From Robiginitomaculum sp. (GTDB lineage: Bacteria; Pseudomonadota; Alphaproteobacteria; Caulobacterales; Maricaulaceae), in contig NVXG01000003.1 in the NCBI GenBank assembly GCA_002733805.1, forward strand, positions 7,237 to 71,236: a stretch of 64,000 nt of DNA. Direction: 5' to 3'. Made by a program: the position numbers and the translations under genes. Shown here piece by piece: positions 1 to 64,000 of this stretch (positions within the stretch are counted from its first letter, which is position 1; each line of letters opens with the position of its first letter). The notes beneath the pieces were generated by a model. It was not told where the DNA came from. It made no database searches and saw only the letters and a list, made by a program, of their open reading frames with translations.

Positions 1-606
1 GCGATTACCGGCATGGTGGCGTTTTTCTCGTCTCAAAGCCAGCCGCTGATGCAATTAATCAATGGCACGCCCTTGCGTTGGGTGGTGATGCTGGCCCCGC
101 TGGGCTTTGTGATCTATCTCTCCGCCCGTGTTATGAAGATGAGCCCGGCAACGGCACGTATATGGTTTTTCGCCTTTGCCGCAGTGATGGGGCTTTCTTT
201 GTCCTATATATTCCTTGTCTATACAGGTGCATCAATTACCAAAGTGTTCTTTATTACGGCGGCGTCTTTTGGCGCGCTTAGCCTTTGGGGCTACACCACC
301 AAGAAGAATTTATCGGCCATGGGCAGCTTTATGATGATGGGCCTGTTTGGCATTATCATTGCCATGGTGGTCAACATCTTCCTGAAATCAGCGGCGATGG
401 ATTATGCCATTTCTGCCATTGGCGTGGTGATCTTTGCCGGGCTGACCGCCTGGGATACCCAGCGCTTAAAGCACAGCTATTATGAAATCGGGGCCAATGC
501 CGAAATGGCAGGCCGGGTGGCCATTATGGGGGCGCTTAGCCTTTATCTGGACTTCCTGAACCTGTTTTTATTCCTGCTGCGCTTTATGGGCGGCGGTCGC
601 AGTTAA
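1..606 (+). CDS. Bax inhibitor-1 (BI-1)/YccA family membrane protein, 5' partial
   Basis: The frame is open from the first base (A-I-T-G before the internal Met at base 13), so the true start lies outside the window and roughly 40 residues are missing compared with the usual ~240. About six hydrophobic segments are visible. The family hallmark is the C-terminal part, with a charged TAWDTQ element followed by SLYLDFLNLFLFLLR. BI-1/YccA proteins are inner-membrane proteins linked to FtsH modulation or ion leakage; the exact role here is unknown. A strong terminator follows directly. Confidence 0.85.
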   Translation, partial: AITGMVAFFSSQSQPLMQLINGTPLRWVVMLAPLGFVIYLSARVMKMSPATARIWFFAFAAVMGLSLSYIFLVYTGASITKVFFITAASFGALSLWGYTTKKNLSAMGSFMMMGLFGIIIAMVVNIFLKSAAMDYAISAIGVVIFAGLTAWDTQRLKHSYYEIGANAEMAGRVAIMGALSLYLDFLNLFLFLLRFMGGGRS

Positions 607-627
607 AGATGGTCTGCAAAACCTCTA

Positions 628-662
628 AAAACCCCGGTCCTTATGGCCGGGGTTTTGTTTTC
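628..662 (+). terminator. Rho-independent terminator after the BI-1 gene
   Basis: A 10-bp stem (AAAACCCCGG at 628-637 with CCGGGGTTTT at 647-656) has a 9-nt loop and is followed by a T-rich run. It lies 22 bp after the BI-1 stop and isolates that gene from the DUF2093 gene downstream. Confidence 0.85.
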
Positions 663-720
663 TCAATAGACAATTTTGTAATAGGTGACAGGGCTATCCC
701 GGGTATGCTAGCAGAGGCTT

Positions 721-939
721 ATGAATAGATTTGGTAAAAGTTTTAAGGGTGAAGCCAGCCTGACTTATGGGGATGGGGAGTTCCTGATCCTCAAGGGCGG
801 CGCTTATGTGCTGTGCGCCGAAACCGGCAAGCAGATACCACTGGACGAGCTGCGCTATTGGAGTGCACAGCTACAAGAGGCCTATGTGGATTGCGAGGCC
901 GCCGTCACCCGCTGGCGCACGGTACAGGCTAAATCCTGA
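721..939 (+). CDS. DUF2093 domain-containing protein
   Basis: This 72-residue protein matches the DUF2093 pattern seen across Alphaproteobacteria: an N-terminal MNRFG, a middle F-L-I-L-K-G-G-A-Y-V-x-C segment, and the PLDELRYWSAQLQEAY block. Function is unknown. It is often found near lpxK in this class, and lpxK is indeed ~2 kb away on the other strand. Its TGA stop overlaps the ATG of the peptidase gene (TGATG), suggesting translational coupling. Confidence 0.85.
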   Translation: MNRFGKSFKGEASLTYGDGEFLILKGGAYVLCAETGKQIPLDELRYWSAQLQEAYVDCEAAVTRWRTVQAKS

Positions 940-1775
940 TGGCGCTCTTTGGCTTTGCGCTAGTCTTTTTTCTGAGCGCCGCCGACCCGACGCCCCTATG
1001 CACTGGCCCCACAGAGCAAGGCGCCTTGATGGCGTGTCGCACTACGGCGCTGGCAGAGATACGGTTAAGTGATGACCAGGGTTTTGAAACGAGCTTTAAT
1101 GCCGATGAAGATGGGCGCTTTGTGCTGGGTTTTTCGCGCGATGCGGCCCCTAATATGACCCTGCGGGTTTGTGCAAAAGGTGGCGCCTGCGCCGCAATGC
1201 CGTTATCCATTGCGCCCCATGAGTATAAAATCGAGCGCATAGATGGTCTGCCGCCGGGCAAAGTCTCGACCTTCTCTGCGGCGCAACTGGTCCATATCCG
1301 TAAAAGCTCGGCGCGCAAAAAAACCGCCTTTGCCACACACGCCAATACAGAGGCCTATCTTTCGGGCTTTGCCAAGCCAGTGCAAAAGGCCCGCATCAGT
1401 GGTTATTTTGGCGCGCAAAGAGTGCTGAACGGCAAGCCAAAACGCCCCCATATGGGTATGGATTTTGCCGTACCCAAAGGCACACCCATCGCCGCCCCGG
1501 CGGGCGGGGTGGTGACGCTGGCCGATCCGGATTTATATTTCGAGGGTGGCACAGTTTTTCTGGATCATGGTCAGGGACTGGTCAGTGTGTTTATGCACAT
1601 GAGCGCCCTTGATGTGAAAGATGGTCAGATCGTCAAAAAGGGCGATATTTTAGGCAAGGTGGGGGCCACGGGCCGGGCCACCGGGCCACATCTGCACTGG
1701 TCGCTAAAGTGGAAAAACCGCTATTATGTCAATCCCGATGCGGCGCTGTCTCTGGATGTCTCGTCCTTGCGATAA
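939..1775 (+). CDS. M23 family (LytM-type) metallopeptidase, exported
   Basis: This 278-residue protein has a hydrophobic N-terminal export signal (MALFGFALVFFLSAAD) and a C-terminal LytM/M23 domain (~150-270). The zinc and catalytic residues are visible: H171-x3-D175 (HMGMD), H220, and H251-L-H253 (HLHW). The site is therefore intact, unlike degenerate EnvC-type activators. It likely cleaves peptidoglycan cross-links in the periplasm. The start overlaps the DUF2093 stop. Its 3' end overlaps the convergent acyltransferase gene by 52 bp. Confidence 0.9.
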   Translation: MALFGFALVFFLSAADPTPLCTGPTEQGALMACRTTALAEIRLSDDQGFETSFNADEDGRFVLGFSRDAAPNMTLRVCAKGGACAAMPLSIAPHEYKIERIDGLPPGKVSTFSAAQLVHIRKSSARKKTAFATHANTEAYLSGFAKPVQKARISGYFGAQRVLNGKPKRPHMGMDFAVPKGTPIAAPAGGVVTLADPDLYFEGGTVFLDHGQGLVSVFMHMSALDVKDGQIVKKGDILGKVGATGRATGPHLHWSLKWKNRYYVNPDAALSLDVSSLR

Positions 1776-2674
1776 ACGTGCTTGGGCCAGCGCCGATGCA
1801 CCCAGAACCAGTCTTCGGGATGGGCGCGGATCTGATCTTCTAAAAAGCTGTTAATGCGGGCCACGGTGTTGGCAATGGCCACGGTTTTATCTGGGTTTTG
1901 ATCGGGCATAATCGGCGGGTGAAACGTCACGATAAAGCGGGCTTTGGGCAAGCGCGTAATGGATATTGGCAAAAGCGGCACGTCAAAGCGGCGCGCCAGC
2001 CGCGCTGGCCCCGGTGCGGTTTTCAAGGCGTGGCCAAAAAACGGCGCGTCTATGCCGCGATTAAATTTCTGGTCATTCATAAAGGTGACGCTTTGCCCGT
2101 CTTGTAGGGCCAACAGCATTTCGCGTGCACCGCCTTCGCCCTTGGCGCTAAGGTGGGGCACACCATAGCCATGACGGATGGCGGAAATGCGCGCATCAAT
2201 ATGGGGATTGTTGGCATGGCGATAGGACACTCGTGCCTCAATACCGCTTTGGCAAATGGCGGCGGCCATGACCTCCCAATTGGCAAAATGCCCGGTGATG
2301 ATCACCGCCGGTTTGCCGCTTTTTTTGATGATCTGTAAATGCGCAAGCCCGCGTATTTCCACCCGGCCATCGGCCTCATAGGGGCGCATTTTATCCATAT
2401 GCGGAAACTCACCGCCCAGTCGGCCCAGATTGCCCCAGGCCGCCATGGCCAGCCGGCGCGCCCCGGCGTCATCCAGATCAGGAAAGACCAGTTTTGCATT
2501 GATCATGGCGGTGCGGTGCGCCGGCAAGTATGGCCCCAGCGTGCGCAAGGCCCAGCCCCCAAGCGCCGAGGCTTTTTCAATCGGCAACAGGGCAAAAATG
2601 CCCATCACCACATCCCAGAGCAAGGCCTCTATACGCCAGCCAAGACGCGTTCCAAAAGAGGGTTTTGCGCTCAT
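1724..2674 (-). CDS. Lysophospholipid/lipid A late acyltransferase (LpxL/HtrB family)
   Basis: This 316-residue protein belongs to the HtrB/LpxL/MsbB acyltransferase family, which adds secondary acyl chains to lipid A at the inner membrane. It has an N-terminal membrane segment (~20-45) and the catalytic H-x4-E motif at H129-E134 (HFANWE). Its ATG overlaps the lpxK stop by 4 bp, making it the last gene of the four-gene LPS operon. Which acyl chain or position it uses cannot be read from the sequence. Confidence 0.88.
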   Translation of the reverse strand: MSAKPSFGTRLGWRIEALLWDVVMGIFALLPIEKASALGGWALRTLGPYLPAHRTAMINAKLVFPDLDDAGARRLAMAAWGNLGRLGGEFPHMDKMRPYEADGRVEIRGLAHLQIIKKSGKPAVIITGHFANWEVMAAAICQSGIEARVSYRHANNPHIDARISAIRHGYGVPHLSAKGEGGAREMLLALQDGQSVTFMNDQKFNRGIDAPFFGHALKTAPGPARLARRFDVPLLPISITRLPKARFIVTFHPPIMPDQNPDKTVAIANTVARINSFLEDQIRAHPEDWFWVHRRWPKHVYRKDETSRDSAASGLT

Positions 2675-3645
2675 AATACCCCCCGTTTTAGCACCGGGGT
2701 AATCAGCGCCATTAAGGCATCTTGATCTAAAAAATGCGCCTCAACCGGCCAGGCGAAGATATTCTCCCGCAAGGGGACAGGCAGGCGTTCATAATCTTTT
2801 TGCGTGGTCACGAGTGTGGCGTTTTCCGCCGCCGCCCAGCTTTGCAGGCGGGTAATTTCGGTGGCCCTAAAGGCGTGATGATCGGCAAAAGAAATCTCTT
2901 GCACCAGATCAGCACCATGGGCGCGCAAGGCCGCAAAAAATTTCTGCGGGCGGCCAATCCCGGCAAAGGCCAGCAAGGGGCCGCTAGGCGGTGTTTCAGG
3001 GTTGATCAGGGCGGCCCGCAGCACAGGTAAATCCGTGCTGATGTTCATTTTTCCATCGCCCATAAATATAATCGCATTGGCGCGGGCCAGCGCATCATCC
3101 ACGGGTTCGCGCAAAGGCCCGGCGGGAAACACCCGTCCATTGCCAAGCCCATGGGCATCCATCACCAAAAAGGACACATCCTTGGCCAGATGCGGGTTCT
3201 GAAATCCATCATCCATTATGATGAGACTGGCCCCTTTGGCGGCGGCAAGCTGTGCCCCGGCCACCCGGTCATGGGCGACAATCGTTGGGGCCGCTTTGGC
3301 CAGCAACAGCGCCTCATCGCCCACATCAAGAGCGCTGTGACGGACAGGGTCCACAATCACTGGCCCGCGCAATTTGCCGCCATATCCCCGGCTGAGGAAA
3401 AAGGGGCTTTGCGTCTTTTCATGCAAACAGGCCGCTAATGCGATCGCCAGCGGTGTTTTGCCGGTGCCCCCCAATGTGACATTGCCAAGACAGATCACCG
3501 GCACCGGCGCGTGCACCGGCGTGACCCGGCGTTGCCGTGCCCGCCCGGCCAGCACCATCAGCCAGGAAAGAGGGGTAAGCAGGCTTCGTGTCAGAGGCGC
3601 GGCCAGCGAGCCGTGCTTGTGATTCCAAAACTCAGGCGCGCGCAT
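2671..3645 (-). CDS. lpxK: Tetraacyldisaccharide 4'-kinase
   Basis: LpxK phosphorylates the 4' position of the lipid A disaccharide at the inner membrane. The Walker A loop GNVTLGGTGKT is at residues 54-64 and DDGFQN is present further on, both characteristic. I chose the start at MRAPEFWNHK, the usual LpxK N-terminus; an adjacent upstream ATG at 3648 is equally possible, while the longer frame from 3714 adds residues encoded inside waaA. The gene overlaps waaA by 14 bp and the acyltransferase by 4 bp, indicating coupled translation. Confidence 0.93.
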   Translation of the reverse strand: MRAPEFWNHKHGSLAAPLTRSLLTPLSWLMVLAGRARQRRVTPVHAPVPVICLGNVTLGGTGKTPLAIALAACLHEKTQSPFFLSRGYGGKLRGPVIVDPVRHSALDVGDEALLLAKAAPTIVAHDRVAGAQLAAAKGASLIIMDDGFQNPHLAKDVSFLVMDAHGLGNGRVFPAGPLREPVDDALARANAIIFMGDGKMNISTDLPVLRAALINPETPPSGPLLAFAGIGRPQKFFAALRAHGADLVQEISFADHHAFRATEITRLQSWAAAENATLVTTQKDYERLPVPLRENIFAWPVEAHFLDQDALMALITPVLKRGVL

Positions 3646-4930
3646 CATCTTGGCCTTTTTCGATGAGGGGGAGAAGCCCAGACAGAGTTTCCTCCATGGG
3701 GATATGGGCGGCACTTTTTGCCACGCCTGCCCCTGCCGCCCCCATGGTCTGGATGCGTTCAGGGCTTTGCCAAAGGTCTAAAACGGTTTTCGCAATGGCC
3801 GGGGCGGTTTGCGCCTGCACAGCGGCTTTGGCTTTGACCAATTGATCATAAAGTTCAAAAAAACTGTCCCGATAGGGGCCGCATAAAATCGGCACATTGA
3901 TCTGTGCCGCCTCCAGCGGGTTATGGCCGGTCAATGTCGAGATCAGCGAGCCGCCAATAAAGGCCGGCGCGCCCAGACGCAGCCACAAGCCCATATCGCC
4001 AATACTGTCGCCCAGATAGACGCGCATGGTTTTATTTAGGATTGTCCCCTCGCTGTGGCGGACCGGGGGCAGGCCCATGCGGATACATAGACGCGCCACG
4101 TTGTTTGCGCGTTCGGGATGGCGCGGCACCAGAACCAGAAGGGCATTATGGTGCTGCTCGCAAATGCTTTTGTGCGCCGCCAGCAAAACTTTCTCCTCCC
4201 CCTCATGGGTGGAAAGGCCGAGCCAGACCGGGCGATCTGCAAACGCGTCTTTGAGGTGCTTTAAGGCCGTTTTATCGGCCTTGGGCGCCGGGGCCGAAAG
4301 CTTCAGATTGCCGATATTGGCATGTCTTTTATTGGTCAGGCGCAAAAGGCCCATCCGGGTGCTTTCATCGGCGGAGCCGATCCAGTCAAAGGCGTTCAGA
4401 AGCCTTGCCGCACTGAAGGGAACATTCTGCCAGCGGCGCAGGGAATGGGCATTCATGCGCGCATTGACCAGCGCCAGTTTTACACCCCTAGCGCGGGCAT
4501 CAAGGATCAGGTTTGGCCATAATTCGGATTCCAGCATCAGGCCCAGATCGGGCTGCCAGTGGGTTAGAAAACGCTGCACCGCACCCGGTATATCCAGCGG
4601 CAGATATTGGTGAATGACCGCTTTGCCGCCCTGACGCGCCACCAGTTCCGCCGATGTACGCGTGCCTGTGGTCAATAAAAAAGACGCCTCTGGCCGCGCC
4701 GCGCGCAGGGCTTTGATAAGGTTTAGCGCCATGGCCGCCTCGCCAACGCTGGCCCCGTGCAGCCAGATCAGCGTACCTTGGGGCCGGGGGATGTCTGTAA
4801 AGCCAAAGCGTTCGCCAAGACGGCTTGCCTCTTCCTTGCCGCGTTTTGCCCGGCGGCCCAGCCAGCGCGGCGCAAAGGGCGAGAGGGCATAGGTCAGCCC
4901 CCGATAAAGCACGAGGCCAAGGGGCATCAT
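3632..4930 (-). CDS. waaA: 3-deoxy-D-manno-octulosonic acid (Kdo) transferase
   Basis: This 432-residue GT-B glycosyltransferase transfers Kdo from CMP-Kdo onto lipid IVA. The N-terminal acceptor domain includes the membrane-associated segment and the IWLHGASVGE motif typical of WaaA. The C-terminal half has the GxxxxxxGHNPLEAA nucleotide-binding region (TLTGHNPLEAA). Whether one or two Kdo residues are added cannot be judged. It overlaps the upstream DUF374 gene by 4 bp and lpxK downstream. Confidence 0.93.
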   Translation of the reverse strand: MMPLGLVLYRGLTYALSPFAPRWLGRRAKRGKEEASRLGERFGFTDIPRPQGTLIWLHGASVGEAAMALNLIKALRAARPEASFLLTTGTRTSAELVARQGGKAVIHQYLPLDIPGAVQRFLTHWQPDLGLMLESELWPNLILDARARGVKLALVNARMNAHSLRRWQNVPFSAARLLNAFDWIGSADESTRMGLLRLTNKRHANIGNLKLSAPAPKADKTALKHLKDAFADRPVWLGLSTHEGEEKVLLAAHKSICEQHHNALLVLVPRHPERANNVARLCIRMGLPPVRHSEGTILNKTMRVYLGDSIGDMGLWLRLGAPAFIGGSLISTLTGHNPLEAAQINVPILCGPYRDSFFELYDQLVKAKAAVQAQTAPAIAKTVLDLWQSPERIQTMGAAGAGVAKSAAHIPMEETLSGLLPLIEKGQDDARA

Positions 4931-5640
4931 GGGGCGGCCCCCCCGGGAATATGACCACAGGCGCGATCGGCCTCGTCGGTGGCGGCATTCAGCAAGGTTT
5001 GCAATTGCTGGCGCTTGTCTTCCAGCATGGCCTCATCGGCATTTTGAGGCACCTGTATTGGCCCTTTCCAGACAATCACCCCGCGCCCAAAGGGCAAGGG
5101 CAGATGAAATCTGTCCCAACTGTCAAAGGTCTTGCATCGCCGTGTCGCCACGCCCAGGCAAACAATCGGTGCGCCGGTCAGACGTGCCAGCCGGATCGCC
5201 CCCATGGTGGCCATTCTTTGGGGGCCGCGTGGCCCGTCCGGGGTGATGGCCATGCATCCGCCAGTTTCAACATGACGGATCATCTGGCGAAAGGCGGCGC
5301 TGCCGCCCTTTTCCTTACTTTTGCGCATATTTTTGGCCGAACCGCGCATCACCAATGCGCCCAGTTTTTGTGTGGCCCGGGCGATAAAGGCCCCGTCGGG
5401 CGAGCGGGAAATTAAAAAGGCTGGTGTCTGCCTGTCCATTGGCCAGGCGGGCAAGGCCATCATCACCCGGCCATGCCAGAGCGTGCCTATCAGACCTTTT
5501 TGACTCTGCCATATTGGCTCAATCACGTCCTGGCCGCGCACGTCCCACCGCGTGCTGGCCCGGATCAAGCGCATATAGGCCGCCAGCAAACTGGCGAGCA
5601 TAGTGTGCAGCCCCGAAGAGCGAAGAAGTCGTTTCAGCAT
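4927..5640 (-). CDS. DUF374 lysophospholipid acyltransferase family protein
   Basis: This 237-residue first gene of the minus-strand LPS operon matches the DUF374 family that commonly precedes waaA in Alphaproteobacteria. Visible features are GTLWHGRVMM (conserved His), the ISRSPDGAFIA segment, and the ITPDGPRGPQR block. It is probably an inner-membrane acyltransferase acting on lipid A or a related precursor, but the substrate is unproven. It is divergent from the phosphatase gene at 5721, with an 80-bp promoter gap between them. Confidence 0.87.
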   Translation of the reverse strand: MLKRLLRSSGLHTMLASLLAAYMRLIRASTRWDVRGQDVIEPIWQSQKGLIGTLWHGRVMMALPAWPMDRQTPAFLISRSPDGAFIARATQKLGALVMRGSAKNMRKSKEKGGSAAFRQMIRHVETGGCMAITPDGPRGPQRMATMGAIRLARLTGAPIVCLGVATRRCKTFDSWDRFHLPLPFGRGVIVWKGPIQVPQNADEAMLEDKRQQLQTLLNAATDEADRACGHIPGGAAP

Positions 5641-5720
5641 GGATTAACAAATAACATGGATAACAGCGGGTACGCAGGTTATGACAGGTTTTGCGGGAAT
5701 AGGAATACGGAAGACCCTTC

Positions 5721-6380
5721 ATGCACTTTGATCTTTCCACCCCTGATGGCCGAAAGCGCGCGCAAACAGACCTGATCTGGCGCGATCACGGGTTTTTACG
5801 CGTGTGGTTTCAAAATGCCCACTGGATTTCAGACGAAATGGTGCGCACCAATCAGCCCAGCCCACAGCAGATCGGGCAATGGGCGGAACGCGGCATAAAA
5901 ACCATTATCAATCTGCGCGGCGGTGTGGATAGCGGCTTTCATGCGTTGGAGCGTGAAGCCTGTGCCCGGCACGGCATAGAATTGGTCAATTTTACGGTAA
6001 AATCCCGCGATGTGCACCCGCCAGAGGTCATTTTTGGCGCGCGCGATCTTTTTGAAAAGATTGCCTATCCGGCGCTGATCCATTGCAAATCCGGGGCGGA
6101 TCGGGCGGGCTTTATGGCGGCGCTTTATCTGCATTTTCGCCAAAACGAGCGTATCGAAGTGGCCATGCAGCAATTATCTCTGAAATATCTGCATGTGCGT
6201 CAGGGTAAAACCGGCATGCTGGATTTCTTTTTCCAGACCTATCTGGATTATGCGCAAAAAAATCCGATCAGCTTTTCCGACTGGGTGCGCGATGTTTACG
6301 ATCCACCGACGGTCAAGGCTGCGTTTATGGAAAGCTGGCTCGGCAATACGCTGGTCGATAAAATCCTGCACCGGGAATAG
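5721..6380 (+). CDS. Tyrosine/dual-specificity phosphatase-like protein
   Basis: This 219-residue protein carries the cysteine phosphatase signature C-x5-R as HCKSGADRAG at about residues 114-123, preceded by the IINLRGG strand typical of DSP/PTP-like proteins. An upstream GGAAG at a suitable distance supports the ATG at 5721. There is no signal peptide, so it is cytoplasmic. The substrate could be phosphotyrosine, a phosphoinositide-like lipid or another phosphoester. Being divergent from the LPS operon hints at a role in envelope metabolism, but this is only inference. Confidence 0.8.
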   Translation: MHFDLSTPDGRKRAQTDLIWRDHGFLRVWFQNAHWISDEMVRTNQPSPQQIGQWAERGIKTIINLRGGVDSGFHALEREACARHGIELVNFTVKSRDVHPPEVIFGARDLFEKIAYPALIHCKSGADRAGFMAALYLHFRQNERIEVAMQQLSLKYLHVRQGKTGMLDFFFQTYLDYAQKNPISFSDWVRDVYDPPTVKAAFMESWLGNTLVDKILHRE

Positions 6381-6641
6381 AGAAGAAGTCCATTCAATCT
6401 CAATCAGAACAGCATTGGCCGCAATTTTCCTGCCCTGTTCAAAATACACCGCATCGGGCACCTGATCCCAATTGATAAAATTTCCCCCGGTGGTTTGGGG
6501 ACCGCATCCGCGTATATGCCTAGCCAGTGATTGGCTGGCCAACAGATCATAATCATCTGTCGCCCAGCCAAAGGTATGGATACAGGCCCCCAGCGTCACC
6601 GCGCTATCGCCGCAAGGCGTCGCCCGTGACCCGGTGCGCGT
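6381..6641 (-). pseudogene. Remnant of an AtuA-family (DUF1446, acyclic terpene utilisation) gene
   Basis: Reading the minus strand from 6641 gives an open stretch containing DSAVTLGACIHTFGWATDD and then a GCGPQTTGGNFINWDQVPD-like block. This recalls the conserved AtuA/DUF1446 segment (SAL-LGPLIHEFGW...GHI-ECG-QATGGNFTDW). A stop precedes it at 6642-6644 and there is no proper N-terminus; after about 60 residues the similarity fades and the frame runs into the antisense of the phosphatase gene. It is best read as an internal fragment left by deletion. Family assignment is from memory of the motif only. Confidence 0.5.
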
Positions 6642-6648
6642 TTACAAG

Positions 6649-7362
6649 TTAATGCTTGTGCGGTGCGTCATGGCCGTGTGCCGATTTTTGAGCGCCATTA
6701 TCGCCATTAATTTTTACGGCACCGTGCATGCCTGCGCCGTAATGACCGGGAAGGTGACAGGCATATTGAATGTCGCCACCTTTAGTGAAGGTCCAGATCA
6801 GGCTTTTGGTTTCGCCAGGTTTTAGCACAAAGCCGTTGGGCTCGCCGTCCATGTGCGTCATCATCATGTCCATGTCGACATTGTCCATGCCTTCTTCATG
6901 TTCAACTTGTTCTTCAACCGTATCAATGGCCCAGGCGTGAGCAATTTCGCCTTTATTTGTCACGACAAATTTCACGGTGCTGCCTGCTTCAATAGAAACA
7001 TCCGAGGGGTCATAGCTCATGCTGTCTAAAGCATTGATTTCAATGACGCGGTCTGGGGTGGCATCGGGGGCAGGGTGGCCAAAGGCGAAGCTTGGGGCTT
7101 CATGTTCATGTCCGCCCATACCTTCCATACCTTCCATACCTTCCATACCTTTCATACCCTTCATACCCTTCATGCCTTCCATACCTTTCATGCCTTTCAT
7201 GCCTTTCATTTCTCCATGTTCAGCGGTTTCATGCTTCCCCCCCGGGTCTGCAAAGGCAGGCGCTGCGCTGGAAATTACCAATGCCAAGACTGCGCCAGAG
7301 GCCAGGCTAGTGAGAAGTGTACGTTTCAGCTTGGGTTGTGATGTAGGGAAAATGGAAGCCAT
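6649..7362 (-). CDS. Exported cupredoxin with Met-rich GMK/GME repeat, copper-binding
   Basis: The chosen start (MASIFPTSQ) gives 237 residues with a signal peptide ending at AAPAFA and an AAGGA-like RBS upstream; the longer frame to 7524 has no sensible N-terminus. After the signal come a His-rich stretch and eleven Met residues in perfect GMx triplet spacing. A plastocyanin/azurin-like domain follows, with type-1 copper ligands visible as His in EIAHAW and Cys, His, Met in YACHLPGHYGAGM. The C-terminus is His-rich. It probably buffers or transfers periplasmic copper. The gene is divergent from the metal ATPase. Confidence 0.85.
   Translation of the reverse strand: MASIFPTSQPKLKRTLLTSLASGAVLALVISSAAPAFADPGGKHETAEHGEMKGMKGMKGMEGMKGMKGMKGMEGMEGMEGMGGHEHEAPSFAFGHPAPDATPDRVIEINALDSMSYDPSDVSIEAGSTVKFVVTNKGEIAHAWAIDTVEEQVEHEEGMDNVDMDMMMTHMDGEPNGFVLKPGETKSLIWTFTKGGDIQYACHLPGHYGAGMHGAVKINGDNGAQKSAHGHDAPHKH
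7117..7209 (-). repeat. Nonanucleotide tandem repeat encoding GMK/GME triplets
   Basis: A 9-nt unit repeats about ten times in frame inside the cupredoxin gene, giving eleven Met at three-residue spacing (MKG x3, MEG, MKG x3, MEG x3, MGG). The DNA units are nearly identical, so copy number may change by slippage without breaking the frame. Confidence 0.9.
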
Positions 7363-7406
7363 GTGGGAATATCCTTTAAGTTTTAGATTAGAGCGTGTGA
7401 GATCAT

Positions 7407-7420
7407 ACCCGGTACCGGGT
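7407..7420. promoter_or_regulatory. Perfect 14-bp palindrome upstream of the cupredoxin gene
   Basis: ACCCGGTACCGGGT lies 45-58 bp upstream of the cupredoxin start. It is a perfect dyad in otherwise AT-richer DNA and is placed where an operator would be. A metal-responsive regulator is likely but the protein is not identifiable; no convincing -35/-10 pair with MerR-type spacing fits it. Confidence 0.45.
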
Positions 7421-7707
7421 GTCGACAGAGATACGTGGCAAACTATGTTTTCCCTCAATAAAAATGAGGCGAATTCCCGCCAATGGCCTGATGAGCGAGG
7501 AAAGTGAGGACTGGCAGGTGGCATGAAAACCCTCGAATATGAACCTGGCGTGCATGACGGTCAGGCGGGCGGCGCCTTTGCGCCAATCTGTTGGCCTCAG
7601 CAGAAATGTGCGACCTGGCATGGAAAAAGACTGGCAGCACTGCTCTTGCCGTCATAGTTGGCAGCAAGACCTCTGTAGACCCCTACTTTTTTGTTCATCG
7701 AATGCTC

Positions 7708-7738
7708 TTGAAGCTCTAGCCCCTAGAGGCGTTATGTC
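7708..7738 (+). promoter_or_regulatory. MerR-family (ZntR/CadR/PbrR-like) promoter-operator for the metal ATPase
   Basis: A -35 box TTGAAG (7708-7713) is followed directly by the dyad CTCTAG-CCC-CTAGAG (7714-7728). A -10 of TATGTC at 7733-7738 leaves a 19-bp spacer. The over-long spacer with a dyad abutting the -35 is the hallmark of MerR-type activators. It lies 34 bp before the ATPase ATG, which has AAGG as RBS. No merR gene is in the window, so the regulator must act from elsewhere. Confidence 0.7.
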
Positions 7739-7771
7739 ATGCCAAGAGAAGGCTTTTGGTAAGGTTCTAAA

Positions 7772-10048
7772 ATGACAGGCAATTCAGATCACGCTCAAAA
7801 TCATAGTTTGGAAACTGGCGCCTGTGCTTCCGCTGACGGGGCCATGTGCGGCGACATCGGTCCGGTTGGCAATCCCGGTGCAGGGGGGCGCAGCTTTCGG
7901 GTAAACGGCCTTGATTGCGCTGAGGAAGTCAGCACCTTGCAAAAGGTACTCGGCCCTCTTTTAGGCGGTGAAGAACATCTTGCCTTTGACGTGCTGAACG
8001 CCCGTATGACCGTGCTGGATACCGGCAAAGCACTGAGTGATGAAGATGTTATCAGTGCGGTCAGAAAAACAGGTATGAGTGCCAGCACCTGGGATGCGCA
8101 AAGCGCCGAGGCAGACCATGCCGCCAATCTGGATCGTCAAAAGCGCTTTACGTTACTTAGTGGCATTTTCTGGGCCGGGGCTCTTGCTTATCACATGGCC
8201 AATACCGGGTTGATTGGCGTTTTGCGTATATTTGAAGGCCATGACAGCAACCCAATGCCATTGGCAGAAATTCTTCTGTTTGCGCTGGCGATTGTGTTTG
8301 GGGCACGCTTTGTTGCCCCCAAGGCATGGTCATCGGCCAGACGATTATCGCCGGATATGAATTTATTGATGGTGATCGCGGTTGGTGGTGCCATTCTGAT
8401 CAACCAGTATTTTGAGGCGGCGACCGTTGCCTTTTTCTTTTCCCTGTCCCTGACGCTGGAAAGCTGGAGTGTCGGGCGTGCCCGCAATGCCGTGGCAAAG
8501 CTGTTGGATTTGGCTCCGCCAACGGCACGGGTGATCCGCGAAGATGGCTCCGAAGAGGAGGTTATGGCCGCAGAAATTGCCATTGGGGATCGCTTTATCG
8601 TTCGCGGTGGTGACCGGATTGCCCTGGATGGCGAGGTGGTGACCGGGGCGGGCGCAGTTAATCAGGCCCCGATCACTGGAGAAAGCGCGCCGGTTTCCAA
8701 AGAGGCCGGTGATGAAGTTTATGCGGGTACAGTCAATGGCGAGGGCACGCTGATTGTCCGGGCGACAAAAATTGCAGGCGACACGGTGCTGGCGCGCATC
8801 ATTCGCATGGTGGGTGATGCTCATTCGCGCCGCGCCCCGGTTGAGCAATGGGTGGCAAAATTTTCCCGTATTTATACGCCAGCCGTGATGGTGCTGGCCA
8901 TTCTGGTTGCCATAGTGCCACCCGTATTGTTGGGCGCGGCGTGGAATTTCTGGTTCTATAATGCGCTGGTTTTGCTGGTGATTGCCTGCCCGTGCGCACT
9001 GGTCATATCCACGCCAGTGACCATTGTCGCGGCGCTGGCCTCCTCCGCCCGGCAGGGGGTGTTGATCAAGGGCGGGGCCTATATTGAAATTCCATCCCGG
9101 TTAGATGTGCTGGCGCTCGACAAGACGGGCACCATCACCAAGGGTGAACCCGAAATGGTGGGGATTTACCCTTTAAATGGCACGGACGAGGATACGCTGT
9201 TGGCCAGCGCCGCCGCCCTGGAGGCGCGCTCATCCCATCCTCTGGCCATGGCAATCTTGGCGCAGGCGGAAACCGGGGGCGTTACTTATAAAGCAGCAGA
9301 AGACGTTACCATCGTGCCCGGGCGCGGTGTAACGGGCCGCCATGGTAAGGCTGAGCTGTGGCTGGGATCGCCCCGTTATGCCGATGAGCGCGGGGTCGGT
9401 GGGCAAATTTCTGCGGCCTTGTTAGCCAAGATCGAAGAGTGCGGCGAAACGGTGGTGGTCGTTGGCGAGGGTGACAAGGCGCTTGGCCTGATTGCTCTTG
9501 CCGACGCGATCCGGCCGGATGCCAAACGGCTGGTGGCGGATCTGCATGCTTTGGGGGTCAAGAAACTGGTGATGCTGACCGGCGATAATGCCCGGGCCGC
9601 CAATACAGTTGCCCGGGCCGTTGGTATAGATGAAGTCCATGCAGAATTACTGCCTGAAGACAAGGTTGCGGTCATCGAAACGCTGATCACTCAATACCCG
9701 GTGGTAGCAATGATCGGAGATGGGGTAAACGACGCCCCGGCTATGGCTCGGGCCAGTTTTGCCATTGCCATGGGGGCGGTTGGCTCTGATGCAGCGATTG
9801 AAACCGCCGATATTGCCTTGATGACCGATGACATTGGCAAACTGCCCTGGCTGGTTAAACATTCGCGGCGCACCATGGTCATTATTCGCCAGAATATCGG
9901 CTTGTCCCTAGCGGTGAAGGCGGTGTTCGCTATCCTGACGGCATTTGGACTGGCCTCTATGTGGGGGGCGATTGCCGCCGATGTCGGGGTTTCATTGATA
10001 GTCGTGGCGAATGCCTTGCGCATGTTGGGGCGGACGAAGGTAATTTGA
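7772..10048 (+). CDS. Zn/Cd/Pb-exporting P1B-type ATPase (ZntA/CadA type)
   Basis: This 758-residue ATPase has a Cys/His-bearing N-terminal tail and an HMA-like domain whose motif is GLDCAEE (~47-53), the acidic variant of Zn/Cd pumps. The membrane metal site CPC is at ~405, the phosphorylation site DKTGT at ~450, and MIGDGVNDAPA is near 650. In the last helices a conserved Lys (LAVKAVFA) and the DVG aspartate match the P1B-2 (Zn2+/Cd2+/Pb2+) signature rather than copper pumps. It exports divalent metal to the periplasm and is driven by the MerR-type promoter at 7708. Confidence 0.92.
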   Translation: MTGNSDHAQNHSLETGACASADGAMCGDIGPVGNPGAGGRSFRVNGLDCAEEVSTLQKVLGPLLGGEEHLAFDVLNARMTVLDTGKALSDEDVISAVRKTGMSASTWDAQSAEADHAANLDRQKRFTLLSGIFWAGALAYHMANTGLIGVLRIFEGHDSNPMPLAEILLFALAIVFGARFVAPKAWSSARRLSPDMNLLMVIAVGGAILINQYFEAATVAFFFSLSLTLESWSVGRARNAVAKLLDLAPPTARVIREDGSEEEVMAAEIAIGDRFIVRGGDRIALDGEVVTGAGAVNQAPITGESAPVSKEAGDEVYAGTVNGEGTLIVRATKIAGDTVLARIIRMVGDAHSRRAPVEQWVAKFSRIYTPAVMVLAILVAIVPPVLLGAAWNFWFYNALVLLVIACPCALVISTPVTIVAALASSARQGVLIKGGAYIEIPSRLDVLALDKTGTITKGEPEMVGIYPLNGTDEDTLLASAAALEARSSHPLAMAILAQAETGGVTYKAAEDVTIVPGRGVTGRHGKAELWLGSPRYADERGVGGQISAALLAKIEECGETVVVVGEGDKALGLIALADAIRPDAKRLVADLHALGVKKLVMLTGDNARAANTVARAVGIDEVHAELLPEDKVAVIETLITQYPVVAMIGDGVNDAPAMARASFAIAMGAVGSDAAIETADIALMTDDIGKLPWLVKHSRRTMVIIRQNIGLSLAVKAVFAILTAFGLASMWGAIAADVGVSLIVVANALRMLGRTKVI

Positions 10049-10087
10049 TCATTGCCATTGGACGGTTACGGGCGCAATGAGACTTTT

Positions 10088-11200
10088 ATGAAGAAAATTG
10101 CCAGAATTATCCATAAAACCATCACAGGTTTCACTATCCTGTGGCCAGTGTTTCTGTGGGGCGCATCAGCCCTGAATGCGTCAGCGCACGGCGGGGAATA
10201 TCTGGCCAACGAGACGGCGTGGTTGCACTGGAACCTGACCCCGGAAATGATGGTTACCAGCGTGCTGGTGCTGATTGTATATTGGCGCGGTATGGCCCGG
10301 CGAAGGCATGTGCTTAATCCGCCTTCGGTGTGGCGCCATGTATCGTTCTTTGCGGGCATAGCGGTGGTTTTTCTGGCCCTGCAATCACCCATAGACCCCA
10401 TTGCGGAGCGTCTGTTTTCTGTCCACCAAATACAGCACCTTCTTCTGAGAATGCTGGGGCCGATGCTGATCACCTTGTCCTGGCCGCAAGGGGTGTTGAT
10501 TGCGGGATTGCCTGTTTCGATCAGACGCCAAGTGTTAGCGCCCACCGTGTCCAATGGGGTTTTGCAATCCGTTTTTCAGTTTTTGAGCCGTGCGCCGGTC
10601 GCTTTTGTGGTATTTTTAACGTCTTTGTATTTTTGGCAAATTCCGATCATTCACAATGCGGCCATTTTAAACGGCGCCCTTCATTATGTGATGCATATCA
10701 CCATGCTGGCGGCGGGTTTGTTATTCTTTTATCTGATGTTTGACCGGCGTGGCTCGCCAGCAGGGATACCTTATCCCGTTCGGATTTTGATGCTGATTGG
10801 AGCGGCTATATCCAATACGCTGATCGGTTCCATCACCACTTTGAAAACTGTGGTTGTATATACGGCCTATGATATTGATGGCCGTCTGTTCGGGCTTACG
10901 CCGCTGGCCGATGAATCCATTGGTGGCTATGTCATGTGGATGCCGGCCAGCATGATGTGTCTGATTGCCATTTTGCTTGTCCTGCATGCCGGCGGCAAAC
11001 AGGAAGAAAGGCATTATGCGAGAAGCACTGAGTGGACGGCATCCAATTCCGCTGCCCTTGCATATCCGGAAACCGCAGAGGAGCTGCGCATCAAAGTAAA
11101 AACCGTTAACAGGTCAATGGGTCTGACGTTGGCGATGGTCTCGGCAAGCATGTTCATACTCGCGCTTTCAACGGTTATCGCGATCCACGTTTTGTTTTAA
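10088..11200 (+). CDS. Cytochrome c oxidase assembly factor CtaG, caa3-type family
   Basis: This multi-pass protein of about 370 residues matches the caa3_CtaG family: the motif HWNLTPEM after an N-terminal signal/TM, then repeated His-containing helices (HQIQHLLLRMLGP, LHYVMHITMLAAGLLFF) and LADESIGGYVMWMP. The ATG at 10088 starts directly before the signal-like helix; a TTG at 10052 would also be in frame. It follows the ATPase by 39 bp and is probably co-transcribed. The family is linked to CuA insertion into oxidase; here it may help handle periplasmic copper. Confidence 0.85.
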   Translation: MKKIARIIHKTITGFTILWPVFLWGASALNASAHGGEYLANETAWLHWNLTPEMMVTSVLVLIVYWRGMARRRHVLNPPSVWRHVSFFAGIAVVFLALQSPIDPIAERLFSVHQIQHLLLRMLGPMLITLSWPQGVLIAGLPVSIRRQVLAPTVSNGVLQSVFQFLSRAPVAFVVFLTSLYFWQIPIIHNAAILNGALHYVMHITMLAAGLLFFYLMFDRRGSPAGIPYPVRILMLIGAAISNTLIGSITTLKTVVVYTAYDIDGRLFGLTPLADESIGGYVMWMPASMMCLIAILLVLHAGGKQEERHYARSTEWTASNSAALAYPETAEELRIKVKTVNRSMGLTLAMVSASMFILALSTVIAIHVLF

Positions 11201-11209
11201 CCTCGGGCT

Positions 11210-11253
11210 GCCTTCAGCACCATCATGACATAATGCCCTTTGATGCTGAAGGC
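11210..11253. terminator. Stem-loop between convergent genes, possible bidirectional terminator
   Basis: GCCTTCAGCA (11210-11219) pairs with TGCTGAAGGC (11244-11253) over 10 bp with a 24-nt loop. It sits exactly between the ends of ctaG (+) and the PII-like gene (-). No long T-run follows on either side, so termination may be Rho-assisted. Confidence 0.45.
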
Positions 11254-11265
11254 CTCCTGGGGGCG

Positions 11266-11574
11266 CTAGATACGATGTCGGCTTTCGATTTCGCTGACAT
11301 AAATACAACCTGAATCTTCCTGACCCGTCTTGGCATTTTCACGGATCAGGGTGACAGCCTCTTGCAAGCGATCGCTGTCACAGACCAGTTCCAGTTTCAC
11401 CTCACTCAGCACGCGCGCGCCAAATTCGGTAGAAAATTCCTGATCTGCGGTTTCCAGTGTTTGCAAGACCTGTTTGACATCCACCAAGGTGAAATGACCA
11501 AAACCGGCCTTACGCAAGGCCCGGACAACATCAGCCGCCCGGTTCCTGTGGATATAGGCTTTTATTTCTTTCAT
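11266..11574 (-). CDS. PII-like signalling protein linked to RND metal efflux
   Basis: This 102-residue protein begins MKEIKAYIHRNRAADVVRAL and ends with a GCIYVSEIE strand, the layout of PII/GlnB-like trimers (cf. G-x-I-F-V of GlnB), but it lacks the T-loop uridylylation tyrosine context. Similar PII-like proteins are encoded next to CzcA/CusA pumps in many proteobacteria. The start overlaps the pump stop by 4 bp (ATGA), so it is translationally coupled. It probably senses a nucleotide or metal and tunes the pump; the ligand is unknown. Confidence 0.8.
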   Translation of the reverse strand: MKEIKAYIHRNRAADVVRALRKAGFGHFTLVDVKQVLQTLETADQEFSTEFGARVLSEVKLELVCDSDRLQEAVTLIRENAKTGQEDSGCIYVSEIESRHRI

Positions 11575-14500
11575 GATTGCGCCTCCCTTTTGGCGATTTG
11601 TTTATGTTCCAGGCGGGTCTCCATCCACTCGTAAATCACCGGCAATAGCAGCAGAGTCAGCAAGGTTGAGGTGATCAACCCGCCCACCACGACGGCGGCC
11701 AGCGGACGCTGGGTTTCAGCCCCGACGCCGCTGGACAGCAGCATGGGGATGAGGCCCAAAATGGCCACACTGGCCGTCATCATCACCGGACGCAGGCGCA
11801 TTTCAGCGCCTTTTCGAACCGCCTCGGCAATGCTGAGGCCCTTATCGCGCAGCTCATTGATAAAGCTGATCAACACAATGCCGTTCAGCATGGCCACCCC
11901 AAAGACCGCAATAAACCCGATGGCAGAAGGCACCGACAGGTATTGGCCGCTGATGAAAAGCGCCACCAGACCACCAATGGTGGCAAAGGGCACATTGGCG
12001 ATAATCAAAGCGGCAAAGCGCAAGGAATTAAACGCCGTATAGAGCAGCACAAAGATAAAGAAGATGGTCACCGGCACGATGACGCCCAGCTTCTTCATGG
12101 CCCGTTGCTGGTTCTCAAAGGCACCGCCCCATTCGATCCAGTATCCCGGCGGGATGTCCACCTTCTGTTCAATGGCCGTGTTGGCATCCTTGACAAAGCT
12201 GTCCACATCGCGTCCGCGCACATCCATCTGGATCACCGCATAGCGTTGCAATTGCTCACGCCGGATAAAGGAATACCCCTCCGCTGTGGTAATCTTGGCC
12301 ACCCGCTTTAAGGGCACGATCGCGCCGGTGCCTGTCCGCAAGGGAATATTGCCAATGTCCTCTACCGAGGCCTTGGAGGCATCGTTCAGCCGGGCCGTGA
12401 TGTCAAAGCGCTTAACGCCATCAATCAAGGTGCTAACCGGCTCGTTACCAATGCCGGTGCGGACCAGTTCCAGCACGTCGTCGGCGTTCATGCCATAACG
12501 GGCCAGCGCCTCACGATCCACCGTAATGCGAATTTGCGGCTTGCCGATATTGGCCTCCAGCGACAGATCTGCCGCGCCCGGCACTTCGGCAATGGCGTTC
12601 TTGATTTCTTCACTCAGACGATCAAGCTCGGACAGGTCTTCCCCATAGAGCTTGGCCGCCAGTGTAGCGCGCACGCCCGAGATCAACTCTTCGACGCGCA
12701 TCTGGATCGGCTGGGTAAAGGCAATGACTGAGGTCGGCGCCACCACTTCCAGCTTTTCACGCATTTCATCGGCCAGATGTTCAAAGGATCGTTTTTCCGG
12801 CCAATCTTTTTGCGGCTTCAATGCTGTGTACACCTCCATATAGTTGACATCCGCCGTTTCGCCTTTTTCGGCGCGGCCAATCATGGCGACTGTGGTTTCC
12901 ACCTCCGGAAAGGCACTGAGCGCATTTTCAATATCCTTGGATATTTTAATCGACTGATCCAGCGAAGTGGAGGGAATAGAGGTCACCCGCCACATGATCG
13001 AGCCTTCCTGAAGCTGGGGCATAAACTCCTTGCCCAGAAACGGAAAGAGACCCAATGAGGCAATCAGCAACACCACCGCACTGGTGACAACCACGGCTTT
13101 GCGTCTTAAGCCAAAGGCCAGAAGCGGCAGATAACCTTTTTTCAGCCAGCGGACCAAAAAGGTGTCCTTTTCCGCTTTGGGTTTGAGAATTAAAGACGCC
13201 AGCACAGGGATGACTGTCAGGGTCAGCAACATGGAGCCAGCCATGGCAAAGCTGATGTTAAAGGCCATCGGCTTGAAAAGCTTGCCTTCCAGACCGTCGA
13301 GCGTGAAAAGCGGCATAAACACGATAATGATAATGCCAATGGCAAAGCTGACCGGGTTTGCCACTTCGCGCGCTGCGGTCAGAACCGCAGCCGTTCGATT
13401 AACCGGGCCATCGCCTTCGGATTTTCGCTCGGCCATGATGCGAAACGAGTTCTCCACCATCACCACAGCGCCATCGACCATCATACCAATACCGATGGCC
13501 AGACCCGCCAGCGACATCAAATTAGCCGAGAGGCCCATCAGATCCATAAAAATAAAGGCGATCAGCATGGCTAGCGGCAAAGCGGTGATCACCACCAAAG
13601 CCGAGCGCAACTCGCCCAAAAACAAAAAGAGCACAATGGCCACCAGAATGGAGCCTTCAATCAAGGCCCGTTCGGCGGTGCCAACGGCTTTTTCTACCAG
13701 CTCGGTACGGTCATAAATGGGTTTGATGACCATGCCTTCGGGCAAAGCGCTCTCTACAATGTCGAGCTTTTCCTTGACGTTATCGACCACCGCCTTGGCG
13801 TTTTCGCCAATACGCGACAGGGCCATGCCCAAGACGACTTCTTTGCCATCACGGGTCACCGCGCCAAAGCGCAAAGCCGGGGCCTGAACAATATTGGCAA
13901 CATCACGCAAATAGACAGGCGTGCCATCGGCAACCTTGACGACAATATCGCCTATATCATGCTCGTCTTTGACCAGCCCAAGGCCACGCACCAGATACTG
14001 TTCCGGTCCGCGATCAATATACTGGCCACCAACTTGACGATTATTGACTTTCAACGCCTCCATGACTTGCTTGAAGCCAAGGTCATATTTGATCAGTTTC
14101 AAAGGATCAATCTGTACTTGAAACTGTCGTTCTTGCCCGCCCCATGACATGACATCATCAACTCCGGGTGCGGTGCGCAAGATCAGGCGGACATTCCAGT
14201 CCTGAACGGTACGTAAATCCATATCGGTAATGTCGGCGTTCAGCTTTTCATCGGCCCGTTCCAGGGTGTACCAAAACACCTGGCCAAGGCCGGATGTGTT
14301 TGGTCCCATTTCCGGGGTGCCATAGCCTTCAGGGATGCGGTCGGCCACCTCAGCTAGACGTTCCATCACCAGACGGCGGGCAAAATAAATGTCCATATTG
14401 TCTTCAAAATAGACCGCCACATAAGAGAGGCCAAACAGACTGACCGAACGGATTTCCTGCACGTCGGGCAAGCCCGCCATGCCCGATTCTACTGGGAAAG

Positions 14501-14696
14501 TAAGAAGTTGTTCCACATCTTCTGCGGCCAGGCCTGGGGATTCGGTGTAGATATTGACCTGTACCGGAGTTACATCGGGAAAGGCATCAATGGGAATAGT
14601 GGTCACGGCACGCCAGCCCAAAAAGCCAACGACACCAAACGCGATCAGCACCAGAACTTTGTACTGGAGCGAAAATTCAACAAGTTTATTTAACAT
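11571..14696 (-). CDS. Heavy-metal efflux RND inner-membrane pump (CzcA/CusA family)
   Basis: This 1041-residue RND protein has the expected length, with two sets of TM helices and two large periplasmic loops. The TM4 signature reads AIGIGMMVDGAVVMVEN with the proton-relay D408. CzcA pumps for Zn/Co have D-F-G six residues before this Asp, whereas here it is Gly, as in more CusA-like members, yet the following DGA is CzcA-like. Substrate is therefore uncertain; the CxxC protein and PII partner favour divalent cations. It lies in the operon 18127 to 11266. Confidence 0.93.
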   Translation of the reverse strand: MLNKLVEFSLQYKVLVLIAFGVVGFLGWRAVTTIPIDAFPDVTPVQVNIYTESPGLAAEDVEQLLTFPVESGMAGLPDVQEIRSVSLFGLSYVAVYFEDNMDIYFARRLVMERLAEVADRIPEGYGTPEMGPNTSGLGQVFWYTLERADEKLNADITDMDLRTVQDWNVRLILRTAPGVDDVMSWGGQERQFQVQIDPLKLIKYDLGFKQVMEALKVNNRQVGGQYIDRGPEQYLVRGLGLVKDEHDIGDIVVKVADGTPVYLRDVANIVQAPALRFGAVTRDGKEVVLGMALSRIGENAKAVVDNVKEKLDIVESALPEGMVIKPIYDRTELVEKAVGTAERALIEGSILVAIVLFLFLGELRSALVVITALPLAMLIAFIFMDLMGLSANLMSLAGLAIGIGMMVDGAVVMVENSFRIMAERKSEGDGPVNRTAAVLTAAREVANPVSFAIGIIIIVFMPLFTLDGLEGKLFKPMAFNISFAMAGSMLLTLTVIPVLASLILKPKAEKDTFLVRWLKKGYLPLLAFGLRRKAVVVTSAVVLLIASLGLFPFLGKEFMPQLQEGSIMWRVTSIPSTSLDQSIKISKDIENALSAFPEVETTVAMIGRAEKGETADVNYMEVYTALKPQKDWPEKRSFEHLADEMREKLEVVAPTSVIAFTQPIQMRVEELISGVRATLAAKLYGEDLSELDRLSEEIKNAIAEVPGAADLSLEANIGKPQIRITVDREALARYGMNADDVLELVRTGIGNEPVSTLIDGVKRFDITARLNDASKASVEDIGNIPLRTGTGAIVPLKRVAKITTAEGYSFIRREQLQRYAVIQMDVRGRDVDSFVKDANTAIEQKVDIPPGYWIEWGGAFENQQRAMKKLGVIVPVTIFFIFVLLYTAFNSLRFAALIIANVPFATIGGLVALFISGQYLSVPSAIGFIAVFGVAMLNGIVLISFINELRDKGLSIAEAVRKGAEMRLRPVMMTASVAILGLIPMLLSSGVGAETQRPLAAVVVGGLITSTLLTLLLLPVIYEWMETRLEHKQIAKREAQS

Positions 14697-14705
14697 AATT
14701 GGTTC

Positions 14706-15839
14706 CTAGTGCTCGTCGCCAATGGAAGATTTCAGGATCATGGATTTGAGAAAGAAAACCTGACTGATGGCGATTTCATCACCAGCTTTCAGTCCGCTCT
14801 TTATCTCGATCCACTCGCCATAGGTCGTGCCCAATAAAACCGGCACGGGGGTCAGCTCATCGTCTTTCAGCAGAAATACTTGTGATGACCCGTCCATTAG
14901 GGTCACTGCATTTTGAGGAATCGCGAGCAGGGGTTGGGTTTTTCCAGTTTGGATGATCGCGGTTACAAATTGCCCAGCGTGCAAACTATCATTGATGTTC
15001 TCAACAGAAACCCGTGCAGAAAGTGTCCGAGTCGCCTCATCCACTTGGTGGCGCAATTGCAATACAATCGCTGGATATTCAGAGCCGTCACTGGTCTGGA
15101 TACGGGCTGGTGTGCCGGGTTGAATTCGCGTGCTTTGCCCGGCAGACAATCTAGCATCAACCCAAACCGAAGTTTCATCCGAAATCTCGAACAATACCCG
15201 GCCCGGTTCGACAAACTCTCCAGCAACAAAATTATCACGCATGATGGTACCGTCCTGTTTGGCATACAGAGCAAATGCTCCAATTGCTTTGGAGGCGTCG
15301 CCGCTAGCCACCAATTTTGAGGTGGCACTGGCGCTCATGCCAAATGCCCGTACTTTGGCTCGAGCCTGCTGTGCGGCCACTTGCGCTTCGACAAAACGGC
15401 GATCTGAAACCACCTTGCGGCCCAGATTCTCGACACGCTTCCATTCACGCGCCGTGACAATCAGGTTTCCTTGGGCTTCGGCCATTTGCACACTGGACAA
15501 GGTGACCAATTTGTCACCGACCTTAACCGGGTCACCCAGCCGAACGTGACGGATGAGCACTTGTGCTGGAATGCGCGGTGTGACTTCGCTGGTCTGATAT
15601 AAGTTCAGGCCGACTTCACCCGGTGCACTCAAACTTTCGAATAGCTCTTTGCGAACAAGCTTGATGGTTTCCACTCCTTGCCGTTCGCGATCTGCGGCGG
15701 TCATCCGAACGAGGTTTTCCGCGTGCTCGTCGCCATGTTCCTCTTCTGCTTTCACTGCATTGGTAAACAGAATTGGCGTGGTCAGAATTAATACTGTTGC
15801 ACACAGCACTACTTTTTTGATGTTGCGTTGGAACGTCAT
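14706..15839 (-). CDS. RND periplasmic adaptor (CzcB/CusB family)
   Basis: This membrane-fusion protein of about 377 residues has an N-terminal signal (MTFQRNIKKVVLC..., processed near VKA-EEE), an acidic/His-rich EEEHGDEHAE stretch that may bind metal, a coiled-coil/lipoyl region, and a beta-barrel domain. The start at 15839 overlaps the outer-membrane gene stop as ATGA, which decides against the longer frame to 15905. It bridges the RND pump to the TolC-like channel in the periplasm. Confidence 0.92.
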   Translation of the reverse strand: MTFQRNIKKVVLCATVLILTTPILFTNAVKAEEEHGDEHAENLVRMTAADRERQGVETIKLVRKELFESLSAPGEVGLNLYQTSEVTPRIPAQVLIRHVRLGDPVKVGDKLVTLSSVQMAEAQGNLIVTAREWKRVENLGRKVVSDRRFVEAQVAAQQARAKVRAFGMSASATSKLVASGDASKAIGAFALYAKQDGTIMRDNFVAGEFVEPGRVLFEISDETSVWVDARLSAGQSTRIQPGTPARIQTSDGSEYPAIVLQLRHQVDEATRTLSARVSVENINDSLHAGQFVTAIIQTGKTQPLLAIPQNAVTLMDGSSQVFLLKDDELTPVPVLLGTTYGEWIEIKSGLKAGDEIAISQVFFLKSMILKSSIGDEH

Positions 15840-17104
15840 TGGATGGCCTCCAGCCAGATATGAGAAGAATTGGACGCGTCCAGCCATTCGAACCAGGAAG
15901 CCCACAAGGCTCCTTTCAGCTCGAAAGAAGCGGCTTCCGCATCAAAGGTTTGATTGAGTTGAATTAAGTAGGAAACCGCGTCAATTTCGCCGGCTTCCCA
16001 AAGGGTTTTCAGTAACTCTCTTTGCGCTGAAAGTTGTGAAGCTCCGTTTTTCTGCCACTGAATCCAGGCTCGTTGTGATGCGAGCGCCCGTTCTGTTGTC
16101 GAATGTACTTTTGCAGCCAAGAGACGCCGAGTATTGCGGGTTCGTTCTTCAGCTCCAAGCGCTTCTGACCGCGCGGCATCCACACTTTGACTGTAATTGT
16201 TTCGTAGCTGCAAGGGGATTGAAAGGCGTACGCCGAACAAGGTTGCCTGCCCGCCAAATCCATCGCTTTCCTGACCGATACGAAGGCCGATCGTTGGGTC
16301 TGCTTTTCGCATTTTATTGGCCAAAAGGATGCGGCTGCGAAACCCGTCGGTTGTCGCGACAGCGAGCCGAATTTCTGGCAGCGCATCCAGCTGAATATCA
16401 GATCCGGTTAACAGCCCAAATTGCGGCAAGCCAACCAATAAGGGCCAAACTTCTTTTTGTTCGCCGGATAAGGAAGTCAAGCGCTGACGTACGCGAGACA
16501 TGTCAGTCATCACTTGCGCTCTGTCCGCCATCGCCTGTGAAAGTGATAAGTGCGCGGTCAATAACTCAGATTGCGAGAGGTCACCCGCGGTATTGCGGGT
16601 TGAGGCCAATTCCAGAAAGTCTTTGGCCAATCGAATCTTTGCGTTGGCCAATTGCAATTGCTCGAAAACCGATTGGTGAGCAGACAATGCTTGCAGCAAA
16701 CTATTGGCAATGGATTTTTGAACCAGCTGCAATGCCGCTTTGGCGGCTACGACGTCTGCTTTGGCGGTCGCCGACCTAGCACCGCGTTTGCCTGACCAAT
16801 CCAGTGCCTGGGAGATTCCCACGGATTTGGAGGTCGAGTCGGCATCCTCAAACTCGGCTTCCAGTTCAGGGTTATAAATAGATCGGGCTGCGCCATCCGC
16901 GCGGGAAATAGCAGCCTCCAGTTCGGCTTGGGCTGCTGCGATAGATGGGTGCCTTTCCAGCACGGATTGCACAAATCCAGAGATAAGGGGTCTAGAGGAT
17001 TGTGCGGTTATTTGGGACAGTTCTTCGGATGCGGCGATGGGTACGATCAGACCCATTAACCCCATCCATATGGCACCAATTGGTGCCAGAAAATGGATTT
17101 TCAT
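15836..17104 (-). CDS. TolC-family outer-membrane channel (CzcC type)
   Basis: This 422-residue protein has a signal peptide (MKIHFLAPIGAIW...AAS) and two OEP repeats rich in Ala/Gln coiled coil, including the typical ERHPSIAAAQAELEAA helix after the signal and the YNPELEAEFEDAD strand. It forms the outer-membrane exit of the tripartite pump. Its stop overlaps the adaptor start by 4 bp. A 148-bp gap with a hairpin separates it from the upstream CxxC protein. Confidence 0.92.
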   Translation of the reverse strand: MKIHFLAPIGAIWMGLMGLIVPIAASEELSQITAQSSRPLISGFVQSVLERHPSIAAAQAELEAAISRADGAARSIYNPELEAEFEDADSTSKSVGISQALDWSGKRGARSATAKADVVAAKAALQLVQKSIANSLLQALSAHQSVFEQLQLANAKIRLAKDFLELASTRNTAGDLSQSELLTAHLSLSQAMADRAQVMTDMSRVRQRLTSLSGEQKEVWPLLVGLPQFGLLTGSDIQLDALPEIRLAVATTDGFRSRILLANKMRKADPTIGLRIGQESDGFGGQATLFGVRLSIPLQLRNNYSQSVDAARSEALGAEERTRNTRRLLAAKVHSTTERALASQRAWIQWQKNGASQLSAQRELLKTLWEAGEIDAVSYLIQLNQTFDAEAASFELKGALWASWFEWLDASNSSHIWLEAIQ

Positions 17105-17162
17105 TTGATTTCTCTTGATATTGAATTACGTGCCAGTGGCCGCAAAAAGATCAGAAGTTTGA

Positions 17163-17194
17163 CAGATTCCAAGATTCAAAAATGGTGGAATCTG
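17163..17194. other. Intra-operon hairpin upstream of the czcC-like gene
   Basis: CAGATTCCA (17163-17171) pairs with TGGAATCTG (17186-17194), a perfect 9-bp stem with a 14-nt loop in the 148-bp gap of the efflux operon. There is no T-run, so it may be an mRNA processing or stability element rather than a terminator. Confidence 0.4.
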
Positions 17195-17252
17195 ATCTGG
17201 TTAAAGCTATGCGGACCTGCCGCGTAAACGCACCATAGGCCCGAAATAGAAA

Positions 17253-17576
17253 TCAAATATTAGGTGGGTGAAGGATATCTTTGCCAGACTGATCTGGCGG
17301 AACCTGGATGGTGTGGATGGCGGGCGCGCCCTCAATTTCGGGACCACTGATCGTCAGTTTATTAGCCAAAACATACTGGTGTACAACTTGGCAAATATCA
17401 CAGGAAGCTTGTGCGCTCGGCAAAGTCTTGCCAACGGGATTGGTTGAATCCTGAATAGTAGTTTGTTGCTCCGCTTTTTGGTCCAGCGTAAGCAAAGAGT
17501 ATTCGTCAGTTGCAATTCCATGAAATGAAATCGCAAATATGCAAACAATCAGTATTTTTGAAATCAATAGTTTCAT
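17253..17576 (-). CDS. Small exported CxxC protein at the head of the czc-type operon
   Basis: This 107-residue protein has a signal peptide (MKLLISKILIVCIFAISFHG) and a central CDICQ motif (C-x2-C) followed by VVHQYV. Position, size and the Cys pair recall CzcI/DUF2946-like periplasmic proteins next to Czc pumps, which are thought to bind or sense metal, but the similarity is too weak for a firm family. The start overlaps the methyltransferase-family gene stop by 4 bp. Confidence 0.65.
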   Translation of the reverse strand: MKLLISKILIVCIFAISFHGIATDEYSLLTLDQKAEQQTTIQDSTNPVGKTLPSAQASCDICQVVHQYVLANKLTISGPEIEGAPAIHTIQVPPDQSGKDILHPPNI

Positions 17577-18127
17577 ATGCCCAACAAGAACCTAGGTGTG
17601 TTTGCCTTGTAGCGAGCATATGCTTCACCGTAAACCCTGCTCAACCAGGGTTCTTCGATGTAGGGTGCCAAAATGGCAGCTAGGATTAAAAATGAAATGG
17701 CTGGCAGAGCAAGTATCGATGCGCTAGCCAACAGCCAGCCGATTATAATCATCAAATCGCCCACATATTGGGGATTTCTCGAATATTTGTACAGACCGTC
17801 TATATGTAATGAGCCGAGAGCCCCTGATGTGGTTTTGGTTCCGATTTGGAACATCCCGGAAAAGGCCAATCCGTTTCCAATGAAGATCAAACAAAACCCA
17901 ACAACAAGTCTGGGGGTTGTGGGCCAATCAAGCGAATTCCAGTCCAGCATCCCAATCCAAAAAACCGAACCAAAAGCCAGTATAGTAATAACCCAGGCAC
18001 CGATGAGCGAGCTGGCACTTGCATTTCGCAGTGGCCAAATTCGCCATCCGGGGAATTGTGCGGAGAACAACAATATGCCCAACGGTAAAAACGCCAATAC
18101 ATACCCAATGGTCACTATTTTATTCAT
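17573..18127 (-). CDS. Isoprenylcysteine methyltransferase/PEMT-like membrane protein
   Basis: This membrane protein of about 184 residues has five hydrophobic segments and the C-terminal ICMT/PEMT signature: GLYKYSRNPQYVGDLM (~120-135) and YIEEPWLSRVYGEAYARY, which in the family bind S-adenosylmethionine. The start MNKIVTIGYV is supported by a GGAG-like site; the longer frame to 18367 would run through the promoter. Such genes often head czc operons, but the substrate is unknown. It is the first gene after the MerR-type promoter on the minus strand. Confidence 0.8.
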   Translation of the reverse strand: MNKIVTIGYVLAFLPLGILLFSAQFPGWRIWPLRNASASSLIGAWVITILAFGSVFWIGMLDWNSLDWPTTPRLVVGFCLIFIGNGLAFSGMFQIGTKTTSGALGSLHIDGLYKYSRNPQYVGDLMIIIGWLLASASILALPAISFLILAAILAPYIEEPWLSRVYGEAYARYKANTPRFLLGI

Positions 18128-18160
18128 GACACGCTCCAAATCCTTCTGTGATTGTCTCTC

Positions 18161-18191
18161 TGGGTACCCCCTATAGTTGCTATAGGTGCAA
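18161..18191 (-). promoter_or_regulatory. MerR-type promoter-operator of the czc-type operon
   Basis: On the minus strand, TTGCAC (18186-18191) is followed at once by CTATAG-CAA-CTATAG (dyad at 18171-18185) and, after a 19-bp spacer, TACCCA (18161-18166) as -10. This has the same geometry as the promoters at 7708 and 24597. It drives the methyltransferase-family gene and presumably the whole efflux operon down to 11266. Confidence 0.68.
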
Positions 18192-18203
18192 GCGGTATTT
18201 TTA

Positions 18204-18224
18204 TTTGAAAATATAGTTTTCAAA
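18204..18224. promoter_or_regulatory. 21-bp A/T inverted repeat in the divergent control region
   Basis: TTTGAAAA and TTTTCAAA flank a 5-bp centre (TATAG). The dyad lies between the czc-type promoter (-) and the Met/His-rich lipoprotein gene (+), 63 bp before the latter. It is a candidate operator for a second regulator; none is identified. Confidence 0.4.
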
Positions 18225-18286
18225 AAAGGCAAGGGTTTGTCTGTTGGCATGCGTAACAGAAGTTGAAACATTTCCGGAGAATCCCA

Positions 18287-18637
18287 ATGACTAATTTGAA
18301 ATTTCGTTCGCTCACCACATTGTTTGCAGCCAGTCTTTTTGTAGCGTCTTGCACGTCTCTTTCGCAATCACCCCCCAGTTCAGATACCTCTGCTACTGTG
18401 GCGCCAATGCAAATGACGCAAGAAAGTTGCAAGGCCATGATGATGAAAATGCACCAAAAAATGAAAGACGAAGGCATGGATATGGCTTCGATGAAACAGA
18501 AAATGAATTCTGGTGACGGCATGAGTGAGCAACAAAAGGAATGTCACAAAATGATGCATGAGAATATGCACGATAAAATGAAACATGAAATGCAAGATGG
18601 CACCGAAGCCGAATCAAAGCCAAAACATCAGCACTAG
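18287..18637 (+). CDS. Met/His-rich lipoprotein, putative periplasmic copper binder
   Basis: This protein of about 116 residues has a lipoprotein signal whose lipobox is LFVASC. The mature part is dominated by Met, His and Lys (MMMKMHQKMKDEGMDM, CHKMMHENMHDKM) and a C-terminal HQH. The ATG at 18287 has GGAG upstream; a TTG at 18263 is in frame but less likely. It lies just before the copper ATPase gene, fitting a role in binding Cu(I) outside the inner membrane. Confidence 0.75.
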   Translation: MTNLKFRSLTTLFAASLFVASCTSLSQSPPSSDTSATVAPMQMTQESCKAMMMKMHQKMKDEGMDMASMKQKMNSGDGMSEQQKECHKMMHENMHDKMKHEMQDGTEAESKPKHQH

Positions 18638-18677
18638 AACTTTTCTGGCCCCAGATTTTGATCTTGGCAGGTAATTT

Positions 18678-18708
18678 TTGCGATCTCCCTAGTATGGGAA
18701 GGCCGAAA
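18678..18708 (+). promoter_or_regulatory. CueR/HmrR-like promoter upstream of the copper ATPase
   Basis: TTGCGA (18678-18683) is followed by CTCCC...GGGAAGG and, with a 19-bp spacer, CCGAAA (18703-18708). The right half-site GGGAAGG fits the CueR/HmrR copper operator, but the left half and the -10 are poor, so this is tentative. It sits 50 bp before the ATPase ATG. Confidence 0.45.
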
Positions 18709-18758
18709 TGCTGGCTCATGATGATCCCAAAGGGGTGAAATAAAAACGGAACTATGCA

Positions 18759-20957
18759 ATGAATGATTCCACTACGGATCCAGCTTGTCATCATCATCAC
18801 GGGAAGTCTCCGGTCGTTGATGGGCCAGTGGATGAGGCCGCAATTTATACCTGCCCTATGCATCCGGAGATCGAACAAGTTGGCCCCGGGACTTGCCCGA
18901 AATGTGGCATGGCGCTGGAGCCAAAAGGAATACCGGTTGCCGATGCGGGACCGGATCCGGAGTTGGTTGATTTTAGCAGAAGGTTCTGGATCGGGTTGTT
19001 TTTTACCTTACCGGTTTTGGTGCTGGCCATGGGGCCGCTAGTTGGCTTGTCGTTAGAGAACTGGATTCCGGCACGTCCATCGCGCTGGTTGGAATTCGTT
19101 TTGGCAACGCCCGTTGTCTTGTGGTCCGGTTGGCCGTTTTTTGTGCGGGGTTGGCAGTCGGTGCTCAATCGCAGCCCCAACATGTTTACTCTGATCGCTA
19201 TGGGGACTGGTGCGGCGTTCGTATATAGTGTGATTGCCACAGTATTTCCCGGCGTGTTTCCGGAAGCTTTTCGCGGGGAAGGCGGCGAGGTTGCTGTCTA
19301 CTTTGAAGCTGCCGCCGTTATTATTGTGCTGGTGCTGCTGGGCCAGGTTTTGGAATTGCGGGCCCGTGAGCGCACCGGTGGTGCCATTCGAGCGCTAATG
19401 GATTTGGCACCTAAGACCGCGCGTATCGTTCGCAAGGACGGTTCGGAAGAAGACATCCCGCTAGAACATGTGCAAGCTGGCGATTTACTGCGGGTTCGAC
19501 CTGGCGACAAGGTGCCGGTTGATGGCGAGCTGGTCGAGGGCGCTTCGAATGTGGATGAATCTCTGCTCACGGGCGAACCTGTTCCGGCGGAAAAACAGCT
19601 GGGTGATCAAGTTACTGGCGGCACCATCAATGGAAACGGAACATTCGTGCTACGGGCTACCCGAGTTGGCTCGGAAACCATGCTGTCCCAAATCGTCGCC
19701 ATGGTTGCTGAAGCCCAGCGTTCCCGTGCGCCAATACAAAAACTGGCCGACAGTGTTTCTTCGATTTTTGTTCCGGCTGTTGTGTTGGTGGCCGCCATTG
19801 CATTTGCTTCCTGGTCGATCTGGGGACCCAATCCACCGATGGCTTACGGCCTGATCGCCGCAGTGTCGGTACTGATTATTGCTTGCCCGTGTGCTTTGGG
19901 TTTGGCCACACCGATCTCGATCATGGTGGCCACCGGTCGTGGCGCGCAAGCTGGTGTTCTGATCAAAAATGCGGAAGCGCTGGAACGCTTTGCCAAGGTC
20001 GATACGTTGGTTGTGGATAAAACCGGAACCTTGACCGAAGGCAAGCCCAGGCTGACCGAAGTCGTTGTTCTGGATAAGAAAACCGACGAAGACGAACTGC
20101 TCAGGCTGGCGGCCAGTCTCGAACAGGGCAGCGCTCACCCATTGGCTGAGGCCATCGTCGCAGCAGCAAAAACACGCAATGGTAATTTGGTAAAAGTTGA
20201 GGATTTTCAATCTCATTCGGGCAAGGGGGTAACGGGAATTGTCGCGGGGAAGAAGCTGGTGCTGGGCAATCGGAAAATGCTAGAACAGATCGGTGAGGAA
20301 CCCGGTGATGCGGCTCAACAAGCCGATGAATATCGATCAAAAGGCGCAACCGTGATGTTTCTGGCCGTGAATGGGACGTTGGCTGGGTTGTTGGTCGTTA
20401 CCGATCCCATCAAGGCGACAACGGCTGAGGCCATTCGAACGCTGCACAACGAAGGAATGACCATCATAATGGCCACCGGAGATCACCAAGGCACCGCCCA
20501 AGCGGTCGCCGATCAATTGCATATTGATCAGGTCTGGGCTGGCGTAATGCCTGAAGACAAGGCTGCATTGGTCAAACGCCTGCAATCTGAGGGGCATGCA
20601 GTGGCCATGGCGGGAGATGGGGTGAATGACAGCCCAGCATTGGCACAGGCCGATGTAGGGATCGCAATGGGAACGGGCGCGGATGTTGCGGTGGAAAGTG
20701 CGGGAATAACCCTGTTGCATGGAGATTTGCGAGGTATTATCCGTGCCCGCCGTTTGGCCCAAGCTGTTATGCGAAATATTAAACAAAACCTGTTCTTTGC
20801 ATTTGCCTATAACGCCTTGGGCGTGCCGGTGGCTGCGGGGGTATTGTATCCAGTGTTTGGACTATTATTGTCCCCAATGATTGCTGCTGCTGCCATGAGT
20901 TTTAGTTCCGTTTCGGTGATTTCAAACGCGCTGCGTCTGCGGGGGCTGAAACTGTGA
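18759..20957 (+). CDS. copA: Cu(I)-exporting P1B-type ATPase (CopA)
   Basis: This 732-residue ATPase has a HHHH stretch and a YHS-like heavy-metal binding domain ([21 protein letters not shown], ~30-55) in place of classical HMA domains. The membrane CPC is at ~375, DKTGT at ~420, and [11 protein letters not shown] near 620. The last helices carry FAYNALG and MSFSSVSV, the Asn/Tyr and Met/Ser-Ser pattern of P1B-1 copper pumps. It exports Cu(I) from the cytoplasm. The ATG lies downstream of the tentative copper promoter. Confidence 0.93.
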
Positions 20958-21098
20958 AGATTAGGGGCCTCCACACTTTTTTCCCGATCCCTGCGACGCG
21001 TTGACGCATGGCCCTTATTTGATGAGGGGTGGGCAATTCCCAACCGTATGAGCAGTAGAAGGTGAGAACGGATCTTGCCTTGGTTGTGGAGAATAAAC

Positions 21099-22439
21099 AT
21101 GAAAACAAGTCTATTTGGTTCTACCGGGTTGGCTATGTTGCTGTTTCTGGCTGCGCCGGTCTGGGCTGCTGATGAAACAGAAAGCGCAACAGCAAAAGAA
21201 ATGAATTTGGCGCTACTTGCCCGCATTGAAAAACTAGAAGCAGAGCTCGCGGCTGTGCGAGAGGCGGTCCAGCAATCGACAGCAATCGCCACTCGTGCTG
21301 AGACGAATGCTACCAAAACCGCTGCATCTGTTATCAAAGTTAAAAAGTTTGCCTCGGCGGCGGCAGACGCTTCCTACGCGGGCGCTCCCTCGGACAGCAA
21401 ATGGCATTTGGCCGGGTATGCCGATGTTGGCTTTGTCGGCAGTAATGGGCCGAATGCAGACAGCTTTGTCACGGGAAAATTCAACCCTAGTTTTCATTTT
21501 CAGTACAAAGATAAATTGATTTTTGAGAGTGAGCTCGAGTTTCTGACCACAAGTGATGGTAAAACCGAAATCGAACTTGAATATTCTCAGGTGGATCTAT
21601 TTTTGAACGACAATATGACGTTGGTAATGGGTAAATTCTTAAGCCCAATTGGACAGTTCCAAGAGCGATTGCATCCCAGTTGGATCAACCGCATCCAAGG
21701 GGCCCCAGCTGGCTTTGGTCACGATGGCATCCAACCCGCAAGTGATACCGGGTTCCAGTTGCGAGGGATCATCCCTCTGGCAAAATCAAAATGGACCTAT
21801 GCCATTGCGGTCGGGAATGGTCCTAGGACCAATTCTGAAGGTGGTGTGGCTTTTGAAGGTGTCGGTCGCGATGACAATCGAAATAAATCCGTTGGTGGGA
21901 GGGTTGGTTTTTTCCCCACACCGTATCTGGAAATTGGTGGATCCTACCTGACCACACGGGTAAACGGGTATATGGGTCCCGGCGCACCGGGTTTGATTCT
22001 GGGCGGGCCAATCGATGCACGATATGAATTATGGGGTTTTGATGCATCCCTTACCAAGGGTGCCTTGGCTGCGCGGGTTGAATATCTGAGTTCAAATCGG
22101 GACATGCTGTTTTCTTCTACCCTTGAGGATCCGGCTGGCATTCTTCTGCCTGAATTGGGAATGGAAGCGTGGTACGGGCAAGTGTCATATCGCCTGTCCA
22201 AAATTGGAGATTCTGATTTCATTCATAAGCTGGAGCCGGTTATCCGTTACGGAGAGTTTCGCATTTCGGGTCAGAATGAACTTGAAGAAGAAAATGCCCA
22301 AAACCGGTTAAATATTGGCCTCAATTACTGGCTCTCCCCGACCATCGTGACCAAGGCCGGGCTTGAATGGCGAGACTTCACAGTTGCTGGTGTGGATAGC
22401 GAGACCCTCTACCAGTTCCAAATGGCCTACGGTTTCTAA
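21099..22439 (+). CDS. Outer-membrane porin-like beta-barrel with N-terminal coiled coil
   Basis: This protein of about 446 residues has a signal peptide ending at VWA-AD, a coiled coil (~25-75, EMNLALLARIEKLEAELAAV), then amphipathic strands rich in aromatics and Gly ending at QMAYGF, a typical outer-membrane C-terminal Phe. The coiled coil followed by a barrel recalls phosphate- or anion-type porins. The start MKTSLFG is preferred to the in-frame ATG at 21075 because the signal begins there. It follows copA by 141 bp and probably provides an outer-membrane path in the metal region; the substrate is unknown. Confidence 0.75.
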   Translation: MKTSLFGSTGLAMLLFLAAPVWAADETESATAKEMNLALLARIEKLEAELAAVREAVQQSTAIATRAETNATKTAASVIKVKKFASAAADASYAGAPSDSKWHLAGYADVGFVGSNGPNADSFVTGKFNPSFHFQYKDKLIFESELEFLTTSDGKTEIELEYSQVDLFLNDNMTLVMGKFLSPIGQFQERLHPSWINRIQGAPAGFGHDGIQPASDTGFQLRGIIPLAKSKWTYAIAVGNGPRTNSEGGVAFEGVGRDDNRNKSVGGRVGFFPTPYLEIGGSYLTTRVNGYMGPGAPGLILGGPIDARYELWGFDASLTKGALAARVEYLSSNRDMLFSSTLEDPAGILLPELGMEAWYGQVSYRLSKIGDSDFIHKLEPVIRYGEFRISGQNELEEENAQNRLNIGLNYWLSPTIVTKAGLEWRDFTVAGVDSETLYQFQMAYGF

Positions 22440-22461
22440 ACTTATAACAAGGATCAATCCA

Positions 22462-22767
22462 ATGAAAATTCAAAACAAGCAATGGGCCGCTCTTTGCATT
22501 TTACTGGCTAGCGCCGCCCTCGTTTATTCGTCTTCTTCTTTGGCCGGTACAGAGCCGAAAGAGAAGAAAGTCAAGCCAAATCCAATGTTGATCGTTCAGG
22601 GTGCAAAAACTTGGAAAGAAAATTGCGGTCGTTGCCACAATTTGCGATCCCCAAAGGAACTGACAGACGAAGAGTGGGATGTTTCAGTCTCTCACATGCG
22701 CGTCCGGGCCAATTTATCGAAAGGCGACGCGGAGGCGGTTCGTGCCTTCTTGAAAGCCAGTAACTAA
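22462..22767 (+). CDS. Small exported monohaem c-type cytochrome
   Basis: This protein of about 101 residues has a signal peptide (MKIQNKQWAALCILL...SSLAG) and one haem c site CGRCH (C-x2-C-H) preceded by WKENC. The C-terminal EEWDVSVSHMRVRANL may supply the axial Met. It lies 22 bp after the porin stop with an AAGGA site. It may pass electrons in periplasmic metal oxidation together with the next cytochrome. Confidence 0.85.
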   Translation: MKIQNKQWAALCILLASAALVYSSSSLAGTEPKEKKVKPNPMLIVQGAKTWKENCGRCHNLRSPKELTDEEWDVSVSHMRVRANLSKGDAEAVRAFLKASN

Positions 22768-22793
22768 CCAGAAAAACCAAAAGGAAATTTGAT

Positions 22794-23168
22794 ATGATAT
22801 CTCAATCTAAATTGACCTTCGTCGCAATAGTCTTGGCAAGCTCGGCCAATCTTTTCTTTTTTACTCCGGCATTGGCGGATGATGTAAATGCAGCAAAGGG
22901 TAAGGCGGTCTATGAAGGGACCTGCATTTATTGCCATGGAGATAATGGGAAAGGGGAAATCCCGGGATCTCCGGATTTTAACAAAACTGATGGAGTGCTC
23001 TCCAAAACCGATGAGGAGCTCATAAGAAATATAACGGAAGGCTTTGAAAGCCCAGGCGCGGATATGCCTATGCCTGCCAAGGGCGGGAATCCTGACCTGA
23101 CCGATGAAGATATTGCCAATGTGCTGACCTTTCTCAAAACAAAATTTGTGAAAGAAAAGTCCAAATGA
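22794..23168 (+). CDS. Exported class I c-type cytochrome
   Basis: This 124-residue protein has a signal peptide (MISQSKLTFV...PALAD), haem site CIYCH in the YEGTCIYCHGDNGKG context, and DMPMP as a likely axial Met region. The fold is a typical cytochrome c with the final DEDIANVLTFLKTKF helix. It is 26 bp after the first cytochrome in the same operon. The partner oxidase or reductase is not in the window. Confidence 0.9.
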   Translation: MISQSKLTFVAIVLASSANLFFFTPALADDVNAAKGKAVYEGTCIYCHGDNGKGEIPGSPDFNKTDGVLSKTDEELIRNITEGFESPGADMPMPAKGGNPDLTDEDIANVLTFLKTKFVKEKSK

Positions 23169-23219
23169 ACAAGCTCGGTACTATACAGTTTGGCATAAGA
23201 AATGGGTGGAAATATGGTT

Positions 23220-24164
23220 ATGGCGAACCAACATAGACGGAGATCGAATCACTCTGGGCATGCCCCGCAATCAGCCAATACTCGCGCCTTGAAAATAACC
23301 GGCTGGCTGACTGGCGTTTATTTTCTGATCGAGCTTGGCATCGGGATATATACTGGTTCTATCTCGGTGTTGTCGGATGCCTTTCATACGTTTTCGGCGG
23401 TTGGTGGCGTCATTCTAGCTTTTGTCGCAGCCCAGATCGCGCGGCGCCCTGCCGATAGAACAAGAACCTTTGGCTCTAATCGAGCGGAAGTCATTGGCGC
23501 ACTACTCAATGGAGGATTCCTGTTGATAATGGCGATTTTGGTATTTGTCATGGGCACCATGCGTCTTGGGAAACCCATTGACCTGCCGACAACCCCCATG
23601 TTGTTGGCCGCTTTTGGCGGACTTATTACCGAAGTTATTTCGATTCGGTTATTATATCAGGGGCAAAAAGAGAGCATCAATCTAAGGGGTGCGTTTTGGC
23701 ATGTGCTGCAAACCTTAATCGGCAGTTTGTTGATCATCGTTTCGGCATTGGTTATTCGCTTTACCGGATTCAACGCAATTGACCCTCTACTGGGCATGGC
23801 CTTTGGAATTGTCTTGGTTCTAGCTTCCATCCAAATTATTCGCGAGGCCGTGGGAATTTTGATGGAAAATACGCCGATTGGTCTCGATCTGGATGCACTT
23901 ATTCAAAGTTTGAAAAAAATTCAGGGCGTTAAGGATATCCACCACGTTCATGCTTGGGTGTTGGTCACTGGTCGAACTCTTTTTTCGGCGCATATCCATG
24001 TAGATGAAGAACAAGATACCGACACCATTTTGCACGCAGCACGCGACATTTTACGCCAAGAGCATGATATCTACTTTGCCACCTTACAAGTAGAAACTCG
24101 GTGCCAAGACCAAAGTGAACAAACGGACATTGATTTTATTCAATTAAATTCGGGTCAAACGTAG
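23220..24164 (+). CDS. Cation diffusion facilitator (CDF) metal/proton antiporter
   Basis: This protein of about 314 residues has six TM segments. The metal site in TM2 reads SVLSDAFHTF (D-x3-H variant: D-A-F-H), and the TM5 equivalent is QTLIGSLLIIVSAL with the preceding AFWHVLQT (H-x3-Q), not the H-D of classic Zn CDFs. A cytoplasmic domain (IHHVHAW) follows. GGTGGA places the start at 23220; in-frame ATGs at 23202 and 23214 are possible. It exports a divalent metal; the altered TM5 site may shift selectivity. Confidence 0.88.
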   Translation: MANQHRRRSNHSGHAPQSANTRALKITGWLTGVYFLIELGIGIYTGSISVLSDAFHTFSAVGGVILAFVAAQIARRPADRTRTFGSNRAEVIGALLNGGFLLIMAILVFVMGTMRLGKPIDLPTTPMLLAAFGGLITEVISIRLLYQGQKESINLRGAFWHVLQTLIGSLLIIVSALVIRFTGFNAIDPLLGMAFGIVLVLASIQIIREAVGILMENTPIGLDLDALIQSLKKIQGVKDIHHVHAWVLVTGRTLFSAHIHVDEEQDTDTILHAARDILRQEHDIYFATLQVETRCQDQSEQTDIDFIQLNSGQT

Positions 24165-24175
24165 GGAGATCAATA

Positions 24176-24439
24176 ATGAGCGGATCAACATCCACTAACC
24201 GTTTAAGCATGATGCGAACTGGAATGGCATTATCGCTATTGTTTGCGACCAGCTTTTTGGCCTGTGTTGCTTGGGGTCTTGTCACACCGTGGCCGATGCA
24301 CATGCACGAGGCTTGGACACCTTTGCTGCCCGGCTTTGTCTGGTTAACCCCAGCCGGTTTTCTGATCGGCCTGATAGAGAGTTATTTGTATGGTTGGTGG
24401 ATCAGCGTGGTCTTTGTACCCATTTATAATCGTTTTTGA
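24176..24439 (+). CDS. DUF5676 family small membrane protein
   Basis: This 87-residue protein has two TM helices separated by a Met/His/Trp-rich loop (PWPMHMHEAWTPLLPGF). The second helix region GFLIGLIESYLYGWWISVVFVPIYN matches DUF5676, a family that often accompanies copper and heavy-metal genes. It lies 12 bp after the CDF gene, making it the last gene of the presumed operon. Function is unknown; the MHMH loop suggests metal contact. Confidence 0.8.
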   Translation: MSGSTSTNRLSMMRTGMALSLLFATSFLACVAWGLVTPWPMHMHEAWTPLLPGFVWLTPAGFLIGLIESYLYGWWISVVFVPIYNRF

Positions 24440-24596
24440 CTGATTAATTGTTGGCGCGGTACGAAGTTCAAAAACGGCTGAAGCTTGCCATGTATATGGC
24501 GCAGAAAGGTTGCTTGGGCGAAAGGCACAAGAAAACAGCATAGCCGTGGCGCCGGTTTCCTAGGGGTCACGATGGTGTGACATCTACAAATTTAGC

Positions 24597-24627
24597 TTGA
24601 TCCTGTAGCTACTACAGGTGTTAGGGT
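24597..24627 (+). promoter_or_regulatory. MerR-type promoter giving a probably leaderless transcript
   Basis: TTGATC (24597-24602) is followed directly by CTGTAG-CTA-CTACAG (24603-24617) and, after a 19-bp spacer, TAGGGT (24622-24627) as -10. The expected start of transcription, ~7 nt past the -10, falls on the ATG at 24634, and no RBS is present, so the first gene should be read from a leaderless mRNA. The dyad resembles PbrR/CadR operators. Confidence 0.72.
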
Positions 24628-24633
24628 TACTAG

Positions 24634-25500
24634 ATGAGATCAGTGTTGTTCATATTGTTTGCAATTATCGGCAATTCTTGGCCCGCATTGGCGGCCCCAG
24701 TTACGTTTAATACTGCCCTGCCAGTAAGCCAAGGTGAGACCATTGTTCGTGGGCAGGTCATTTATGGGGAAGCAAGTGGTGGTGGTGCCAAATTTACAAT
24801 CAAAAACCTCGCTTTGGCGACCGGTTACGGGGTAACATCCAAGCTGGCCTTGTTCGGCGTTATTCCTTTTGCCCAAAAGCGCCTGCAAACGCCAATTGCC
24901 CATCGCCAATCCACCGGGTTTGGCGATGCCCGGGTCTTCGCCCGATATACGATGATACAACGGGACGGTAGAGGAAATACATTTCGGATTGCGCCCTTTA
25001 TTGGCGCTAAACTTCCCTTAGGTGCAAGCAATAGAAAGGATCAGCTGGGGCGTTTGCCCCAAGCGGTGCAACCCGGATCCGGAACCGTGGATGGGTTTGG
25101 CGGTGTGATCATGACTTTGGCCAACACAAAATGGCAAAATGATACCCAGATCAGTTTTCAGACGAATGGAAGCGCGAACGGATTTCAGGCAGGACGCAGT
25201 TTTCGGGCTGATACATCGCTTCAGGTGCGCCTGCACGATCAAGCACTAACTTCAAAAAAAGCAGCGTATTTGTATGCTGTGCTGGAAGCCGGCATCGAGC
25301 TGCGCGCTCGAGACCGACTAAACGGATCAGAAATAGCCATCAGTGGCGCAGATCAGATCAACCTAGCTCCGGCATTACAGTTGGCGACCTTACGCTGGAT
25401 TGCTGAAATATCCTTTTTGTTGCCTGTTTGGCAAAATACCAATGGTGCGGCGATTTCGTCGGATTTTCAAACCCGCATTGGATTGCGGATCAATTACTAG
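24634..25500 (+). CDS. Outer-membrane beta-barrel protein of the MerTP-like operon
   Basis: This 288-residue protein has a signal peptide (MRSVLFILFAIIGNSWPALAA) and short amphipathic strands (LALATGYGVTSKLALFGVIPF, FGDARVFARYTMI), ending in RIGLRINY. This is typical of the transporter-like/MetA-pathway outer-membrane barrel group. The ATG is fixed by the signal peptide and coincides with the predicted transcription start. It shares a MerR-type promoter with the MerP- and MerT-like genes, so it may be the outer-membrane route for their metal. Confidence 0.75.
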   Translation: MRSVLFILFAIIGNSWPALAAPVTFNTALPVSQGETIVRGQVIYGEASGGGAKFTIKNLALATGYGVTSKLALFGVIPFAQKRLQTPIAHRQSTGFGDARVFARYTMIQRDGRGNTFRIAPFIGAKLPLGASNRKDQLGRLPQAVQPGSGTVDGFGGVIMTLANTKWQNDTQISFQTNGSANGFQAGRSFRADTSLQVRLHDQALTSKKAAYLYAVLEAGIELRARDRLNGSEIAISGADQINLAPALQLATLRWIAEISFLLPVWQNTNGAAISSDFQTRIGLRINY

Positions 25501-25509
25501 GAGACGAAA

Positions 25510-25818
25510 ATGAAAAGCAAACTCATTGTGGCTGGCCTGCTGTTCGCAAGCCTGTCGGTCCCAGCGTTGGGCGAGGATCAACAGACTAAAATCAGGGTAG
25601 ACGGGATGACCTGTCCGTTTTGCGCGGCAACCACTGAAAAGGCACTTTCGGAGGTGTCTGGTGTAAAATCCGTCCACACAGACCTAGAAAAAGGCGTGAT
25701 CACCGTTTGCGCGACAAAAGAATCAAAATTGGATGAAGTCTCGTTAAAAGAGATGCTACTCAAAAAGGGCTTCACCTATGTCAGCAAGGAAATATCCAAT
25801 ACCTGCAAGGCCACATGA
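25510..25818 (+). CDS. Periplasmic MerP-like heavy-metal-associated protein
   Basis: This 102-residue protein has a signal peptide (to VPALG-ED) and a single HMA domain with DGMTCPFCAATTEKAL; the C-x2-C pair binds a soft metal. An additional Cys pattern (TVCATK, NTCKAT) is unusual for MerP. It ends by overlapping the MerT-like start by 4 bp. Role: binds metal in the periplasm and hands it to the membrane partner. Confidence 0.87.
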   Translation: MKSKLIVAGLLFASLSVPALGEDQQTKIRVDGMTCPFCAATTEKALSEVSGVKSVHTDLEKGVITVCATKESKLDEVSLKEMLLKKGFTYVSKEISNTCKAT

Positions 25819-26216
25819 ACAACCCATCGTCCACGCATGAGGCACCACGTCGGAGCTGGGGTTGGTTGATCCTGTTCACGTCCTCAACAACGTTGATTTG
25901 TTGCGCGTTACCGATACTATTGGTTAGTCTGGGCGCCGGGGCCTTGTCGGCGGCCATGTTCGCCAAACTGCCTTTTTTGGGTGTTCTTGCACACCATAAA
26001 ATCTGGATGTTTCTGGGTAGTGGGCTGCTGCTCGTTTTGGCAGGGTGGTCAGTGTACCGACCAGGAAGATCCTGTCCCACAGACCCGATCCTGGCAAAGC
26101 AATGCCAAAAGGTAGATCGTTGGAATCGACGATTTTTGATCCTTTCCGGAATCGTTTGGGGGATTGGGTTTTCTGCCGCCTACATGGCCGCTCCGCTCTA
26201 TCGATGGCTGTCGTGA
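25815..26216 (+). CDS. MerT-like inner-membrane metal transporter
   Basis: This 133-residue protein has three hydrophobic helices. TM1 carries the vicinal Cys pair LICCALPILLVSLGAG, as in MerT, and a second Cys pair region (RSCPTDPILAKQCQKV) lies in the loop after TM2. The ATGA overlap with the MerP-like gene indicates a functional pair. No merA or merR is nearby, so mercury detoxification is not proven; the promoter dyad looks more Pb/Cd-like. It may import or shuttle a soft metal. Confidence 0.8.
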   Translation: MNNPSSTHEAPRRSWGWLILFTSSTTLICCALPILLVSLGAGALSAAMFAKLPFLGVLAHHKIWMFLGSGLLLVLAGWSVYRPGRSCPTDPILAKQCQKVDRWNRRFLILSGIVWGIGFSAAYMAAPLYRWLS

Positions 26217-26297
26217 AATTTGCTCCTGAATGGTGAGGGATCACCGTTTTCTGCCCGTATCACTCGAAAGTACGAAGGTAGGTTTTGAGAGGGGCAA

Positions 26298-27407
26298 ATG
26301 TTCGGGTATCAAGTTGCAGTCACCAAGCCAAATTTTTTGAGCGCACATTTCGAGTCTCGCGACAATTCCTTGAACGCCGTGCGCCTATTTTTGGCGCTGG
26401 CGGTAGCCATCGCACATGCGCTAACCATTAAGAATGGTCTTGGTTCCATTGAGCGCATTCGCATTTTTGATTTGACCACCAGTTATATGGCGGTGAACGG
26501 GTTTTTTATGCTGAGTGGAATGCTGATCGCTTGGTCGCTCTCTTTCCGCAAAGATTTAGTGTTTTTTATCACGGCGCGTGTCTTGCGGTTGCTTCCAGCA
26601 TTGATTGTCTTGGCCCTCATTTCCGCGCTGGTCGTTGGCCCAATATTTACCGCCTACACTTTTGAGCAATATGTGAGAGACCCGGATTTTTGGCAATATC
26701 CATTGCGGGTGATCACCTTCGGGCGGGTTGATGACGGACCGCCAGGTTTATTTTCCACCGCACCTTGGCCCGGGGAGTTTTCAGGATCACTGTGGACGTT
26801 GCGGTATGAGGCGTTGGCGTATGTGGGTGCGGCTATTGTGTTTGCGACGGGTCTGCTGAGAACAAGAGTCGGCCCGGCACTTCTGGCGGTTTTGTCGATT
26901 GCCGCGTTTTCTTTCCTACGGATGAAGTACGCAGATACGCTGAATGACACGCCCATTTTTTCAGTGATCCGGTTTGCCGTTTGTTTCACGTTAGGGATGA
27001 CAGCATATGCGTATGGGAAATGGATTCCCGTTCGCTGGCGATACTTGCCCTTACTACTTGGTTTATTTTTTCTGTTTGGAAAAACATCTGTCGCGGAAAT
27101 TATCGGCAATCTGGCCCTTGGTTATTTGATTTTGCTTGTGGGTTTTCGAGCTGGAACCGTCTTCGACCCCATTCAAAAAATGCCTGATATGTCATATGGC
27201 ATTTATATATGGCATTGGCCCATTTATCAGATATTTTTGCTTAAAAACTCAGATGTATCTGCTTGGGTGTTGGTCTTTGTTGCCATTCCGCTCGCCATGT
27301 TGGTGGCGTTGCTTTCTTGGGTTTACATCGAAAAACCGAGCCTTGGCCTGAAGGTCGGCATAAGCTCATGGGTTCATCAATTCATGTTTCGACTGAAGAG
27401 AGGCTGA
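26298..27407 (+). CDS. Acyltransferase family 3 (OafA/YrhL-like) membrane protein
   Basis: This 369-residue protein has about ten TM helices. The N-terminal NSLNAVRLFLALAVAIAHAL segment with the conserved Arg and His marks the acyltransferase-3 family, which O-acetylates surface sugars or lipids. The C-terminal YGIYIWHWPIYQ is also typical. Gene ends are 3 bp apart from the convergent sigma factor. There is no obvious link to metals. Confidence 0.88.
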   Translation: MFGYQVAVTKPNFLSAHFESRDNSLNAVRLFLALAVAIAHALTIKNGLGSIERIRIFDLTTSYMAVNGFFMLSGMLIAWSLSFRKDLVFFITARVLRLLPALIVLALISALVVGPIFTAYTFEQYVRDPDFWQYPLRVITFGRVDDGPPGLFSTAPWPGEFSGSLWTLRYEALAYVGAAIVFATGLLRTRVGPALLAVLSIAAFSFLRMKYADTLNDTPIFSVIRFAVCFTLGMTAYAYGKWIPVRWRYLPLLLGLFFLFGKTSVAEIIGNLALGYLILLVGFRAGTVFDPIQKMPDMSYGIYIWHWPIYQIFLLKNSDVSAWVLVFVAIPLAMLVALLSWVYIEKPSLGLKVGISSWVHQFMFRLKRG

Positions 27408-27410
27408 CCG

Positions 27411-28001
27411 TTACGTTTGGTCATGCGAAACTTGAAAACGTTCCAATTTTTTTCTGGCGCGATACACCCTCATTTCAACCGCCTTGGAACTGATCCCCAA
27501 TATTTTGGCTGCTTGTTTGTGACTCAAATCCTCAATGGCACATAAAACCAACGGTTCGCGTAATGCTCGCGGTAATTCCGCTATTTGTTGCTCAAGAATT
27601 TGAATTTCTCTTTTGGCCAATAATTGGCTTTCTGGATCTTCTGGCAAGCTAAACTGGGAAACTTTCTCCTCTAAAAATGGTGTCATTCGTAGCAGGAAAT
27701 TTCGGGTTTTTCTTTTCCGCCCTAGATCCCGACATTTGTTGAGGGTAATTTGATACAGCCAGGTCGAAGCTTCAAATTTTGGGTTGTATTTTGCCAAGTT
27801 TCGATGGGCCGCGACAAAAGTTTCTTGAACAACGTCTTCTGCATCATCTGGGTCTCCCACATGCCGTAAGGCGAAACGGTATAGCGGTAATTTGAAGCGG
27901 CGCATGAGGATGGTAAATGCGCGATCTTCGTGGCCAATTGCCCTCTTGATCAGCTCCCGCCCATCTTCGGATTCCAAGTCATATTTACTGGGCGGCGTCA
28001 T
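27411..28001 (-). CDS. CnrH-like ECF sigma factor
   Basis: This 196-residue sigma-70 family protein has region 2 (FTILMRRFKLPLYRFALRHV, DAEDVVQETFVAAH) and region 4 (ELPRALREPLVLCAIEDLSHKQAAKILGISSKAVEMRVYRARKKL), with no region 3 (ECF type). It overlaps the CnrX-like gene by 17 bp and lies after the CnrY-like gene, matching the order of cnrYXH. It is predicted to be released from its membrane anti-sigma when the sensor binds metal; targets are unknown. Confidence 0.87.
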   Translation of the reverse strand: MTPPSKYDLESEDGRELIKRAIGHEDRAFTILMRRFKLPLYRFALRHVGDPDDAEDVVQETFVAAHRNLAKYNPKFEASTWLYQITLNKCRDLGRKRKTRNFLLRMTPFLEEKVSQFSLPEDPESQLLAKREIQILEQQIAELPRALREPLVLCAIEDLSHKQAAKILGISSKAVEMRVYRARKKLERFQVSHDQT

Positions 28002-28416
28002 GGAGTGACCGGATCACGATCTGGTCAAATTGCTCGGCCTGTTCTTCATTCAGCAAAGCCCGCATTTGGAATATATGATTTAAGGTGGCCGTTTGTAACT
28101 CACCCAAAATTTGTAAATACTCGTTTCCGGCTAGATCCACACCTGCCGAGAGCATATGATCTCTTTGAATGGCAATAGAGAGTGAATCATTGGCCACCTT
28201 TAATTTTTGTTCCAGTGTTTCCTTCTGACTTGAAAAGCCTTTTTCTAGCTGGTGGATTTGCTGCAATTGAATCTTTGAGAGATTTAAGGACCGGTGAATT
28301 TCCGAATGAAGGTCAGATTGAGGCTCCCTGTCGACAAACCAAACTGTGCCCATCCAGACGCCGCAAAACCCCACCATCAGGCTAATCAGAATGACGATAA
28401 TTGTATTTCGCATCAA
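27985..28416 (-). CDS. CnrX-like periplasmic Ni/Co sensor
   Basis: This 143-residue protein has one N-terminal TM anchor and a helical periplasmic part. The metal ligands of CnrX (H42, H46, E63, H119, M123) map with a constant offset of five onto H37, H41, E58, H114 and M118, so the full site is kept. This strongly suggests Ni(II)/Co(II) sensing. It sits between the CnrY-like and CnrH-like genes. Chemically similar divalent metals cannot be excluded. Confidence 0.82.
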   Translation of the reverse strand: MMRNTIIVILISLMVGFCGVWMGTVWFVDREPQSDLHSEIHRSLNLSKIQLQQIHQLEKGFSSQKETLEQKLKVANDSLSIAIQRDHMLSAGVDLAGNEYLQILGELQTATLNHIFQMRALLNEEQAEQFDQIVIRSLHDAAQ

Positions 28417-28430
28417 AGACCGTATCCGCG

Positions 28431-28721
28431 TCAGTTTTGAACCAGTTTCATTATACTATACGCAGGCGCGCTGGAAAAGGCATGCAAAGAGGTGCTGGCT
28501 TGTGCGGTGCTGGTAGTTGCGCCAACAATGCCGCCAAGTATCAGTACAATCGCCAATGCCGATCCGCGTAAAAGCAATGCTGAGTGAAGAATTGGATCCG
28601 GATGAGTTTCATCAGCCAAACGCTGCCACACACGAGCTTCCAATCCAGCGAGTCTGCTGTGATCTAGACTAGGGTTTAACCGCTTTAGCAAGGGGTCGGT
28701 TTTCGACGGATTGAGGCTCAT
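28431..28721 (-). CDS. CnrY-like membrane anti-sigma factor
   Basis: This 96-residue protein has a cytoplasmic N-terminal part (~45 residues with SRLAGLEARVWQRLADE), one TM helix (LLLRGSALAIVLILGGIVGA) and a short periplasmic tail. Size and topology match CnrY, which holds the ECF sigma at the membrane. Its position 14 bp upstream of the CnrX-like gene supports this. The sequence itself is too short for firm homology, so the call rests on context. Confidence 0.7.
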   Translation of the reverse strand: MSLNPSKTDPLLKRLNPSLDHSRLAGLEARVWQRLADETHPDPILHSALLLRGSALAIVLILGGIVGATTSTAQASTSLHAFSSAPAYSIMKLVQN

Positions 28722-28765
28722 GAATTCTTGCTTTCAATGTTTTGAAAAAAACCTAAATAGGTTGA

Positions 28766-29260
28766 TCAAGACGTATGCAGGTGTGTGAGAATCCATTTTC
28801 CCTCGATCCGTTTCAAAATCGCCGTGCCACGGCGGTTCGCGGTCTTATCTTCGCCTTTGTATGTGTAGTCCATGTTAATGGCAAACGTAGCTGATGCCCA
28901 ATCACTGGACACGGTTTCTGAGATGTTGGTAAATTCATATTTAGTAATTTTGAAATCAGGGTTGCTGAGTTCAGGGGCCAAATGATTGTCCCGATAGTCG
29001 GCCCATCCAATATTGGCTCCCTTACCCTCAAAAATAGTAAACTCTGTGCCGTTTTTTGCGACAAAACTCTCTACGGTTTTCATATCATTGGCTTGAAGTG
29101 CCGTCGCATAGGATCGCAAGGTTTTGGCGACATCGGATTGGTTTGCTTCGTGGGTCATTTCATGGGCGTGACCCGCTGTATGGTCCGGGTCTGCCATGGC
29201 AATTGGCGAATACCCGATTGCAACAAATAGGGCGGCTGTGATTTGTTTTTTGAATTTCAT
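28766..29260 (-). CDS. Exported SnoaL/NTF2-like protein
   Basis: This 164-residue protein has a signal peptide (to AMA-DP) and a His-rich mature N-terminus (DPDHTAGHAHEMTHEA). The remainder looks like a DUF4440/NTF2-type cone fold: VAKTLRSYATALQANDMKTVESFVA and a final RIEGKWILTHLHTS. The His-rich head may bind metal. It lies in the run of minus genes ending with the sigma module. Biochemical role is unknown. Confidence 0.72.
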   Translation of the reverse strand: MKFKKQITAALFVAIGYSPIAMADPDHTAGHAHEMTHEANQSDVAKTLRSYATALQANDMKTVESFVAKNGTEFTIFEGKGANIGWADYRDNHLAPELSNPDFKITKYEFTNISETVSSDWASATFAINMDYTYKGEDKTANRRGTAILKRIEGKWILTHLHTS

Positions 29261-29321
29261 AGCAATGCTCCTGCATCTGAAGAAAAATTAAAGAGAAGAT
29301 TTGATTTGGAACGAGGCGACC

Positions 29322-30044
29322 TTACCCCATCCCCGGCATTAGATGTTTGATACCGCCATGAGCCAAAGCACCGCCAAGAAATCCGTTAAGGGCAACGGCA
29401 ATTGCCACGCTAAACAGGGCCAGATTAAATAGAAAAACTGTTACTGAACTGGCCTGAGTTCGGATTTTTTCCACAAGAAATGTTGTTAGCAATGCGCCAA
29501 GTAACAAGCCTGTGCCGATCCATCGGTGGCTGAACATAATTGGGGCTTCGGCGTGTTGCTGTGGGCCGGAGTGAGCCCATCCCAATAGACCCGCAGCAAT
29601 CACAGCGGCCAACCCAGTCCAGACCAAAAACCGAACTGTATCCTGATAGGATTCTTTTCGGCGCGTTAAAAAGAGCGCTTGCGCAAATGCAGCCGTCATA
29701 AAAAGAGCGATGGGAAAGTGAACGATGAGCGGATGGTATTTTCCGATGCTGGCCATTGATTTGGCAAATGGCGTACTATCTGGTGACAGTCCCCAGTGAG
29801 AATGGCCTTCTGTTTTCGCGCCCTTGTCATGATCGTGGGCCTCTGTCATGTCGTGATCTTCTGCCTCAATGGTTTCATGCTCGTGGGCTTCGTCTTCATC
29901 TGCATGATGTGACTCAGGTGAAGCCGCCTGTTCGCTAACCTCGGAATGTAATTCAGTTGGATGAGCCAAAGCTGCTTGTTGTAGTCCCACGCCCAGTATT
30001 GCAATTGCAATCATCGCCCAGAATATTTGAATTTTATGTCGCAC
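29322..30044 (-). CDS. DUF2231 membrane protein with His/Asp-rich periplasmic segment
   Basis: I place the start at the GTG at 30044 (MRHKIQIFW...), preceded by AGGAG at good spacing and giving a clean signal peptide; the frame to 30122 has no RBS. About 240 residues: after the signal, a long acidic His-rich stretch (~25-75) of HADEDEAHEHE type, then four TM helices with HPLIVHFPIALFMTAAF, the DUF2231 hallmark. It is probably metal-binding at the periplasmic face. It is the first gene of the presumed operon with the NTF2-like and sigma genes. Confidence 0.75.
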   Translation of the reverse strand: MRHKIQIFWAMIAIAILGVGLQQAALAHPTELHSEVSEQAASPESHHADEDEAHEHETIEAEDHDMTEAHDHDKGAKTEGHSHWGLSPDSTPFAKSMASIGKYHPLIVHFPIALFMTAAFAQALFLTRRKESYQDTVRFLVWTGLAAVIAAGLLGWAHSGPQQHAEAPIMFSHRWIGTGLLLGALLTTFLVEKIRTQASSVTVFLFNLALFSVAIAVALNGFLGGALAHGGIKHLMPGMG

Positions 30045-30634
30045 TAAGTTTCTCCTGATCATCCATGTACAGAAGAATACGGATCGAATGTGTCTGTCCC
30101 TCAAACCAATTTCCAAACGCACAAACTTGAGATCATCTAAACGGGCAGAATTTGCAGCACGTCTGAACGAAACGGCACGAACGGTATTGTCAGGTTAAAA
30201 TTGATAACCCAAGTTAGGCTTATAACTAGCAAGATTTACGCTTAAGGTTGATACCATTTTGTCAGAGCATCAGATCACATGAAATTGAAATTTCCACGAT
30301 GTTTCAAATGAAGGTTCTACCTTCCCTGTATTTTCCCTGTTAACAGGGAAATATTGGGTGAGACCAATTCGCCATTGACTGCGTACACCACCACCTAGTC
30401 TGCCAGTTTTAGGGCACACTGGCGTCTCTCTATTTAGTGGCGCAGTTTCCGTGGGTTAGCGTCATGATCTGCTCGCTCATGAGAAGTGGCTCGGGGAATT
30501 TGAACAAGTTGTTCCCCGTCTGCACCATTCTTTCCTGTCCTGTCGAGATGCTAAAGTTCGCCACTTGAGGGCGCGGCTTTAGGTTCGACAAATGCTTGTT
30601 CAAACATGTAGTGTATCCGTTCAGGGAGGCCGAC
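30045..30634. other. 590-bp intergenic region between divergent units
   Basis: No convincing gene. It holds the promoters for the DUF2231 gene (-) and the DUF3604 gene (+), plus a 20-bp palindrome at 30332. A 73-codon minus frame at 30430-30651 lacks an RBS and overlaps the DUF3604 start. The base composition is uneven, which would fit an old junction. Confidence 0.5.
30332..30351. repeat. Perfect 20-bp palindrome (TTTCCCTGTT/AACAGGGAAA)
   Basis: A perfect dyad with no spacer, preceded at 30321 by a further TTCCCTGTA. The TTCCCTGT units recall a repeat seen near mobile-element junctions in alphaproteobacterial genomes, though I cannot verify this here. It could equally be an operator. Confidence 0.45.
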
Positions 30635-32551
30635 ATGAAGATAATCCGCACGATTTGCTATTCCGTACTTGTTTTGGCTGGCACGGCTTGTCAGCCGGTA
30701 GAGCAGGCCAAAGAGGTGGGTATCCAACCAGAGCCTGCGGAAACTGTCGCGGCCCAATCACTGGGACATGGACAACCTGATAAATTGCTGTGGGGAGATA
30801 CCCACCTGCACACCTCAAACTCTGCTGACGCATTTTCATTCGGGGCACGCCTGACCCCAGCCGATGCGTATCGGTTTGCCCGTGGCGAAGAAGTGGTTTC
30901 TTCTTCTGGATTAAAGGCACAATTGGCCCGGCCGTTGGACTTTCTGGTTGTTGCAGATCATGCAGAAGGCTTGGGGTTGTCCGTCGAGCTGTTCAATGGC
31001 AATCCGCTTTTGATGACCGATGCCAAGGCGCGCCGTTGGCATGACATGCTGAATGCGGGTCCGGAGCAATCCTTCAAAGTTGCCAAAGAAATGATTACCT
31101 CTTTGTCCACGGGCACTTTGCCTGAACCGATTACCAATCCTAAAACGGTTGTCCCATTGTTGCGGGCGACATGGCACCGCAATACGGAGGTTGCAGATGA
31201 GTTTAATACGCCGGGCGTTTTTACCGCATTGATCGGGTATGAATACACCTCAGTGCCACAAGGCAATAATTTACATCGCGTGGTGGTGTTTCGCGATGGA
31301 AAAGCCAAAACAGATCAAATTTTACCTTTTTCGGCACTGGGTAGTGAAGATCCGGAAGATCTGTGGGCGGTGTTGGCCCGCTACGAACAAAAAACTGGCG
31401 GGCAGGTTTTGGCCATCCCACATAACAGCAATCTGTCCAATGGCCGGATGTTTGCCCGAGTGGACTTTGCCGGCGAACCGATTGATGAGGCCTACGCAAC
31501 AGATCGCGCCCGTTGGGAACCTTTGGTTGAAATCACTCAAATCAAAGGGGACAGTGAATCTCACCCATTTTTATCGCCCAATGATGAGTTTGCCGCTTTT
31601 GGTGATGCAGGCTGGGATTTGGGAAATTTGAGCTTACAGCAATTAAAAAAACCGGAAATGCTGGCTGGTGATTATGTGCGCGAAGCCTTGAAAACTGGCT
31701 TGGACTTGGGCGCAGAAACTGGAACCAATCCGTTTAAATATGGCGTGATCGGATCGACCGATAGCCATACCGGATTATCAACCGCTGATGACAATAATTT
31801 TTTTGGCAAACACGCGGACAGCGAACCCAAACCTGACCGCATTCGACACGTGGTCAACGGCTCAATACCGGGTCGAGCAACACGAATCGGCTGGCAATAC
31901 CAAGCTGGCGGCTATGCCGCTGTATGGGCGCGGGAAAACACACGCGAAGAGGTTTGGGACGCATTAAAACGCAAAGAGGTCTACGGCACGACTGGGCCTC
32001 GTATGCGGGTCAGGTTTTTTGGCGGCAGCGGGTTTGGTGCAGATGATGCGAAATCGGCCAATATGGCCGGGATTGGATATGCCAAGGGCGTACCGATGGG
32101 TGGCGATATGGAATTGGACGAGGGCGAAACGCCCAGTTTCTTAGTCGCTGCTATGAAAGATCCAGATGGGGCCAATCTAGATCGCGTGCAAATAATCAAG
32201 GGTTGGCGCGGCATAGATGGTGAGACTTATGAGCAGATCTATGAAGTAAATTGGGCTGGAAACCGGACGCTGAACGAAGACGGAAAATTGTCTTCCATTG
32301 GATCAACGGTGAATGTTTCAGATGCCAGTTACGACAATTCAATTGGCGCAAGTGAATTATCCAGCATCTGGCAGGACCCGGACTTTGATCCCGACCTGCC
32401 GAGCTTCTATTATGTGCGGGTGCTTGAAATACCCACGCCGCGATGGCCAGCCTATGATGCCAAAAGATTTGGTGTTGAAATGCCTGAGGGTACTCAAACC
32501 AGTCAGCAGGAACGGGCCTATACCTCGCCGATCTGGTATACGCCTAAATAA
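30635..32551 (+). CDS. DUF3604 lipoprotein, PHP-like metallohydrolase (copy A)
   Basis: This protein of about 638 residues has a lipoprotein signal (lipobox LAGTAC). AGGGAGG places the start at 30635. DUF3604 motifs in order are WGDTHLHTSNSADAF, FLVVADHAEGLG, IPHNSNLSNG, GSTDSHTGLST and KRKEVYGTTGPRM. The His/Asp set is that of PHP-type phosphoesterases, suggesting a di- or trinuclear metal site outside the inner membrane. The substrate is unknown. It is the first of a four-gene unit with a close paralogue, a parvulin-like protein and HupE. Confidence 0.87.
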   Translation: MKIIRTICYSVLVLAGTACQPVEQAKEVGIQPEPAETVAAQSLGHGQPDKLLWGDTHLHTSNSADAFSFGARLTPADAYRFARGEEVVSSSGLKAQLARPLDFLVVADHAEGLGLSVELFNGNPLLMTDAKARRWHDMLNAGPEQSFKVAKEMITSLSTGTLPEPITNPKTVVPLLRATWHRNTEVADEFNTPGVFTALIGYEYTSVPQGNNLHRVVVFRDGKAKTDQILPFSALGSEDPEDLWAVLARYEQKTGGQVLAIPHNSNLSNGRMFARVDFAGEPIDEAYATDRARWEPLVEITQIKGDSESHPFLSPNDEFAAFGDAGWDLGNLSLQQLKKPEMLAGDYVREALKTGLDLGAETGTNPFKYGVIGSTDSHTGLSTADDNNFFGKHADSEPKPDRIRHVVNGSIPGRATRIGWQYQAGGYAAVWARENTREEVWDALKRKEVYGTTGPRMRVRFFGGSGFGADDAKSANMAGIGYAKGVPMGGDMELDEGETPSFLVAAMKDPDGANLDRVQIIKGWRGIDGETYEQIYEVNWAGNRTLNEDGKLSSIGSTVNVSDASYDNSIGASELSSIWQDPDFDPDLPSFYYVRVLEIPTPRWPAYDAKRFGVEMPEGTQTSQQERAYTSPIWYTPK

Positions 32552-32569
32552 ATTCAACTGGAGAGTATT

Positions 32570-34489
32570 ATGAAATTTAATTTTTTGGTCGGCGCTAGTC
32601 TGTTGGCGCTTGGCGCATGTACGGTTGCCGAAGCTCCAGCACCAGAGGCGCTAGAGGCTGATTTGACCAATTCTGAGCCAACTAGTCAGCAAATATCTGC
32701 AGGTCCGCATTATTCTGCTGCAACCAGCAACACCCACCCAACCCGAGTTTATTGGGGGGATACTCACCTGCACACAAACCTGTCGCAAGATGCCTTTACA
32801 TTTGGCGTAACCTTGGGAGCGGATGAGTCCTATAAATTTGCCAAAGGTGAGCCGGTCGTGGCGACCCATGGCGAGATTGCCCAATTACAACGCCCTTTGG
32901 ATTTTCTGGTAGTTTCAGACCATGCGGAAGGGCTGGGGGCCATGAAGGCCTTATTGGATGGCAATGAAAAATTGCTCAAGGTTGAGCGTTTGCAGCGATG
33001 GCGCGAAGAGTTCTTGAAGGGAACAGCAGAGGCTAGAAATGCCGTGGCGCAGGATGGCCGGGGTAATGGGTGGCCTTTGGAGCTAGAATCAGAAGAGATC
33101 AAATCAGATTCATGGGCGCATCTTCGCGGTGCAGCTGAGCGCTATAATGAACCCGGGAAATTTACAGCATTTATCGGGTTTGAGTGGACGTCATCGCCCG
33201 GTGGTAGCAATTTGCACCGCGTGGTGATCTTTAAAGATGGTGCGGAAAAAACAGGAAAAACCTTGCCGTTTTCACAAAATGAAAGCGACAAGCCAGAAGA
33301 TCTTTGGAAGTACTTGCAAAGCTATGAGACCAAAACTGGAGGACAGGTTTTGGCCATTCCCCACAATGGCAATATCTCGAATGGCCTGATGTTTCCATTA
33401 TTGCAGGAAAATGGCCAGCCATTGGGTGCCGCCTATGTAGAAACACGGTCCCGTTGGGAGCCAATTATGGAGGTAACCCAGATCAAGGGCGATGGGGAGA
33501 CCCATGCCTTTTTGTCTCCAAATGACGAGTTTGCCAATTATGAAACATGGGATTTTGGCAATTTTAAAGGGGTGCTCAAAACCGACGATATGCTGGAGTT
33601 TGAATATGCCCGTTCGGCCCTGAAAAACGGCTTGAAGCTGGAAGCGGACTTCGGCACCAACCCGTATAAGCTGGGCATGATTGGTTCCACAGATTCGCAT
33701 ACTGCTCTGTCGACTGCCGATGAAGACAATTTTTATGGTAAACACAGCGCCGGTATGGAGCCGCAAAAAAATCGGTGGAAAGACCCGGTTGGCAAAGGTG
33801 GAGACCAAGCTATTCCGGGATTCATGATGGCTGCATCCGGATCGGCAGCGGTCTGGGCCAAACAAAACACCCGTGAGTCAATATGGGATGCTATGAAGCG
33901 TAAGGAAGTGTATGCTACGACCGGACCGCGCATGACCGTTCGCCTTTTTGGCGGGTGGAATTTTCAAGAAGCTGATGCGTACAACCCGGATTTGGCCAGA
34001 ATCGGGTATGCCGGCGGGGTGCCGATGGGGGGGGATTTGTCTGCCAACCCGGCTGATCAGGCTCCCACATTCCTGATTGCAGCAGCCAGAGACCCGATGG
34101 GTGCCAATCTGGACCGGGTACAAATGGTTAAAGGGTGGCGCGCAACTGATGGCGAAACCCATGAGCAAGTTTATGATGTAAAATGGGCCGGGCAGCGATC
34201 CATTGGTGCGGATGGCAAACTGCCAGCCATTGGCTCGACCGTTGATGTGGCCAATGCAACCTATTCTAACTCAATTGGCGCTGCGGAATTGGCAATTGTC
34301 TGGCAAGATCCGGATTTTGATGCGAAGCAACATGCGTTTTATTATGTCCGCGTTCTGGAAATACCCACGCCGCGCTGGACCGGATATGATGCGAAGTATT
34401 TCGAAACCCAAATGGCGCCAATGGTTAGATTACAACATCAGGAACGGGCGTATACTTCGCCGATCTGGTATACGCCGAACGCAGAGTAA
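32570..34489 (+). CDS. DUF3604 lipoprotein, PHP-like metallohydrolase (copy B)
   Basis: This 639-residue lipoprotein (lipobox LALGAC) begins 18 bp after copy A, with GGAG upstream. It shows the same motif series: WGDTHLHTNLSQDAF, FLVVSDHAEGLG, IPHNGNISNG, GSTDSHTALST and KRKEVYATTGPRM. Long stretches are shared with copy A (YYVRVLEIPTPRW, QERAYTSPIWYTP), so it is a tandem duplicate. Differences cluster between residues ~140-200, which may give a different substrate range. Confidence 0.88.
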   Translation: MKFNFLVGASLLALGACTVAEAPAPEALEADLTNSEPTSQQISAGPHYSAATSNTHPTRVYWGDTHLHTNLSQDAFTFGVTLGADESYKFAKGEPVVATHGEIAQLQRPLDFLVVSDHAEGLGAMKALLDGNEKLLKVERLQRWREEFLKGTAEARNAVAQDGRGNGWPLELESEEIKSDSWAHLRGAAERYNEPGKFTAFIGFEWTSSPGGSNLHRVVIFKDGAEKTGKTLPFSQNESDKPEDLWKYLQSYETKTGGQVLAIPHNGNISNGLMFPLLQENGQPLGAAYVETRSRWEPIMEVTQIKGDGETHAFLSPNDEFANYETWDFGNFKGVLKTDDMLEFEYARSALKNGLKLEADFGTNPYKLGMIGSTDSHTALSTADEDNFYGKHSAGMEPQKNRWKDPVGKGGDQAIPGFMMAASGSAAVWAKQNTRESIWDAMKRKEVYATTGPRMTVRLFGGWNFQEADAYNPDLARIGYAGGVPMGGDLSANPADQAPTFLIAAARDPMGANLDRVQMVKGWRATDGETHEQVYDVKWAGQRSIGADGKLPAIGSTVDVANATYSNSIGAAELAIVWQDPDFDAKQHAFYYVRVLEIPTPRWTGYDAKYFETQMAPMVRLQHQERAYTSPIWYTPNAE

Positions 34490-34492
34490 AAA

Positions 34493-35344
34493 ATGGCTAG
34501 TTCAAAGTTTGGATCTTTTTTCAAGAAAGTTTGGAAAGATCCACTGATCCATTTTCTGTTGCTGGGTGGACTGTTGTTTGCGATGTTTTACCTAAACGGA
34601 GGCGCTGTAGCTAACCGTGACAAGGGCATCCATTTAAGCTTGGCGGCGCAGCAACATTTGGCCGACTTGTTTGAAATTACCTGGCAGCGAGCGCCAACCA
34701 AAGATGAACTATCCAACCTGATTGCCGAGCAGATCAAGGAAGAAATTTATTACCGCGAGGCGTTGGCTTTAGGGCTGGATGAAAACGACACCATTGTCCG
34801 TCGTCGTTTGCGGCAAAAACTTGAATTTATGCATGAAGACTTATCAGGCAATGCGGAGCCAAACGAAGTCCAGTTACGACATTTTTTCAACACACACCTT
34901 GATCGCTATAAAACGGATCGGGTCATTTCATTTGAACAGGTACTGATCTCAACCCAAACCGTGCACGGGACTTCTGACGTGGCGACCCAGGCGTTGCGGG
35001 CGCTTGCATCCGGTGTCAGTGCTGGCAAAATAAGCCGCTCATCTTTATTACCCGTATCCATGAGGCTCGAGACAGGCCGGGCGATCTCCAATGTATTTGG
35101 CTCGGATTTTCTGGTTGGAATAACCGAAATCGGGCCTGGTGAATGGCGCGGCCCTATCTATTCTAGCTTTGGCAGCCATCTGGTGAAGATCACGCTGGAT
35201 CAACCATCAAGACCACTCAGTTTTGCCAACGCCAGAACCAATGTCACGACAGATTTTATACGAGATCGACGTGAAGCGGCAGCGATCCGGTACTATCAAG
35301 ACCTTCGCAGCCAATACCGGATTACGGTAGAAAAACAACCATGA
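34493..35344 (+). CDS. Parvulin-type peptidylprolyl isomerase, membrane-anchored
   Basis: This 283-residue protein has one N-terminal TM anchor (PLIHFLLLGGLLFAMFYL), a helical SurA/PpiD-like part (EEIYYREALALGLDENDTIVRRRLRQKLEF), and a C-terminal PPIC-like region ending WRGPIYSSFGSHLVKI. It follows DUF3604 copy B by 3 bp and overlaps HupE by 4 bp. It may fold or present the exported hydrolases or the HupE periplasmic domain. Catalytic activity of the divergent PPIC domain is not certain. Confidence 0.78.
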   Translation: MASSKFGSFFKKVWKDPLIHFLLLGGLLFAMFYLNGGAVANRDKGIHLSLAAQQHLADLFEITWQRAPTKDELSNLIAEQIKEEIYYREALALGLDENDTIVRRRLRQKLEFMHEDLSGNAEPNEVQLRHFFNTHLDRYKTDRVISFEQVLISTQTVHGTSDVATQALRALASGVSAGKISRSSLLPVSMRLETGRAISNVFGSDFLVGITEIGPGEWRGPIYSSFGSHLVKITLDQPSRPLSFANARTNVTTDFIRDRREAAAIRYYQDLRSQYRITVEKQP

Positions 35345-36339
35345 TGGTAGTTCGGTCTCTTTTTTTCCTGACGATCTTGGCTGGCTGCCTATTTGGTTTT
35401 TCGGCGCAGGCACATGAGCTGCGCCCAGCTTATCTGTCGGTATCCGAGGCGGCAGAAAACCAATACGATGTTTTGTGGAAAACCCCGGCATTGGGGGAAA
35501 AGCAGCTCGCGCTAAAAGCTCAATTCCCGACTGATTGCCTGATCTCCAACGGAGTGCGACGGGTTGAAAAAAACCAATTTGCCATTGAAACATGGCGGCT
35601 GGATTGCCCGACCTCACTGCGTGGGCGCTCTTTGTCTATTGGCGGGTTGGAAAAAACTCTGACCGATGTGCTGGTGCGAGTTCAATGGTTGGACGGAGCC
35701 ATTTTTATGACCCGCCTGATGCCAGAGAAGACTCGATTGGATTTCACCAAAGAGGAAACACGAGGCGGTATCGCACAAACTTATTTTGGTTTGGGGGTGC
35801 AGCACATTTTAGGTGGGATCGACCACTTAATGTTCGTGTTGGCTGTGTTGCTGTTGATAACCGGTGGCCACAAACTGTTTTGGGCAATAACCGCGTTTAC
35901 TTTGGGCCATAGTATTACCCTGACCTTGGCCACGTTGGACATTGTACAGCTTGATCCGTCTCTAGTTGAGATCCTGATTGCCCTGAGCATCGTGCTGATG
36001 GCCTATGAAGCAACCAGACGATGGCAGGGACATTCGGGACTGACCTTGCAATTTCCCTGGGTCGTTACCTTCAGCTTTGGGTTGTTACACGGGTTTGGGT
36101 TTGCCGGGGCTTTGCGAAATATCGGTTTGCCGCAAACTGATTTTCCCATCGCACTTTTGTTTTTTAATGTTGGGGTCGAGGCGGGTCAGCTCCTGTTTAT
36201 TGCCGCCATTTTTATACTGGTCGCGCTGCCGTTCATAAAACTATACAGGCAATCCCCCAACCCCATGATGTTGGCTGGGTACGGGATTGGCATCATGGCC
36301 GTATTCTGGACATTGCAGCGTGCGGCATTGGTGTTTTAA
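35341..36339 (+). CDS. HupE/UreJ-family protein (copy 1)
   Basis: This 332-residue protein has a signal peptide, an exported N-terminal domain starting HELRPAYLSV, and then six to seven TM helices with the family motif GGIDHLMFVLAVLL and FTLGHSITLTL, and FGLLHGFGFAGAL further on. HupE/UreJ proteins are linked to Ni/Co transport; the larger N-terminal version is common in DUF3604 clusters. Translation is coupled to the isomerase gene (ATGA). It may supply or remove the metal needed by the DUF3604 enzymes. Confidence 0.85.
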   Translation: MMVVRSLFFLTILAGCLFGFSAQAHELRPAYLSVSEAAENQYDVLWKTPALGEKQLALKAQFPTDCLISNGVRRVEKNQFAIETWRLDCPTSLRGRSLSIGGLEKTLTDVLVRVQWLDGAIFMTRLMPEKTRLDFTKEETRGGIAQTYFGLGVQHILGGIDHLMFVLAVLLLITGGHKLFWAITAFTLGHSITLTLATLDIVQLDPSLVEILIALSIVLMAYEATRRWQGHSGLTLQFPWVVTFSFGLLHGFGFAGALRNIGLPQTDFPIALLFFNVGVEAGQLLFIAAIFILVALPFIKLYRQSPNPMMLAGYGIGIMAVFWTLQRAALVF

Positions 36340-36406
36340 CCAACCCGATTCTGGTTGTCCTGATGATGCAAGAACGGGGGCACAGGACACCGCGTCAAAG
36401 TACAAA

Positions 36407-37501
36407 TTATGACAGGGTTTGTAACGCCTCTGGATTGTAGTCGTCCAATTCGTCCAAGCGACCGTCCTTGACCTTTGTGGCCCAATTCGGATCTTGCAAT
36501 AGAGCGCGGCCGATGGCGACTAGGTCAAATTCACCTTTGTCGAGGCGCTCGATGATATCATCAAGCGAAGCTGCTTCTGAACCTTCGCCCATAAACGCTC
36601 CGATGAAATCACTGGATAAGCCAACCGAGCCAACGGTGATGGTGGGTAGTCCGGTAAGCTTTTTAGCCCAACCGGCAAGGTTCAAATCCGATCCATCAAA
36701 TTCAGGTTCCCAATATCGCCGTTGTGAGCAGTGCAGAATATCAACGCCTGCATCGACAAAGACCTTCAAAAAGGCTTCCAATTTTTCAGGTGTTTCAGCC
36801 AATTTGGCCGAGTATTCCTGTTGTTTCCATTGAGAAAATCGCAAAATAATCGGGATATCATTACCAATTGCCTTGCGACATTCTTGGATAATTTCAGCGC
36901 CAAACCGGGCGCGATCGGTTAAATCGCCGCCATATTTATCTTCTCGGGCATTCATCACATCCCAGAAAAATTCATCAATTAGATACCCGTGAGCCCCATG
37001 GATTTCGATCGCATCAAAACCGAGCTTTGCGGCGTAGCCAGCAGAGCGCGCGAAGGAGGCAACCATGTCGTCAACTTCCGTCTCGCTCAACACCGGTGCA
37101 ACTAGTTTGCCCGTATGCGTCAGGCCAGATGGGCTGTCTGTCGGGGCTTCGGGTGAAATTCCGGTTCCCGGTTTCCGGGTCATCCCGGTGTGCCATAATT
37201 GTGGCGCGATTTTGCCGCCCGCTGCGTGTACTTTTTCACAAATATTTGCCCAGCCAGCCAGCGGTTCTTTGCCGTGAAACAACGGCACGTTGGTATCGCT
37301 CGAGGCACCCGGACGATCAACGGTGGTTCCTTCGGTGACGATCAAGCCTACATCCGCCGCAGCCCGACGTTGATAATAGTCAGCAACATTGTCACTGGGT
37401 ACGCCGTTGGGCGAAAAACTGCGGGTCATCGGCGCCATAACGATACGATTGGGTAGCGTCATACCGCGACATGAAAAGGGCTGGAATAGAGAGTTTGTCA
37501 T
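36407..37501 (-). CDS. Old yellow enzyme-like alkene reductase (FMN)
   Basis: This protein of about 364 residues starts at MTNSLFQPF with AAGGAT upstream; the longer frame to 37516 has no RBS. It is a TIM barrel with MAPMTRSFS near the N-terminus, FDAIEIHGAHGYLIDEFF (conserved His-x2-His-type active-site region), RFSQWKQQEY, and AIGRALLQDPNW for FMN phosphate binding. It reduces activated C=C bonds with NAD(P)H. It is a stand-alone gene, convergent with HupE. Confidence 0.9.
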   Translation of the reverse strand: MTNSLFQPFSCRGMTLPNRIVMAPMTRSFSPNGVPSDNVADYYQRRAAADVGLIVTEGTTVDRPGASSDTNVPLFHGKEPLAGWANICEKVHAAGGKIAPQLWHTGMTRKPGTGISPEAPTDSPSGLTHTGKLVAPVLSETEVDDMVASFARSAGYAAKLGFDAIEIHGAHGYLIDEFFWDVMNAREDKYGGDLTDRARFGAEIIQECRKAIGNDIPIILRFSQWKQQEYSAKLAETPEKLEAFLKVFVDAGVDILHCSQRRYWEPEFDGSDLNLAGWAKKLTGLPTITVGSVGLSSDFIGAFMGEGSEAASLDDIIERLDKGEFDLVAIGRALLQDPNWATKVKDGRLDELDDYNPEALQTLS

Positions 37502-37764
37502 AAGGATCCTTACCAAAAAATACGGCTTGGATGATTATCCAACCGCGTCAGCAAGGAACTGAAATTGGTACACCAGCCAAAAAAGTCAATGTCCAATCGA
37601 AAATTCCGAGTATTTGCTAGCATGCGGTGATTGATCTGGTTATTTCAACAGGACATAAATCCCTGTCCGGGCAGGTCAATTTTGATGTTGGACAGGCCAA
37701 GCGCTTGCAATCTGTACGTTGGCGCAACATAAATGGCGTGAAATAATCAATGAAAGAGACCGAT

Positions 37765-39051
37765 ATGATGAATCGTTTTTTGGTACTGATTGCCTGTTTG
37801 TGGGGAACATCGGCTTTTGCACAAAGCACAATAATCAAGGCTGGGCACTTGGTTGATGTTGAAAATGGTCAGGTTTTGCAAGATCGTTTCATTTTGGTTG
37901 AAGACGGTTTGATTCGACAAATCGGTTCTGGACCTGAGATTGAATCCGCTCAGAAAACTGAACCGGTTTCCTATATTGATTTGTCAAAATTCACCGTATT
38001 GCCGGGCTTGTCCGACTCTCATGTACATCTGAGCGCCGATGCCAATGCCCACGGCTACAGAAGGCTGACTATTTCAACGCCGCGCGCTGCGATCAATGGA
38101 GTTGCTAATGCCCGAAAGACGATCATGGCTGGCTTTACCACGGTTAGAAACTTGGGCGCCGGGGGTTTTGTCGATGTCGATCTGATGAATGCGATCAATG
38201 AGGGCATAGTGCCGGGGCCGCGTATGATCCCGGCGGGTCGTTCCATCGGAATTACCGGTGGCCATTGCGACACAAATTTATTGCCTTTTGAATATCATAA
38301 GAAGGCGGGCGGTGTGGCTGATGGCCCATGGGCAGTGCGCGCCAAGGTCCGCGAAAACATCAAGTATGGTGCGAAAGTCATCAAATTTTGCGGCACTGGT
38401 GGTGTTTTGTCGAAGGGCACCAAAATCGGGGCACAACAATTCAGCTTTGAAGAAATGAAGGCTTTGGTGGATGAGGCACACTTGTTGGGCCTGAAGGTGG
38501 CGGTGCATGCCCACGGCGAAGATGGGATCAATACCGCTCTGCGGGCAGGGGTGGATTCGGTCGAACATGCCAGCCTGATTTCAGACCAAGGCTTGCGAAC
38601 TGCCAAACGGAACGGGACTTTCCTTAGCATGGATATTTATGTTTCGGATTACATTTTGGGCGAAGGGGAGGCTGCGGGCATTTTGGAAGAATCATTGGCT
38701 AAGGAACGCATTGTTGGCAAAAGGCAGCGTGAGCGGTTTCAGGCTGCGGTACAGGCCGGGGTGAAATTGGCGTTTGGAACTGATGCCGGTGTGTATCCCC
38801 ACGGCGATAATGCGCGGCAATTTGCCTATATGGTCAAATGGGGCATGACCCCGATGCAGGCTATTCAGGCCTCAACCACCTCCAATGCGGAGCTGTTTGG
38901 GTTGAGCGACACCATTGGTTCGCTGACGGTTGGTAAAATCGCAGATATTATCGCGGTTCAAGAAGACCCAACTCAAAATATCCGAACACTTGAGCATGTG
39001 GTCTTTGTTATGAAAGACGGACGTGTCGTATTGCCAATTGCTGACGATTAA
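37765..39051 (+). CDS. Exported metal-dependent amidohydrolase
   Basis: This protein of about 428 residues has a signal peptide (MMNRFLVLIACLWGTSAFA) and an amidohydrolase barrel. Metal-site features are SHVH at the first strand, the lysine region GAKVIKFCGTGG, VAVHAHGED, SVEHASL and the final FGTDAGVYPHG. This matches the imidazolonepropionase/prolidase-like group often acting on acylated amino acids or dipeptides. The start is at ATG 37765 or 37768 after GAGAC. It is probably in an operon with the amidase 18 bp downstream. Confidence 0.87.
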   Translation: MMNRFLVLIACLWGTSAFAQSTIIKAGHLVDVENGQVLQDRFILVEDGLIRQIGSGPEIESAQKTEPVSYIDLSKFTVLPGLSDSHVHLSADANAHGYRRLTISTPRAAINGVANARKTIMAGFTTVRNLGAGGFVDVDLMNAINEGIVPGPRMIPAGRSIGITGGHCDTNLLPFEYHKKAGGVADGPWAVRAKVRENIKYGAKVIKFCGTGGVLSKGTKIGAQQFSFEEMKALVDEAHLLGLKVAVHAHGEDGINTALRAGVDSVEHASLISDQGLRTAKRNGTFLSMDIYVSDYILGEGEAAGILEESLAKERIVGKRQRERFQAAVQAGVKLAFGTDAGVYPHGDNARQFAYMVKWGMTPMQAIQASTTSNAELFGLSDTIGSLTVGKIADIIAVQEDPTQNIRTLEHVVFVMKDGRVVLPIADD

Positions 39052-39069
39052 CCGGAAGGGGTTTTTCAA

Positions 39070-40734
39070 ATGAGTGTTTTGATGAGACATAAATTTTCGT
39101 CTGGAGTGCTTGCTCTGGCGTTGAGTGCTTTGGTGCTGTCCGGTTGTACACCGCCGCAAACCAGCAAGCAGAGCGAAGCGGCATCCGTTTCGCAATCGAA
39201 GATTGAAAACCCTGCCCCATTTGGCTGGTCTTTGCCTGAAATTTCTGCCGCCGTGCAATCTGGTGAGCTTTCATCAAGCGAGCTGGTCGCGGCGTATCTG
39301 GCCCGCATTGAGGCAGTTGATCGGGCTGGGCCACAGCTACAGAGCATTTTGACGCTGAATCTGGATGCTATGAACCAAGCCAAAGCTCTGGATGCTGAAT
39401 TAGTGGCTGGAAATTCGCGCGGTCCGTTGCATGGCATACCCATTTTGGTCAAAGACAATATTGAAACCCGCGACCCAATGCCGACAACTGCTGGCTCAAC
39501 GGCATTGCAAAATAATCTAAACCATCGTGATGCGCCGTTGATTGCCAATTTACGCGAAGCCGGTGCCGTTATTCTGGGCAAAACCAATTTGTCACAATGG
39601 GCTAATTTTCGCTCGAATGCGTCGATCAGCGGATGGAGCGCTTTGGGTGGTCAAACCAGAAATCCGCATATTCTGGATCGATCGCCCTGCGGGTCCAGTG
39701 CGGGTAGTGGCGTTGCAGTCGCCGCATTTCTAACTAGTGGTGCGATTGGCACAGAGACCAATGGCTCGATCAGTTGCCCTTCAGCGCGCAACGGCATTGT
39801 TGGATTTAAGCCAACAGTAGGCTTGGTTTCGCAACGTTTGATCATTCCCATATCATCTACCCAAGACACAGCTGGCCCGATGACCTTAAGCGTAGAGGGG
39901 GCTGCCTTGATGTTGGACGGAATGACCGGGCGAAGTGGAGAACAGTCTTTTACTCGCTTGCTGAAAAAATCCGCATTGGATGGCAAAAGGATTGGCGTAC
40001 TACGCTTTGCTCAAGGCAAGATTCCAGCCATTCAGGATCGGTTTGAAAAAGCTCTTTTAGTGTTGGAGGAAGCCGGTGCGGTATTGATCGATATCGATAC
40101 CTATGAACCACCAAAATCATTTTGGGATGATTCATTTGCGGTTTTGCAGTGGGAGTTCAAAGAGACGTTAAATGCTTATCTTGCTGGGACAAGCGAGCAG
40201 GTAAAGACCAGATCACTGGCTGAATTGATTGCCTTTAATCAGGTAGAACGTGAAATTGAACAATCCCTGTTTGATCAGGATGTCTTTGAAATGTCCGAAG
40301 CCCGTACCGGGTTGGATGACCCAGAATACCTGAAGGCACTAAATCTTGTCCTTACCGCAACCCGTCAGGATGGTATTGATAGGATTTTGGGTGAGAACCA
40401 GCTTGACCTGCTGGTTGCGCCAACGGGTGCCCCGGCATTTTTAATTGATCCGGTTTTTGGGGATGGTTTCCCAGGTGGAAATACCGGTGGGGGATGGATG
40501 GCGGCCATTGCCGGATACCCGCATTTGACAGTACCAATGGGAAGCATTTCCGCTTTGCCGGTCGGTATCTCGTTTATGGGAGCCGCAGGTCAGGATGCCG
40601 AAGTGCTGGCCGCCGGGTATGCCTATGAAATTCGTAGCGCCAAGCGGGTAATTCCGCAGTTTTTACCAAGTGCTGACGCTGTACCATCTGTTCAAAAAGC
40701 GTTTATGCGTCGACCAAGGCCAGCCAGTGAGTAG
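39070..40734 (+). CDS. Amidase-signature lipoprotein
   Basis: This 554-residue protein has a lipoprotein signal (lipobox VLSGC). The Ser-cisSer-Lys triad is visible: Lys in ILVKDNIETRDPMP, cis-Ser in CGSSAGSG and nucleophile Ser in GTETNGSISCP. It hydrolyses an amide in the periplasm or at the outer membrane. The gene follows the amidohydrolase and ends 2 bp from the convergent sulfotransferase. The pair suggests stepwise breakdown of amidated or peptide compounds. Confidence 0.9.
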   Translation: MSVLMRHKFSSGVLALALSALVLSGCTPPQTSKQSEAASVSQSKIENPAPFGWSLPEISAAVQSGELSSSELVAAYLARIEAVDRAGPQLQSILTLNLDAMNQAKALDAELVAGNSRGPLHGIPILVKDNIETRDPMPTTAGSTALQNNLNHRDAPLIANLREAGAVILGKTNLSQWANFRSNASISGWSALGGQTRNPHILDRSPCGSSAGSGVAVAAFLTSGAIGTETNGSISCPSARNGIVGFKPTVGLVSQRLIIPISSTQDTAGPMTLSVEGAALMLDGMTGRSGEQSFTRLLKKSALDGKRIGVLRFAQGKIPAIQDRFEKALLVLEEAGAVLIDIDTYEPPKSFWDDSFAVLQWEFKETLNAYLAGTSEQVKTRSLAELIAFNQVEREIEQSLFDQDVFEMSEARTGLDDPEYLKALNLVLTATRQDGIDRILGENQLDLLVAPTGAPAFLIDPVFGDGFPGGNTGGGWMAAIAGYPHLTVPMGSISALPVGISFMGAAGQDAEVLAAGYAYEIRSAKRVIPQFLPSADAVPSVQKAFMRRPRPASE

Positions 40735-40736
40735 GG

Positions 40737-42320
40737 CTAATCTTCAGCCAGATTGCGGAGATCGGAGAGCAGGCCGTTTAATTGCTCGCCATAACGCTTC
40801 CATCGACCGATAGAGCCGGAATAGAGCGGTTGGCGCACTTGCACCGAACTTGCGGTGGAGACAGGTGCGCTGTTCTCGTGAAATCGCATACAGGCGTCAT
40901 TCCATGGCAAATCACAAAATTCCAACAATCGCCGGGTCTGGTTCTCTTGATCATGGACGATATTCTCATACCGGACTTCCATGAACCGATTGGCTGGCAA
41001 TACGTCCCGCCATTGTGTCATCAAATGATCAAACCCCTGATAGAACTGTGCCGTATCTGCAAGGTCATAGGTATAGTTGTAATAGGAGTGTTGCACCGTA
41101 AACAATTGTCGGTAATTGCTTAAACAACTATCCATTGCCCCGCGCCGCAAGACGATCATTTTGGCATTGGGCATCGCGCGGTGGATCAAGGCCGCATAAA
41201 AGAAGTTCAGCGGCATTTTGTCGGTCATTCTGTCAGCGCCGCGAGCCAGTTCAATCGTATTTTTGATGTACATCTGGCCAATGGTATCCATGGGGATGTC
41301 GCTAGCCGCGATCAATGTTTCGGGGTCCATCACCATATTGGAACGGGTCTGGGTTGCCTCTTTGATCAGGCCAGCAAATACGTTTAATTCACCAGCTGAA
41401 ACGACGTCAGGATGCGATGATAAAATACGATCGACCAAAGTTGTTCCAGTGCGGGGCAATCCAAAAATAAAAATCGGGCTGGCGGACGTGGCCTCGGTAC
41501 CCGCTGAACTTTGTAAGGACTGGCTGGTTTGTTTTGCGGCTTCAAACAGGCCAGAATAATTGAACGAATTGGACGGCAGCGAGTTTCGTTTTTTCTCTTT
41601 TGCCTTTTGGAGCCATTGCAGGCTTTCTTCATATCGCCCCAAGTCTTCCAGTGTTTTTGCAATGGCATGGCCCAGATGCAAAGCCGCATCTGCATTGGAG
41701 CTATGTTGCTCAAACAATAGAACCAACTGATCCAGATGGTTCGTTTTGGGTGTTTGTCTTGCAAGCGCGACCAGTGAAGACCAGGCGCGATAATGGGCCG
41801 GATCCCGGCTTAAGGTGCTCTGGTAGGCAAGTTCGGCTTTCGAAAACTCACCCAAAAACTGATGTGATGCCGCCATGTTATAGTGAAAATTTGCCGGTCG
41901 CATATCCATGGACACGGCTTTTTCGAAAAACGGAATAGCCTTTTCATGAAATCCGGTGCGGCTGTATACGACGCCAATCGTATCAGCCACATAGGCATCT
42001 TCGATTGGCAAGTTGGCGGCCTGATCAATGACGTCTTTTGCGTGGTTCTGGCGACCCAAAATCGTTAGAACCTGTGCGAAATAGGCGTAATAGCGCGCAG
42101 CCTTTCCATCCAATGCAATGGCTCTGGAGTATAACTCGCAGGCCTTTGTGTGGTTGTCATGTTGTGCAGTAAGGCGGCCTAATAGATAGAATGCTTCGGC
42201 ATTATCAGGATCGCTTTTAAGAACCTCTATGCAGGCGCCATGGGCAGCCCGAAACGCACCTTGTGATAATTGGTGCTCTGCTTCTTTGAGGATCAGAGCT
42301 AGTCTTGTTTCATTCTTCAT
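40737..42320 (-). CDS. TPR-repeat sulfotransferase
   Basis: This 527-residue protein has an N-terminal part (~10-240) of about six TPR units (AEAFYLLGRLTAQHDNHTKACELYSRAI) and a C-terminal sulfotransferase-like domain starting with the PAPS loop IFGLPRTGTTLVDRILSSHP (~290) and including DKMPLNFFYAALI. Such TPR-sulfotransferases modify sugars, peptides or metabolites; the acceptor is unknown. No sulfate activation genes are near. Confidence 0.88.
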   Translation of the reverse strand: MKNETRLALILKEAEHQLSQGAFRAAHGACIEVLKSDPDNAEAFYLLGRLTAQHDNHTKACELYSRAIALDGKAARYYAYFAQVLTILGRQNHAKDVIDQAANLPIEDAYVADTIGVVYSRTGFHEKAIPFFEKAVSMDMRPANFHYNMAASHQFLGEFSKAELAYQSTLSRDPAHYRAWSSLVALARQTPKTNHLDQLVLLFEQHSSNADAALHLGHAIAKTLEDLGRYEESLQWLQKAKEKKRNSLPSNSFNYSGLFEAAKQTSQSLQSSAGTEATSASPIFIFGLPRTGTTLVDRILSSHPDVVSAGELNVFAGLIKEATQTRSNMVMDPETLIAASDIPMDTIGQMYIKNTIELARGADRMTDKMPLNFFYAALIHRAMPNAKMIVLRRGAMDSCLSNYRQLFTVQHSYYNYTYDLADTAQFYQGFDHLMTQWRDVLPANRFMEVRYENIVHDQENQTRRLLEFCDLPWNDACMRFHENSAPVSTASSVQVRQPLYSGSIGRWKRYGEQLNGLLSDLRNLAED

Positions 42321-42377
42321 CGGGCGTTTTCATTCTACCGGTGCTGACTTGCCGGCTTGTTTCAATGTCAAGTAAAA

Positions 42378-42860
42378 TCAGGGCGTGATAAATCGGCCTC
42401 GTGTCTTGATATCTTCAATTACAGTAAAGCTGTTGGTTTGGGAAATGCCCGGGATTTCGGATATTTTTTCAAGGAGAACTTGGCGAAACTCATCCATGTT
42501 ACTGACGCAAACTTTCAGCAGGCAATCAAACATTCCAGCTACCATGTGGCATTCAATAACCTCTGGAATGTCGAGAATGTGTTCGCTAAAGGTTTGAAAG
42601 GTCTTGTTGGTCGAGTCGGTGAACGTGACCTGGATGAAGGTGGTAAATCCTCGGTCAACCAGGCCCGGATTCAGGCGGGCTGTGTAGCCCTCAATATACC
42701 CTTGGCGCTCCAGTCGTTTGATGCGTTCGGCGCAGGGCGTTTGGCTGAGGCCAACTGTTTTAGCGATCTCAACGAAGCTAGCCCGGCCATTTTCCTCGAG
42801 AATGGCCATGATTTTCCGGTCAATTGAATCTGATTTATCTGTGTGTTGTTTTGGCAACAT
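42378..42860 (-). CDS. Lrp/AsnC-family transcription regulator
   Basis: This 160-residue protein has an N-terminal HTH (MAILEENGRASFVEIAKTVGLSQTPCAERIKRLE) and a C-terminal RAM ligand domain (VIECHMVAGMFDCLLKV). It probably responds to an amino acid and controls the divergent TonB receptor at 43202 or the neighbouring amidase genes. The 341-bp AT-rich gap before the receptor would hold its sites. Confidence 0.9.
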   Translation of the reverse strand: MLPKQHTDKSDSIDRKIMAILEENGRASFVEIAKTVGLSQTPCAERIKRLERQGYIEGYTARLNPGLVDRGFTTFIQVTFTDSTNKTFQTFSEHILDIPEVIECHMVAGMFDCLLKVCVSNMDEFRQVLLEKISEIPGISQTNSFTVIEDIKTRGRFITP

Positions 42861-43201
42861 AGCGAATTTCTCTGTTTGGGTGGGGGAAACGTAATATTTT
42901 CTAGATTAAACACCAATATAACCCGTAAATATAGTTAAAAAGGCTAAGTTGGGCATCAAAACCAGTGTTTTTCATTGAAAACGAACCAAAGATACAGGAT
43001 TTTCCACTTTTCAAATACCTATTTGCAGGTATGGTTTTAGGGTGCGGTAGCAGATGAAGCTCTTCAGATGTTGGAAGCCGTTGAAAAAAATATAGACTTG
43101 CAAATAGAAGCAGGGATAGAAAAAGAGACTAATCATATAGCAGACAAAGGCTGCGGCCTTTGCAGGCTGGGCCGGTATAAATTTCACCAAGGGGATTGAA
43201 C
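42861..43201. promoter_or_regulatory. AT-rich divergent control region, Lrp regulator and TonB receptor
   Basis: No gene is supported. It includes a 6-bp inverted repeat ATACCT/AGGTAT with 6-bp spacer at 43015-43032 and several A/T tracts (e.g. near 42890-42940) of the kind bound by Lrp-family proteins. An AAGGGG RBS precedes the receptor ATG. Confidence 0.45.
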
Positions 43202-45646
43202 ATGAAACCTGATTTAAAAAAATACTTGAAAGCGTCTGCCAGTATTCTGGCATTGCCGGTGATGGGCATGGCTTTCGCAACGCCTGCATTTGCACAAGCG
43301 GATGATAATGACGAGATTATCGTAACGGCAACACGCCGCGAAGGTACGGTGCAAGATGTTCCGATCAATATTTCTGCTATTGGTGGTGTTCAAATCGAAG
43401 AGCAGGGCTTTTCTAGAATTTCCGATGTGTTGGCGTTTGTTCCGGGGATCAACGTTATTGACCAAGGGGGCCGAAACTCGAACGTGCTTATTGTTCGCGG
43501 TTTGAATGCTGATCCGATCGGGCAGGGCGGCTCTAATGATGGCGGCGGTACTGTAGCCACGTATTTGGGTGAAATCCCAATCTTTATCGATTTGAACCTG
43601 AACGACTTGCAACGGGTTGAAGTTCTGCTTGGCCCACAAGGTACGCTCTATGGTGCCGGCACACTGGGCGGTGCAATTCGGTACATTCCAAACAAACCAG
43701 ATTTTGAATCCAACATGTTTGAAGTCCGTTCGGATATTTATGTGTTGGATGAGGGTGACGATATCAGTCACGATATTGGCATTACCTTCAACCTGCCGAT
43801 CTCTGATACATTTGCCATTCGTGGGTCATTGGACCGTTTGGATGATAAAGGGTTTATTGATTACCCATTTGTCGTGCAGGAAATCGGTGTTTCCAATCCG
43901 GATCCGGATTTCACCAGTGCAGCGGCGCGTGCAGCCAATTTTAATCCAGCGAAAGACGCCAATGGTCAAGAACGGATTTCCGGCCGGATCGCCGCCCGTT
44001 GGCAGCCCAATGATAAATTTGATGCGACCGCGACCTATTATTTCCAGAACGAGAAAAACGAAGGCCGTACAACATCCGGTCATCGTGGCCCTATCCCGGC
44101 TGGACGGTATGAATCGCCAAGCCGTGTTTTGGAGCCAAATGAAGAAACCAACCAATTGGCGGCTCTGGAATTCACCTATGATTTAGGATTTGCTGAACTG
44201 ACCTCTGCGACCGGCTATGGTAAATTTACCGAGGTCGGACAACGGGATCAAACAGATTTGCTGATCTCATTAGAGTATTCCTACGAGACATTCCCGACCT
44301 TTACTTCTCGTACTCGTGAAGAGCAAAGAGATACGTTTTTCAATCAAGAGGTTCGGATCGTATCTTCTGGTGATCATCGCTATAATTGGATCATTGGCGG
44401 GTTTTATAATAAATTTGAGACGCAAGGCAATTCGGCTGAATTTACACCGGGCTACGCAGCCTTTGCTGGGTTCAATCGTCCTGACGATCTTGAATACTTC
44501 TCGGCCGGCACCACAAAGCTGGTTGAAAAGGCGATCTTTGGTGAAGTTGGGTTTGATATAACGGATCGTTGGCAAATCATCGCCGGCGGACGTTTGTATG
44601 AGTATGATTTACAGACTCAAAGCACGGTGGATTTCCCGTTGTTTGATCCGGGCTTTGTGGCTCCGGCGCTGTCTGATCTTTCCACCCGTGCCTTTGATCC
44701 TGCGTTACGACAACAAGATGATGGTACCTTATTCAAAATCAACACATCCTTCCAAGTGAGTGATGACATGCTGGTTTATGCTACTGTCAGTGAGGGTTTT
44801 CGGATCGGCGGCAGTAATGGCGGCGGCCCTTGCCCAGCCTTTATGGTTGGCGCGGCGCAGGGCAATTGTAATCTCGCACCAGGGCAACAGTTTGGGCCGA
44901 ATCCTGGTGATATTGCGCAGTTTGATGAGCGTGCTTTTGGACCGGACCGGACCCGGAACTATGAGTTGGGTGCCAAAACCACCTTTGCAGATGGTGCGGT
45001 CACCTTAAACGGTGCTATTTTCTATGTGGAATGGATTGATCCGCAGCTTTCATCTGCAACGGTGAACGCTTCGGTACCGATTACCATCAATGCAAATGGT
45101 GCCGCGACCAAAGGTGTCGAGCTAAATGGTGACTGGAAAGTTACAGATCAGTTCCGGTTGCGCGGTAGCTTCAGCTATACCAAAAGTGAGCTGACATCAG
45201 ATGTGCCTTCATTGATCCGCACCATTACCCCTCCAGGTTTTAGTACGGCATTTGAAGATGGCCTTGATGGTGATCGCCTGCCAGGTTCTCCCGAGACCCA
45301 GTTCTCTCTGTTTGCTTCGTATGATATACCTTTGGCCAGTGGAAATTCATTGCGCTTCAACGGCGGATATTCTTGGCAGGGTGATGTCCTGTCCCGGACC
45401 GGCGCCAGAGGGAGCAGCCTGACTTTGCCAAGCTTTGGCGTGGCCAATACTTCGGTTGTCTATGACCACGGAAGTTGGACACTTACAGGTTATGTGAATA
45501 ATCTATTCAACAAATTTGCTGAGACCGGTGTACAAGGGACTCAATTGAGCAACCAGACTATTTTGGGTGCGAATGTTCGGACGTTCCAAGTGAATGTCCT
45601 GCCGCCACGTAGAATTGGTATTCGGGCAAAATACCGGTTCGAATAG
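43202..45646 (+). CDS. TonB-dependent outer-membrane receptor
   Basis: This protein of about 814 residues has a signal peptide ending at PAFAQ, a TonB box-like DEIIVTATRREG, a plug domain (DVPINISAIGG, NVLIVRGLNA, LGPQGTLYGAGTLGGAIRYI), and a 22-strand barrel with a C-terminal GIRAKYRF. It imports a complexed nutrient. Control by the adjacent Lrp regulator and proximity to amidase genes suggest an amide, peptide or amino-acid derived ligand rather than iron. The ATG at 43202 has AAGGGG upstream; the TTG two codons before is not needed. Confidence 0.92.
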   Translation: MKPDLKKYLKASASILALPVMGMAFATPAFAQADDNDEIIVTATRREGTVQDVPINISAIGGVQIEEQGFSRISDVLAFVPGINVIDQGGRNSNVLIVRGLNADPIGQGGSNDGGGTVATYLGEIPIFIDLNLNDLQRVEVLLGPQGTLYGAGTLGGAIRYIPNKPDFESNMFEVRSDIYVLDEGDDISHDIGITFNLPISDTFAIRGSLDRLDDKGFIDYPFVVQEIGVSNPDPDFTSAAARAANFNPAKDANGQERISGRIAARWQPNDKFDATATYYFQNEKNEGRTTSGHRGPIPAGRYESPSRVLEPNEETNQLAALEFTYDLGFAELTSATGYGKFTEVGQRDQTDLLISLEYSYETFPTFTSRTREEQRDTFFNQEVRIVSSGDHRYNWIIGGFYNKFETQGNSAEFTPGYAAFAGFNRPDDLEYFSAGTTKLVEKAIFGEVGFDITDRWQIIAGGRLYEYDLQTQSTVDFPLFDPGFVAPALSDLSTRAFDPALRQQDDGTLFKINTSFQVSDDMLVYATVSEGFRIGGSNGGGPCPAFMVGAAQGNCNLAPGQQFGPNPGDIAQFDERAFGPDRTRNYELGAKTTFADGAVTLNGAIFYVEWIDPQLSSATVNASVPITINANGAATKGVELNGDWKVTDQFRLRGSFSYTKSELTSDVPSLIRTITPPGFSTAFEDGLDGDRLPGSPETQFSLFASYDIPLASGNSLRFNGGYSWQGDVLSRTGARGSSLTLPSFGVANTSVVYDHGSWTLTGYVNNLFNKFAETGVQGTQLSNQTILGANVRTFQVNVLPPRRIGIRAKYRFE

Positions 45647-45674
45647 ACGTTCTGAACCAAACACATAATTGTGG

Positions 45675-45705
45675 AAACGGGGCCTGTGGGCCCCGTTTTT
45701 TGTTT
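45675..45705 (+). terminator. Rho-independent terminator of the first TonB receptor
   Basis: AAACGGGGCC (45675-45684) pairs with GGCCCCGTTT (45689-45698) around a 4-nt loop and is followed by T5-6. It lies 29 bp after the receptor stop. Confidence 0.9.
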
Positions 45706-46090
45706 GAATGGAGGTGTTGTGCAGCCCATTTGTCACAAGACCAAAAAAACCCATGCAAGTTTCCCAACTTTTTGTTACAGATTCTACAGGGTTTTTTTTG
45801 GTGATTTTGGGGATATTTTGATCCCAAACATCGAGATTCCACTTGTTTTATTGGGTTTTTATTTTTTTTAGCGGGATCAATTTAACTCGTAGTACGTATT
45901 TCATCCAGATATATTGTAAGATTCAGCATATTAGCAAACTTGTATATAGATTCTAAAGCCTGTATGCCAAAGGTGTCATCATGAAGAATTTGTCAGCCAA
46001 TATTTAGAATTTGGGTCAACGTAATCCAAATCGAAGCCTGAAGACTACAGCTTATAGAATTTCACACTTCATTTCATCTAGGGGGATACC
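45706..46090. other. 385-bp AT-rich leader/promoter region of the second TonB receptor
   Basis: No supported gene; short minus-strand frames here are antisense to the receptor end and lack an RBS. The long A/T-rich stretch ends in AGGGGG before a TTG start. No riboswitch fold was recognised by eye. Confidence 0.45.
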
Positions 46091-48490
46091 TTGAATAACT
46101 TTAAAAAATCTCTGAAGCAAACATCCATGTGGGTGGCCGCTTCAGCCGCGGTGATGGCCTATGCCACACCAGTTCTTGCGCAAGATGCCGACACGTCTTT
46201 GAATGACGAAATTGTCTCGATTGGCAGCAGAAGCACCAAACCACGGTCAGTACAAGACTCGACCGTTCCGATTGATGTCATCCCAGCCAGCGATTTTTCC
46301 GCTATGGGCAATGTGGCAGACATTACCGACAATTTGAAAACGCTTGTGCCGTCATATACAGCGACGCCAGCAACCGGTGACGGTAGTGCATTTGTTCGGC
46401 CAACCTCCTTGCGTGGCACCGCTTCTGATCAGACTTTGGTTCTGATCAATGGCAAGCGTCGTCACCGCTCGGCTTTGGTGCAGTTCTTTGCGCCAGCTGC
46501 TGGTAATGGTGCTCATGCGCCTGATGTTGCCATGATCCCGAGCATTGCCTTAAAAAGTGTTGAAGTGTTGCGCGATGGCGCTGCGGCTCAATACGGTTCT
46601 GATGCAATCGCCGGTGTGATCAATTTTGTGCTGAAAGACGCAGCCGAGGGCGCCGAAGCGGTATTTCAGTATGGTCAGTTCTACCAAGGTGAAACCAGCT
46701 ATAAATTAGCCGGTAATATTGGTTTGCCGATCGGCGATACCGGGTTCATCAATATCAGTGGTGAGTATTCAGACAATGAAGCATTGTCGCGCGGTATTAT
46801 CCGCCCGGATGCACAAGCTCTGATCGATGCTGGCGTTCCAAACGTTGGTGCGGATTCGCCATTTGGTGATGCACCCTTCACCCAAACTTGGGGTCGTCCG
46901 GAAACAAGCGGTGCGCGGTTCTTTGTAAATGCCGGCATTAATCTAACTGACAACGCACAGCTTTATGCACATGGTAACTATGCAGATACTGATGGACGGT
47001 ATCGTTTCTTCTTCCGGAATACCTCGCATTCAACGATTACCACTTTGAATGCGTTGGGCTTTACCGGCCTTCCAGCTGGCTTCACGCCATTTTTGGACGG
47101 TGCTCAGGAAGACGTCAGCTTGGTTACGGGCCTAAAAGGCGACATGGCCAATGGGATGTATTATGATTTCAGTGTTGGATACGGCAAAAACACGCTGGAT
47201 TATTTCCTCAACAACACCATCAATCCGTCGCTGGGTCTGGATGCCAATTTGCAAATCCCACAGCGTGATTTTGTAATCGGCGGCTATGAGCAAAAAGAAA
47301 TCAATATCAATGCTGATTTCTCCAAAGCGATCTCCGAAAACGTCAATCTGGCGTTTGGTGGTGAATGGCGCGAAGAAACCTATACAGTTGTCCAAGGTGA
47401 GCCGAGTTCATACCTTGGTGCCGGTGCCAGCGGCCTGAAAGGCTTCGGCCCGAACGATGCGGGTTCTTTTGCCCGGGATAACTTCGCGATCTATGTAGAT
47501 GTGGAACATGATCTGTCTGACCGTGTTCTGTTGCAATATGCTGCGCGGTATGAAGATTTCTCCGATTTCGGTGGAACCTTTAACTGGAAAGTTGCTGGCC
47601 GTCTTGCGCTGACCGACAATACAAATTTGCGCGCTGCGGTTTCAACTGGCTTCCATGCGCCAACACCGGGGCAAGCCAATGTTCGTACAACCATTACCAC
47701 CTTTGATGGGGTAACGGGTCTGCAAGTCGACGAAGGCTTGGTTCCACCAACCAGCGCCGGTGCTTTGGAAGTTGGCGGTGCGCCGTTGACCGAAGAGCAA
47801 TCAACCAATTTCAGCATTGGTTTTACGTCTAACTTGACGGAAAGAACCACATTGACGGTTGATGCGTACCGGATCGAAGTTAATGACCGTATCTATCGTA
47901 CTGGCGATATTGTCGTACCAAGTACAGGTGCTGCAGTTTCATTTTATACCAATGCGTTGGACGTGCAGCATCAAGGGATCGACGTCGTTTTGACATCGGG
48001 CTTTGATTGGACCGAAACAGTCAGCACTGACATCTCGTTTGCGGCCAGCTTCAATGAAATTGAAGTTACCGGGCAAAAGCAAGTGAACGGTGTTACGCCG
48101 GTTAGCGCTGGTACGGTTGAAGACATTGAGAACAACTTTCCAAATGTTCGCTTTGTTTTGGGTACGACCACTCACTTTAACGATCGTTTGAGCATGATGC
48201 TGCGGGCCAATTATTATGGTTCTCACTTTGATGAGCGCGGTCGGATTGGGGCAGCGGTTAGCCCAAGTGCGGAAATTAACTCAACCATCTATATCGATGC
48301 TGAATTGGGATATGATCTGAACGACAACTTCCGCATTGCGGTAGGTGGTTCAAATATCTTCAATAAGTTCATTGATGAGATTGGTGCACCAAATGCCAAC
48401 CGTCTTAGCGTTGGTCTGCAATACCCACGTCGTAGTGCTGCCAATTATGAAGGTGGTTCTTGGTACGTCAAAGGTGTCGTTAAATACTAA
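46091..48490 (+). CDS. TonB-dependent outer-membrane receptor with TTG start
   Basis: This 799-residue protein has a signal peptide (MNNFKKSLKQTSMWVAAS...VLAQ), a plug domain with FVRPTSLRGTASDQTLVLING and EVLRDGAAAQYGSDAIAGVI, and a barrel ending YVKGVVKY. This is the iron-type receptor pattern with the classic R-G-x-x-x-D-x-x-L-V-L-I-N-G motif. No ATG precedes the signal; AGGGGG at 7-nt spacing supports the TTG at 46091. The ligand is unknown. A strong terminator follows. Confidence 0.9.
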   Translation: MNNFKKSLKQTSMWVAASAAVMAYATPVLAQDADTSLNDEIVSIGSRSTKPRSVQDSTVPIDVIPASDFSAMGNVADITDNLKTLVPSYTATPATGDGSAFVRPTSLRGTASDQTLVLINGKRRHRSALVQFFAPAAGNGAHAPDVAMIPSIALKSVEVLRDGAAAQYGSDAIAGVINFVLKDAAEGAEAVFQYGQFYQGETSYKLAGNIGLPIGDTGFINISGEYSDNEALSRGIIRPDAQALIDAGVPNVGADSPFGDAPFTQTWGRPETSGARFFVNAGINLTDNAQLYAHGNYADTDGRYRFFFRNTSHSTITTLNALGFTGLPAGFTPFLDGAQEDVSLVTGLKGDMANGMYYDFSVGYGKNTLDYFLNNTINPSLGLDANLQIPQRDFVIGGYEQKEININADFSKAISENVNLAFGGEWREETYTVVQGEPSSYLGAGASGLKGFGPNDAGSFARDNFAIYVDVEHDLSDRVLLQYAARYEDFSDFGGTFNWKVAGRLALTDNTNLRAAVSTGFHAPTPGQANVRTTITTFDGVTGLQVDEGLVPPTSAGALEVGGAPLTEEQSTNFSIGFTSNLTERTTLTVDAYRIEVNDRIYRTGDIVVPSTGAAVSFYTNALDVQHQGIDVVLTSGFDWTETVSTDISFAASFNEIEVTGQKQVNGVTPVSAGTVEDIENNFPNVRFVLGTTTHFNDRLSMMLRANYYGSHFDERGRIGAAVSPSAEINSTIYIDAELGYDLNDNFRIAVGGSNIFNKFIDEIGAPNANRLSVGLQYPRRSAANYEGGSWYVKGVVKY

Positions 48491-48534
48491 GGACAAGCTG
48501 CTCTTTTCCAGTTGTTGTTGGAACTAAAATTTGG

Positions 48535-48568
48535 AAACTGGCCGGGTCAAACCGGCCAGTTTTTTTTG
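48535..48568. terminator. Strong terminator between the TonB receptor and the BKACE gene
   Basis: AAACTGGCCGG (48535-48545) pairs with CCGGCCAGTTT (48552-48562), with a 6-nt loop and a T8 run. The symmetric A-run on the left lets it serve the convergent gene ending at 48571 as well. Confidence 0.9.
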
Positions 48569-48570
48569 CC

Positions 48571-49392
48571 CTATTCCAAGTGAAACATGGACCGGACATC
48601 ATCAATGCTGGCCACCGGTCGGCTGGCGGTCTTTGCGATTTCCGCACAATAGCCGATCATCTCCGCATTGTTCTGAAGCAAATCCTGATCATTTCGTAAA
48701 ATATTATTCTCGAACCCGACCCGAATATGCCCGGCATTTTCGGTGGCAAATGAAACACACTGCTTTTCGTGCAAACCAAATCCACAAATGGCCCACGGAC
48801 AAGGTAATTCCAATGCCGCATCCAGCATTTTCGCTCGTTCCAGATTACTATCGATTTGCGAAGATTGTTTGCGGCCAATGACTAACAAGACAAATGGAAA
48901 TTGAGTTTCAATGACACCACGGGCCAAAAGGGACGTAAAACGTCCAATGTCAGACTGGTCATACAAGATGTATTGTGGAAAAACCCGCTCTTCTTGCATC
49001 CATGAAATGAACTCCGCCGCCTCGGGGAGTTCTTTTTCACTTGGACAAATCTCACGCAAGGCCAAGGATACTGCCTCGGGCTTAAGATCTCGTACCATCT
49101 GCATTTGTTCAAAACGGGTGTATTTCCCCACCGCCTCGCTGGTTACTTGAATCAGCAGTTGATCCCCAACACTTGCCCGAATTGCCGAGATGGCCGAGCG
49201 ATATTGTTCAACATCCAAGCTATGTTGATTTTGTTTATCGCGCACATGCAGATGTAAAATACTGGCCCCTTGGGCGACAATCTGTTTGGCACATTCCGCC
49301 AGCTCTGCGGGGGTAATGGGTAGTATCGGATGATCTAGTTTTTGTCGTCGTGCCCCATTGGGTGCCGACATGATGATGAATGGGTCAGGCAT
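48571..49392 (-). CDS. Beta-keto acid cleavage enzyme (BKACE/DUF849, Kce-like)
   Basis: This protein of about 273 residues belongs to the BKACE family, which condenses a beta-keto acid with acetyl-CoA to give acetoacetate and a CoA ester. Visible motifs are SAPNGARR near the start, GASILHLHVRD (Zn-binding His-x-His) and a later GFENNI stretch. The ATG at 49392 overlaps the aminotransferase stop by 8 bp. Substrate specificity is not readable; the aminotransferase may form its keto acid. Confidence 0.88.
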   Translation of the reverse strand: MPDPFIIMSAPNGARRQKLDHPILPITPAELAECAKQIVAQGASILHLHVRDKQNQHSLDVEQYRSAISAIRASVGDQLLIQVTSEAVGKYTRFEQMQMVRDLKPEAVSLALREICPSEKELPEAAEFISWMQEERVFPQYILYDQSDIGRFTSLLARGVIETQFPFVLLVIGRKQSSQIDSNLERAKMLDAALELPCPWAICGFGLHEKQCVSFATENAGHIRVGFENNILRNDQDLLQNNAEMIGYCAEIAKTASRPVASIDDVRSMFHLE

Positions 49393-50740
49393 CAAACAAT
49401 TCCCGAAACATGGTGCTTAGTTTTTTGACCAGCAGTTCAATGTGTTCCTCTTGCAAGATAAAGGGCGGCGCAAGCAAGATATGACTGCCCAGTCCATCTT
49501 GCTCTGATCCGCCGCCGGGATAACAGATCAAACCATGTTTCATGGTTAGTTGATGAAGTTTTGCAGTTATTTTTCGAGCATCAGGGAATGGTTGTTTGGT
49601 GACTTTATCCGCAACGATTTCGATACCTCGGAACAATCCACGGCCCCGAGTATCACCAATAAAAGGGTACTGGCCAAACTCTGTCTCCAATGCGTGTTGC
49701 AATTTTTCTCCCTGCGAGCGGACATTTTCCAGCAAATTTTCATCATCAAGGCATTGTACGACCGTCGCGCCTGCGGCACAGGCTGCGGCATGGCCTACAT
49801 AGGTGTGTCCATGGGCAAACCCGGCTTTGGTTCCGCCAAAGCCCTGATGAATTTTAGCCCGAACGATGGTGGCGGCCAATGGTTGATATCCGCCAGCCAA
49901 GCCTTTGGCTAAGGTGGTAATATCAGGCACAAAATCCTCTTGCTCATGGGCATAAAAAGTACCGGTTCTACCGGTGCCACACATGATCTCGTCACTGATC
50001 AACAAAATATCGTATTGATCGCAAATCTGACGAATGCGCTGGAAATATCCGGGCGCAGCGGTAACCACTCCCAAAGATGCACCAACTACAGGTTCGGCGA
50101 TAAAGGCTGCGATGGTTTCGGCGCCCTCACGTTGAATGGCGGCTTCCAACTGATTGGCCGCACGCAAGGCGTAGGCTTCAAGGCTCTCATTGTCGTGCCG
50201 GTATCGATAGGCATAACACGGATCAATCCGTGGCCATTCAATCAACAGATCACCCATGGCCCGCCGCCGGGGAAGGTTTCCACTGGCCGATAACGCACCA
50301 TAAGTGTTGCCATGATAACTGTGTATCCGGCTGATGATTTTCTGTTTAGAAGGCGCGCCCTGGTTTTGCCAATACTGCCAAGCCATTTTGATAGCTGTTT
50401 CATTGGCTTCGGAACCGCCAGAGGTGAAGTAAACCTTGGCGCCGGGTTCTGTAAATTTATCGGCCAAAAGGCTGGCCAGTTCTTCTTGTGGTTGGTTGCT
50501 GAAAAAGGCGGTGTGGGCAAAGCTCATGGTTTGAACTTGATCGCATAAAGCTTGCACCACACGAGGGTGTTGATGCCCGAGGCATGAGACCGCAGCGCCG
50601 CCGCTCATATCGAGATAGGATTTTCCCGTTTCATCAAAAATATACATTCCTTCGGACCGTACCGCTTTGGGGTAGGTTTTCCCGATATTCCGGTAAAAAA
50701 CCGAACTCATGATCATTGCCTCATCCTGCAAGTATGACAT
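49385..50740 (-). CDS. Class III PLP-dependent aminotransferase
   Basis: This 451-residue fold-type I enzyme has GGSEANETAIKMAWQYW, the cofactor region LLISDEIMCGTGRTG and PLP-lysine segment TLAKGLAGGYQPLAATI. It resembles omega-amino acid/pyruvate transaminases. The N-terminus could be 50740 or the ATGs at 50716/50710. An 87-bp gap separates it from the GS-like gene upstream; it overlaps BKACE by 8 bp. Together they suggest transamination and then C-C cleavage of an omega- or beta-amino acid. Confidence 0.9.
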   Translation of the reverse strand: MSYLQDEAMIMSSVFYRNIGKTYPKAVRSEGMYIFDETGKSYLDMSGGAAVSCLGHQHPRVVQALCDQVQTMSFAHTAFFSNQPQEELASLLADKFTEPGAKVYFTSGGSEANETAIKMAWQYWQNQGAPSKQKIISRIHSYHGNTYGALSASGNLPRRRAMGDLLIEWPRIDPCYAYRYRHDNESLEAYALRAANQLEAAIQREGAETIAAFIAEPVVGASLGVVTAAPGYFQRIRQICDQYDILLISDEIMCGTGRTGTFYAHEQEDFVPDITTLAKGLAGGYQPLAATIVRAKIHQGFGGTKAGFAHGHTYVGHAAACAAGATVVQCLDDENLLENVRSQGEKLQHALETEFGQYPFIGDTRGRGLFRGIEIVADKVTKQPFPDARKITAKLHQLTMKHGLICYPGGGSEQDGLGSHILLAPPFILQEEHIELLVKKLSTMFRELFDA

Positions 50741-50827
50741 GAAAGTCTATGTTTGAAATTTAGCTATTGTCTAGCCATATCGACTCCATAACCGTGCGAA
50801 AAAGTCAATATTTTATAGGGGGGGGCG

Positions 50828-51883
50828 CTAATGGGATGGTTGAAAAAATTGACAAATGGCGTTTTTTAACTGGGTTCCAATATCCGGATTTCTGTCCTTT
50901 GATAGGGCATCCAGTTTATTTGCAAACCATTTGCTGTTTTCAAAAAGACAAAATGCTCCCGGATTTTGATCTGATTCAATGTGTAATGCGGCCGATAGCT
51001 TCTTCTCGAAGGGTTCCAATTTAGGCCCCGTTGATTGACCTAAGCGCGATATATGAATTGCATCAGAGAGATTGGCCAACGCAAAAGCACAATTCAGGTG
51101 CGGGTTGTAGAGGCGACTGGCTGCGCCCAGCCGATGCTCGACTCGGCAAATTTGCCGCCAGTGTTTTCCGATAGGTTGCGCATGCTTGTCGGTCTTTTGA
51201 TAAAAGGCAATGCTGCCTTGGTGACCGCCTGACAAGTCATGCGGTGAGCTTAACTCCTCGTGCAAATTATGTTCATCTTTGAGTCGAAACCGTGTGAATG
51301 CGGCGTCCTCAGGCGCAAAAAACAAACAACATTCATGGCTGGTGATCAGCAGTCTGTTTTGCAGAATTTCACCTAAACCATTATGCAGCAGCGCATTGTC
51401 GCCCTGTGCATTCAAAGCGCTGATATTCAACTGAATGGCATTGGGGATATGGACAGGTTTTTCAGGTGAAACGTCGGATTGATCTTTTTTCAACAAGGGC
51501 CGGTTGGGAGTGTTTCCTGACCAGAAAACTGGTTGAATCCAAACTTCTTTCGCACCGTATTCTTGTAATAGTGACGGAGCAAGCGTCATGACATCTTCAA
51601 GATCTTGCGCGGCCTTTGCTGGAGATTGACCCTCCATTGCCGCTGCCCACTCCCACTGGAACTCCCAATATTCTGGTTTGAATTTTCCCTGAATATTTTT
51701 TTGTTTCAGGGCATGGTTGATTGCTGGAAAATCTAGAAAATGTTCCTGTGCCGCAGTGGAACTACTGGAAGGCAGACAAGTGCCCTCCAATTCAAATTGG
51801 ACAATGGGCACCAGCCCTATTGCGGCGATATCTTCTTGAAGCAATTGTATCGCTACTTTGGAAAGCCGGGTGATCTGCTCCAT
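50828..51883 (-). CDS. Divergent glutamine-synthetase-like ligase, OvoA-linked
   Basis: I read this 351-residue protein as a remote member of the glutamine synthetase catalytic fold. Support: an acidic pair in VQFELEG (~28-34), YWEFQWEW then a helix and YGAKEVWIQPVF (like E...ISL...VRATFMPKP), and CRVEHRLGAASRLYNPHLNCAFAL resembling RIE-R...NPYLAFAA. The central His of GS (GxHxH) seems replaced by QLNIS. It begins 4 bp after the OvoA-like stop, so the two are surely co-translated. It may join an amine or glutamate to the thiol-histidine product; this is inference. Confidence 0.55.
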   Translation of the reverse strand: MEQITRLSKVAIQLLQEDIAAIGLVPIVQFELEGTCLPSSSSTAAQEHFLDFPAINHALKQKNIQGKFKPEYWEFQWEWAAAMEGQSPAKAAQDLEDVMTLAPSLLQEYGAKEVWIQPVFWSGNTPNRPLLKKDQSDVSPEKPVHIPNAIQLNISALNAQGDNALLHNGLGEILQNRLLITSHECCLFFAPEDAAFTRFRLKDEHNLHEELSSPHDLSGGHQGSIAFYQKTDKHAQPIGKHWRQICRVEHRLGAASRLYNPHLNCAFALANLSDAIHISRLGQSTGPKLEPFEKKLSAALHIESDQNPGAFCLFENSKWFANKLDALSKDRNPDIGTQLKNAICQFFQPSH

Positions 51884-51887
51884 GGCT

Positions 51888-53276
51888 TTATCCGGTCGTA
51901 CTCACATAGCGCAAGCCAGCATGTTGGAAAAAATGGCGCCGGAATGCATAGCGCGAATCCCGGATCGCATAATTTCCGGTTGAAGCCCAACACCCTCCCT
52001 TGAACACGTTGTGACGCCCATCGAAGGTTGGTGAAGAAAAATCATCATAGGCCGGGTGTGGAATAAAGCCGTTAAATCCGTCAAACTCTGTGCGGGTCCA
52101 TTGCCAAACATTGCCGACAAGATCAAAAAATCCATCTGCAAATTCAAATTCAGTGACCGGGCATGAAGACGCATAGTGCTCCAAATTTACATTGCCAGGT
52201 GCTTGGTCCCAATTTGGTTGGTCTGCCGCCAATTTTTCCCGCAACAGGGTCCATTCAGCCTCGGACGGCAATCGGATATCCTTGCCGGTGGCTTTTGCTT
52301 TCCAGCAACAAAATGCTGCGGCTTCTAGGTAGTTGATATCGACCGGCCAATTCCATGGCATTTCCATTTCTTCGAGCATGGAGCGATAGAGATATGTGTC
52401 CTTGGCAGACCGCCAAAACCGTGGATGTTTAGCCTTGGAAAACGAGCGCCATTTCCAGCCTTCGCTGGACCAGTATTGTTTATTTTGATAGCCGCCAGCT
52501 TGGACAAACTCCAGAAATTCCTGATTGGAAACTAGGTATTTCGACGCTTGAAACGGAGCAACAATTTCTGTGCGAGAACCGTATTCATTGTCCCAACCAT
52601 AGACCGGGTTCTTTTCGGATTTACCTTGCTCTACAGTGCCACCTGAAACGGGGATGAGTTGATTGATCGGCGCTGTACCGCTGGACATGCACCGGGTCCA
52701 TCTCGGCTGTTGCTGGATTGAACGTAAAGGTAATTCACGAATCAAAACGGATGTGGTTTCCAAATGAATACGTTCGTGTTCGATGCCCATCAGAATGATC
52801 CATAATGGATCGCTTTGGGTGATGGACAGTTTGATCTCGCAATGGCGGATAAAATTATCGACCAGCTCTCTTACCTTGTCGCGGTATTGTTGAACCTGCT
52901 CGACGCTTGGCCAGTTATAGTGGCTTTGGTCCAGATCATCCCATGACATTTCATCGACGCCAATGGCCAATATTCCTTCGAGATACGGATCAATCGACCC
53001 TTTGACCAAATCGGAAATATTCAATTTGTTGAGATAAAATACGGCCGTATGGCCAAAGTAAAATATCAGTGGATGACGCAGCGAGTTGGGGCGGTCGAAA
53101 AATACGGAGGAGCTCCGCAGACAGCTAAAAATGTCTTCATATTGCGAGAATGTGTCATGAAAATACTTCAAGACCTCGGCTCGTTTGGCTTCCACATCAA
53201 CGCCATCAAGGTAGGGCGTTTTGGTAATGACGGTTTGTTTGACGTCAGACGCAATATCGTAAGTTTTATGGTTCAC
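51888..53276 (-). CDS. OvoA-like 5-histidylcysteine sulfoxide synthase, no methyltransferase domain
   Basis: This protein of about 462 residues uses GTG at 53276 after AGAGGA, directly following the TetR stop; the frame to 53324 would overlap tetR. It has a DinB-like domain with the iron ligands His in IFYFGHTA and H-x3-H in GIEHERIHLET, then an FGE-sulfatase domain (LPSEAEWTLLR, NVWQWTRTEFDGF, VFKGGCWAS). These match OvoA, which joins Cys sulfur to His C5 using O2. Canonical OvoA has an extra C-terminal methyltransferase (~700 residues total), absent here. The product may therefore be unmethylated 5-thiohistidine or a variant. Confidence 0.85.
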   Translation of the reverse strand: MNHKTYDIASDVKQTVITKTPYLDGVDVEAKRAEVLKYFHDTFSQYEDIFSCLRSSSVFFDRPNSLRHPLIFYFGHTAVFYLNKLNISDLVKGSIDPYLEGILAIGVDEMSWDDLDQSHYNWPSVEQVQQYRDKVRELVDNFIRHCEIKLSITQSDPLWIILMGIEHERIHLETTSVLIRELPLRSIQQQPRWTRCMSSGTAPINQLIPVSGGTVEQGKSEKNPVYGWDNEYGSRTEIVAPFQASKYLVSNQEFLEFVQAGGYQNKQYWSSEGWKWRSFSKAKHPRFWRSAKDTYLYRSMLEEMEMPWNWPVDINYLEAAAFCCWKAKATGKDIRLPSEAEWTLLREKLAADQPNWDQAPGNVNLEHYASSCPVTEFEFADGFFDLVGNVWQWTRTEFDGFNGFIPHPAYDDFSSPTFDGRHNVFKGGCWASTGNYAIRDSRYAFRRHFFQHAGLRYVSTTG

Positions 53277-53289
53277 GGAATTGTCCTCT

Positions 53290-53895
53290 TTAGGCTTTAT
53301 TTTGTTGTGGTGAGCTTGGTTCAAGGGTTTGGTTTGGGCTTAAAAATGTTGCAAGCCAGTCGCCGACCGTATGCAAGCGGTCTGGATCGCCAATGGATTG
53401 CGCGACGACCATTGCACCACTAAGCGCTGAAAAGATCATTTTCGCGGCTTCTGCCGCTGAGGAAGAAAATACAAATTCTCCATTTGTTTTTCCAGCTTGC
53501 AAGGTATCGGTCAGCCATAGGTCGTTCACTTGGAAGAAGAGCGTCAGCTCCTCTTTCACAGATTCTGGCAGTGATTCAATTCCGGCGGCCAACATGACGG
53601 CCAAACAGATTTTGTGCTTTTTTTCCAAGGTGTCCCGGAAAAGCATAATATAGCTCTGCAATCGTTGTTGCGCGGAGATATGGTTTTCATCGATGTCAGC
53701 CAAGGCTGCGGTAAATCCGGCTCTATATTGTGCAATGACAGTACGGCCCAAATCAGCCTTGGTTGGAAAATGGTGATGAATTGTTGCTTTGCAAACACCC
53801 AAATCGGCAGCCAGATCGGCATAACTAAAGCCATTATAGCCTTTGCGCTGCATTTGATCCTGCGCGAGTTCTAATAATTTTGCTCGGGTACCCAT
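53290..53895 (-). CDS. TetR-family regulator heading the OvoA-like operon
   Basis: This protein of about 201 residues has an N-terminal HTH (FSYADLAADLGVCKATIHHHFPTKADLG) and a helical ligand domain. The start MGTRAKLLE at 53895 is preferred because the longer frame overlaps the operator. It is followed after 14 bp by the OvoA-like gene on the same strand, so it probably autoregulates the operon. The operator overlaps its own promoter. Confidence 0.88.
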   Translation of the reverse strand: MGTRAKLLELAQDQMQRKGYNGFSYADLAADLGVCKATIHHHFPTKADLGRTVIAQYRAGFTAALADIDENHISAQQRLQSYIMLFRDTLEKKHKICLAVMLAAGIESLPESVKEELTLFFQVNDLWLTDTLQAGKTNGEFVFSSSAAEAAKMIFSALSGAMVVAQSIGDPDRLHTVGDWLATFLSPNQTLEPSSPQQNKA

Positions 53896-53900
53896 TGGAC

Positions 53901-53931
53901 ACAACTAACCAACTAGTTGGTTGGTTGTCAA
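53901..53931 (-). promoter_or_regulatory. TetR operator within a likely leaderless promoter
   Basis: A 28-bp dyad (53901-53928; inner 16 bp AACCAACTAGTTGGTT perfect, outer ACAACT/GGTTGT one mismatch) covers a minus-strand promoter: TTGACA (53926-53931), 17-bp spacer, TTAGTT (53903-53908). Transcription should start at about the ATG (53895), leaving no leader or RBS. Binding of the repressor would block RNA polymerase. Confidence 0.75.
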
Positions 53932-53959
53932 GAATGTTCTGGTAACGTTCTTGTGACCT

Positions 53960-54367
53960 TCAGTGGACCAAACCGCCGACCATGACAATCCCTAGTCCCA
54001 ACAACGCCAAAAGGCTGATTCCAAAAAATACCGAACGCGCCAGTTTGATGTTGAACCAATAACACAACATATAGGCCCCGCGCATCGTGACGTAGAGCGT
54101 GGCCATTCGGCCTAACCAGAGTGGATCTGATTTTGACAAAATACCAATGAGCGTAAACAGGATGAAGATCGCCACGCTTTCGTTCATATTGGCCGTAGAG
54201 CGTGTGGCTCGAAAGATAAAATGATCATGATTGGCTGGAACTGGTGCGCCAGGTGTGTGTCCGGCTCGCCACCCGGCCAAATCCGTGACCAGCAATTGTA
54301 AAAACAATAAGCCGCCGGCGATCCCCATCGCCAATCCAGTTTGATGATATGCCGCAATTTCTTCCAT
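53960..54367 (-). CDS. MAPEG-family membrane protein
   Basis: This protein of about 135 residues has four TM helices. Family marks are RAxRSTANMNESVAIFILFTL (N-x-x-E with ANMNESVA) and AYMLCYWFNIKLARSVFFGIS, typical of bacterial MAPEG/eicosanoid and glutathione-type proteins. GAGGA sits before the ATG at 54367; the longer frame to 54397 lacks an RBS. It lies upstream of tetR on the same strand. A link to thiol metabolism is possible but unproven. Confidence 0.85.
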   Translation of the reverse strand: MEEIAAYHQTGLAMGIAGGLLFLQLLVTDLAGWRAGHTPGAPVPANHDHFIFRATRSTANMNESVAIFILFTLIGILSKSDPLWLGRMATLYVTMRGAYMLCYWFNIKLARSVFFGISLLALLGLGIVMVGGLVH

Positions 54368-54596
54368 GACGTCCTCTTCATTGTTCGCGAGTGCCAACTT
54401 TGTTGCTTAAGGTTGGTGAACCGCAATGTGTATGAAGGTGGAGCATATTCAGAAAAAAACAAATCGACAATTGATCAGGAGCTTTGAATAGCGCCTATGC
54501 GATCCTGATCAACCGGGGCATCGAATGTCTTATCGGGTGTTCAGATAGTCCAACCTCTTTTTGCCAGAGATGCTGATCCGAAACGGCCCATCATCG

Positions 54597-54776
54597 TCAA
54601 CGCCAGATAGACTGCCGGACATCGGGCATTCTGGCCGTTGTAGCTAACTGCCAGTGGGCCCCTTCATAAGGCACGCGGGCTATGGCCGCCTTTAAGGCTT
54701 CTTCAACGATGCGCCATCGGCGTTCATCGTGGGTTGGTAGAGCGACCCACCGCCGGGTGAAGCCAGAGTAACCCAT
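54597..54776 (-). pseudogene. Short decayed reading frame in the 54.4-54.9 kb gap
   Basis: A 59-codon frame starts MGYSGFTRRWVALPTHDERR and contains RWRIVEEALKAAIARVPYEG, a protein-like helix. It ends at a stop at 54597-54599, after which a related-looking stretch (DDGPFRISISGKKRLDYL) continues in another frame to about 54535. This suggests a frameshifted fragment of an unrecognised gene. The rest of 54368-54919 shows no gene and should hold the promoter of the DUF3604 gene. Confidence 0.3.
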
Positions 54777-54919
54777 TCAGTAATACTAGCCGCATAGACA
54801 GGATTTAACTACTTGCCAACAGAAGATCAGAGGTTGATCCAAAAAGAGCTGAGTTTTCCATCATTGCCTTGTGGACCTGCGTACAACTCGGCTAGGTTGG
54901 CCACAGGAGGGGGTCGCGT

Positions 54920-57196
54920 ATGAGTTTGTTCAAGACACTTGGTTTGGGGTTGATTGTGGTTCTGGTTGGTGCTGGAATTTATCTGTTCGGGATGAAGCAA
55001 AACTGGTTTGGGGCGCACCGATTGCCGGGCACAATCGAAGGTCCGGCAATACCGGATAGTATTCTCAAACAACGTGCCGCAATCCAGACCTCCAGCGCAA
55101 ATGCGCTTGGCAATCAGGCTCCCAAGCAAATCCTGTTCGGGGATTTGCATGTCCATACAACCTATTCCACCGATGCCTTTATGTGGTCCTTGCCGGTTTT
55201 TGGTGGCGAAGGATCACATCCGTTGGCCGATGCTTGCGATTTTGCGCGCTATTGTTCGGCTATTGATTTTTGGTCAATCAATGATCATGCCGAGGCCTCT
55301 ACGCCAGACCGATGGGCCGAAACCAAAGATAGTATCCGGCAATGCAATGCGGTTGCGGGTGACCCGGAAAATCCGGATATGGTCGCGTTTATGGGTTTTG
55401 AATGGTCACAAGTCGGGCGGACTCCGCTGGACCATTATGGTCATAAAAACGTTATTTTCAAAGGCTTAGGTGATGATGAGCTGAGCCTTCGGCCAATTGC
55501 TGCTGCTGGAGTAGCCAGCACAACCATTCGTGGCTCCGCAACAGATCTGGACTGGCGCTTGGCGCTGACTGATTTCTCCAATCGTCAAAATTATTTTGAT
55601 TTTCGGACCTTTGCCGCCGAAATCCGTTCGGTGCCAGATTGTGATCCTACCATTGCCTCGCCCGAGCTTTCACTGAATTGTTATGAGCAGGCGGTCGATC
55701 CCGGTGATCTTACCCTGCGACTGGATGCACAACGTCTGGAGTATTTGTTGATCCCTCATGGAACCAGTTGGGGATTTTATACGCCGCCGGGCACGTCATT
55801 TGACAAACAGCTCGCGCCAAATATGCATCCTGAAAAACAGCCTTTGATCGAAGTGATGTCGGGGCATGGCAATTCAGAAGAATATCGGTCGTGGCGCAGC
55901 ATCGATATGGTGGATGAAAAGAATCTAATTGCAACGTGCCCGAAGCCATCAAAAAATTATCTGCCAGGGTGTTGGCAGGCCGGGCAGATCATATTGGAAC
56001 GATGCACGGATGCTGGCGAGAGCGCGACCGAATGCGAAGCTCGCGCTGAAACGGCGCGCGAACGGTATGCGGCACTCGGTGTCGCCGGGCACACCATTAT
56101 TGCCGGAGCGCAAGTTGACGATTGGTTGGATGCCGGACAGTGCAAGGATTGTTTTTTGCCACCCTTCAACCACCGTCCCGGTGTGTCTGTGCAATATGGA
56201 TTGGCCATCAGTAATTTTGAAAAAGATGCGGACAATCCGACACGGTTCGATTGGGGCTTTGTGGCAGCGTCTGATAACCACCGGGCGCGTCCGGGCACCG
56301 GTTATAAGTCTCATTCCCGATTTATGATGACGGAAGCATCTGGGCCAACCACTGAGAAATTGCGAAGTACCATGTTTCCTCCGGTTGAGAAAAAGCCAGA
56401 ATCGCTGAATATTACCAGAGAAAGTGTCTGGGATAATCCAGGGTTTCATTTGTTGGAACTGGAGCGTCAAGCCTCATTCTTTACCACCGGAGGTTTGACC
56501 GCCGTGCATTCTGAAGGCCGTTCGCGCGGGGCGATATGGGCTGCCATGAAGCGCCGTGAAACTTATGCCACGTCCGGTCCGCGCATGTTGCTTTGGTTTG
56601 ATCTGCTCGGCATTGAGGGTGAAGTGCATCCGATGGGGAGCAAGGTCGAACAAGGTGTTGTGCCGCGTTTTCGGGTTCGTGCGGCTGGTGCGTTCAAACA
56701 AAAACCGGGTTGCCCGGAATTTGCCGAGCAAGGCCTGCCAGGTGAGCGGTTGGATAAATTATGTCGGGGCGAGTGTTACAACCCATCTGATGAACGCCAG
56801 AAAATTGTTCGCATTGAGGTGGTCAAAATTACGCCGCAGGCATTTGCAAATGAACTGGTTGATACTTTGATCCACGACACATGGAAAAGCTTTCCTTGCG
56901 ATGATCAGGGACAGGGTTGCACCATCGAATTTGAAGATCCGGATTATCTGACCGATAGCCGTGATGCTCTCTACTATGTACGGGCCATCCAAGAGGCAAC
57001 GCCGACCATCAATGGTGCCAATTTGCGCTGCATTTTTGATGCAGAAGGCAAATGTATCTCGGTTAACCCATGCTATGGGGATTACCGGACGCCCAAGAGC
57101 GACAATTGTCTGGCGGATGTTGAAAACCGCGCGTGGTCTTCTCCGATCAATCTGAAATATGCAGCCAGTATCGCCGAAACAGACGCTGCCAAGTAA
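54920..57196 (+). CDS. DUF3604 protein, PHP-like metallohydrolase (copy C)
   Basis: This 758-residue protein has an N-terminal signal anchor (TLGLGLIVVLVGAGIYLF) rather than a lipobox. Motifs: FGDLHVHTTYSTDAFMW, IDFWSINDHAEAST, IPHGTSWGFY, AASDNHRARPGTG and KRRETYATSGPRM. It is ~120 residues longer than copies A/B, with Cys-rich inserts (e.g. around 580-610 and 690-730) likely forming disulfides. It heads the second DUF3604/parvulin-like/HupE unit. AGGAGG precedes the ATG. The substrate is unknown. Confidence 0.87.
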   Translation: MSLFKTLGLGLIVVLVGAGIYLFGMKQNWFGAHRLPGTIEGPAIPDSILKQRAAIQTSSANALGNQAPKQILFGDLHVHTTYSTDAFMWSLPVFGGEGSHPLADACDFARYCSAIDFWSINDHAEASTPDRWAETKDSIRQCNAVAGDPENPDMVAFMGFEWSQVGRTPLDHYGHKNVIFKGLGDDELSLRPIAAAGVASTTIRGSATDLDWRLALTDFSNRQNYFDFRTFAAEIRSVPDCDPTIASPELSLNCYEQAVDPGDLTLRLDAQRLEYLLIPHGTSWGFYTPPGTSFDKQLAPNMHPEKQPLIEVMSGHGNSEEYRSWRSIDMVDEKNLIATCPKPSKNYLPGCWQAGQIILERCTDAGESATECEARAETARERYAALGVAGHTIIAGAQVDDWLDAGQCKDCFLPPFNHRPGVSVQYGLAISNFEKDADNPTRFDWGFVAASDNHRARPGTGYKSHSRFMMTEASGPTTEKLRSTMFPPVEKKPESLNITRESVWDNPGFHLLELERQASFFTTGGLTAVHSEGRSRGAIWAAMKRRETYATSGPRMLLWFDLLGIEGEVHPMGSKVEQGVVPRFRVRAAGAFKQKPGCPEFAEQGLPGERLDKLCRGECYNPSDERQKIVRIEVVKITPQAFANELVDTLIHDTWKSFPCDDQGQGCTIEFEDPDYLTDSRDALYYVRAIQEATPTINGANLRCIFDAEGKCISVNPCYGDYRTPKSDNCLADVENRAWSSPINLKYAASIAETDAAK

Positions 57197-57211
57197 CGGC
57201 CGGTACTGCAG

Positions 57212-58078
57212 GTGAGCGATGATCAAAATTGGCGGCATCGTATTTTTGCGATGGGCGCTGTCATTGGGCTTGGCTTGGCTGCATTTGGTGCGCTGGGTTC
57301 GGGTAAAATGGCGAGAGAAACATTGGCACCGGGCGCCATTGCCAGTGTGAACGGCAATATGGTTTTACGAGCTGATTTTGTTCGTGCGCTAACGGCAGTT
57401 TCGGTCGGGCGAACCAACCCGTTATTGCCAGTTGATGAAGCTAGTATTCTGGCTCGGTTGATCGAAGAAGAGTTGTTGGTGCAACGTGCATTGGATCATG
57501 GGTTTGCCCAAGCGGATTCGCAATTGCGAAATGCGTTGGTTAATGCGGTTACCGCCGACGTAATTGCACGTAGCCAGTCTCGTCCGGTTTCCGAGCGGGC
57601 TTTGCAAAACTATTACCAGAAAAATGTTGGGCGCTTTGCGATCCCGGCCCGGTATTCGATCCGGGTATTGTTTTTCGCAGGGGAAGACGGCGATGACAGC
57701 ATGGCCAGATTTGATCAGGCTTTGGCAACGGGCAGTGATCCGTCTGAACTGGTGCGGATATTTGGTGGCAAGACATTGGGTGTTCCCAAGGGTTTGCTGC
57801 CAGCTCGCAAAATCATTGATTATATTGGTCCGGTTCCGGCTGCCGGGTTGGATGATTTTCATGTTGGGCAATGGTCGCAAGCGATACCCGATCGCCGGGG
57901 CGTGTGGCGGATATACTTGGATGATCGGATTGAAGCCAAAATACCGCCTCTGCAAGAGGTAGCACATCAGGTGCAGGTGGCTTTCACGAATGAGCGCGAC
58001 GATGCCGCTTTGCGTAGCTTTTTGAATGCCATGAAAAAAGACGCAGACATCATATATTCGACTGAAATCAGCCCATGA
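57212..58078 (+). CDS. Parvulin-like peptidylprolyl isomerase (copy 2)
   Basis: This 288-residue protein starts at GTG 57212 and has one N-terminal TM helix (FAMGAVIGLGLAAFGALG), a SurA/PpiD-like helical core (RLIEEELLVQRALDHGFAQADSQLRNALV) and a PPIC-like C-terminal half. It is organised like the 34493 gene but clearly diverged. It overlaps the HupE gene by 4 bp. It probably serves the DUF3604/HupE unit. Catalytic residues cannot be confirmed by eye. Confidence 0.75.
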   Translation: MSDDQNWRHRIFAMGAVIGLGLAAFGALGSGKMARETLAPGAIASVNGNMVLRADFVRALTAVSVGRTNPLLPVDEASILARLIEEELLVQRALDHGFAQADSQLRNALVNAVTADVIARSQSRPVSERALQNYYQKNVGRFAIPARYSIRVLFFAGEDGDDSMARFDQALATGSDPSELVRIFGGKTLGVPKGLLPARKIIDYIGPVPAAGLDDFHVGQWSQAIPDRRGVWRIYLDDRIEAKIPPLQEVAHQVQVAFTNERDDAALRSFLNAMKKDADIIYSTEISP

Positions 58079-59322
58079 GGTATTGCCGTTGGCAACAAGT
58101 CGTGTGGCGCGCCATCTGGATGGTATTTTGTATAAGCTGTCTGGCTGGCAATGCGCTGGCACATTCTTCCAGCCGGTCATTTTCGGAATGGCGCGAAGAT
58201 GGGCAACGTGTGCAGATGATCTTCAGCATAGAGCGGGTGCAGGCCACGCTGCTGATCCCACTGCAAGACCAGAATCTACCCTTGGCCAGCGTGTTGAGCG
58301 GGCATTTGGCGGCTAGCATCCATGTGTCCCGCCTGGGTGATAGCAAATTGTGTCAACCTTCCTTGCCGCAGCAATTGCCATCCAGCGCCCAAACCTTGCG
58401 TATTCGAATGGTTTTCAACTGTGGGCCTAGCGATCAAACGACTGGTTGGTCCGTTGAAAATAATGCCTTTTTTGATTTGGCCTCGACCCATATTCATATT
58501 GCACAATTGCAGGCGCAAAATCACCAATCCGAGCAGGTCTTTACCAACGCACAGCGCACGCACGTATTGCGCGGTGCCAGAGCTGACCATGCAGATGTAA
58601 GCCTGTGGGCCAGTATGGCGCAATATATCCAATTGGGTTTCACCCATATTTTAAGCGGATGGGACCATCTGGCCTTTGTGGTCGGATTGATTATCTTGGC
58701 CGGGTCTTTTCGAAAGACAGTGTTTCTGGTCACCGGGTTTACCGTTGGTCACAGCCTGACCCTTGGTCTGGTGGCGCTGGGATGGGTACAACCTGTGGCT
58801 CCGGCGATTGAAGCATTGATCGGTTTTTCGATCGCTTTCGTGGCGATGGAATTTTTATTGTCTGGCAGTGCTTGGTGGCGCCCGGCAACCAAATGGCTGG
58901 CTGTTTTGTTTACGGGGTTGGCTATCCTTGCGCTGTTTGGATTTGGACAATTGCCGGTCTTGGTCTGGGTTGGGTTGGGATTGTTTGTGTTCAGTACCGG
59001 GAAATTTGGGGCCAAAAACCGGGCTGGCCTTTCGGGGGCGCTAATACTGACTACCATTTTTGGGCTAGTACATGGAGCTGGCTTTGCCGCACCTCTGATG
59101 GAGGCGGGTCTGCCGATTGGTCGTCAAATACCGGCGCTGGCCGGATTTAATATTGGCGTGGAATTGGGGCAATTGCTGGTCGTGGCGTTTTGGTTGGTGG
59201 TTTTTGGGTTGATCACAAAATTGACAGATCAGCGGCGAACCATGCAGACCCAAATTGCCATGAGCGGACTGATCTTGATTTTGGGGTTGTTCTGGTTTTC
59301 CGGGCGGGCCTTAACCAGCTAA
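58075..59322 (+). CDS. HupE/UreJ-family protein (copy 2)
   Basis: This 415-residue protein has a signal peptide (to NALAHSS), an exported domain of ~180 residues, and then seven TM helices with the HupE core THILSGWDHLAFVVGLIIL, FTVGHSLTLGLVALGW and VHGAGFAAPLMEAG. It is larger than copy 1 because of the N-terminal domain. ATGA overlap with the isomerase gene again. It is likely a divalent-metal (Ni/Co-type) transporter or a related membrane module. Confidence 0.85.
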   Translation: MRYCRWQQVVWRAIWMVFCISCLAGNALAHSSSRSFSEWREDGQRVQMIFSIERVQATLLIPLQDQNLPLASVLSGHLAASIHVSRLGDSKLCQPSLPQQLPSSAQTLRIRMVFNCGPSDQTTGWSVENNAFFDLASTHIHIAQLQAQNHQSEQVFTNAQRTHVLRGARADHADVSLWASMAQYIQLGFTHILSGWDHLAFVVGLIILAGSFRKTVFLVTGFTVGHSLTLGLVALGWVQPVAPAIEALIGFSIAFVAMEFLLSGSAWWRPATKWLAVLFTGLAILALFGFGQLPVLVWVGLGLFVFSTGKFGAKNRAGLSGALILTTIFGLVHGAGFAAPLMEAGLPIGRQIPALAGFNIGVELGQLLVVAFWLVVFGLITKLTDQRRTMQTQIAMSGLILILGLFWFSGRALTS

Positions 59323-59372
59323 AGACATCCGCCTCACTCAAATGGACAATTGAGCGGTTTCTGCTAGGGTAA

Positions 59373-62300
59373 TTGCAAGGTTTCAAAGAAAACCATGCAA
59401 TTCGGGACGCGAATTACGATTGGGTGGATCGCTTGGTTGTAGAAACAAATCAGTTTAACAGGCTACCGGTGCCGTGGATTTGCGCATTGGTGATTTTGTT
59501 ATGTTTGTTTCCCATATCAATGGCTACAGCCCAGCCAGCCACTGATTCTGATGCCGACAAAATAGCCAAAGCCCGTGCCGGGATTTCTGCGGCTAATGAA
59601 GCGGTCGAAAGTCGGCAAGCCAGCGTCAATGAAGCCAAAGCAGCCATGTCTGCGGCGCAAAGTGCTGTGGCACGAGCCGAGGGAAACCTCGATTTTCAGA
59701 GGCGGCGCGCGGGCAGTATCGTATCGGCCACCGAATACTTGACTGAGACCAGTGATGCCATTTCAGGCTTACGGCAGCAATTGAGCGCGTTGGATGATAC
59801 GCCGCAAAATGCCAGTCAGATTGATGTGCTGGAGCGTCAGATCAAAGCGGTTAGCCGTCAACTGTCTAGGCAGGCCACAGAGTATGCAAGTCGCAATATA
59901 CAGTCTTCACGAGAATTCGCCGCAGCAGAACAGGCAGTAAAACTTGCCAAACAAAAAGCCCGATCGGCTGAGGATCAATACAATCTGGATGATTCAGCAC
60001 TGGATGGCGCCAAACTGCAATTGACCAAACGCAACGAAAATTTGAGCGCCATACTGGCAAAGGCATCGGCCAATATGGCCAAGCAAGCGCCGGGCTTTGT
60101 CCGTGAAATAACCGTTACCCAAAATGGGAAAACCATGTACCAAGCCCGATGGGAAGAAGACGACACTTTGGGTAAAAAGATTAAACTTGCCATCAAGGAA
60201 CTGGAACGGGAAATCAAAGAGGTCAATCGGGTCCGTGTTTTGGTCAATACCGACATGGAGCTGTATCGGCGCGAGATCAATGTTGCCACGCAACAACTCA
60301 AATTATTGAATGAGGAACGAGGTTGGAACCAATCGGTTATTTTGTGGTCGGAGCGACTGTATTATTTTGGCGAGGTTGTGGCGTTGGCAGCTACCGGTGC
60401 TGGGATTGTCAGTGGTGTACGCGCCGCCACATTGGCTGCGGTTGAAGGCGGTACTGCGGTTACGGCTCGTTTTGTGGCGCGAGAAACGGTTCGGCAAACC
60501 GCCCTGCAACTTAGTTTTGGATCTTTGCCCAGCGTTCTGGAGTGGCCAGGCTTTGCTTTGCGCGGCAAAGCTTGGTTGCAGGCATCATCCAGTGTCCTGA
60601 CGGCTGAAAAAATGTTGCTTGCGTCGCGGGCGTGGGTCGAGCCGGTTGCGCTCATCGGAACGGCCTATCAGAATTATAGTACAGTCAAGGGTCTGGCCTC
60701 TTCACCTTCGACCCGCATTGCCGGTCGAAGAATGGGTTCCATCCAGCGTGAACTGGAGGTGGAAGTTGAACGCATTCGCCTATTCAAAAACCAGCGGTTG
60801 GACTTTATCGGTGCGCGCGAGGCACGAAGAGCCTACGCCTTGTCATCGGCTGAAATTATCCAGAAAGCCTATAACGCGCAGTATTCAATAATACGCAAGA
60901 AAGACAAAAGTTTCTGGCGCACCATAAAAGTAGGGAAGATTTTTACCTCGGACGCGGAGATCGCAGTTGCCTATGCGACGCTGGAAATCCTGCGATCTGA
61001 TGCCCAATTAAAAGCGGCCAGAGTCTATCTTGGATTGACCATTGATGAACGTAACAAGCTGGATGCAGCAATTCCAAAACTGCAGACCAGATTGCAAAAC
61101 ATGCGCGAGAAACTTCCCGGTGCGCCGGTGCGGGTCAAAAAGGTTTTACGGAACCGCTATGTAAAAATTGGGGATGAGATACAGGCAAATATCTCCATTG
61201 AATTTACCCAGGCCTTGCAAGAAAACCCGTTGGTTAAAATCGGTGCGGGAACTATTTCGAGACCGCCAGCCGGGGCAGATGATTCTGAAGGCCTGCCGTT
61301 ACCCGGACCAGACAAAGGTGCCGTGTTGGTTCAGATGAGCGGAAATGGCAAAAGCTGGTCTGGCACGTTTTATACCGCACCCCTGTCTGACATTGCCAAC
61401 AGCAATGACCCGATACAGATCGAGATAAACGCTAATGATTTGAATGATAGGGCGTTGGATGCCGATCCGCAAACAGCGGTCTTTGCCGAAGCTGGAGGAT
61501 GGGGGTTTTACGAATCCACGCCAGAGGGCAAGTCCCATGGCAATGGTGGCCCAGACAAATGGCATCACATCAATGGCATCTTTATGAAGGGCAGTAGTTA
61601 TGTCTTCGTCATAGATGCGTCTGGCTCGATGGATGAAAACAGTCGAATGGTGCAGGTGAAACGCAGCGCCCGGACATTTTTGTCTGCCATGGAAAAAGAC
61701 GACGAAGTCGCGATCTGGGCATTTTATGATTGCGGAAATATTTCCTTGGCGCAGGGGTTTACCCGCGACAAGAAAAAGGCACTCACCGTAATCAATGGCA
61801 TTGAGCCCAGCTCTGGCACGCCGTTGGCCGCAGCCATTGGCTTGGCTGGCGAATATTTGCTGACCAAAGCCCATTATGGCTCGCGCAGCCTGATTATCCT
61901 GTCAGATGGCGGGGAAAGCTGTAATGGCGATCCAGCTTCGGCCGCGGCACTATTTCGGCGACAGGTGCGAGTGTTGGGTAGTTTGGGGCAAAGTAATCCA
62001 GATGGCACCAAGCCACCAATGATGGGCCAACCGGTTGCGGGTGGCGCTGGCCCAGCCAATAACAACAAGCCTGCAAACTCGAATTCACCGTCTGGAGCCG
62101 GCGCAAGTGGTGATCCAAATGCGGTAGAGCCAGATCCCAAATTGGTGAAGGTGAAGTTGGCCGATATTGACGCTTGGGTGCTGGTGGAAACCGGCGGTAC
62201 GTCTTCGCCGATATTTGCGTTGCAGCGTACCCGGTATCATGAAACGGGCAAGGATGGTTCCTGCACGGCAGAGGTCACTCGGGAGACCTATTATGCCAGC

Positions 62301-62519
62301 TACACTTCGAGCGAAAACCCCGATAAATCGATCCGGGCGATTTGGCGAGTGAACCGCTCTCCTTCGCGGCGTCAATCCGTGGCCACAATCCAATGTGCAT
62401 CCGGCCAAAAACCCATGAATGCATTTCGCAAGAAATGGAAGTCGATCAAGGGTGTGACCGAACGGCAAGTCGGCGAGCAATTGGAGGCTCGGGTTCAAAC
62501 CTTGGCCAGAGGAGGGTAA
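59373..62519 (+). CDS. Large coiled-coil protein with von Willebrand A domain
   Basis: This protein of about 1048 residues has a TM/signal near residues 30-55 (PWICALVILLCLFPISMATAQ), a long Ala/Gln/Lys coiled coil (~60-250), a second helical region with a hydrophobic GVRAATLAAVEGG segment (~350), then a VWA domain with the MIDAS motif DASGSMDE at ~748 and a Pro/Asn-rich linker. No ATG precedes the signal; TTG 59373 or GTG 59424 are possible starts. It probably forms a surface or periplasmic scaffold. AGGAGG at its end serves the next gene. Confidence 0.75.
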   Translation: MQGFKENHAIRDANYDWVDRLVVETNQFNRLPVPWICALVILLCLFPISMATAQPATDSDADKIAKARAGISAANEAVESRQASVNEAKAAMSAAQSAVARAEGNLDFQRRRAGSIVSATEYLTETSDAISGLRQQLSALDDTPQNASQIDVLERQIKAVSRQLSRQATEYASRNIQSSREFAAAEQAVKLAKQKARSAEDQYNLDDSALDGAKLQLTKRNENLSAILAKASANMAKQAPGFVREITVTQNGKTMYQARWEEDDTLGKKIKLAIKELEREIKEVNRVRVLVNTDMELYRREINVATQQLKLLNEERGWNQSVILWSERLYYFGEVVALAATGAGIVSGVRAATLAAVEGGTAVTARFVARETVRQTALQLSFGSLPSVLEWPGFALRGKAWLQASSSVLTAEKMLLASRAWVEPVALIGTAYQNYSTVKGLASSPSTRIAGRRMGSIQRELEVEVERIRLFKNQRLDFIGAREARRAYALSSAEIIQKAYNAQYSIIRKKDKSFWRTIKVGKIFTSDAEIAVAYATLEILRSDAQLKAARVYLGLTIDERNKLDAAIPKLQTRLQNMREKLPGAPVRVKKVLRNRYVKIGDEIQANISIEFTQALQENPLVKIGAGTISRPPAGADDSEGLPLPGPDKGAVLVQMSGNGKSWSGTFYTAPLSDIANSNDPIQIEINANDLNDRALDADPQTAVFAEAGGWGFYESTPEGKSHGNGGPDKWHHINGIFMKGSSYVFVIDASGSMDENSRMVQVKRSARTFLSAMEKDDEVAIWAFYDCGNISLAQGFTRDKKKALTVINGIEPSSGTPLAAAIGLAGEYLLTKAHYGSRSLIILSDGGESCNGDPASAAALFRRQVRVLGSLGQSNPDGTKPPMMGQPVAGGAGPANNNKPANSNSPSGAGASGDPNAVEPDPKLVKVKLADIDAWVLVETGGTSSPIFALQRTRYHETGKDGSCTAEVTRETYYASYTSSENPDKSIRAIWRVNRSPSRRQSVATIQCASGQKPMNAFRKKWKSIKGVTERQVGEQLEARVQTLARGG

Positions 62520-62525
62520 GTGGAA

Positions 62526-64000
62526 ATGCGCGCACCAACCCTCCGAAGCTTTGTCTTTCCCCTATTGCTGGCTTGGGCCACCCTTGGGTTTATGGCCCCA
62601 GCACTGGCGCAAGATGTGCCGGAGACAACGGGTACAGCCTCTGAGCTTCCAGTCGCTGATGATCTGGAAACTATTGAGCTGGAAAGTGATGAGCCAACTG
62701 GGCCGGAAGCAGATGATCAAAGGCAATTTGCAAAATCCGCCGCTTTGTATTGGGATTTTGAGGTCAATCTGGCTGATGACACGGATGTTGACTGGGTACA
62801 TTTTTCGCTGATGCGTTCGGGTTTGTTATCGTTGATCCAAAAAAACGTCCGCTTGAGCCAACTGACTTTTGTTATGCAGGATGCAGCAGGAAATGAATTA
62901 AAATTGCCGGAACCTTATTGGCGCGGCGATGATCTGATCCACACATTTGCGGCCTTACCGATTGATTATTATTTACGAATTTCCGGCACTGGCTCAGAGA
63001 CACCCTACGTGTTGTTGTTGGATTTACTCAACGATACAGATGATTCAGAACCCAATGATACAGCGCAGACGGCTGTTCCAGCAACGGGCACTTACCAAGT
63101 CAATCGTCACAACACAGCTGATGAAGACTGGTTTGCTCTTGACTTGCAAGAGAGATCACGTCTGACCATTACGATTGGTCCAGAAGGGGCAGATCAGGGG
63201 TCTTTTAGTGCGACGCTAACCGACCCAGAAACGCAAGATCAGCAGAGTATGGATTTTTACAATACGCAATTCGCACAAGGAGAAGGCGGGCAGTTGGCGT
63301 TGATCGAATTGGATGCGGGCAAGGTATTGCTGCAATTAAGTGCGCCGCAAGTAGGACTAGGTAAGGCCCGGGTCCATTTTGACGTCCGGCCTGTCACTGA
63401 TCCTTTTGAGCCGAACGATCAGGTGCAAGATGCCAAACCATGGGCGCTCGGAGAGGTTTTGCAGGGCGTACAATTGATCCAAGGCGATGATGATTGGTTC
63501 TATATTGATATTGAACGCCCCGGCGAGTTGGGGATGGTAATCGGCGGAGACCTGACTCCATGGTTTGAAATAAGCCGGGCCGATGGTGAACCTGCATTGC
63601 TAGATTTTGCGTTTAAGGAAGGGCAGAGCGATCCGGCTACTGACAGCTATCTGACCCGTTACTATGGCGATGTAACACCGGGTCGGTATTTGGTGAAAAT
63701 ATCCGCCTCTCAATACCGTCTCAGCGAAATCCAATTGGCCTTATCTTTTGTCGAGGCCAATCAATCAGATATGGATACTAATTTCTTCATGATCGCACTC
63801 GACACCGACGAGGGCATTCTGAACCAGCTAAAAGAGGTGGCAAATCGCGGGGGTGGTGAGGTTCTGGCTGTGGAGGCCAATGATTTGAAGTTGGCGCTTT
63901 CGCTAGGCTCAGTGGTGGCCAAAACGCGCCACCGCAGTTTTGGTGTCGGACAATTTGCCCAAACCACTTTGAAATTGATGGCGGAAAAGAGCTTTCGAAT
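62526..64000 (+). CDS. Exported PPC-repeat protein, 3' partial
   Basis: The frame starts at ATG 62526 after AGGAGG (a GTG at 62520 is in frame) and stays open to the window end (491 codons). A signal peptide ends at PALAQ. Three PPC-like units with EPND and D-x-D-W-F marks are visible: DTDVDWVHFSL, DDSEPNDTAQTA...DEDWFALDL and PFEPNDQVQDA...DDDWFYIDI. The visible C-terminal part FMIALDTDEG may begin a further domain. It probably partners with the VWA protein upstream. Confidence 0.78.
   Translation, partial: MRAPTLRSFVFPLLLAWATLGFMAPALAQDVPETTGTASELPVADDLETIELESDEPTGPEADDQRQFAKSAALYWDFEVNLADDTDVDWVHFSLMRSGLLSLIQKNVRLSQLTFVMQDAAGNELKLPEPYWRGDDLIHTFAALPIDYYLRISGTGSETPYVLLLDLLNDTDDSEPNDTAQTAVPATGTYQVNRHNTADEDWFALDLQERSRLTITIGPEGADQGSFSATLTDPETQDQQSMDFYNTQFAQGEGGQLALIELDAGKVLLQLSAPQVGLGKARVHFDVRPVTDPFEPNDQVQDAKPWALGEVLQGVQLIQGDDDWFYIDIERPGELGMVIGGDLTPWFEISRADGEPALLDFAFKEGQSDPATDSYLTRYYGDVTPGRYLVKISASQYRLSEIQLALSFVEANQSDMDTNFFMIALDTDEGILNQLKEVANRGGGEVLAVEANDLKLALSLGSVVAKTRHRSFGVGQFAQTTLKLMAEKSFR

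Follow-up and report, generated by a model that had tools for sequence, protein, structure and literature searches.

DUF3604 proteins (D), a parvulin-like protein (R) and a HupE_UreJ_2 protein (H) are encoded together in an association that is real and old, and the trio suggests an undescribed route for the folding and metal-loading of enzymes outside the cytoplasm. Our leading reading, which falls somewhat short of probable, is that R and H work as a dedicated two-protein envelope unit that matures the exported PHP-fold DUF3604 hydrolases.

The window, which is the whole stretch of DNA analysed, comprises 64,000 nt of Robiginitomaculum sp. contig NVXG01000003.1, and coordinates count within it; all features described lie on the plus strand. 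Four genes follow each other: DUF3604-1 (P0001, 30635..32551), DUF3604-2 (P0002, 32570..34489), R1 (P0003, 34493..35344) and H1 (P0004, 35341..36339). The start of DUF3604-1 is the ATG at 30635, and the same frame already opens with a TTG at 30596. The ORF coordinates give gaps of 18 and 3 bp and a 4-bp overlap, in agreement with the tight D-D-R-H run described in the sequence-only reading. Promoter- and terminator-like sites of the four-gene run occur at chance level (5 against 6.6 and 8 against 7.9 expected, respectively).

The sequence-only reading had made its proposal depend on the three gene families co-occurring above chance in other genomes, and the genome-neighbourhood check found them far above it. 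Among 240 genomes of the class Alphaproteobacteria (thresholds 1e-20 for D, 1e-40 for R and 1e-60 for H), D, R and H are present together in 21 of the 25 that carry D, and the 215 D-free genomes gave one partial R match, one partial H match and nothing full-length. These counts take in a 123-aa D fragment (G263) and the partial R (G323) and H (G199), and the association has a Fisher p of 3.6e-25, a value that ignores genome relatedness. A chance cluster of four genes is rejected by this co-occurrence. Of the 27 R matches in the same genomes, 25 have D within 3 kb and 25 have H nearby, but when counted from D, only 29 of 56 have R nearby; R and H therefore look dependent on D, and not the reverse. 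The four genes thus behave as the single conserved unit that had been proposed, with an R subfamily that goes with DUF3604. When the R profile was run against 150 genomes, 12 full-length places were found at E ≤ 2e-95, all within 1.4 kb of D, and the next match had an E value of 3.2e-24; D genomes number 9 of the 150, with a remnant (G031) and a match below the cut-off (G130) left out.

The ratio of R to H is usually 1:1, and up to five D copies accompany a pair (5D:1R:1H, 4D:1R:1H), which fits a shared service factor. Judged by record titles, the trio is present in several phyla. Distances in the D, R and H trees correlate with r between 0.52 and 0.75 (0 of 2000 permutations), a correlation that still includes shared species signal. 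No fourth partner was found among the 60 largest neighbour clusters beyond D, R, H and antisense frames overlapping D or H. The clustering covered 121 sources (the window and L053-L172) at E ≤ 1e-12 and at least half coverage, settings at which divergent families can be missed. The next-largest clusters occur in at most 9 of the best 80 DUF3604 loci, which were counted apart as the best 80 of the matches listed and lean to close relatives of the query.

A very divergent second PHP-parvulin-HupE trio, absent from the earlier reading, lies 20 kb downstream of the first (54920-59322). It consists of PHP3 (54920..57196), a divergent DUF3604-like protein that has a hydrophobic stretch at its N terminus and matches PF12228 at 88.7 bits in two stretches; R2 (57212..58078), which is parvulin/SurA-like (PF13145, 43.4 bits); and H2 (58075..59322), a HupE_UreJ_2 protein (PF13795, 122.6 bits) whose predicted mature N terminus, read by eye, is His. 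In a set of 11 fetched PHP3 loci, from which two G373 PHP3 pieces were left out, an R2-type gene adjoins PHP3 in eight and an H2-type gene stands beside PHP3 and R2 in six. Both divergent D branches keep R- and H-type partners. The second module is followed by a VWA gene, which did not turn up next to PHP3 in any other locus fetched.

The association has exceptions. Four of the 25 D-bearing genomes lack both R and H, one of them having only a D fragment. Of the best 80 loci listed, 45 had at least 3.5 kb on each side and were kept for a count in cis (R > 80, H > 65 and D > 300 bits; gaps taken from profile envelopes; weak H matches such as those of L105, L139 and L157 are counted). Neither R nor H is nearby in 11 of the 45, which speaks against a strict rule. 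R is present elsewhere in 17 of 20 genomes whose D locus has none nearby, 15 times at full length; these 20 assemblies are fragmented, and some of the loci may be broken operons. This search drew on 21 DUF3604 loci without R or H, some near contig ends, with L171 omitted. Wider regions were fetched for 18 of 21 R places; of these 18 regions, several of which end at contig edges, 4 contain D and 11 contain a strong H. At two further places (L220 and L225), D lies within 1.5 kb of R. On the own contig, C111, a D-R pair is followed by a GST-like gene and not by H.

Both DUF3604 proteins match PF12228 over its full length (positions 3-591 of 591) with 806 and 809 bits, and they are paralogues with 52% identity. 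DUF3604-1 is a predicted exported PHP-fold metallohydrolase with a signal peptide and a weak lipobox, and DUF3604-2 carries a lipobox, LGAC, read by eye. The AF2 model of DUF3604-1 (mean pLDDT 84) contains a long C-terminal beta-rich region. The only Foldseek match at E ≤ 0.001 is 3e38, a PHP-like protein (E 1.7e-6), followed by 7ug9 (1.5e-3) and 3o0f (3.3e-3), all with low TM-scores. Nine His/Asp/Glu positions are invariant in 54 of 54 D proteins, one taken per trio locus, so the PHP-type His/Asp set that the sequence-only reading had pointed out is indeed kept. Together, model and sequence indicate that D has a PHP fold with a His/Asp metal site and a putative hydrolase activity. By crude patterns, the N termini are Sec- or lipoprotein-like in 93 of 96 D proteins, about a third (33 of 96) being lipoprotein-like, and trio loci hold D proteins both with and without a lipobox-like pattern. 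With the predicted fold, these export signals favour the exported metallohydrolase that had been suggested. The same crude patterns yielded one Tat-like protein and one lipoprotein with RR among the 96, and D as a Tat protein loaded with metal in the cytoplasm was rejected. No convincing relative came out of a PDB sequence search in which D, H and R2 were the queries.

R1 is parvulin/SurA-like and has a hydrophobic anchor at its N terminus, and its match to PF13145 (Rotamase_2) is marginal (27.2 bits against a cut-off of 27). The R profile matches 3rfw, Cell-binding factor 2, with an E value of 8e-12, in an alignment that spans the N-domain as well as the parvulin domain, and also matches SurA (1m5y) and PrsA. 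By its sequence, R resembles SurA-type chaperones. Catalysis by parvulin peptidyl-prolyl isomerases uses two active-site histidines. The last of these is kept in 54 of 54 R proteins (His229 in R1), but the column of the first contains Gln in 43 and His in 11 of the 54 aligned; in R1 it is Gln149, encoded at 34937..34939. Because the first catalytic His is replaced by Gln in R1 and most of its relatives, the isomerase label is doubtful. Of the membrane-anchored isomerase that had been read here, the anchor and the parvulin domain stand and the enzymatic activity is in question.

H1 consists of a predicted signal peptide, a beta-sandwich domain and seven long helices that are presumed to span the membrane. 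PF13795 (HupE_UreJ_2) is matched with 159.3 bits against a cut-off of 24.5, and H1 looks metal-related, as its assignment to a metal-transport family had implied, the transport itself being predicted. Assignment to the HupE nickel permeases (PF04955) was rejected at 19.1 bits, below the curated cut-off of 23. The AF2 model has a mean pLDDT of 90, and its best PDB match in Foldseek is ZrgA (8ezw, E 9.2e-4, TM by target 0.57), with 8f1b third; the N-domain probably accounts for the ZrgA match. The predicted mature residue 1, behind an AxA-type site, is His in 29 and Asp in 25 of 54 H proteins, and is His25 in H1 (codon 35413..35415). It shows no clear link to the first His column of R (D-Q 22, H-Q 21, H-H 8, D-H 3). 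The first membrane helix carries an H-x3-G-x-D-H motif (35803..35826; H155, G159, D161 and H162 in H1) that is invariant in 52 of 52 H proteins, and His, Asp, Glu, Asn and Gln residues in the helices are invariant or nearly so. Outside DUF3604 trios, 23 of 26 HupE genes were covered, the other three (L069, L076 and L090) being fragments; the post-signal His was read by eye, and L074 and L082 were set aside for their over-long frames.

The maturation reading rests on the co-occurrence, the gene order, the correlated trees, the predicted folds, the invariant ligand-type residues and the signal-like N termini, and R resembling SurA-type chaperones, R persisting in genomes whose D locus has none nearby and both D branches keeping their partners also speak for it. 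In the maturation that we tentatively propose, Sec would carry D unfolded across the inner membrane, with D being a lipoprotein or having its signal cleaved. From its anchor in that membrane, R would bind D, hold it and fold it, and the extracytoplasmic ZrgA/anglerase-like domain of H, with its His or Asp first, would capture a divalent metal. H would thus handle the metal that D needs and keep it available at the membrane, with a handover outside the cytoplasm that fills the multi-metal PHP site, and one R-H pair could serve several D paralogues. Several points count against such maturation. The uptake direction of HupE/UreJ proteins would be the wrong one for loading a periplasmic enzyme, and almost half of the H proteins have Asp as residue 1. 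The D genomes and loci without R-H, the D-R pair of C111 and the few R regions with D in orphan-D genomes also weigh against it. The metals of PHP enzymes are often Zn, Mn or Fe, and the anglerase domains tested prefer Cu. We consider rather unlikely a more specific version, in which R-H would be an extracytoplasmic machine dedicated to loading PHP enzymes with metal, H passing it from its N-terminal His/Asp site to R-held apo-D, residue 1 setting the metal preference, and one machine for each paralogue family.

Since HupE/UreJ proteins are described as permeases that take metal up (PMC12537917), we can suggest the loading of periplasmic D by H only conditionally, and the main rival, somewhat unlikely in our view, is scavenging. 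D would hydrolyse an extracellular metal-carrying or chelating compound, or free a small product, and H would import the metal or product, with R only aiding the folding of D or H. Anglerase domains are described as catching metal ahead of the permease (PMC12537917), the conserved polar residues of the H helices suggest a working path, and the apparent dependence of H on D is in keeping with scavenging. However, several D paralogues per single H would require one common product, no further gene family is found next to the trio at a similar frequency, and uptake leaves R unexplained. It is improbable that R-H inserts, anchors or surface-exposes D instead of supplying metal: R is SurA-like and many D proteins are lipoprotein-like, but H has the hallmarks of a metal permease, and D proteins of trio loci occur with and without the lipobox-like pattern. 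Still more improbable is an operon shared only through a common condition, its products without action on one another, given the lack of full-length R or H in the D-free genomes of the 240, the persistence of R where the D locus has none nearby, the retention of the trio in two divergent branches and the correlated trees, shared species signal included.

To our knowledge, how metal is supplied outside the cytoplasm to enzymes that are exported unfolded is largely an open question. The trio, kept in several phyla and in two branches that have diverged, with R and H apparently dependent on D, offers a direct genetic system for it. It would also bring the uncharacterised DUF3604 PHP family together with the newly described anglerase-type permeases in a single pathway.

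Among known systems, D is like CehA/McbA and other PHP hydrolases in its predicted PHP fold and metal-ligand motifs. It differs from CehA/McbA in the long C-terminal beta-rich region and in its scores for NF038032 (16.4 and 18.2 bits against a curated cut-off of 80), and this assignment was rejected. R shares its profile match with the periplasmic chaperones Cell-binding factor 2 (which we take to be PEB4), SurA and PrsA, but differs in its N-terminal membrane anchor, its tie to one gene module and the first His being mostly Gln. The H-x3-G-x-D-H motif is carried by the Rhizobium HupE nickel permease, and H shares it, in the first membrane helix, with the HupE/UreJ nickel permeases (PF04955). 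H differs from these in its extra N-domain, and no hydrogenase or urease genes were found among the tested neighbours in the window.

The predicted N-domain brings H close to the copper/nickel anglerases, which were described recently. Ang-1 binds Cu (74 nM) and Ni (220 nM), the anglerase domains tested prefer Cu, and 8f1b is given as the entry closest to Ang-1 (PMC12537917). The H profile did not match the Ang-1 structure 9GCE, and neither did two other His1-type HupE proteins, so this comparison has no working positive control. The words DUF3604 and isomerase are absent from the main text of the anglerase paper (PMC12537917). Like Ang-1 and Ang-2, H has a signal peptide, a metal-capable residue 1, a beta-sandwich nearest to ZrgA and a PF13795 membrane domain. 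It differs from them in a shorter N-domain (about 120 against about 176 residues), in a residue 1 that is His or Asp where theirs is always His, and in its partners, DUF3604 and a parvulin-like protein.

The four-gene run of the window (30635-36339, + strand), delineated from open reading frames and Pfam matches, consists of DUF3604-1, DUF3604-2, a parvulin-like gene and a HupE_UreJ_2 gene, encoding the families D, D, R and H. The two D genes score 806 and 809 bits with the DUF3604 profile, and their products are 52% identical when aligned. H scores 159 bits with HupE_UreJ_2, and R scores 27.2 bits with Rotamase_2, at the cut-off of 27. As read from the open reading frames, the genes are spaced by 18 bp and 3 bp and then overlap by 4 bp, so the tight arrangement that led the sequence-only reading to propose a co-translated periplasmic metal-enzyme module holds. 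Just downstream (37750-48490), tandem amidohydrolase and amidase genes are followed by a TPR-sulfotransferase gene and two TonB receptor genes.

A lack of co-occurrence above chance had been set beforehand as what would refute this module; the genes were found to co-occur. In a set of 240 genomes from the class, 25 have D (one as a fragment only), 22 have R and 22 have H; 21 of the 25 D genomes carry all three. Fisher's test gives p = 3.6e-25 for each of the pairs D-R and D-H, a value that overstates independence because the genomes are related. R without D and H without D each occur once, as partial genes (genomes G323 and G199). Of 27 R matches, 25 have D and 25 have H within 3 kb, and R lies equally close to 29/56 D matches. 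When an R profile built from 12 sequences (A2) was searched against 150 genomes of the phylum, it found 12 full-length places at E <= 2e-95, with the next best at 3.2e-24. A DUF3604 gene lies beside all 12 and a HupE_UreJ_2 gene beside 11, the exception lying in the genome from which the window comes, on contig C111. There, a third DUF3604 gene and R (locus L066, 7046-11077) are accompanied by a GST-like gene at the expected position of H. Any DUF3604 match occurs in 11 of the 150 genomes, full-length in nine (16 genes, 14 loci), and R is present at 12 of these 14 loci. In another genome (locus L065, G031:C2, 10037-11023), a frame of ~330 aa has matches to positions 3-54 of DUF3604 and to the final part of HupE_UreJ_2, and looks like the remnant of a deleted module.

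A pattern scan of species genomes gave at least 597 stretches, at least 584 of them encoding a relative; the best 80 loci, biased to close relatives, were used. Among these best 80 of at least 584, R is found at 50, H at 48 and both at 47, the commonest orders being D-R-H (25/47), R-H-D (8/47) and D-D-R-H (7/47). Of these 80 loci, 45 have 3.5 kb or more of flanking sequence on each side; both partners are present at 34 of the 45 and neither is near D at 11. By record title, the matches listed include trios in Alpha-, Beta- and Gammaproteobacteria, Desulfobacterales, a Nitrospirales MAG, a Krumholzibacteriia MAG, Xanthomarina spongicola and Haloferula rosea; we take the last two to be Bacteroidota and Verrucomicrobiota, respectively. 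No fourth partner family of comparable frequency was found among the 60 largest clusters of neighbouring frames.

A second PHP-parvulin-HupE trio, absent from the sequence-only reading, was revealed by Pfam ~20 kb downstream (54920-59322). Its PHP protein (PHP3, 758 aa) matches DUF3604 weakly, with 88.7 bits in two stretches, and aligns with DUF3604 proteins in short stretches only (27-54% identity). PHP3 keeps the GDxHxH, PHG and SDNH motifs. Its partners are a Rotamase_2/SurA-like protein (R2) and a HupE_UreJ_2 protein (H2). Relatives of PHP3 (49-59% identity) occur in 10 more genomes, 11/240 with its own. An R2-type gene adjoins PHP3 at 8 of 11 distinct loci, joined by an H2-type gene at six; of the two with R2 alone, one (L216) stops at a contig edge. 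Neither gene is beside PHP3 at the other three of the 11. The loci with R2 and H2 indicate that the three-part association is present in two very divergent branches. A gene for a large VWA-domain protein follows in the window (59373-62519) and was not found near PHP3 in the other loci compared.

The AlphaFold2 model of DUF3604-1 has a mean pLDDT of 84. Its best PDB match is the PHP-like protein 3e38 (E 1.7e-6), the sole match at E <= 0.001; next come PHP proteins that include the PHP domain of RNase AM, and some of the weaker matches are unrelated beta proteins. TM-scores are low, the query being far longer than the targets. The PHP-type His/Asp set noticed earlier is borne out by nine His/Asp/Glu positions identical in 54/54 aligned proteins. 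As judged by simple patterns, the N termini of 96 D proteins comprise 60 Sec, 33 lipoprotein (including one with RR) and 1 Tat-like signal, and 2 have no signal. Since these are mostly Sec and lipoprotein patterns, D is probably exported unfolded. With the R profile, matches were obtained to Cell-binding factor 2 (3rfw, E 8e-12), SurA, HP_0175 and PrsA. When R is aligned with generic parvulins, Gln149 of the window protein falls at the column of the first catalytic His, which is Gln in 43/54 proteins and His in 11/54; the last His is kept in 54/54. The earlier description of R as an isomerase is thus doubtful, and most members would more likely serve as chaperones than as catalysts.

R and H mostly occur 1:1, and as many as four or five D copies share a genome with one R and one H (D:R:H 5:1:1 in genome G231, 4:1:1 in G158 and G282). 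Genomes chosen for an orphan D, from fragmented assemblies, were also surveyed: R lies elsewhere in 17/20 whose D locus has no R nearby, full-length in 15. Of 18 wider R regions from such genomes, 4 show D and 11 a strong H; six (L228, L229, L231, L234, L235 and L244) hold R-H pairs without D within reach. Because the assemblies are fragmented, some of the separated loci may come from an operon that was broken up. Over 54 loci, the trees of D, R and H have correlated distances (r 0.52, 0.57 and 0.75, shared species signal included), values reached by 0/2000 permutations. These data agree with R and H being accessory genes dependent on D.

The evidence that D, R and H act as one functional unit is much stronger than that for either mechanism considered. 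We tentatively favour R-H as a putative maturation unit that exported PHP enzymes would share. The chief rival, uptake of metal or of a product that D sets free, would agree with the uptake direction described for HupE permeases and is the less likely of the two. The numbers of gene copies and the chaperone-like character of R favour maturation. HupE was reportedly studied by Brito et al. in 2010. In the open-licence PMC literature searched we found no description of the trio and no mention of PF12228, PF13795 or the phrase 'HupE UreJ' as written without a slash; one paper there, on Chlamydia transposon mutants, mentions DUF3604.

In the H model (mean pLDDT 90), a beta-sandwich is formed by about residues 30-134; a signal helix and seven long helices are also present. 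Among PDB structures, the model comes closest to ZrgA from Vibrio cholerae (8ezw, E 9.2e-4); this match would fall on the N-domain, because ZrgA, a chain of only 131 residues, is aligned over 137 columns. H155, G159, D161, H162, H190, E223, H250 and E280 are invariant in 52/52 H proteins. Residue 25 directly follows an AxA-type site (Ala at -1 in 47/52) and is His in 28/52 and Asp in 24/52 (29 and 25 in the 54-protein alignment). Read by eye, His directly follows the signal peptide in 6/6 H2 relatives (L206-L212) and in 21/21 readable cases, of 23, among HupE_UreJ_2 proteins outside DUF3604 trios (L067-L092). Some of the latter genes (L070, L072, L073 and L088) directly follow another gene, which at the three of these loci that were checked (L070, L072 and L088) has weak to moderate TPR-repeat matches; these preceding genes are possibly another partner set. 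At L078 (8671-9027), a DUF6488 gene adjoins a HupE_UreJ_2 gene whose product has the short type of N-domain.

The metal-binding side of the trio is partly known already from work on the anglerases, HupE/UreJ-2 permeases with an N-terminal metal-binding domain (PMC12537917). The term 'anglerase' was not found elsewhere in the open-licence PMC literature searched. In the main text of that paper, neither 'DUF3604' nor 'isomerase' appears, and the neighbourhood genes named are DUF4198, Indigoidine A-like, PfkB, metallophosphatases and DUF916. According to the paper, Ang-1 binds Cu (Kd 74 nM) and Ni (220 nM), and His1 of anglerases is fully conserved, whereas H of the DUF3604 trios has His or Asp. 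The closest structure given there for Ang-1 is 8F1B, a further ZrgA entry that the H model also matches (E 5.4e-3).
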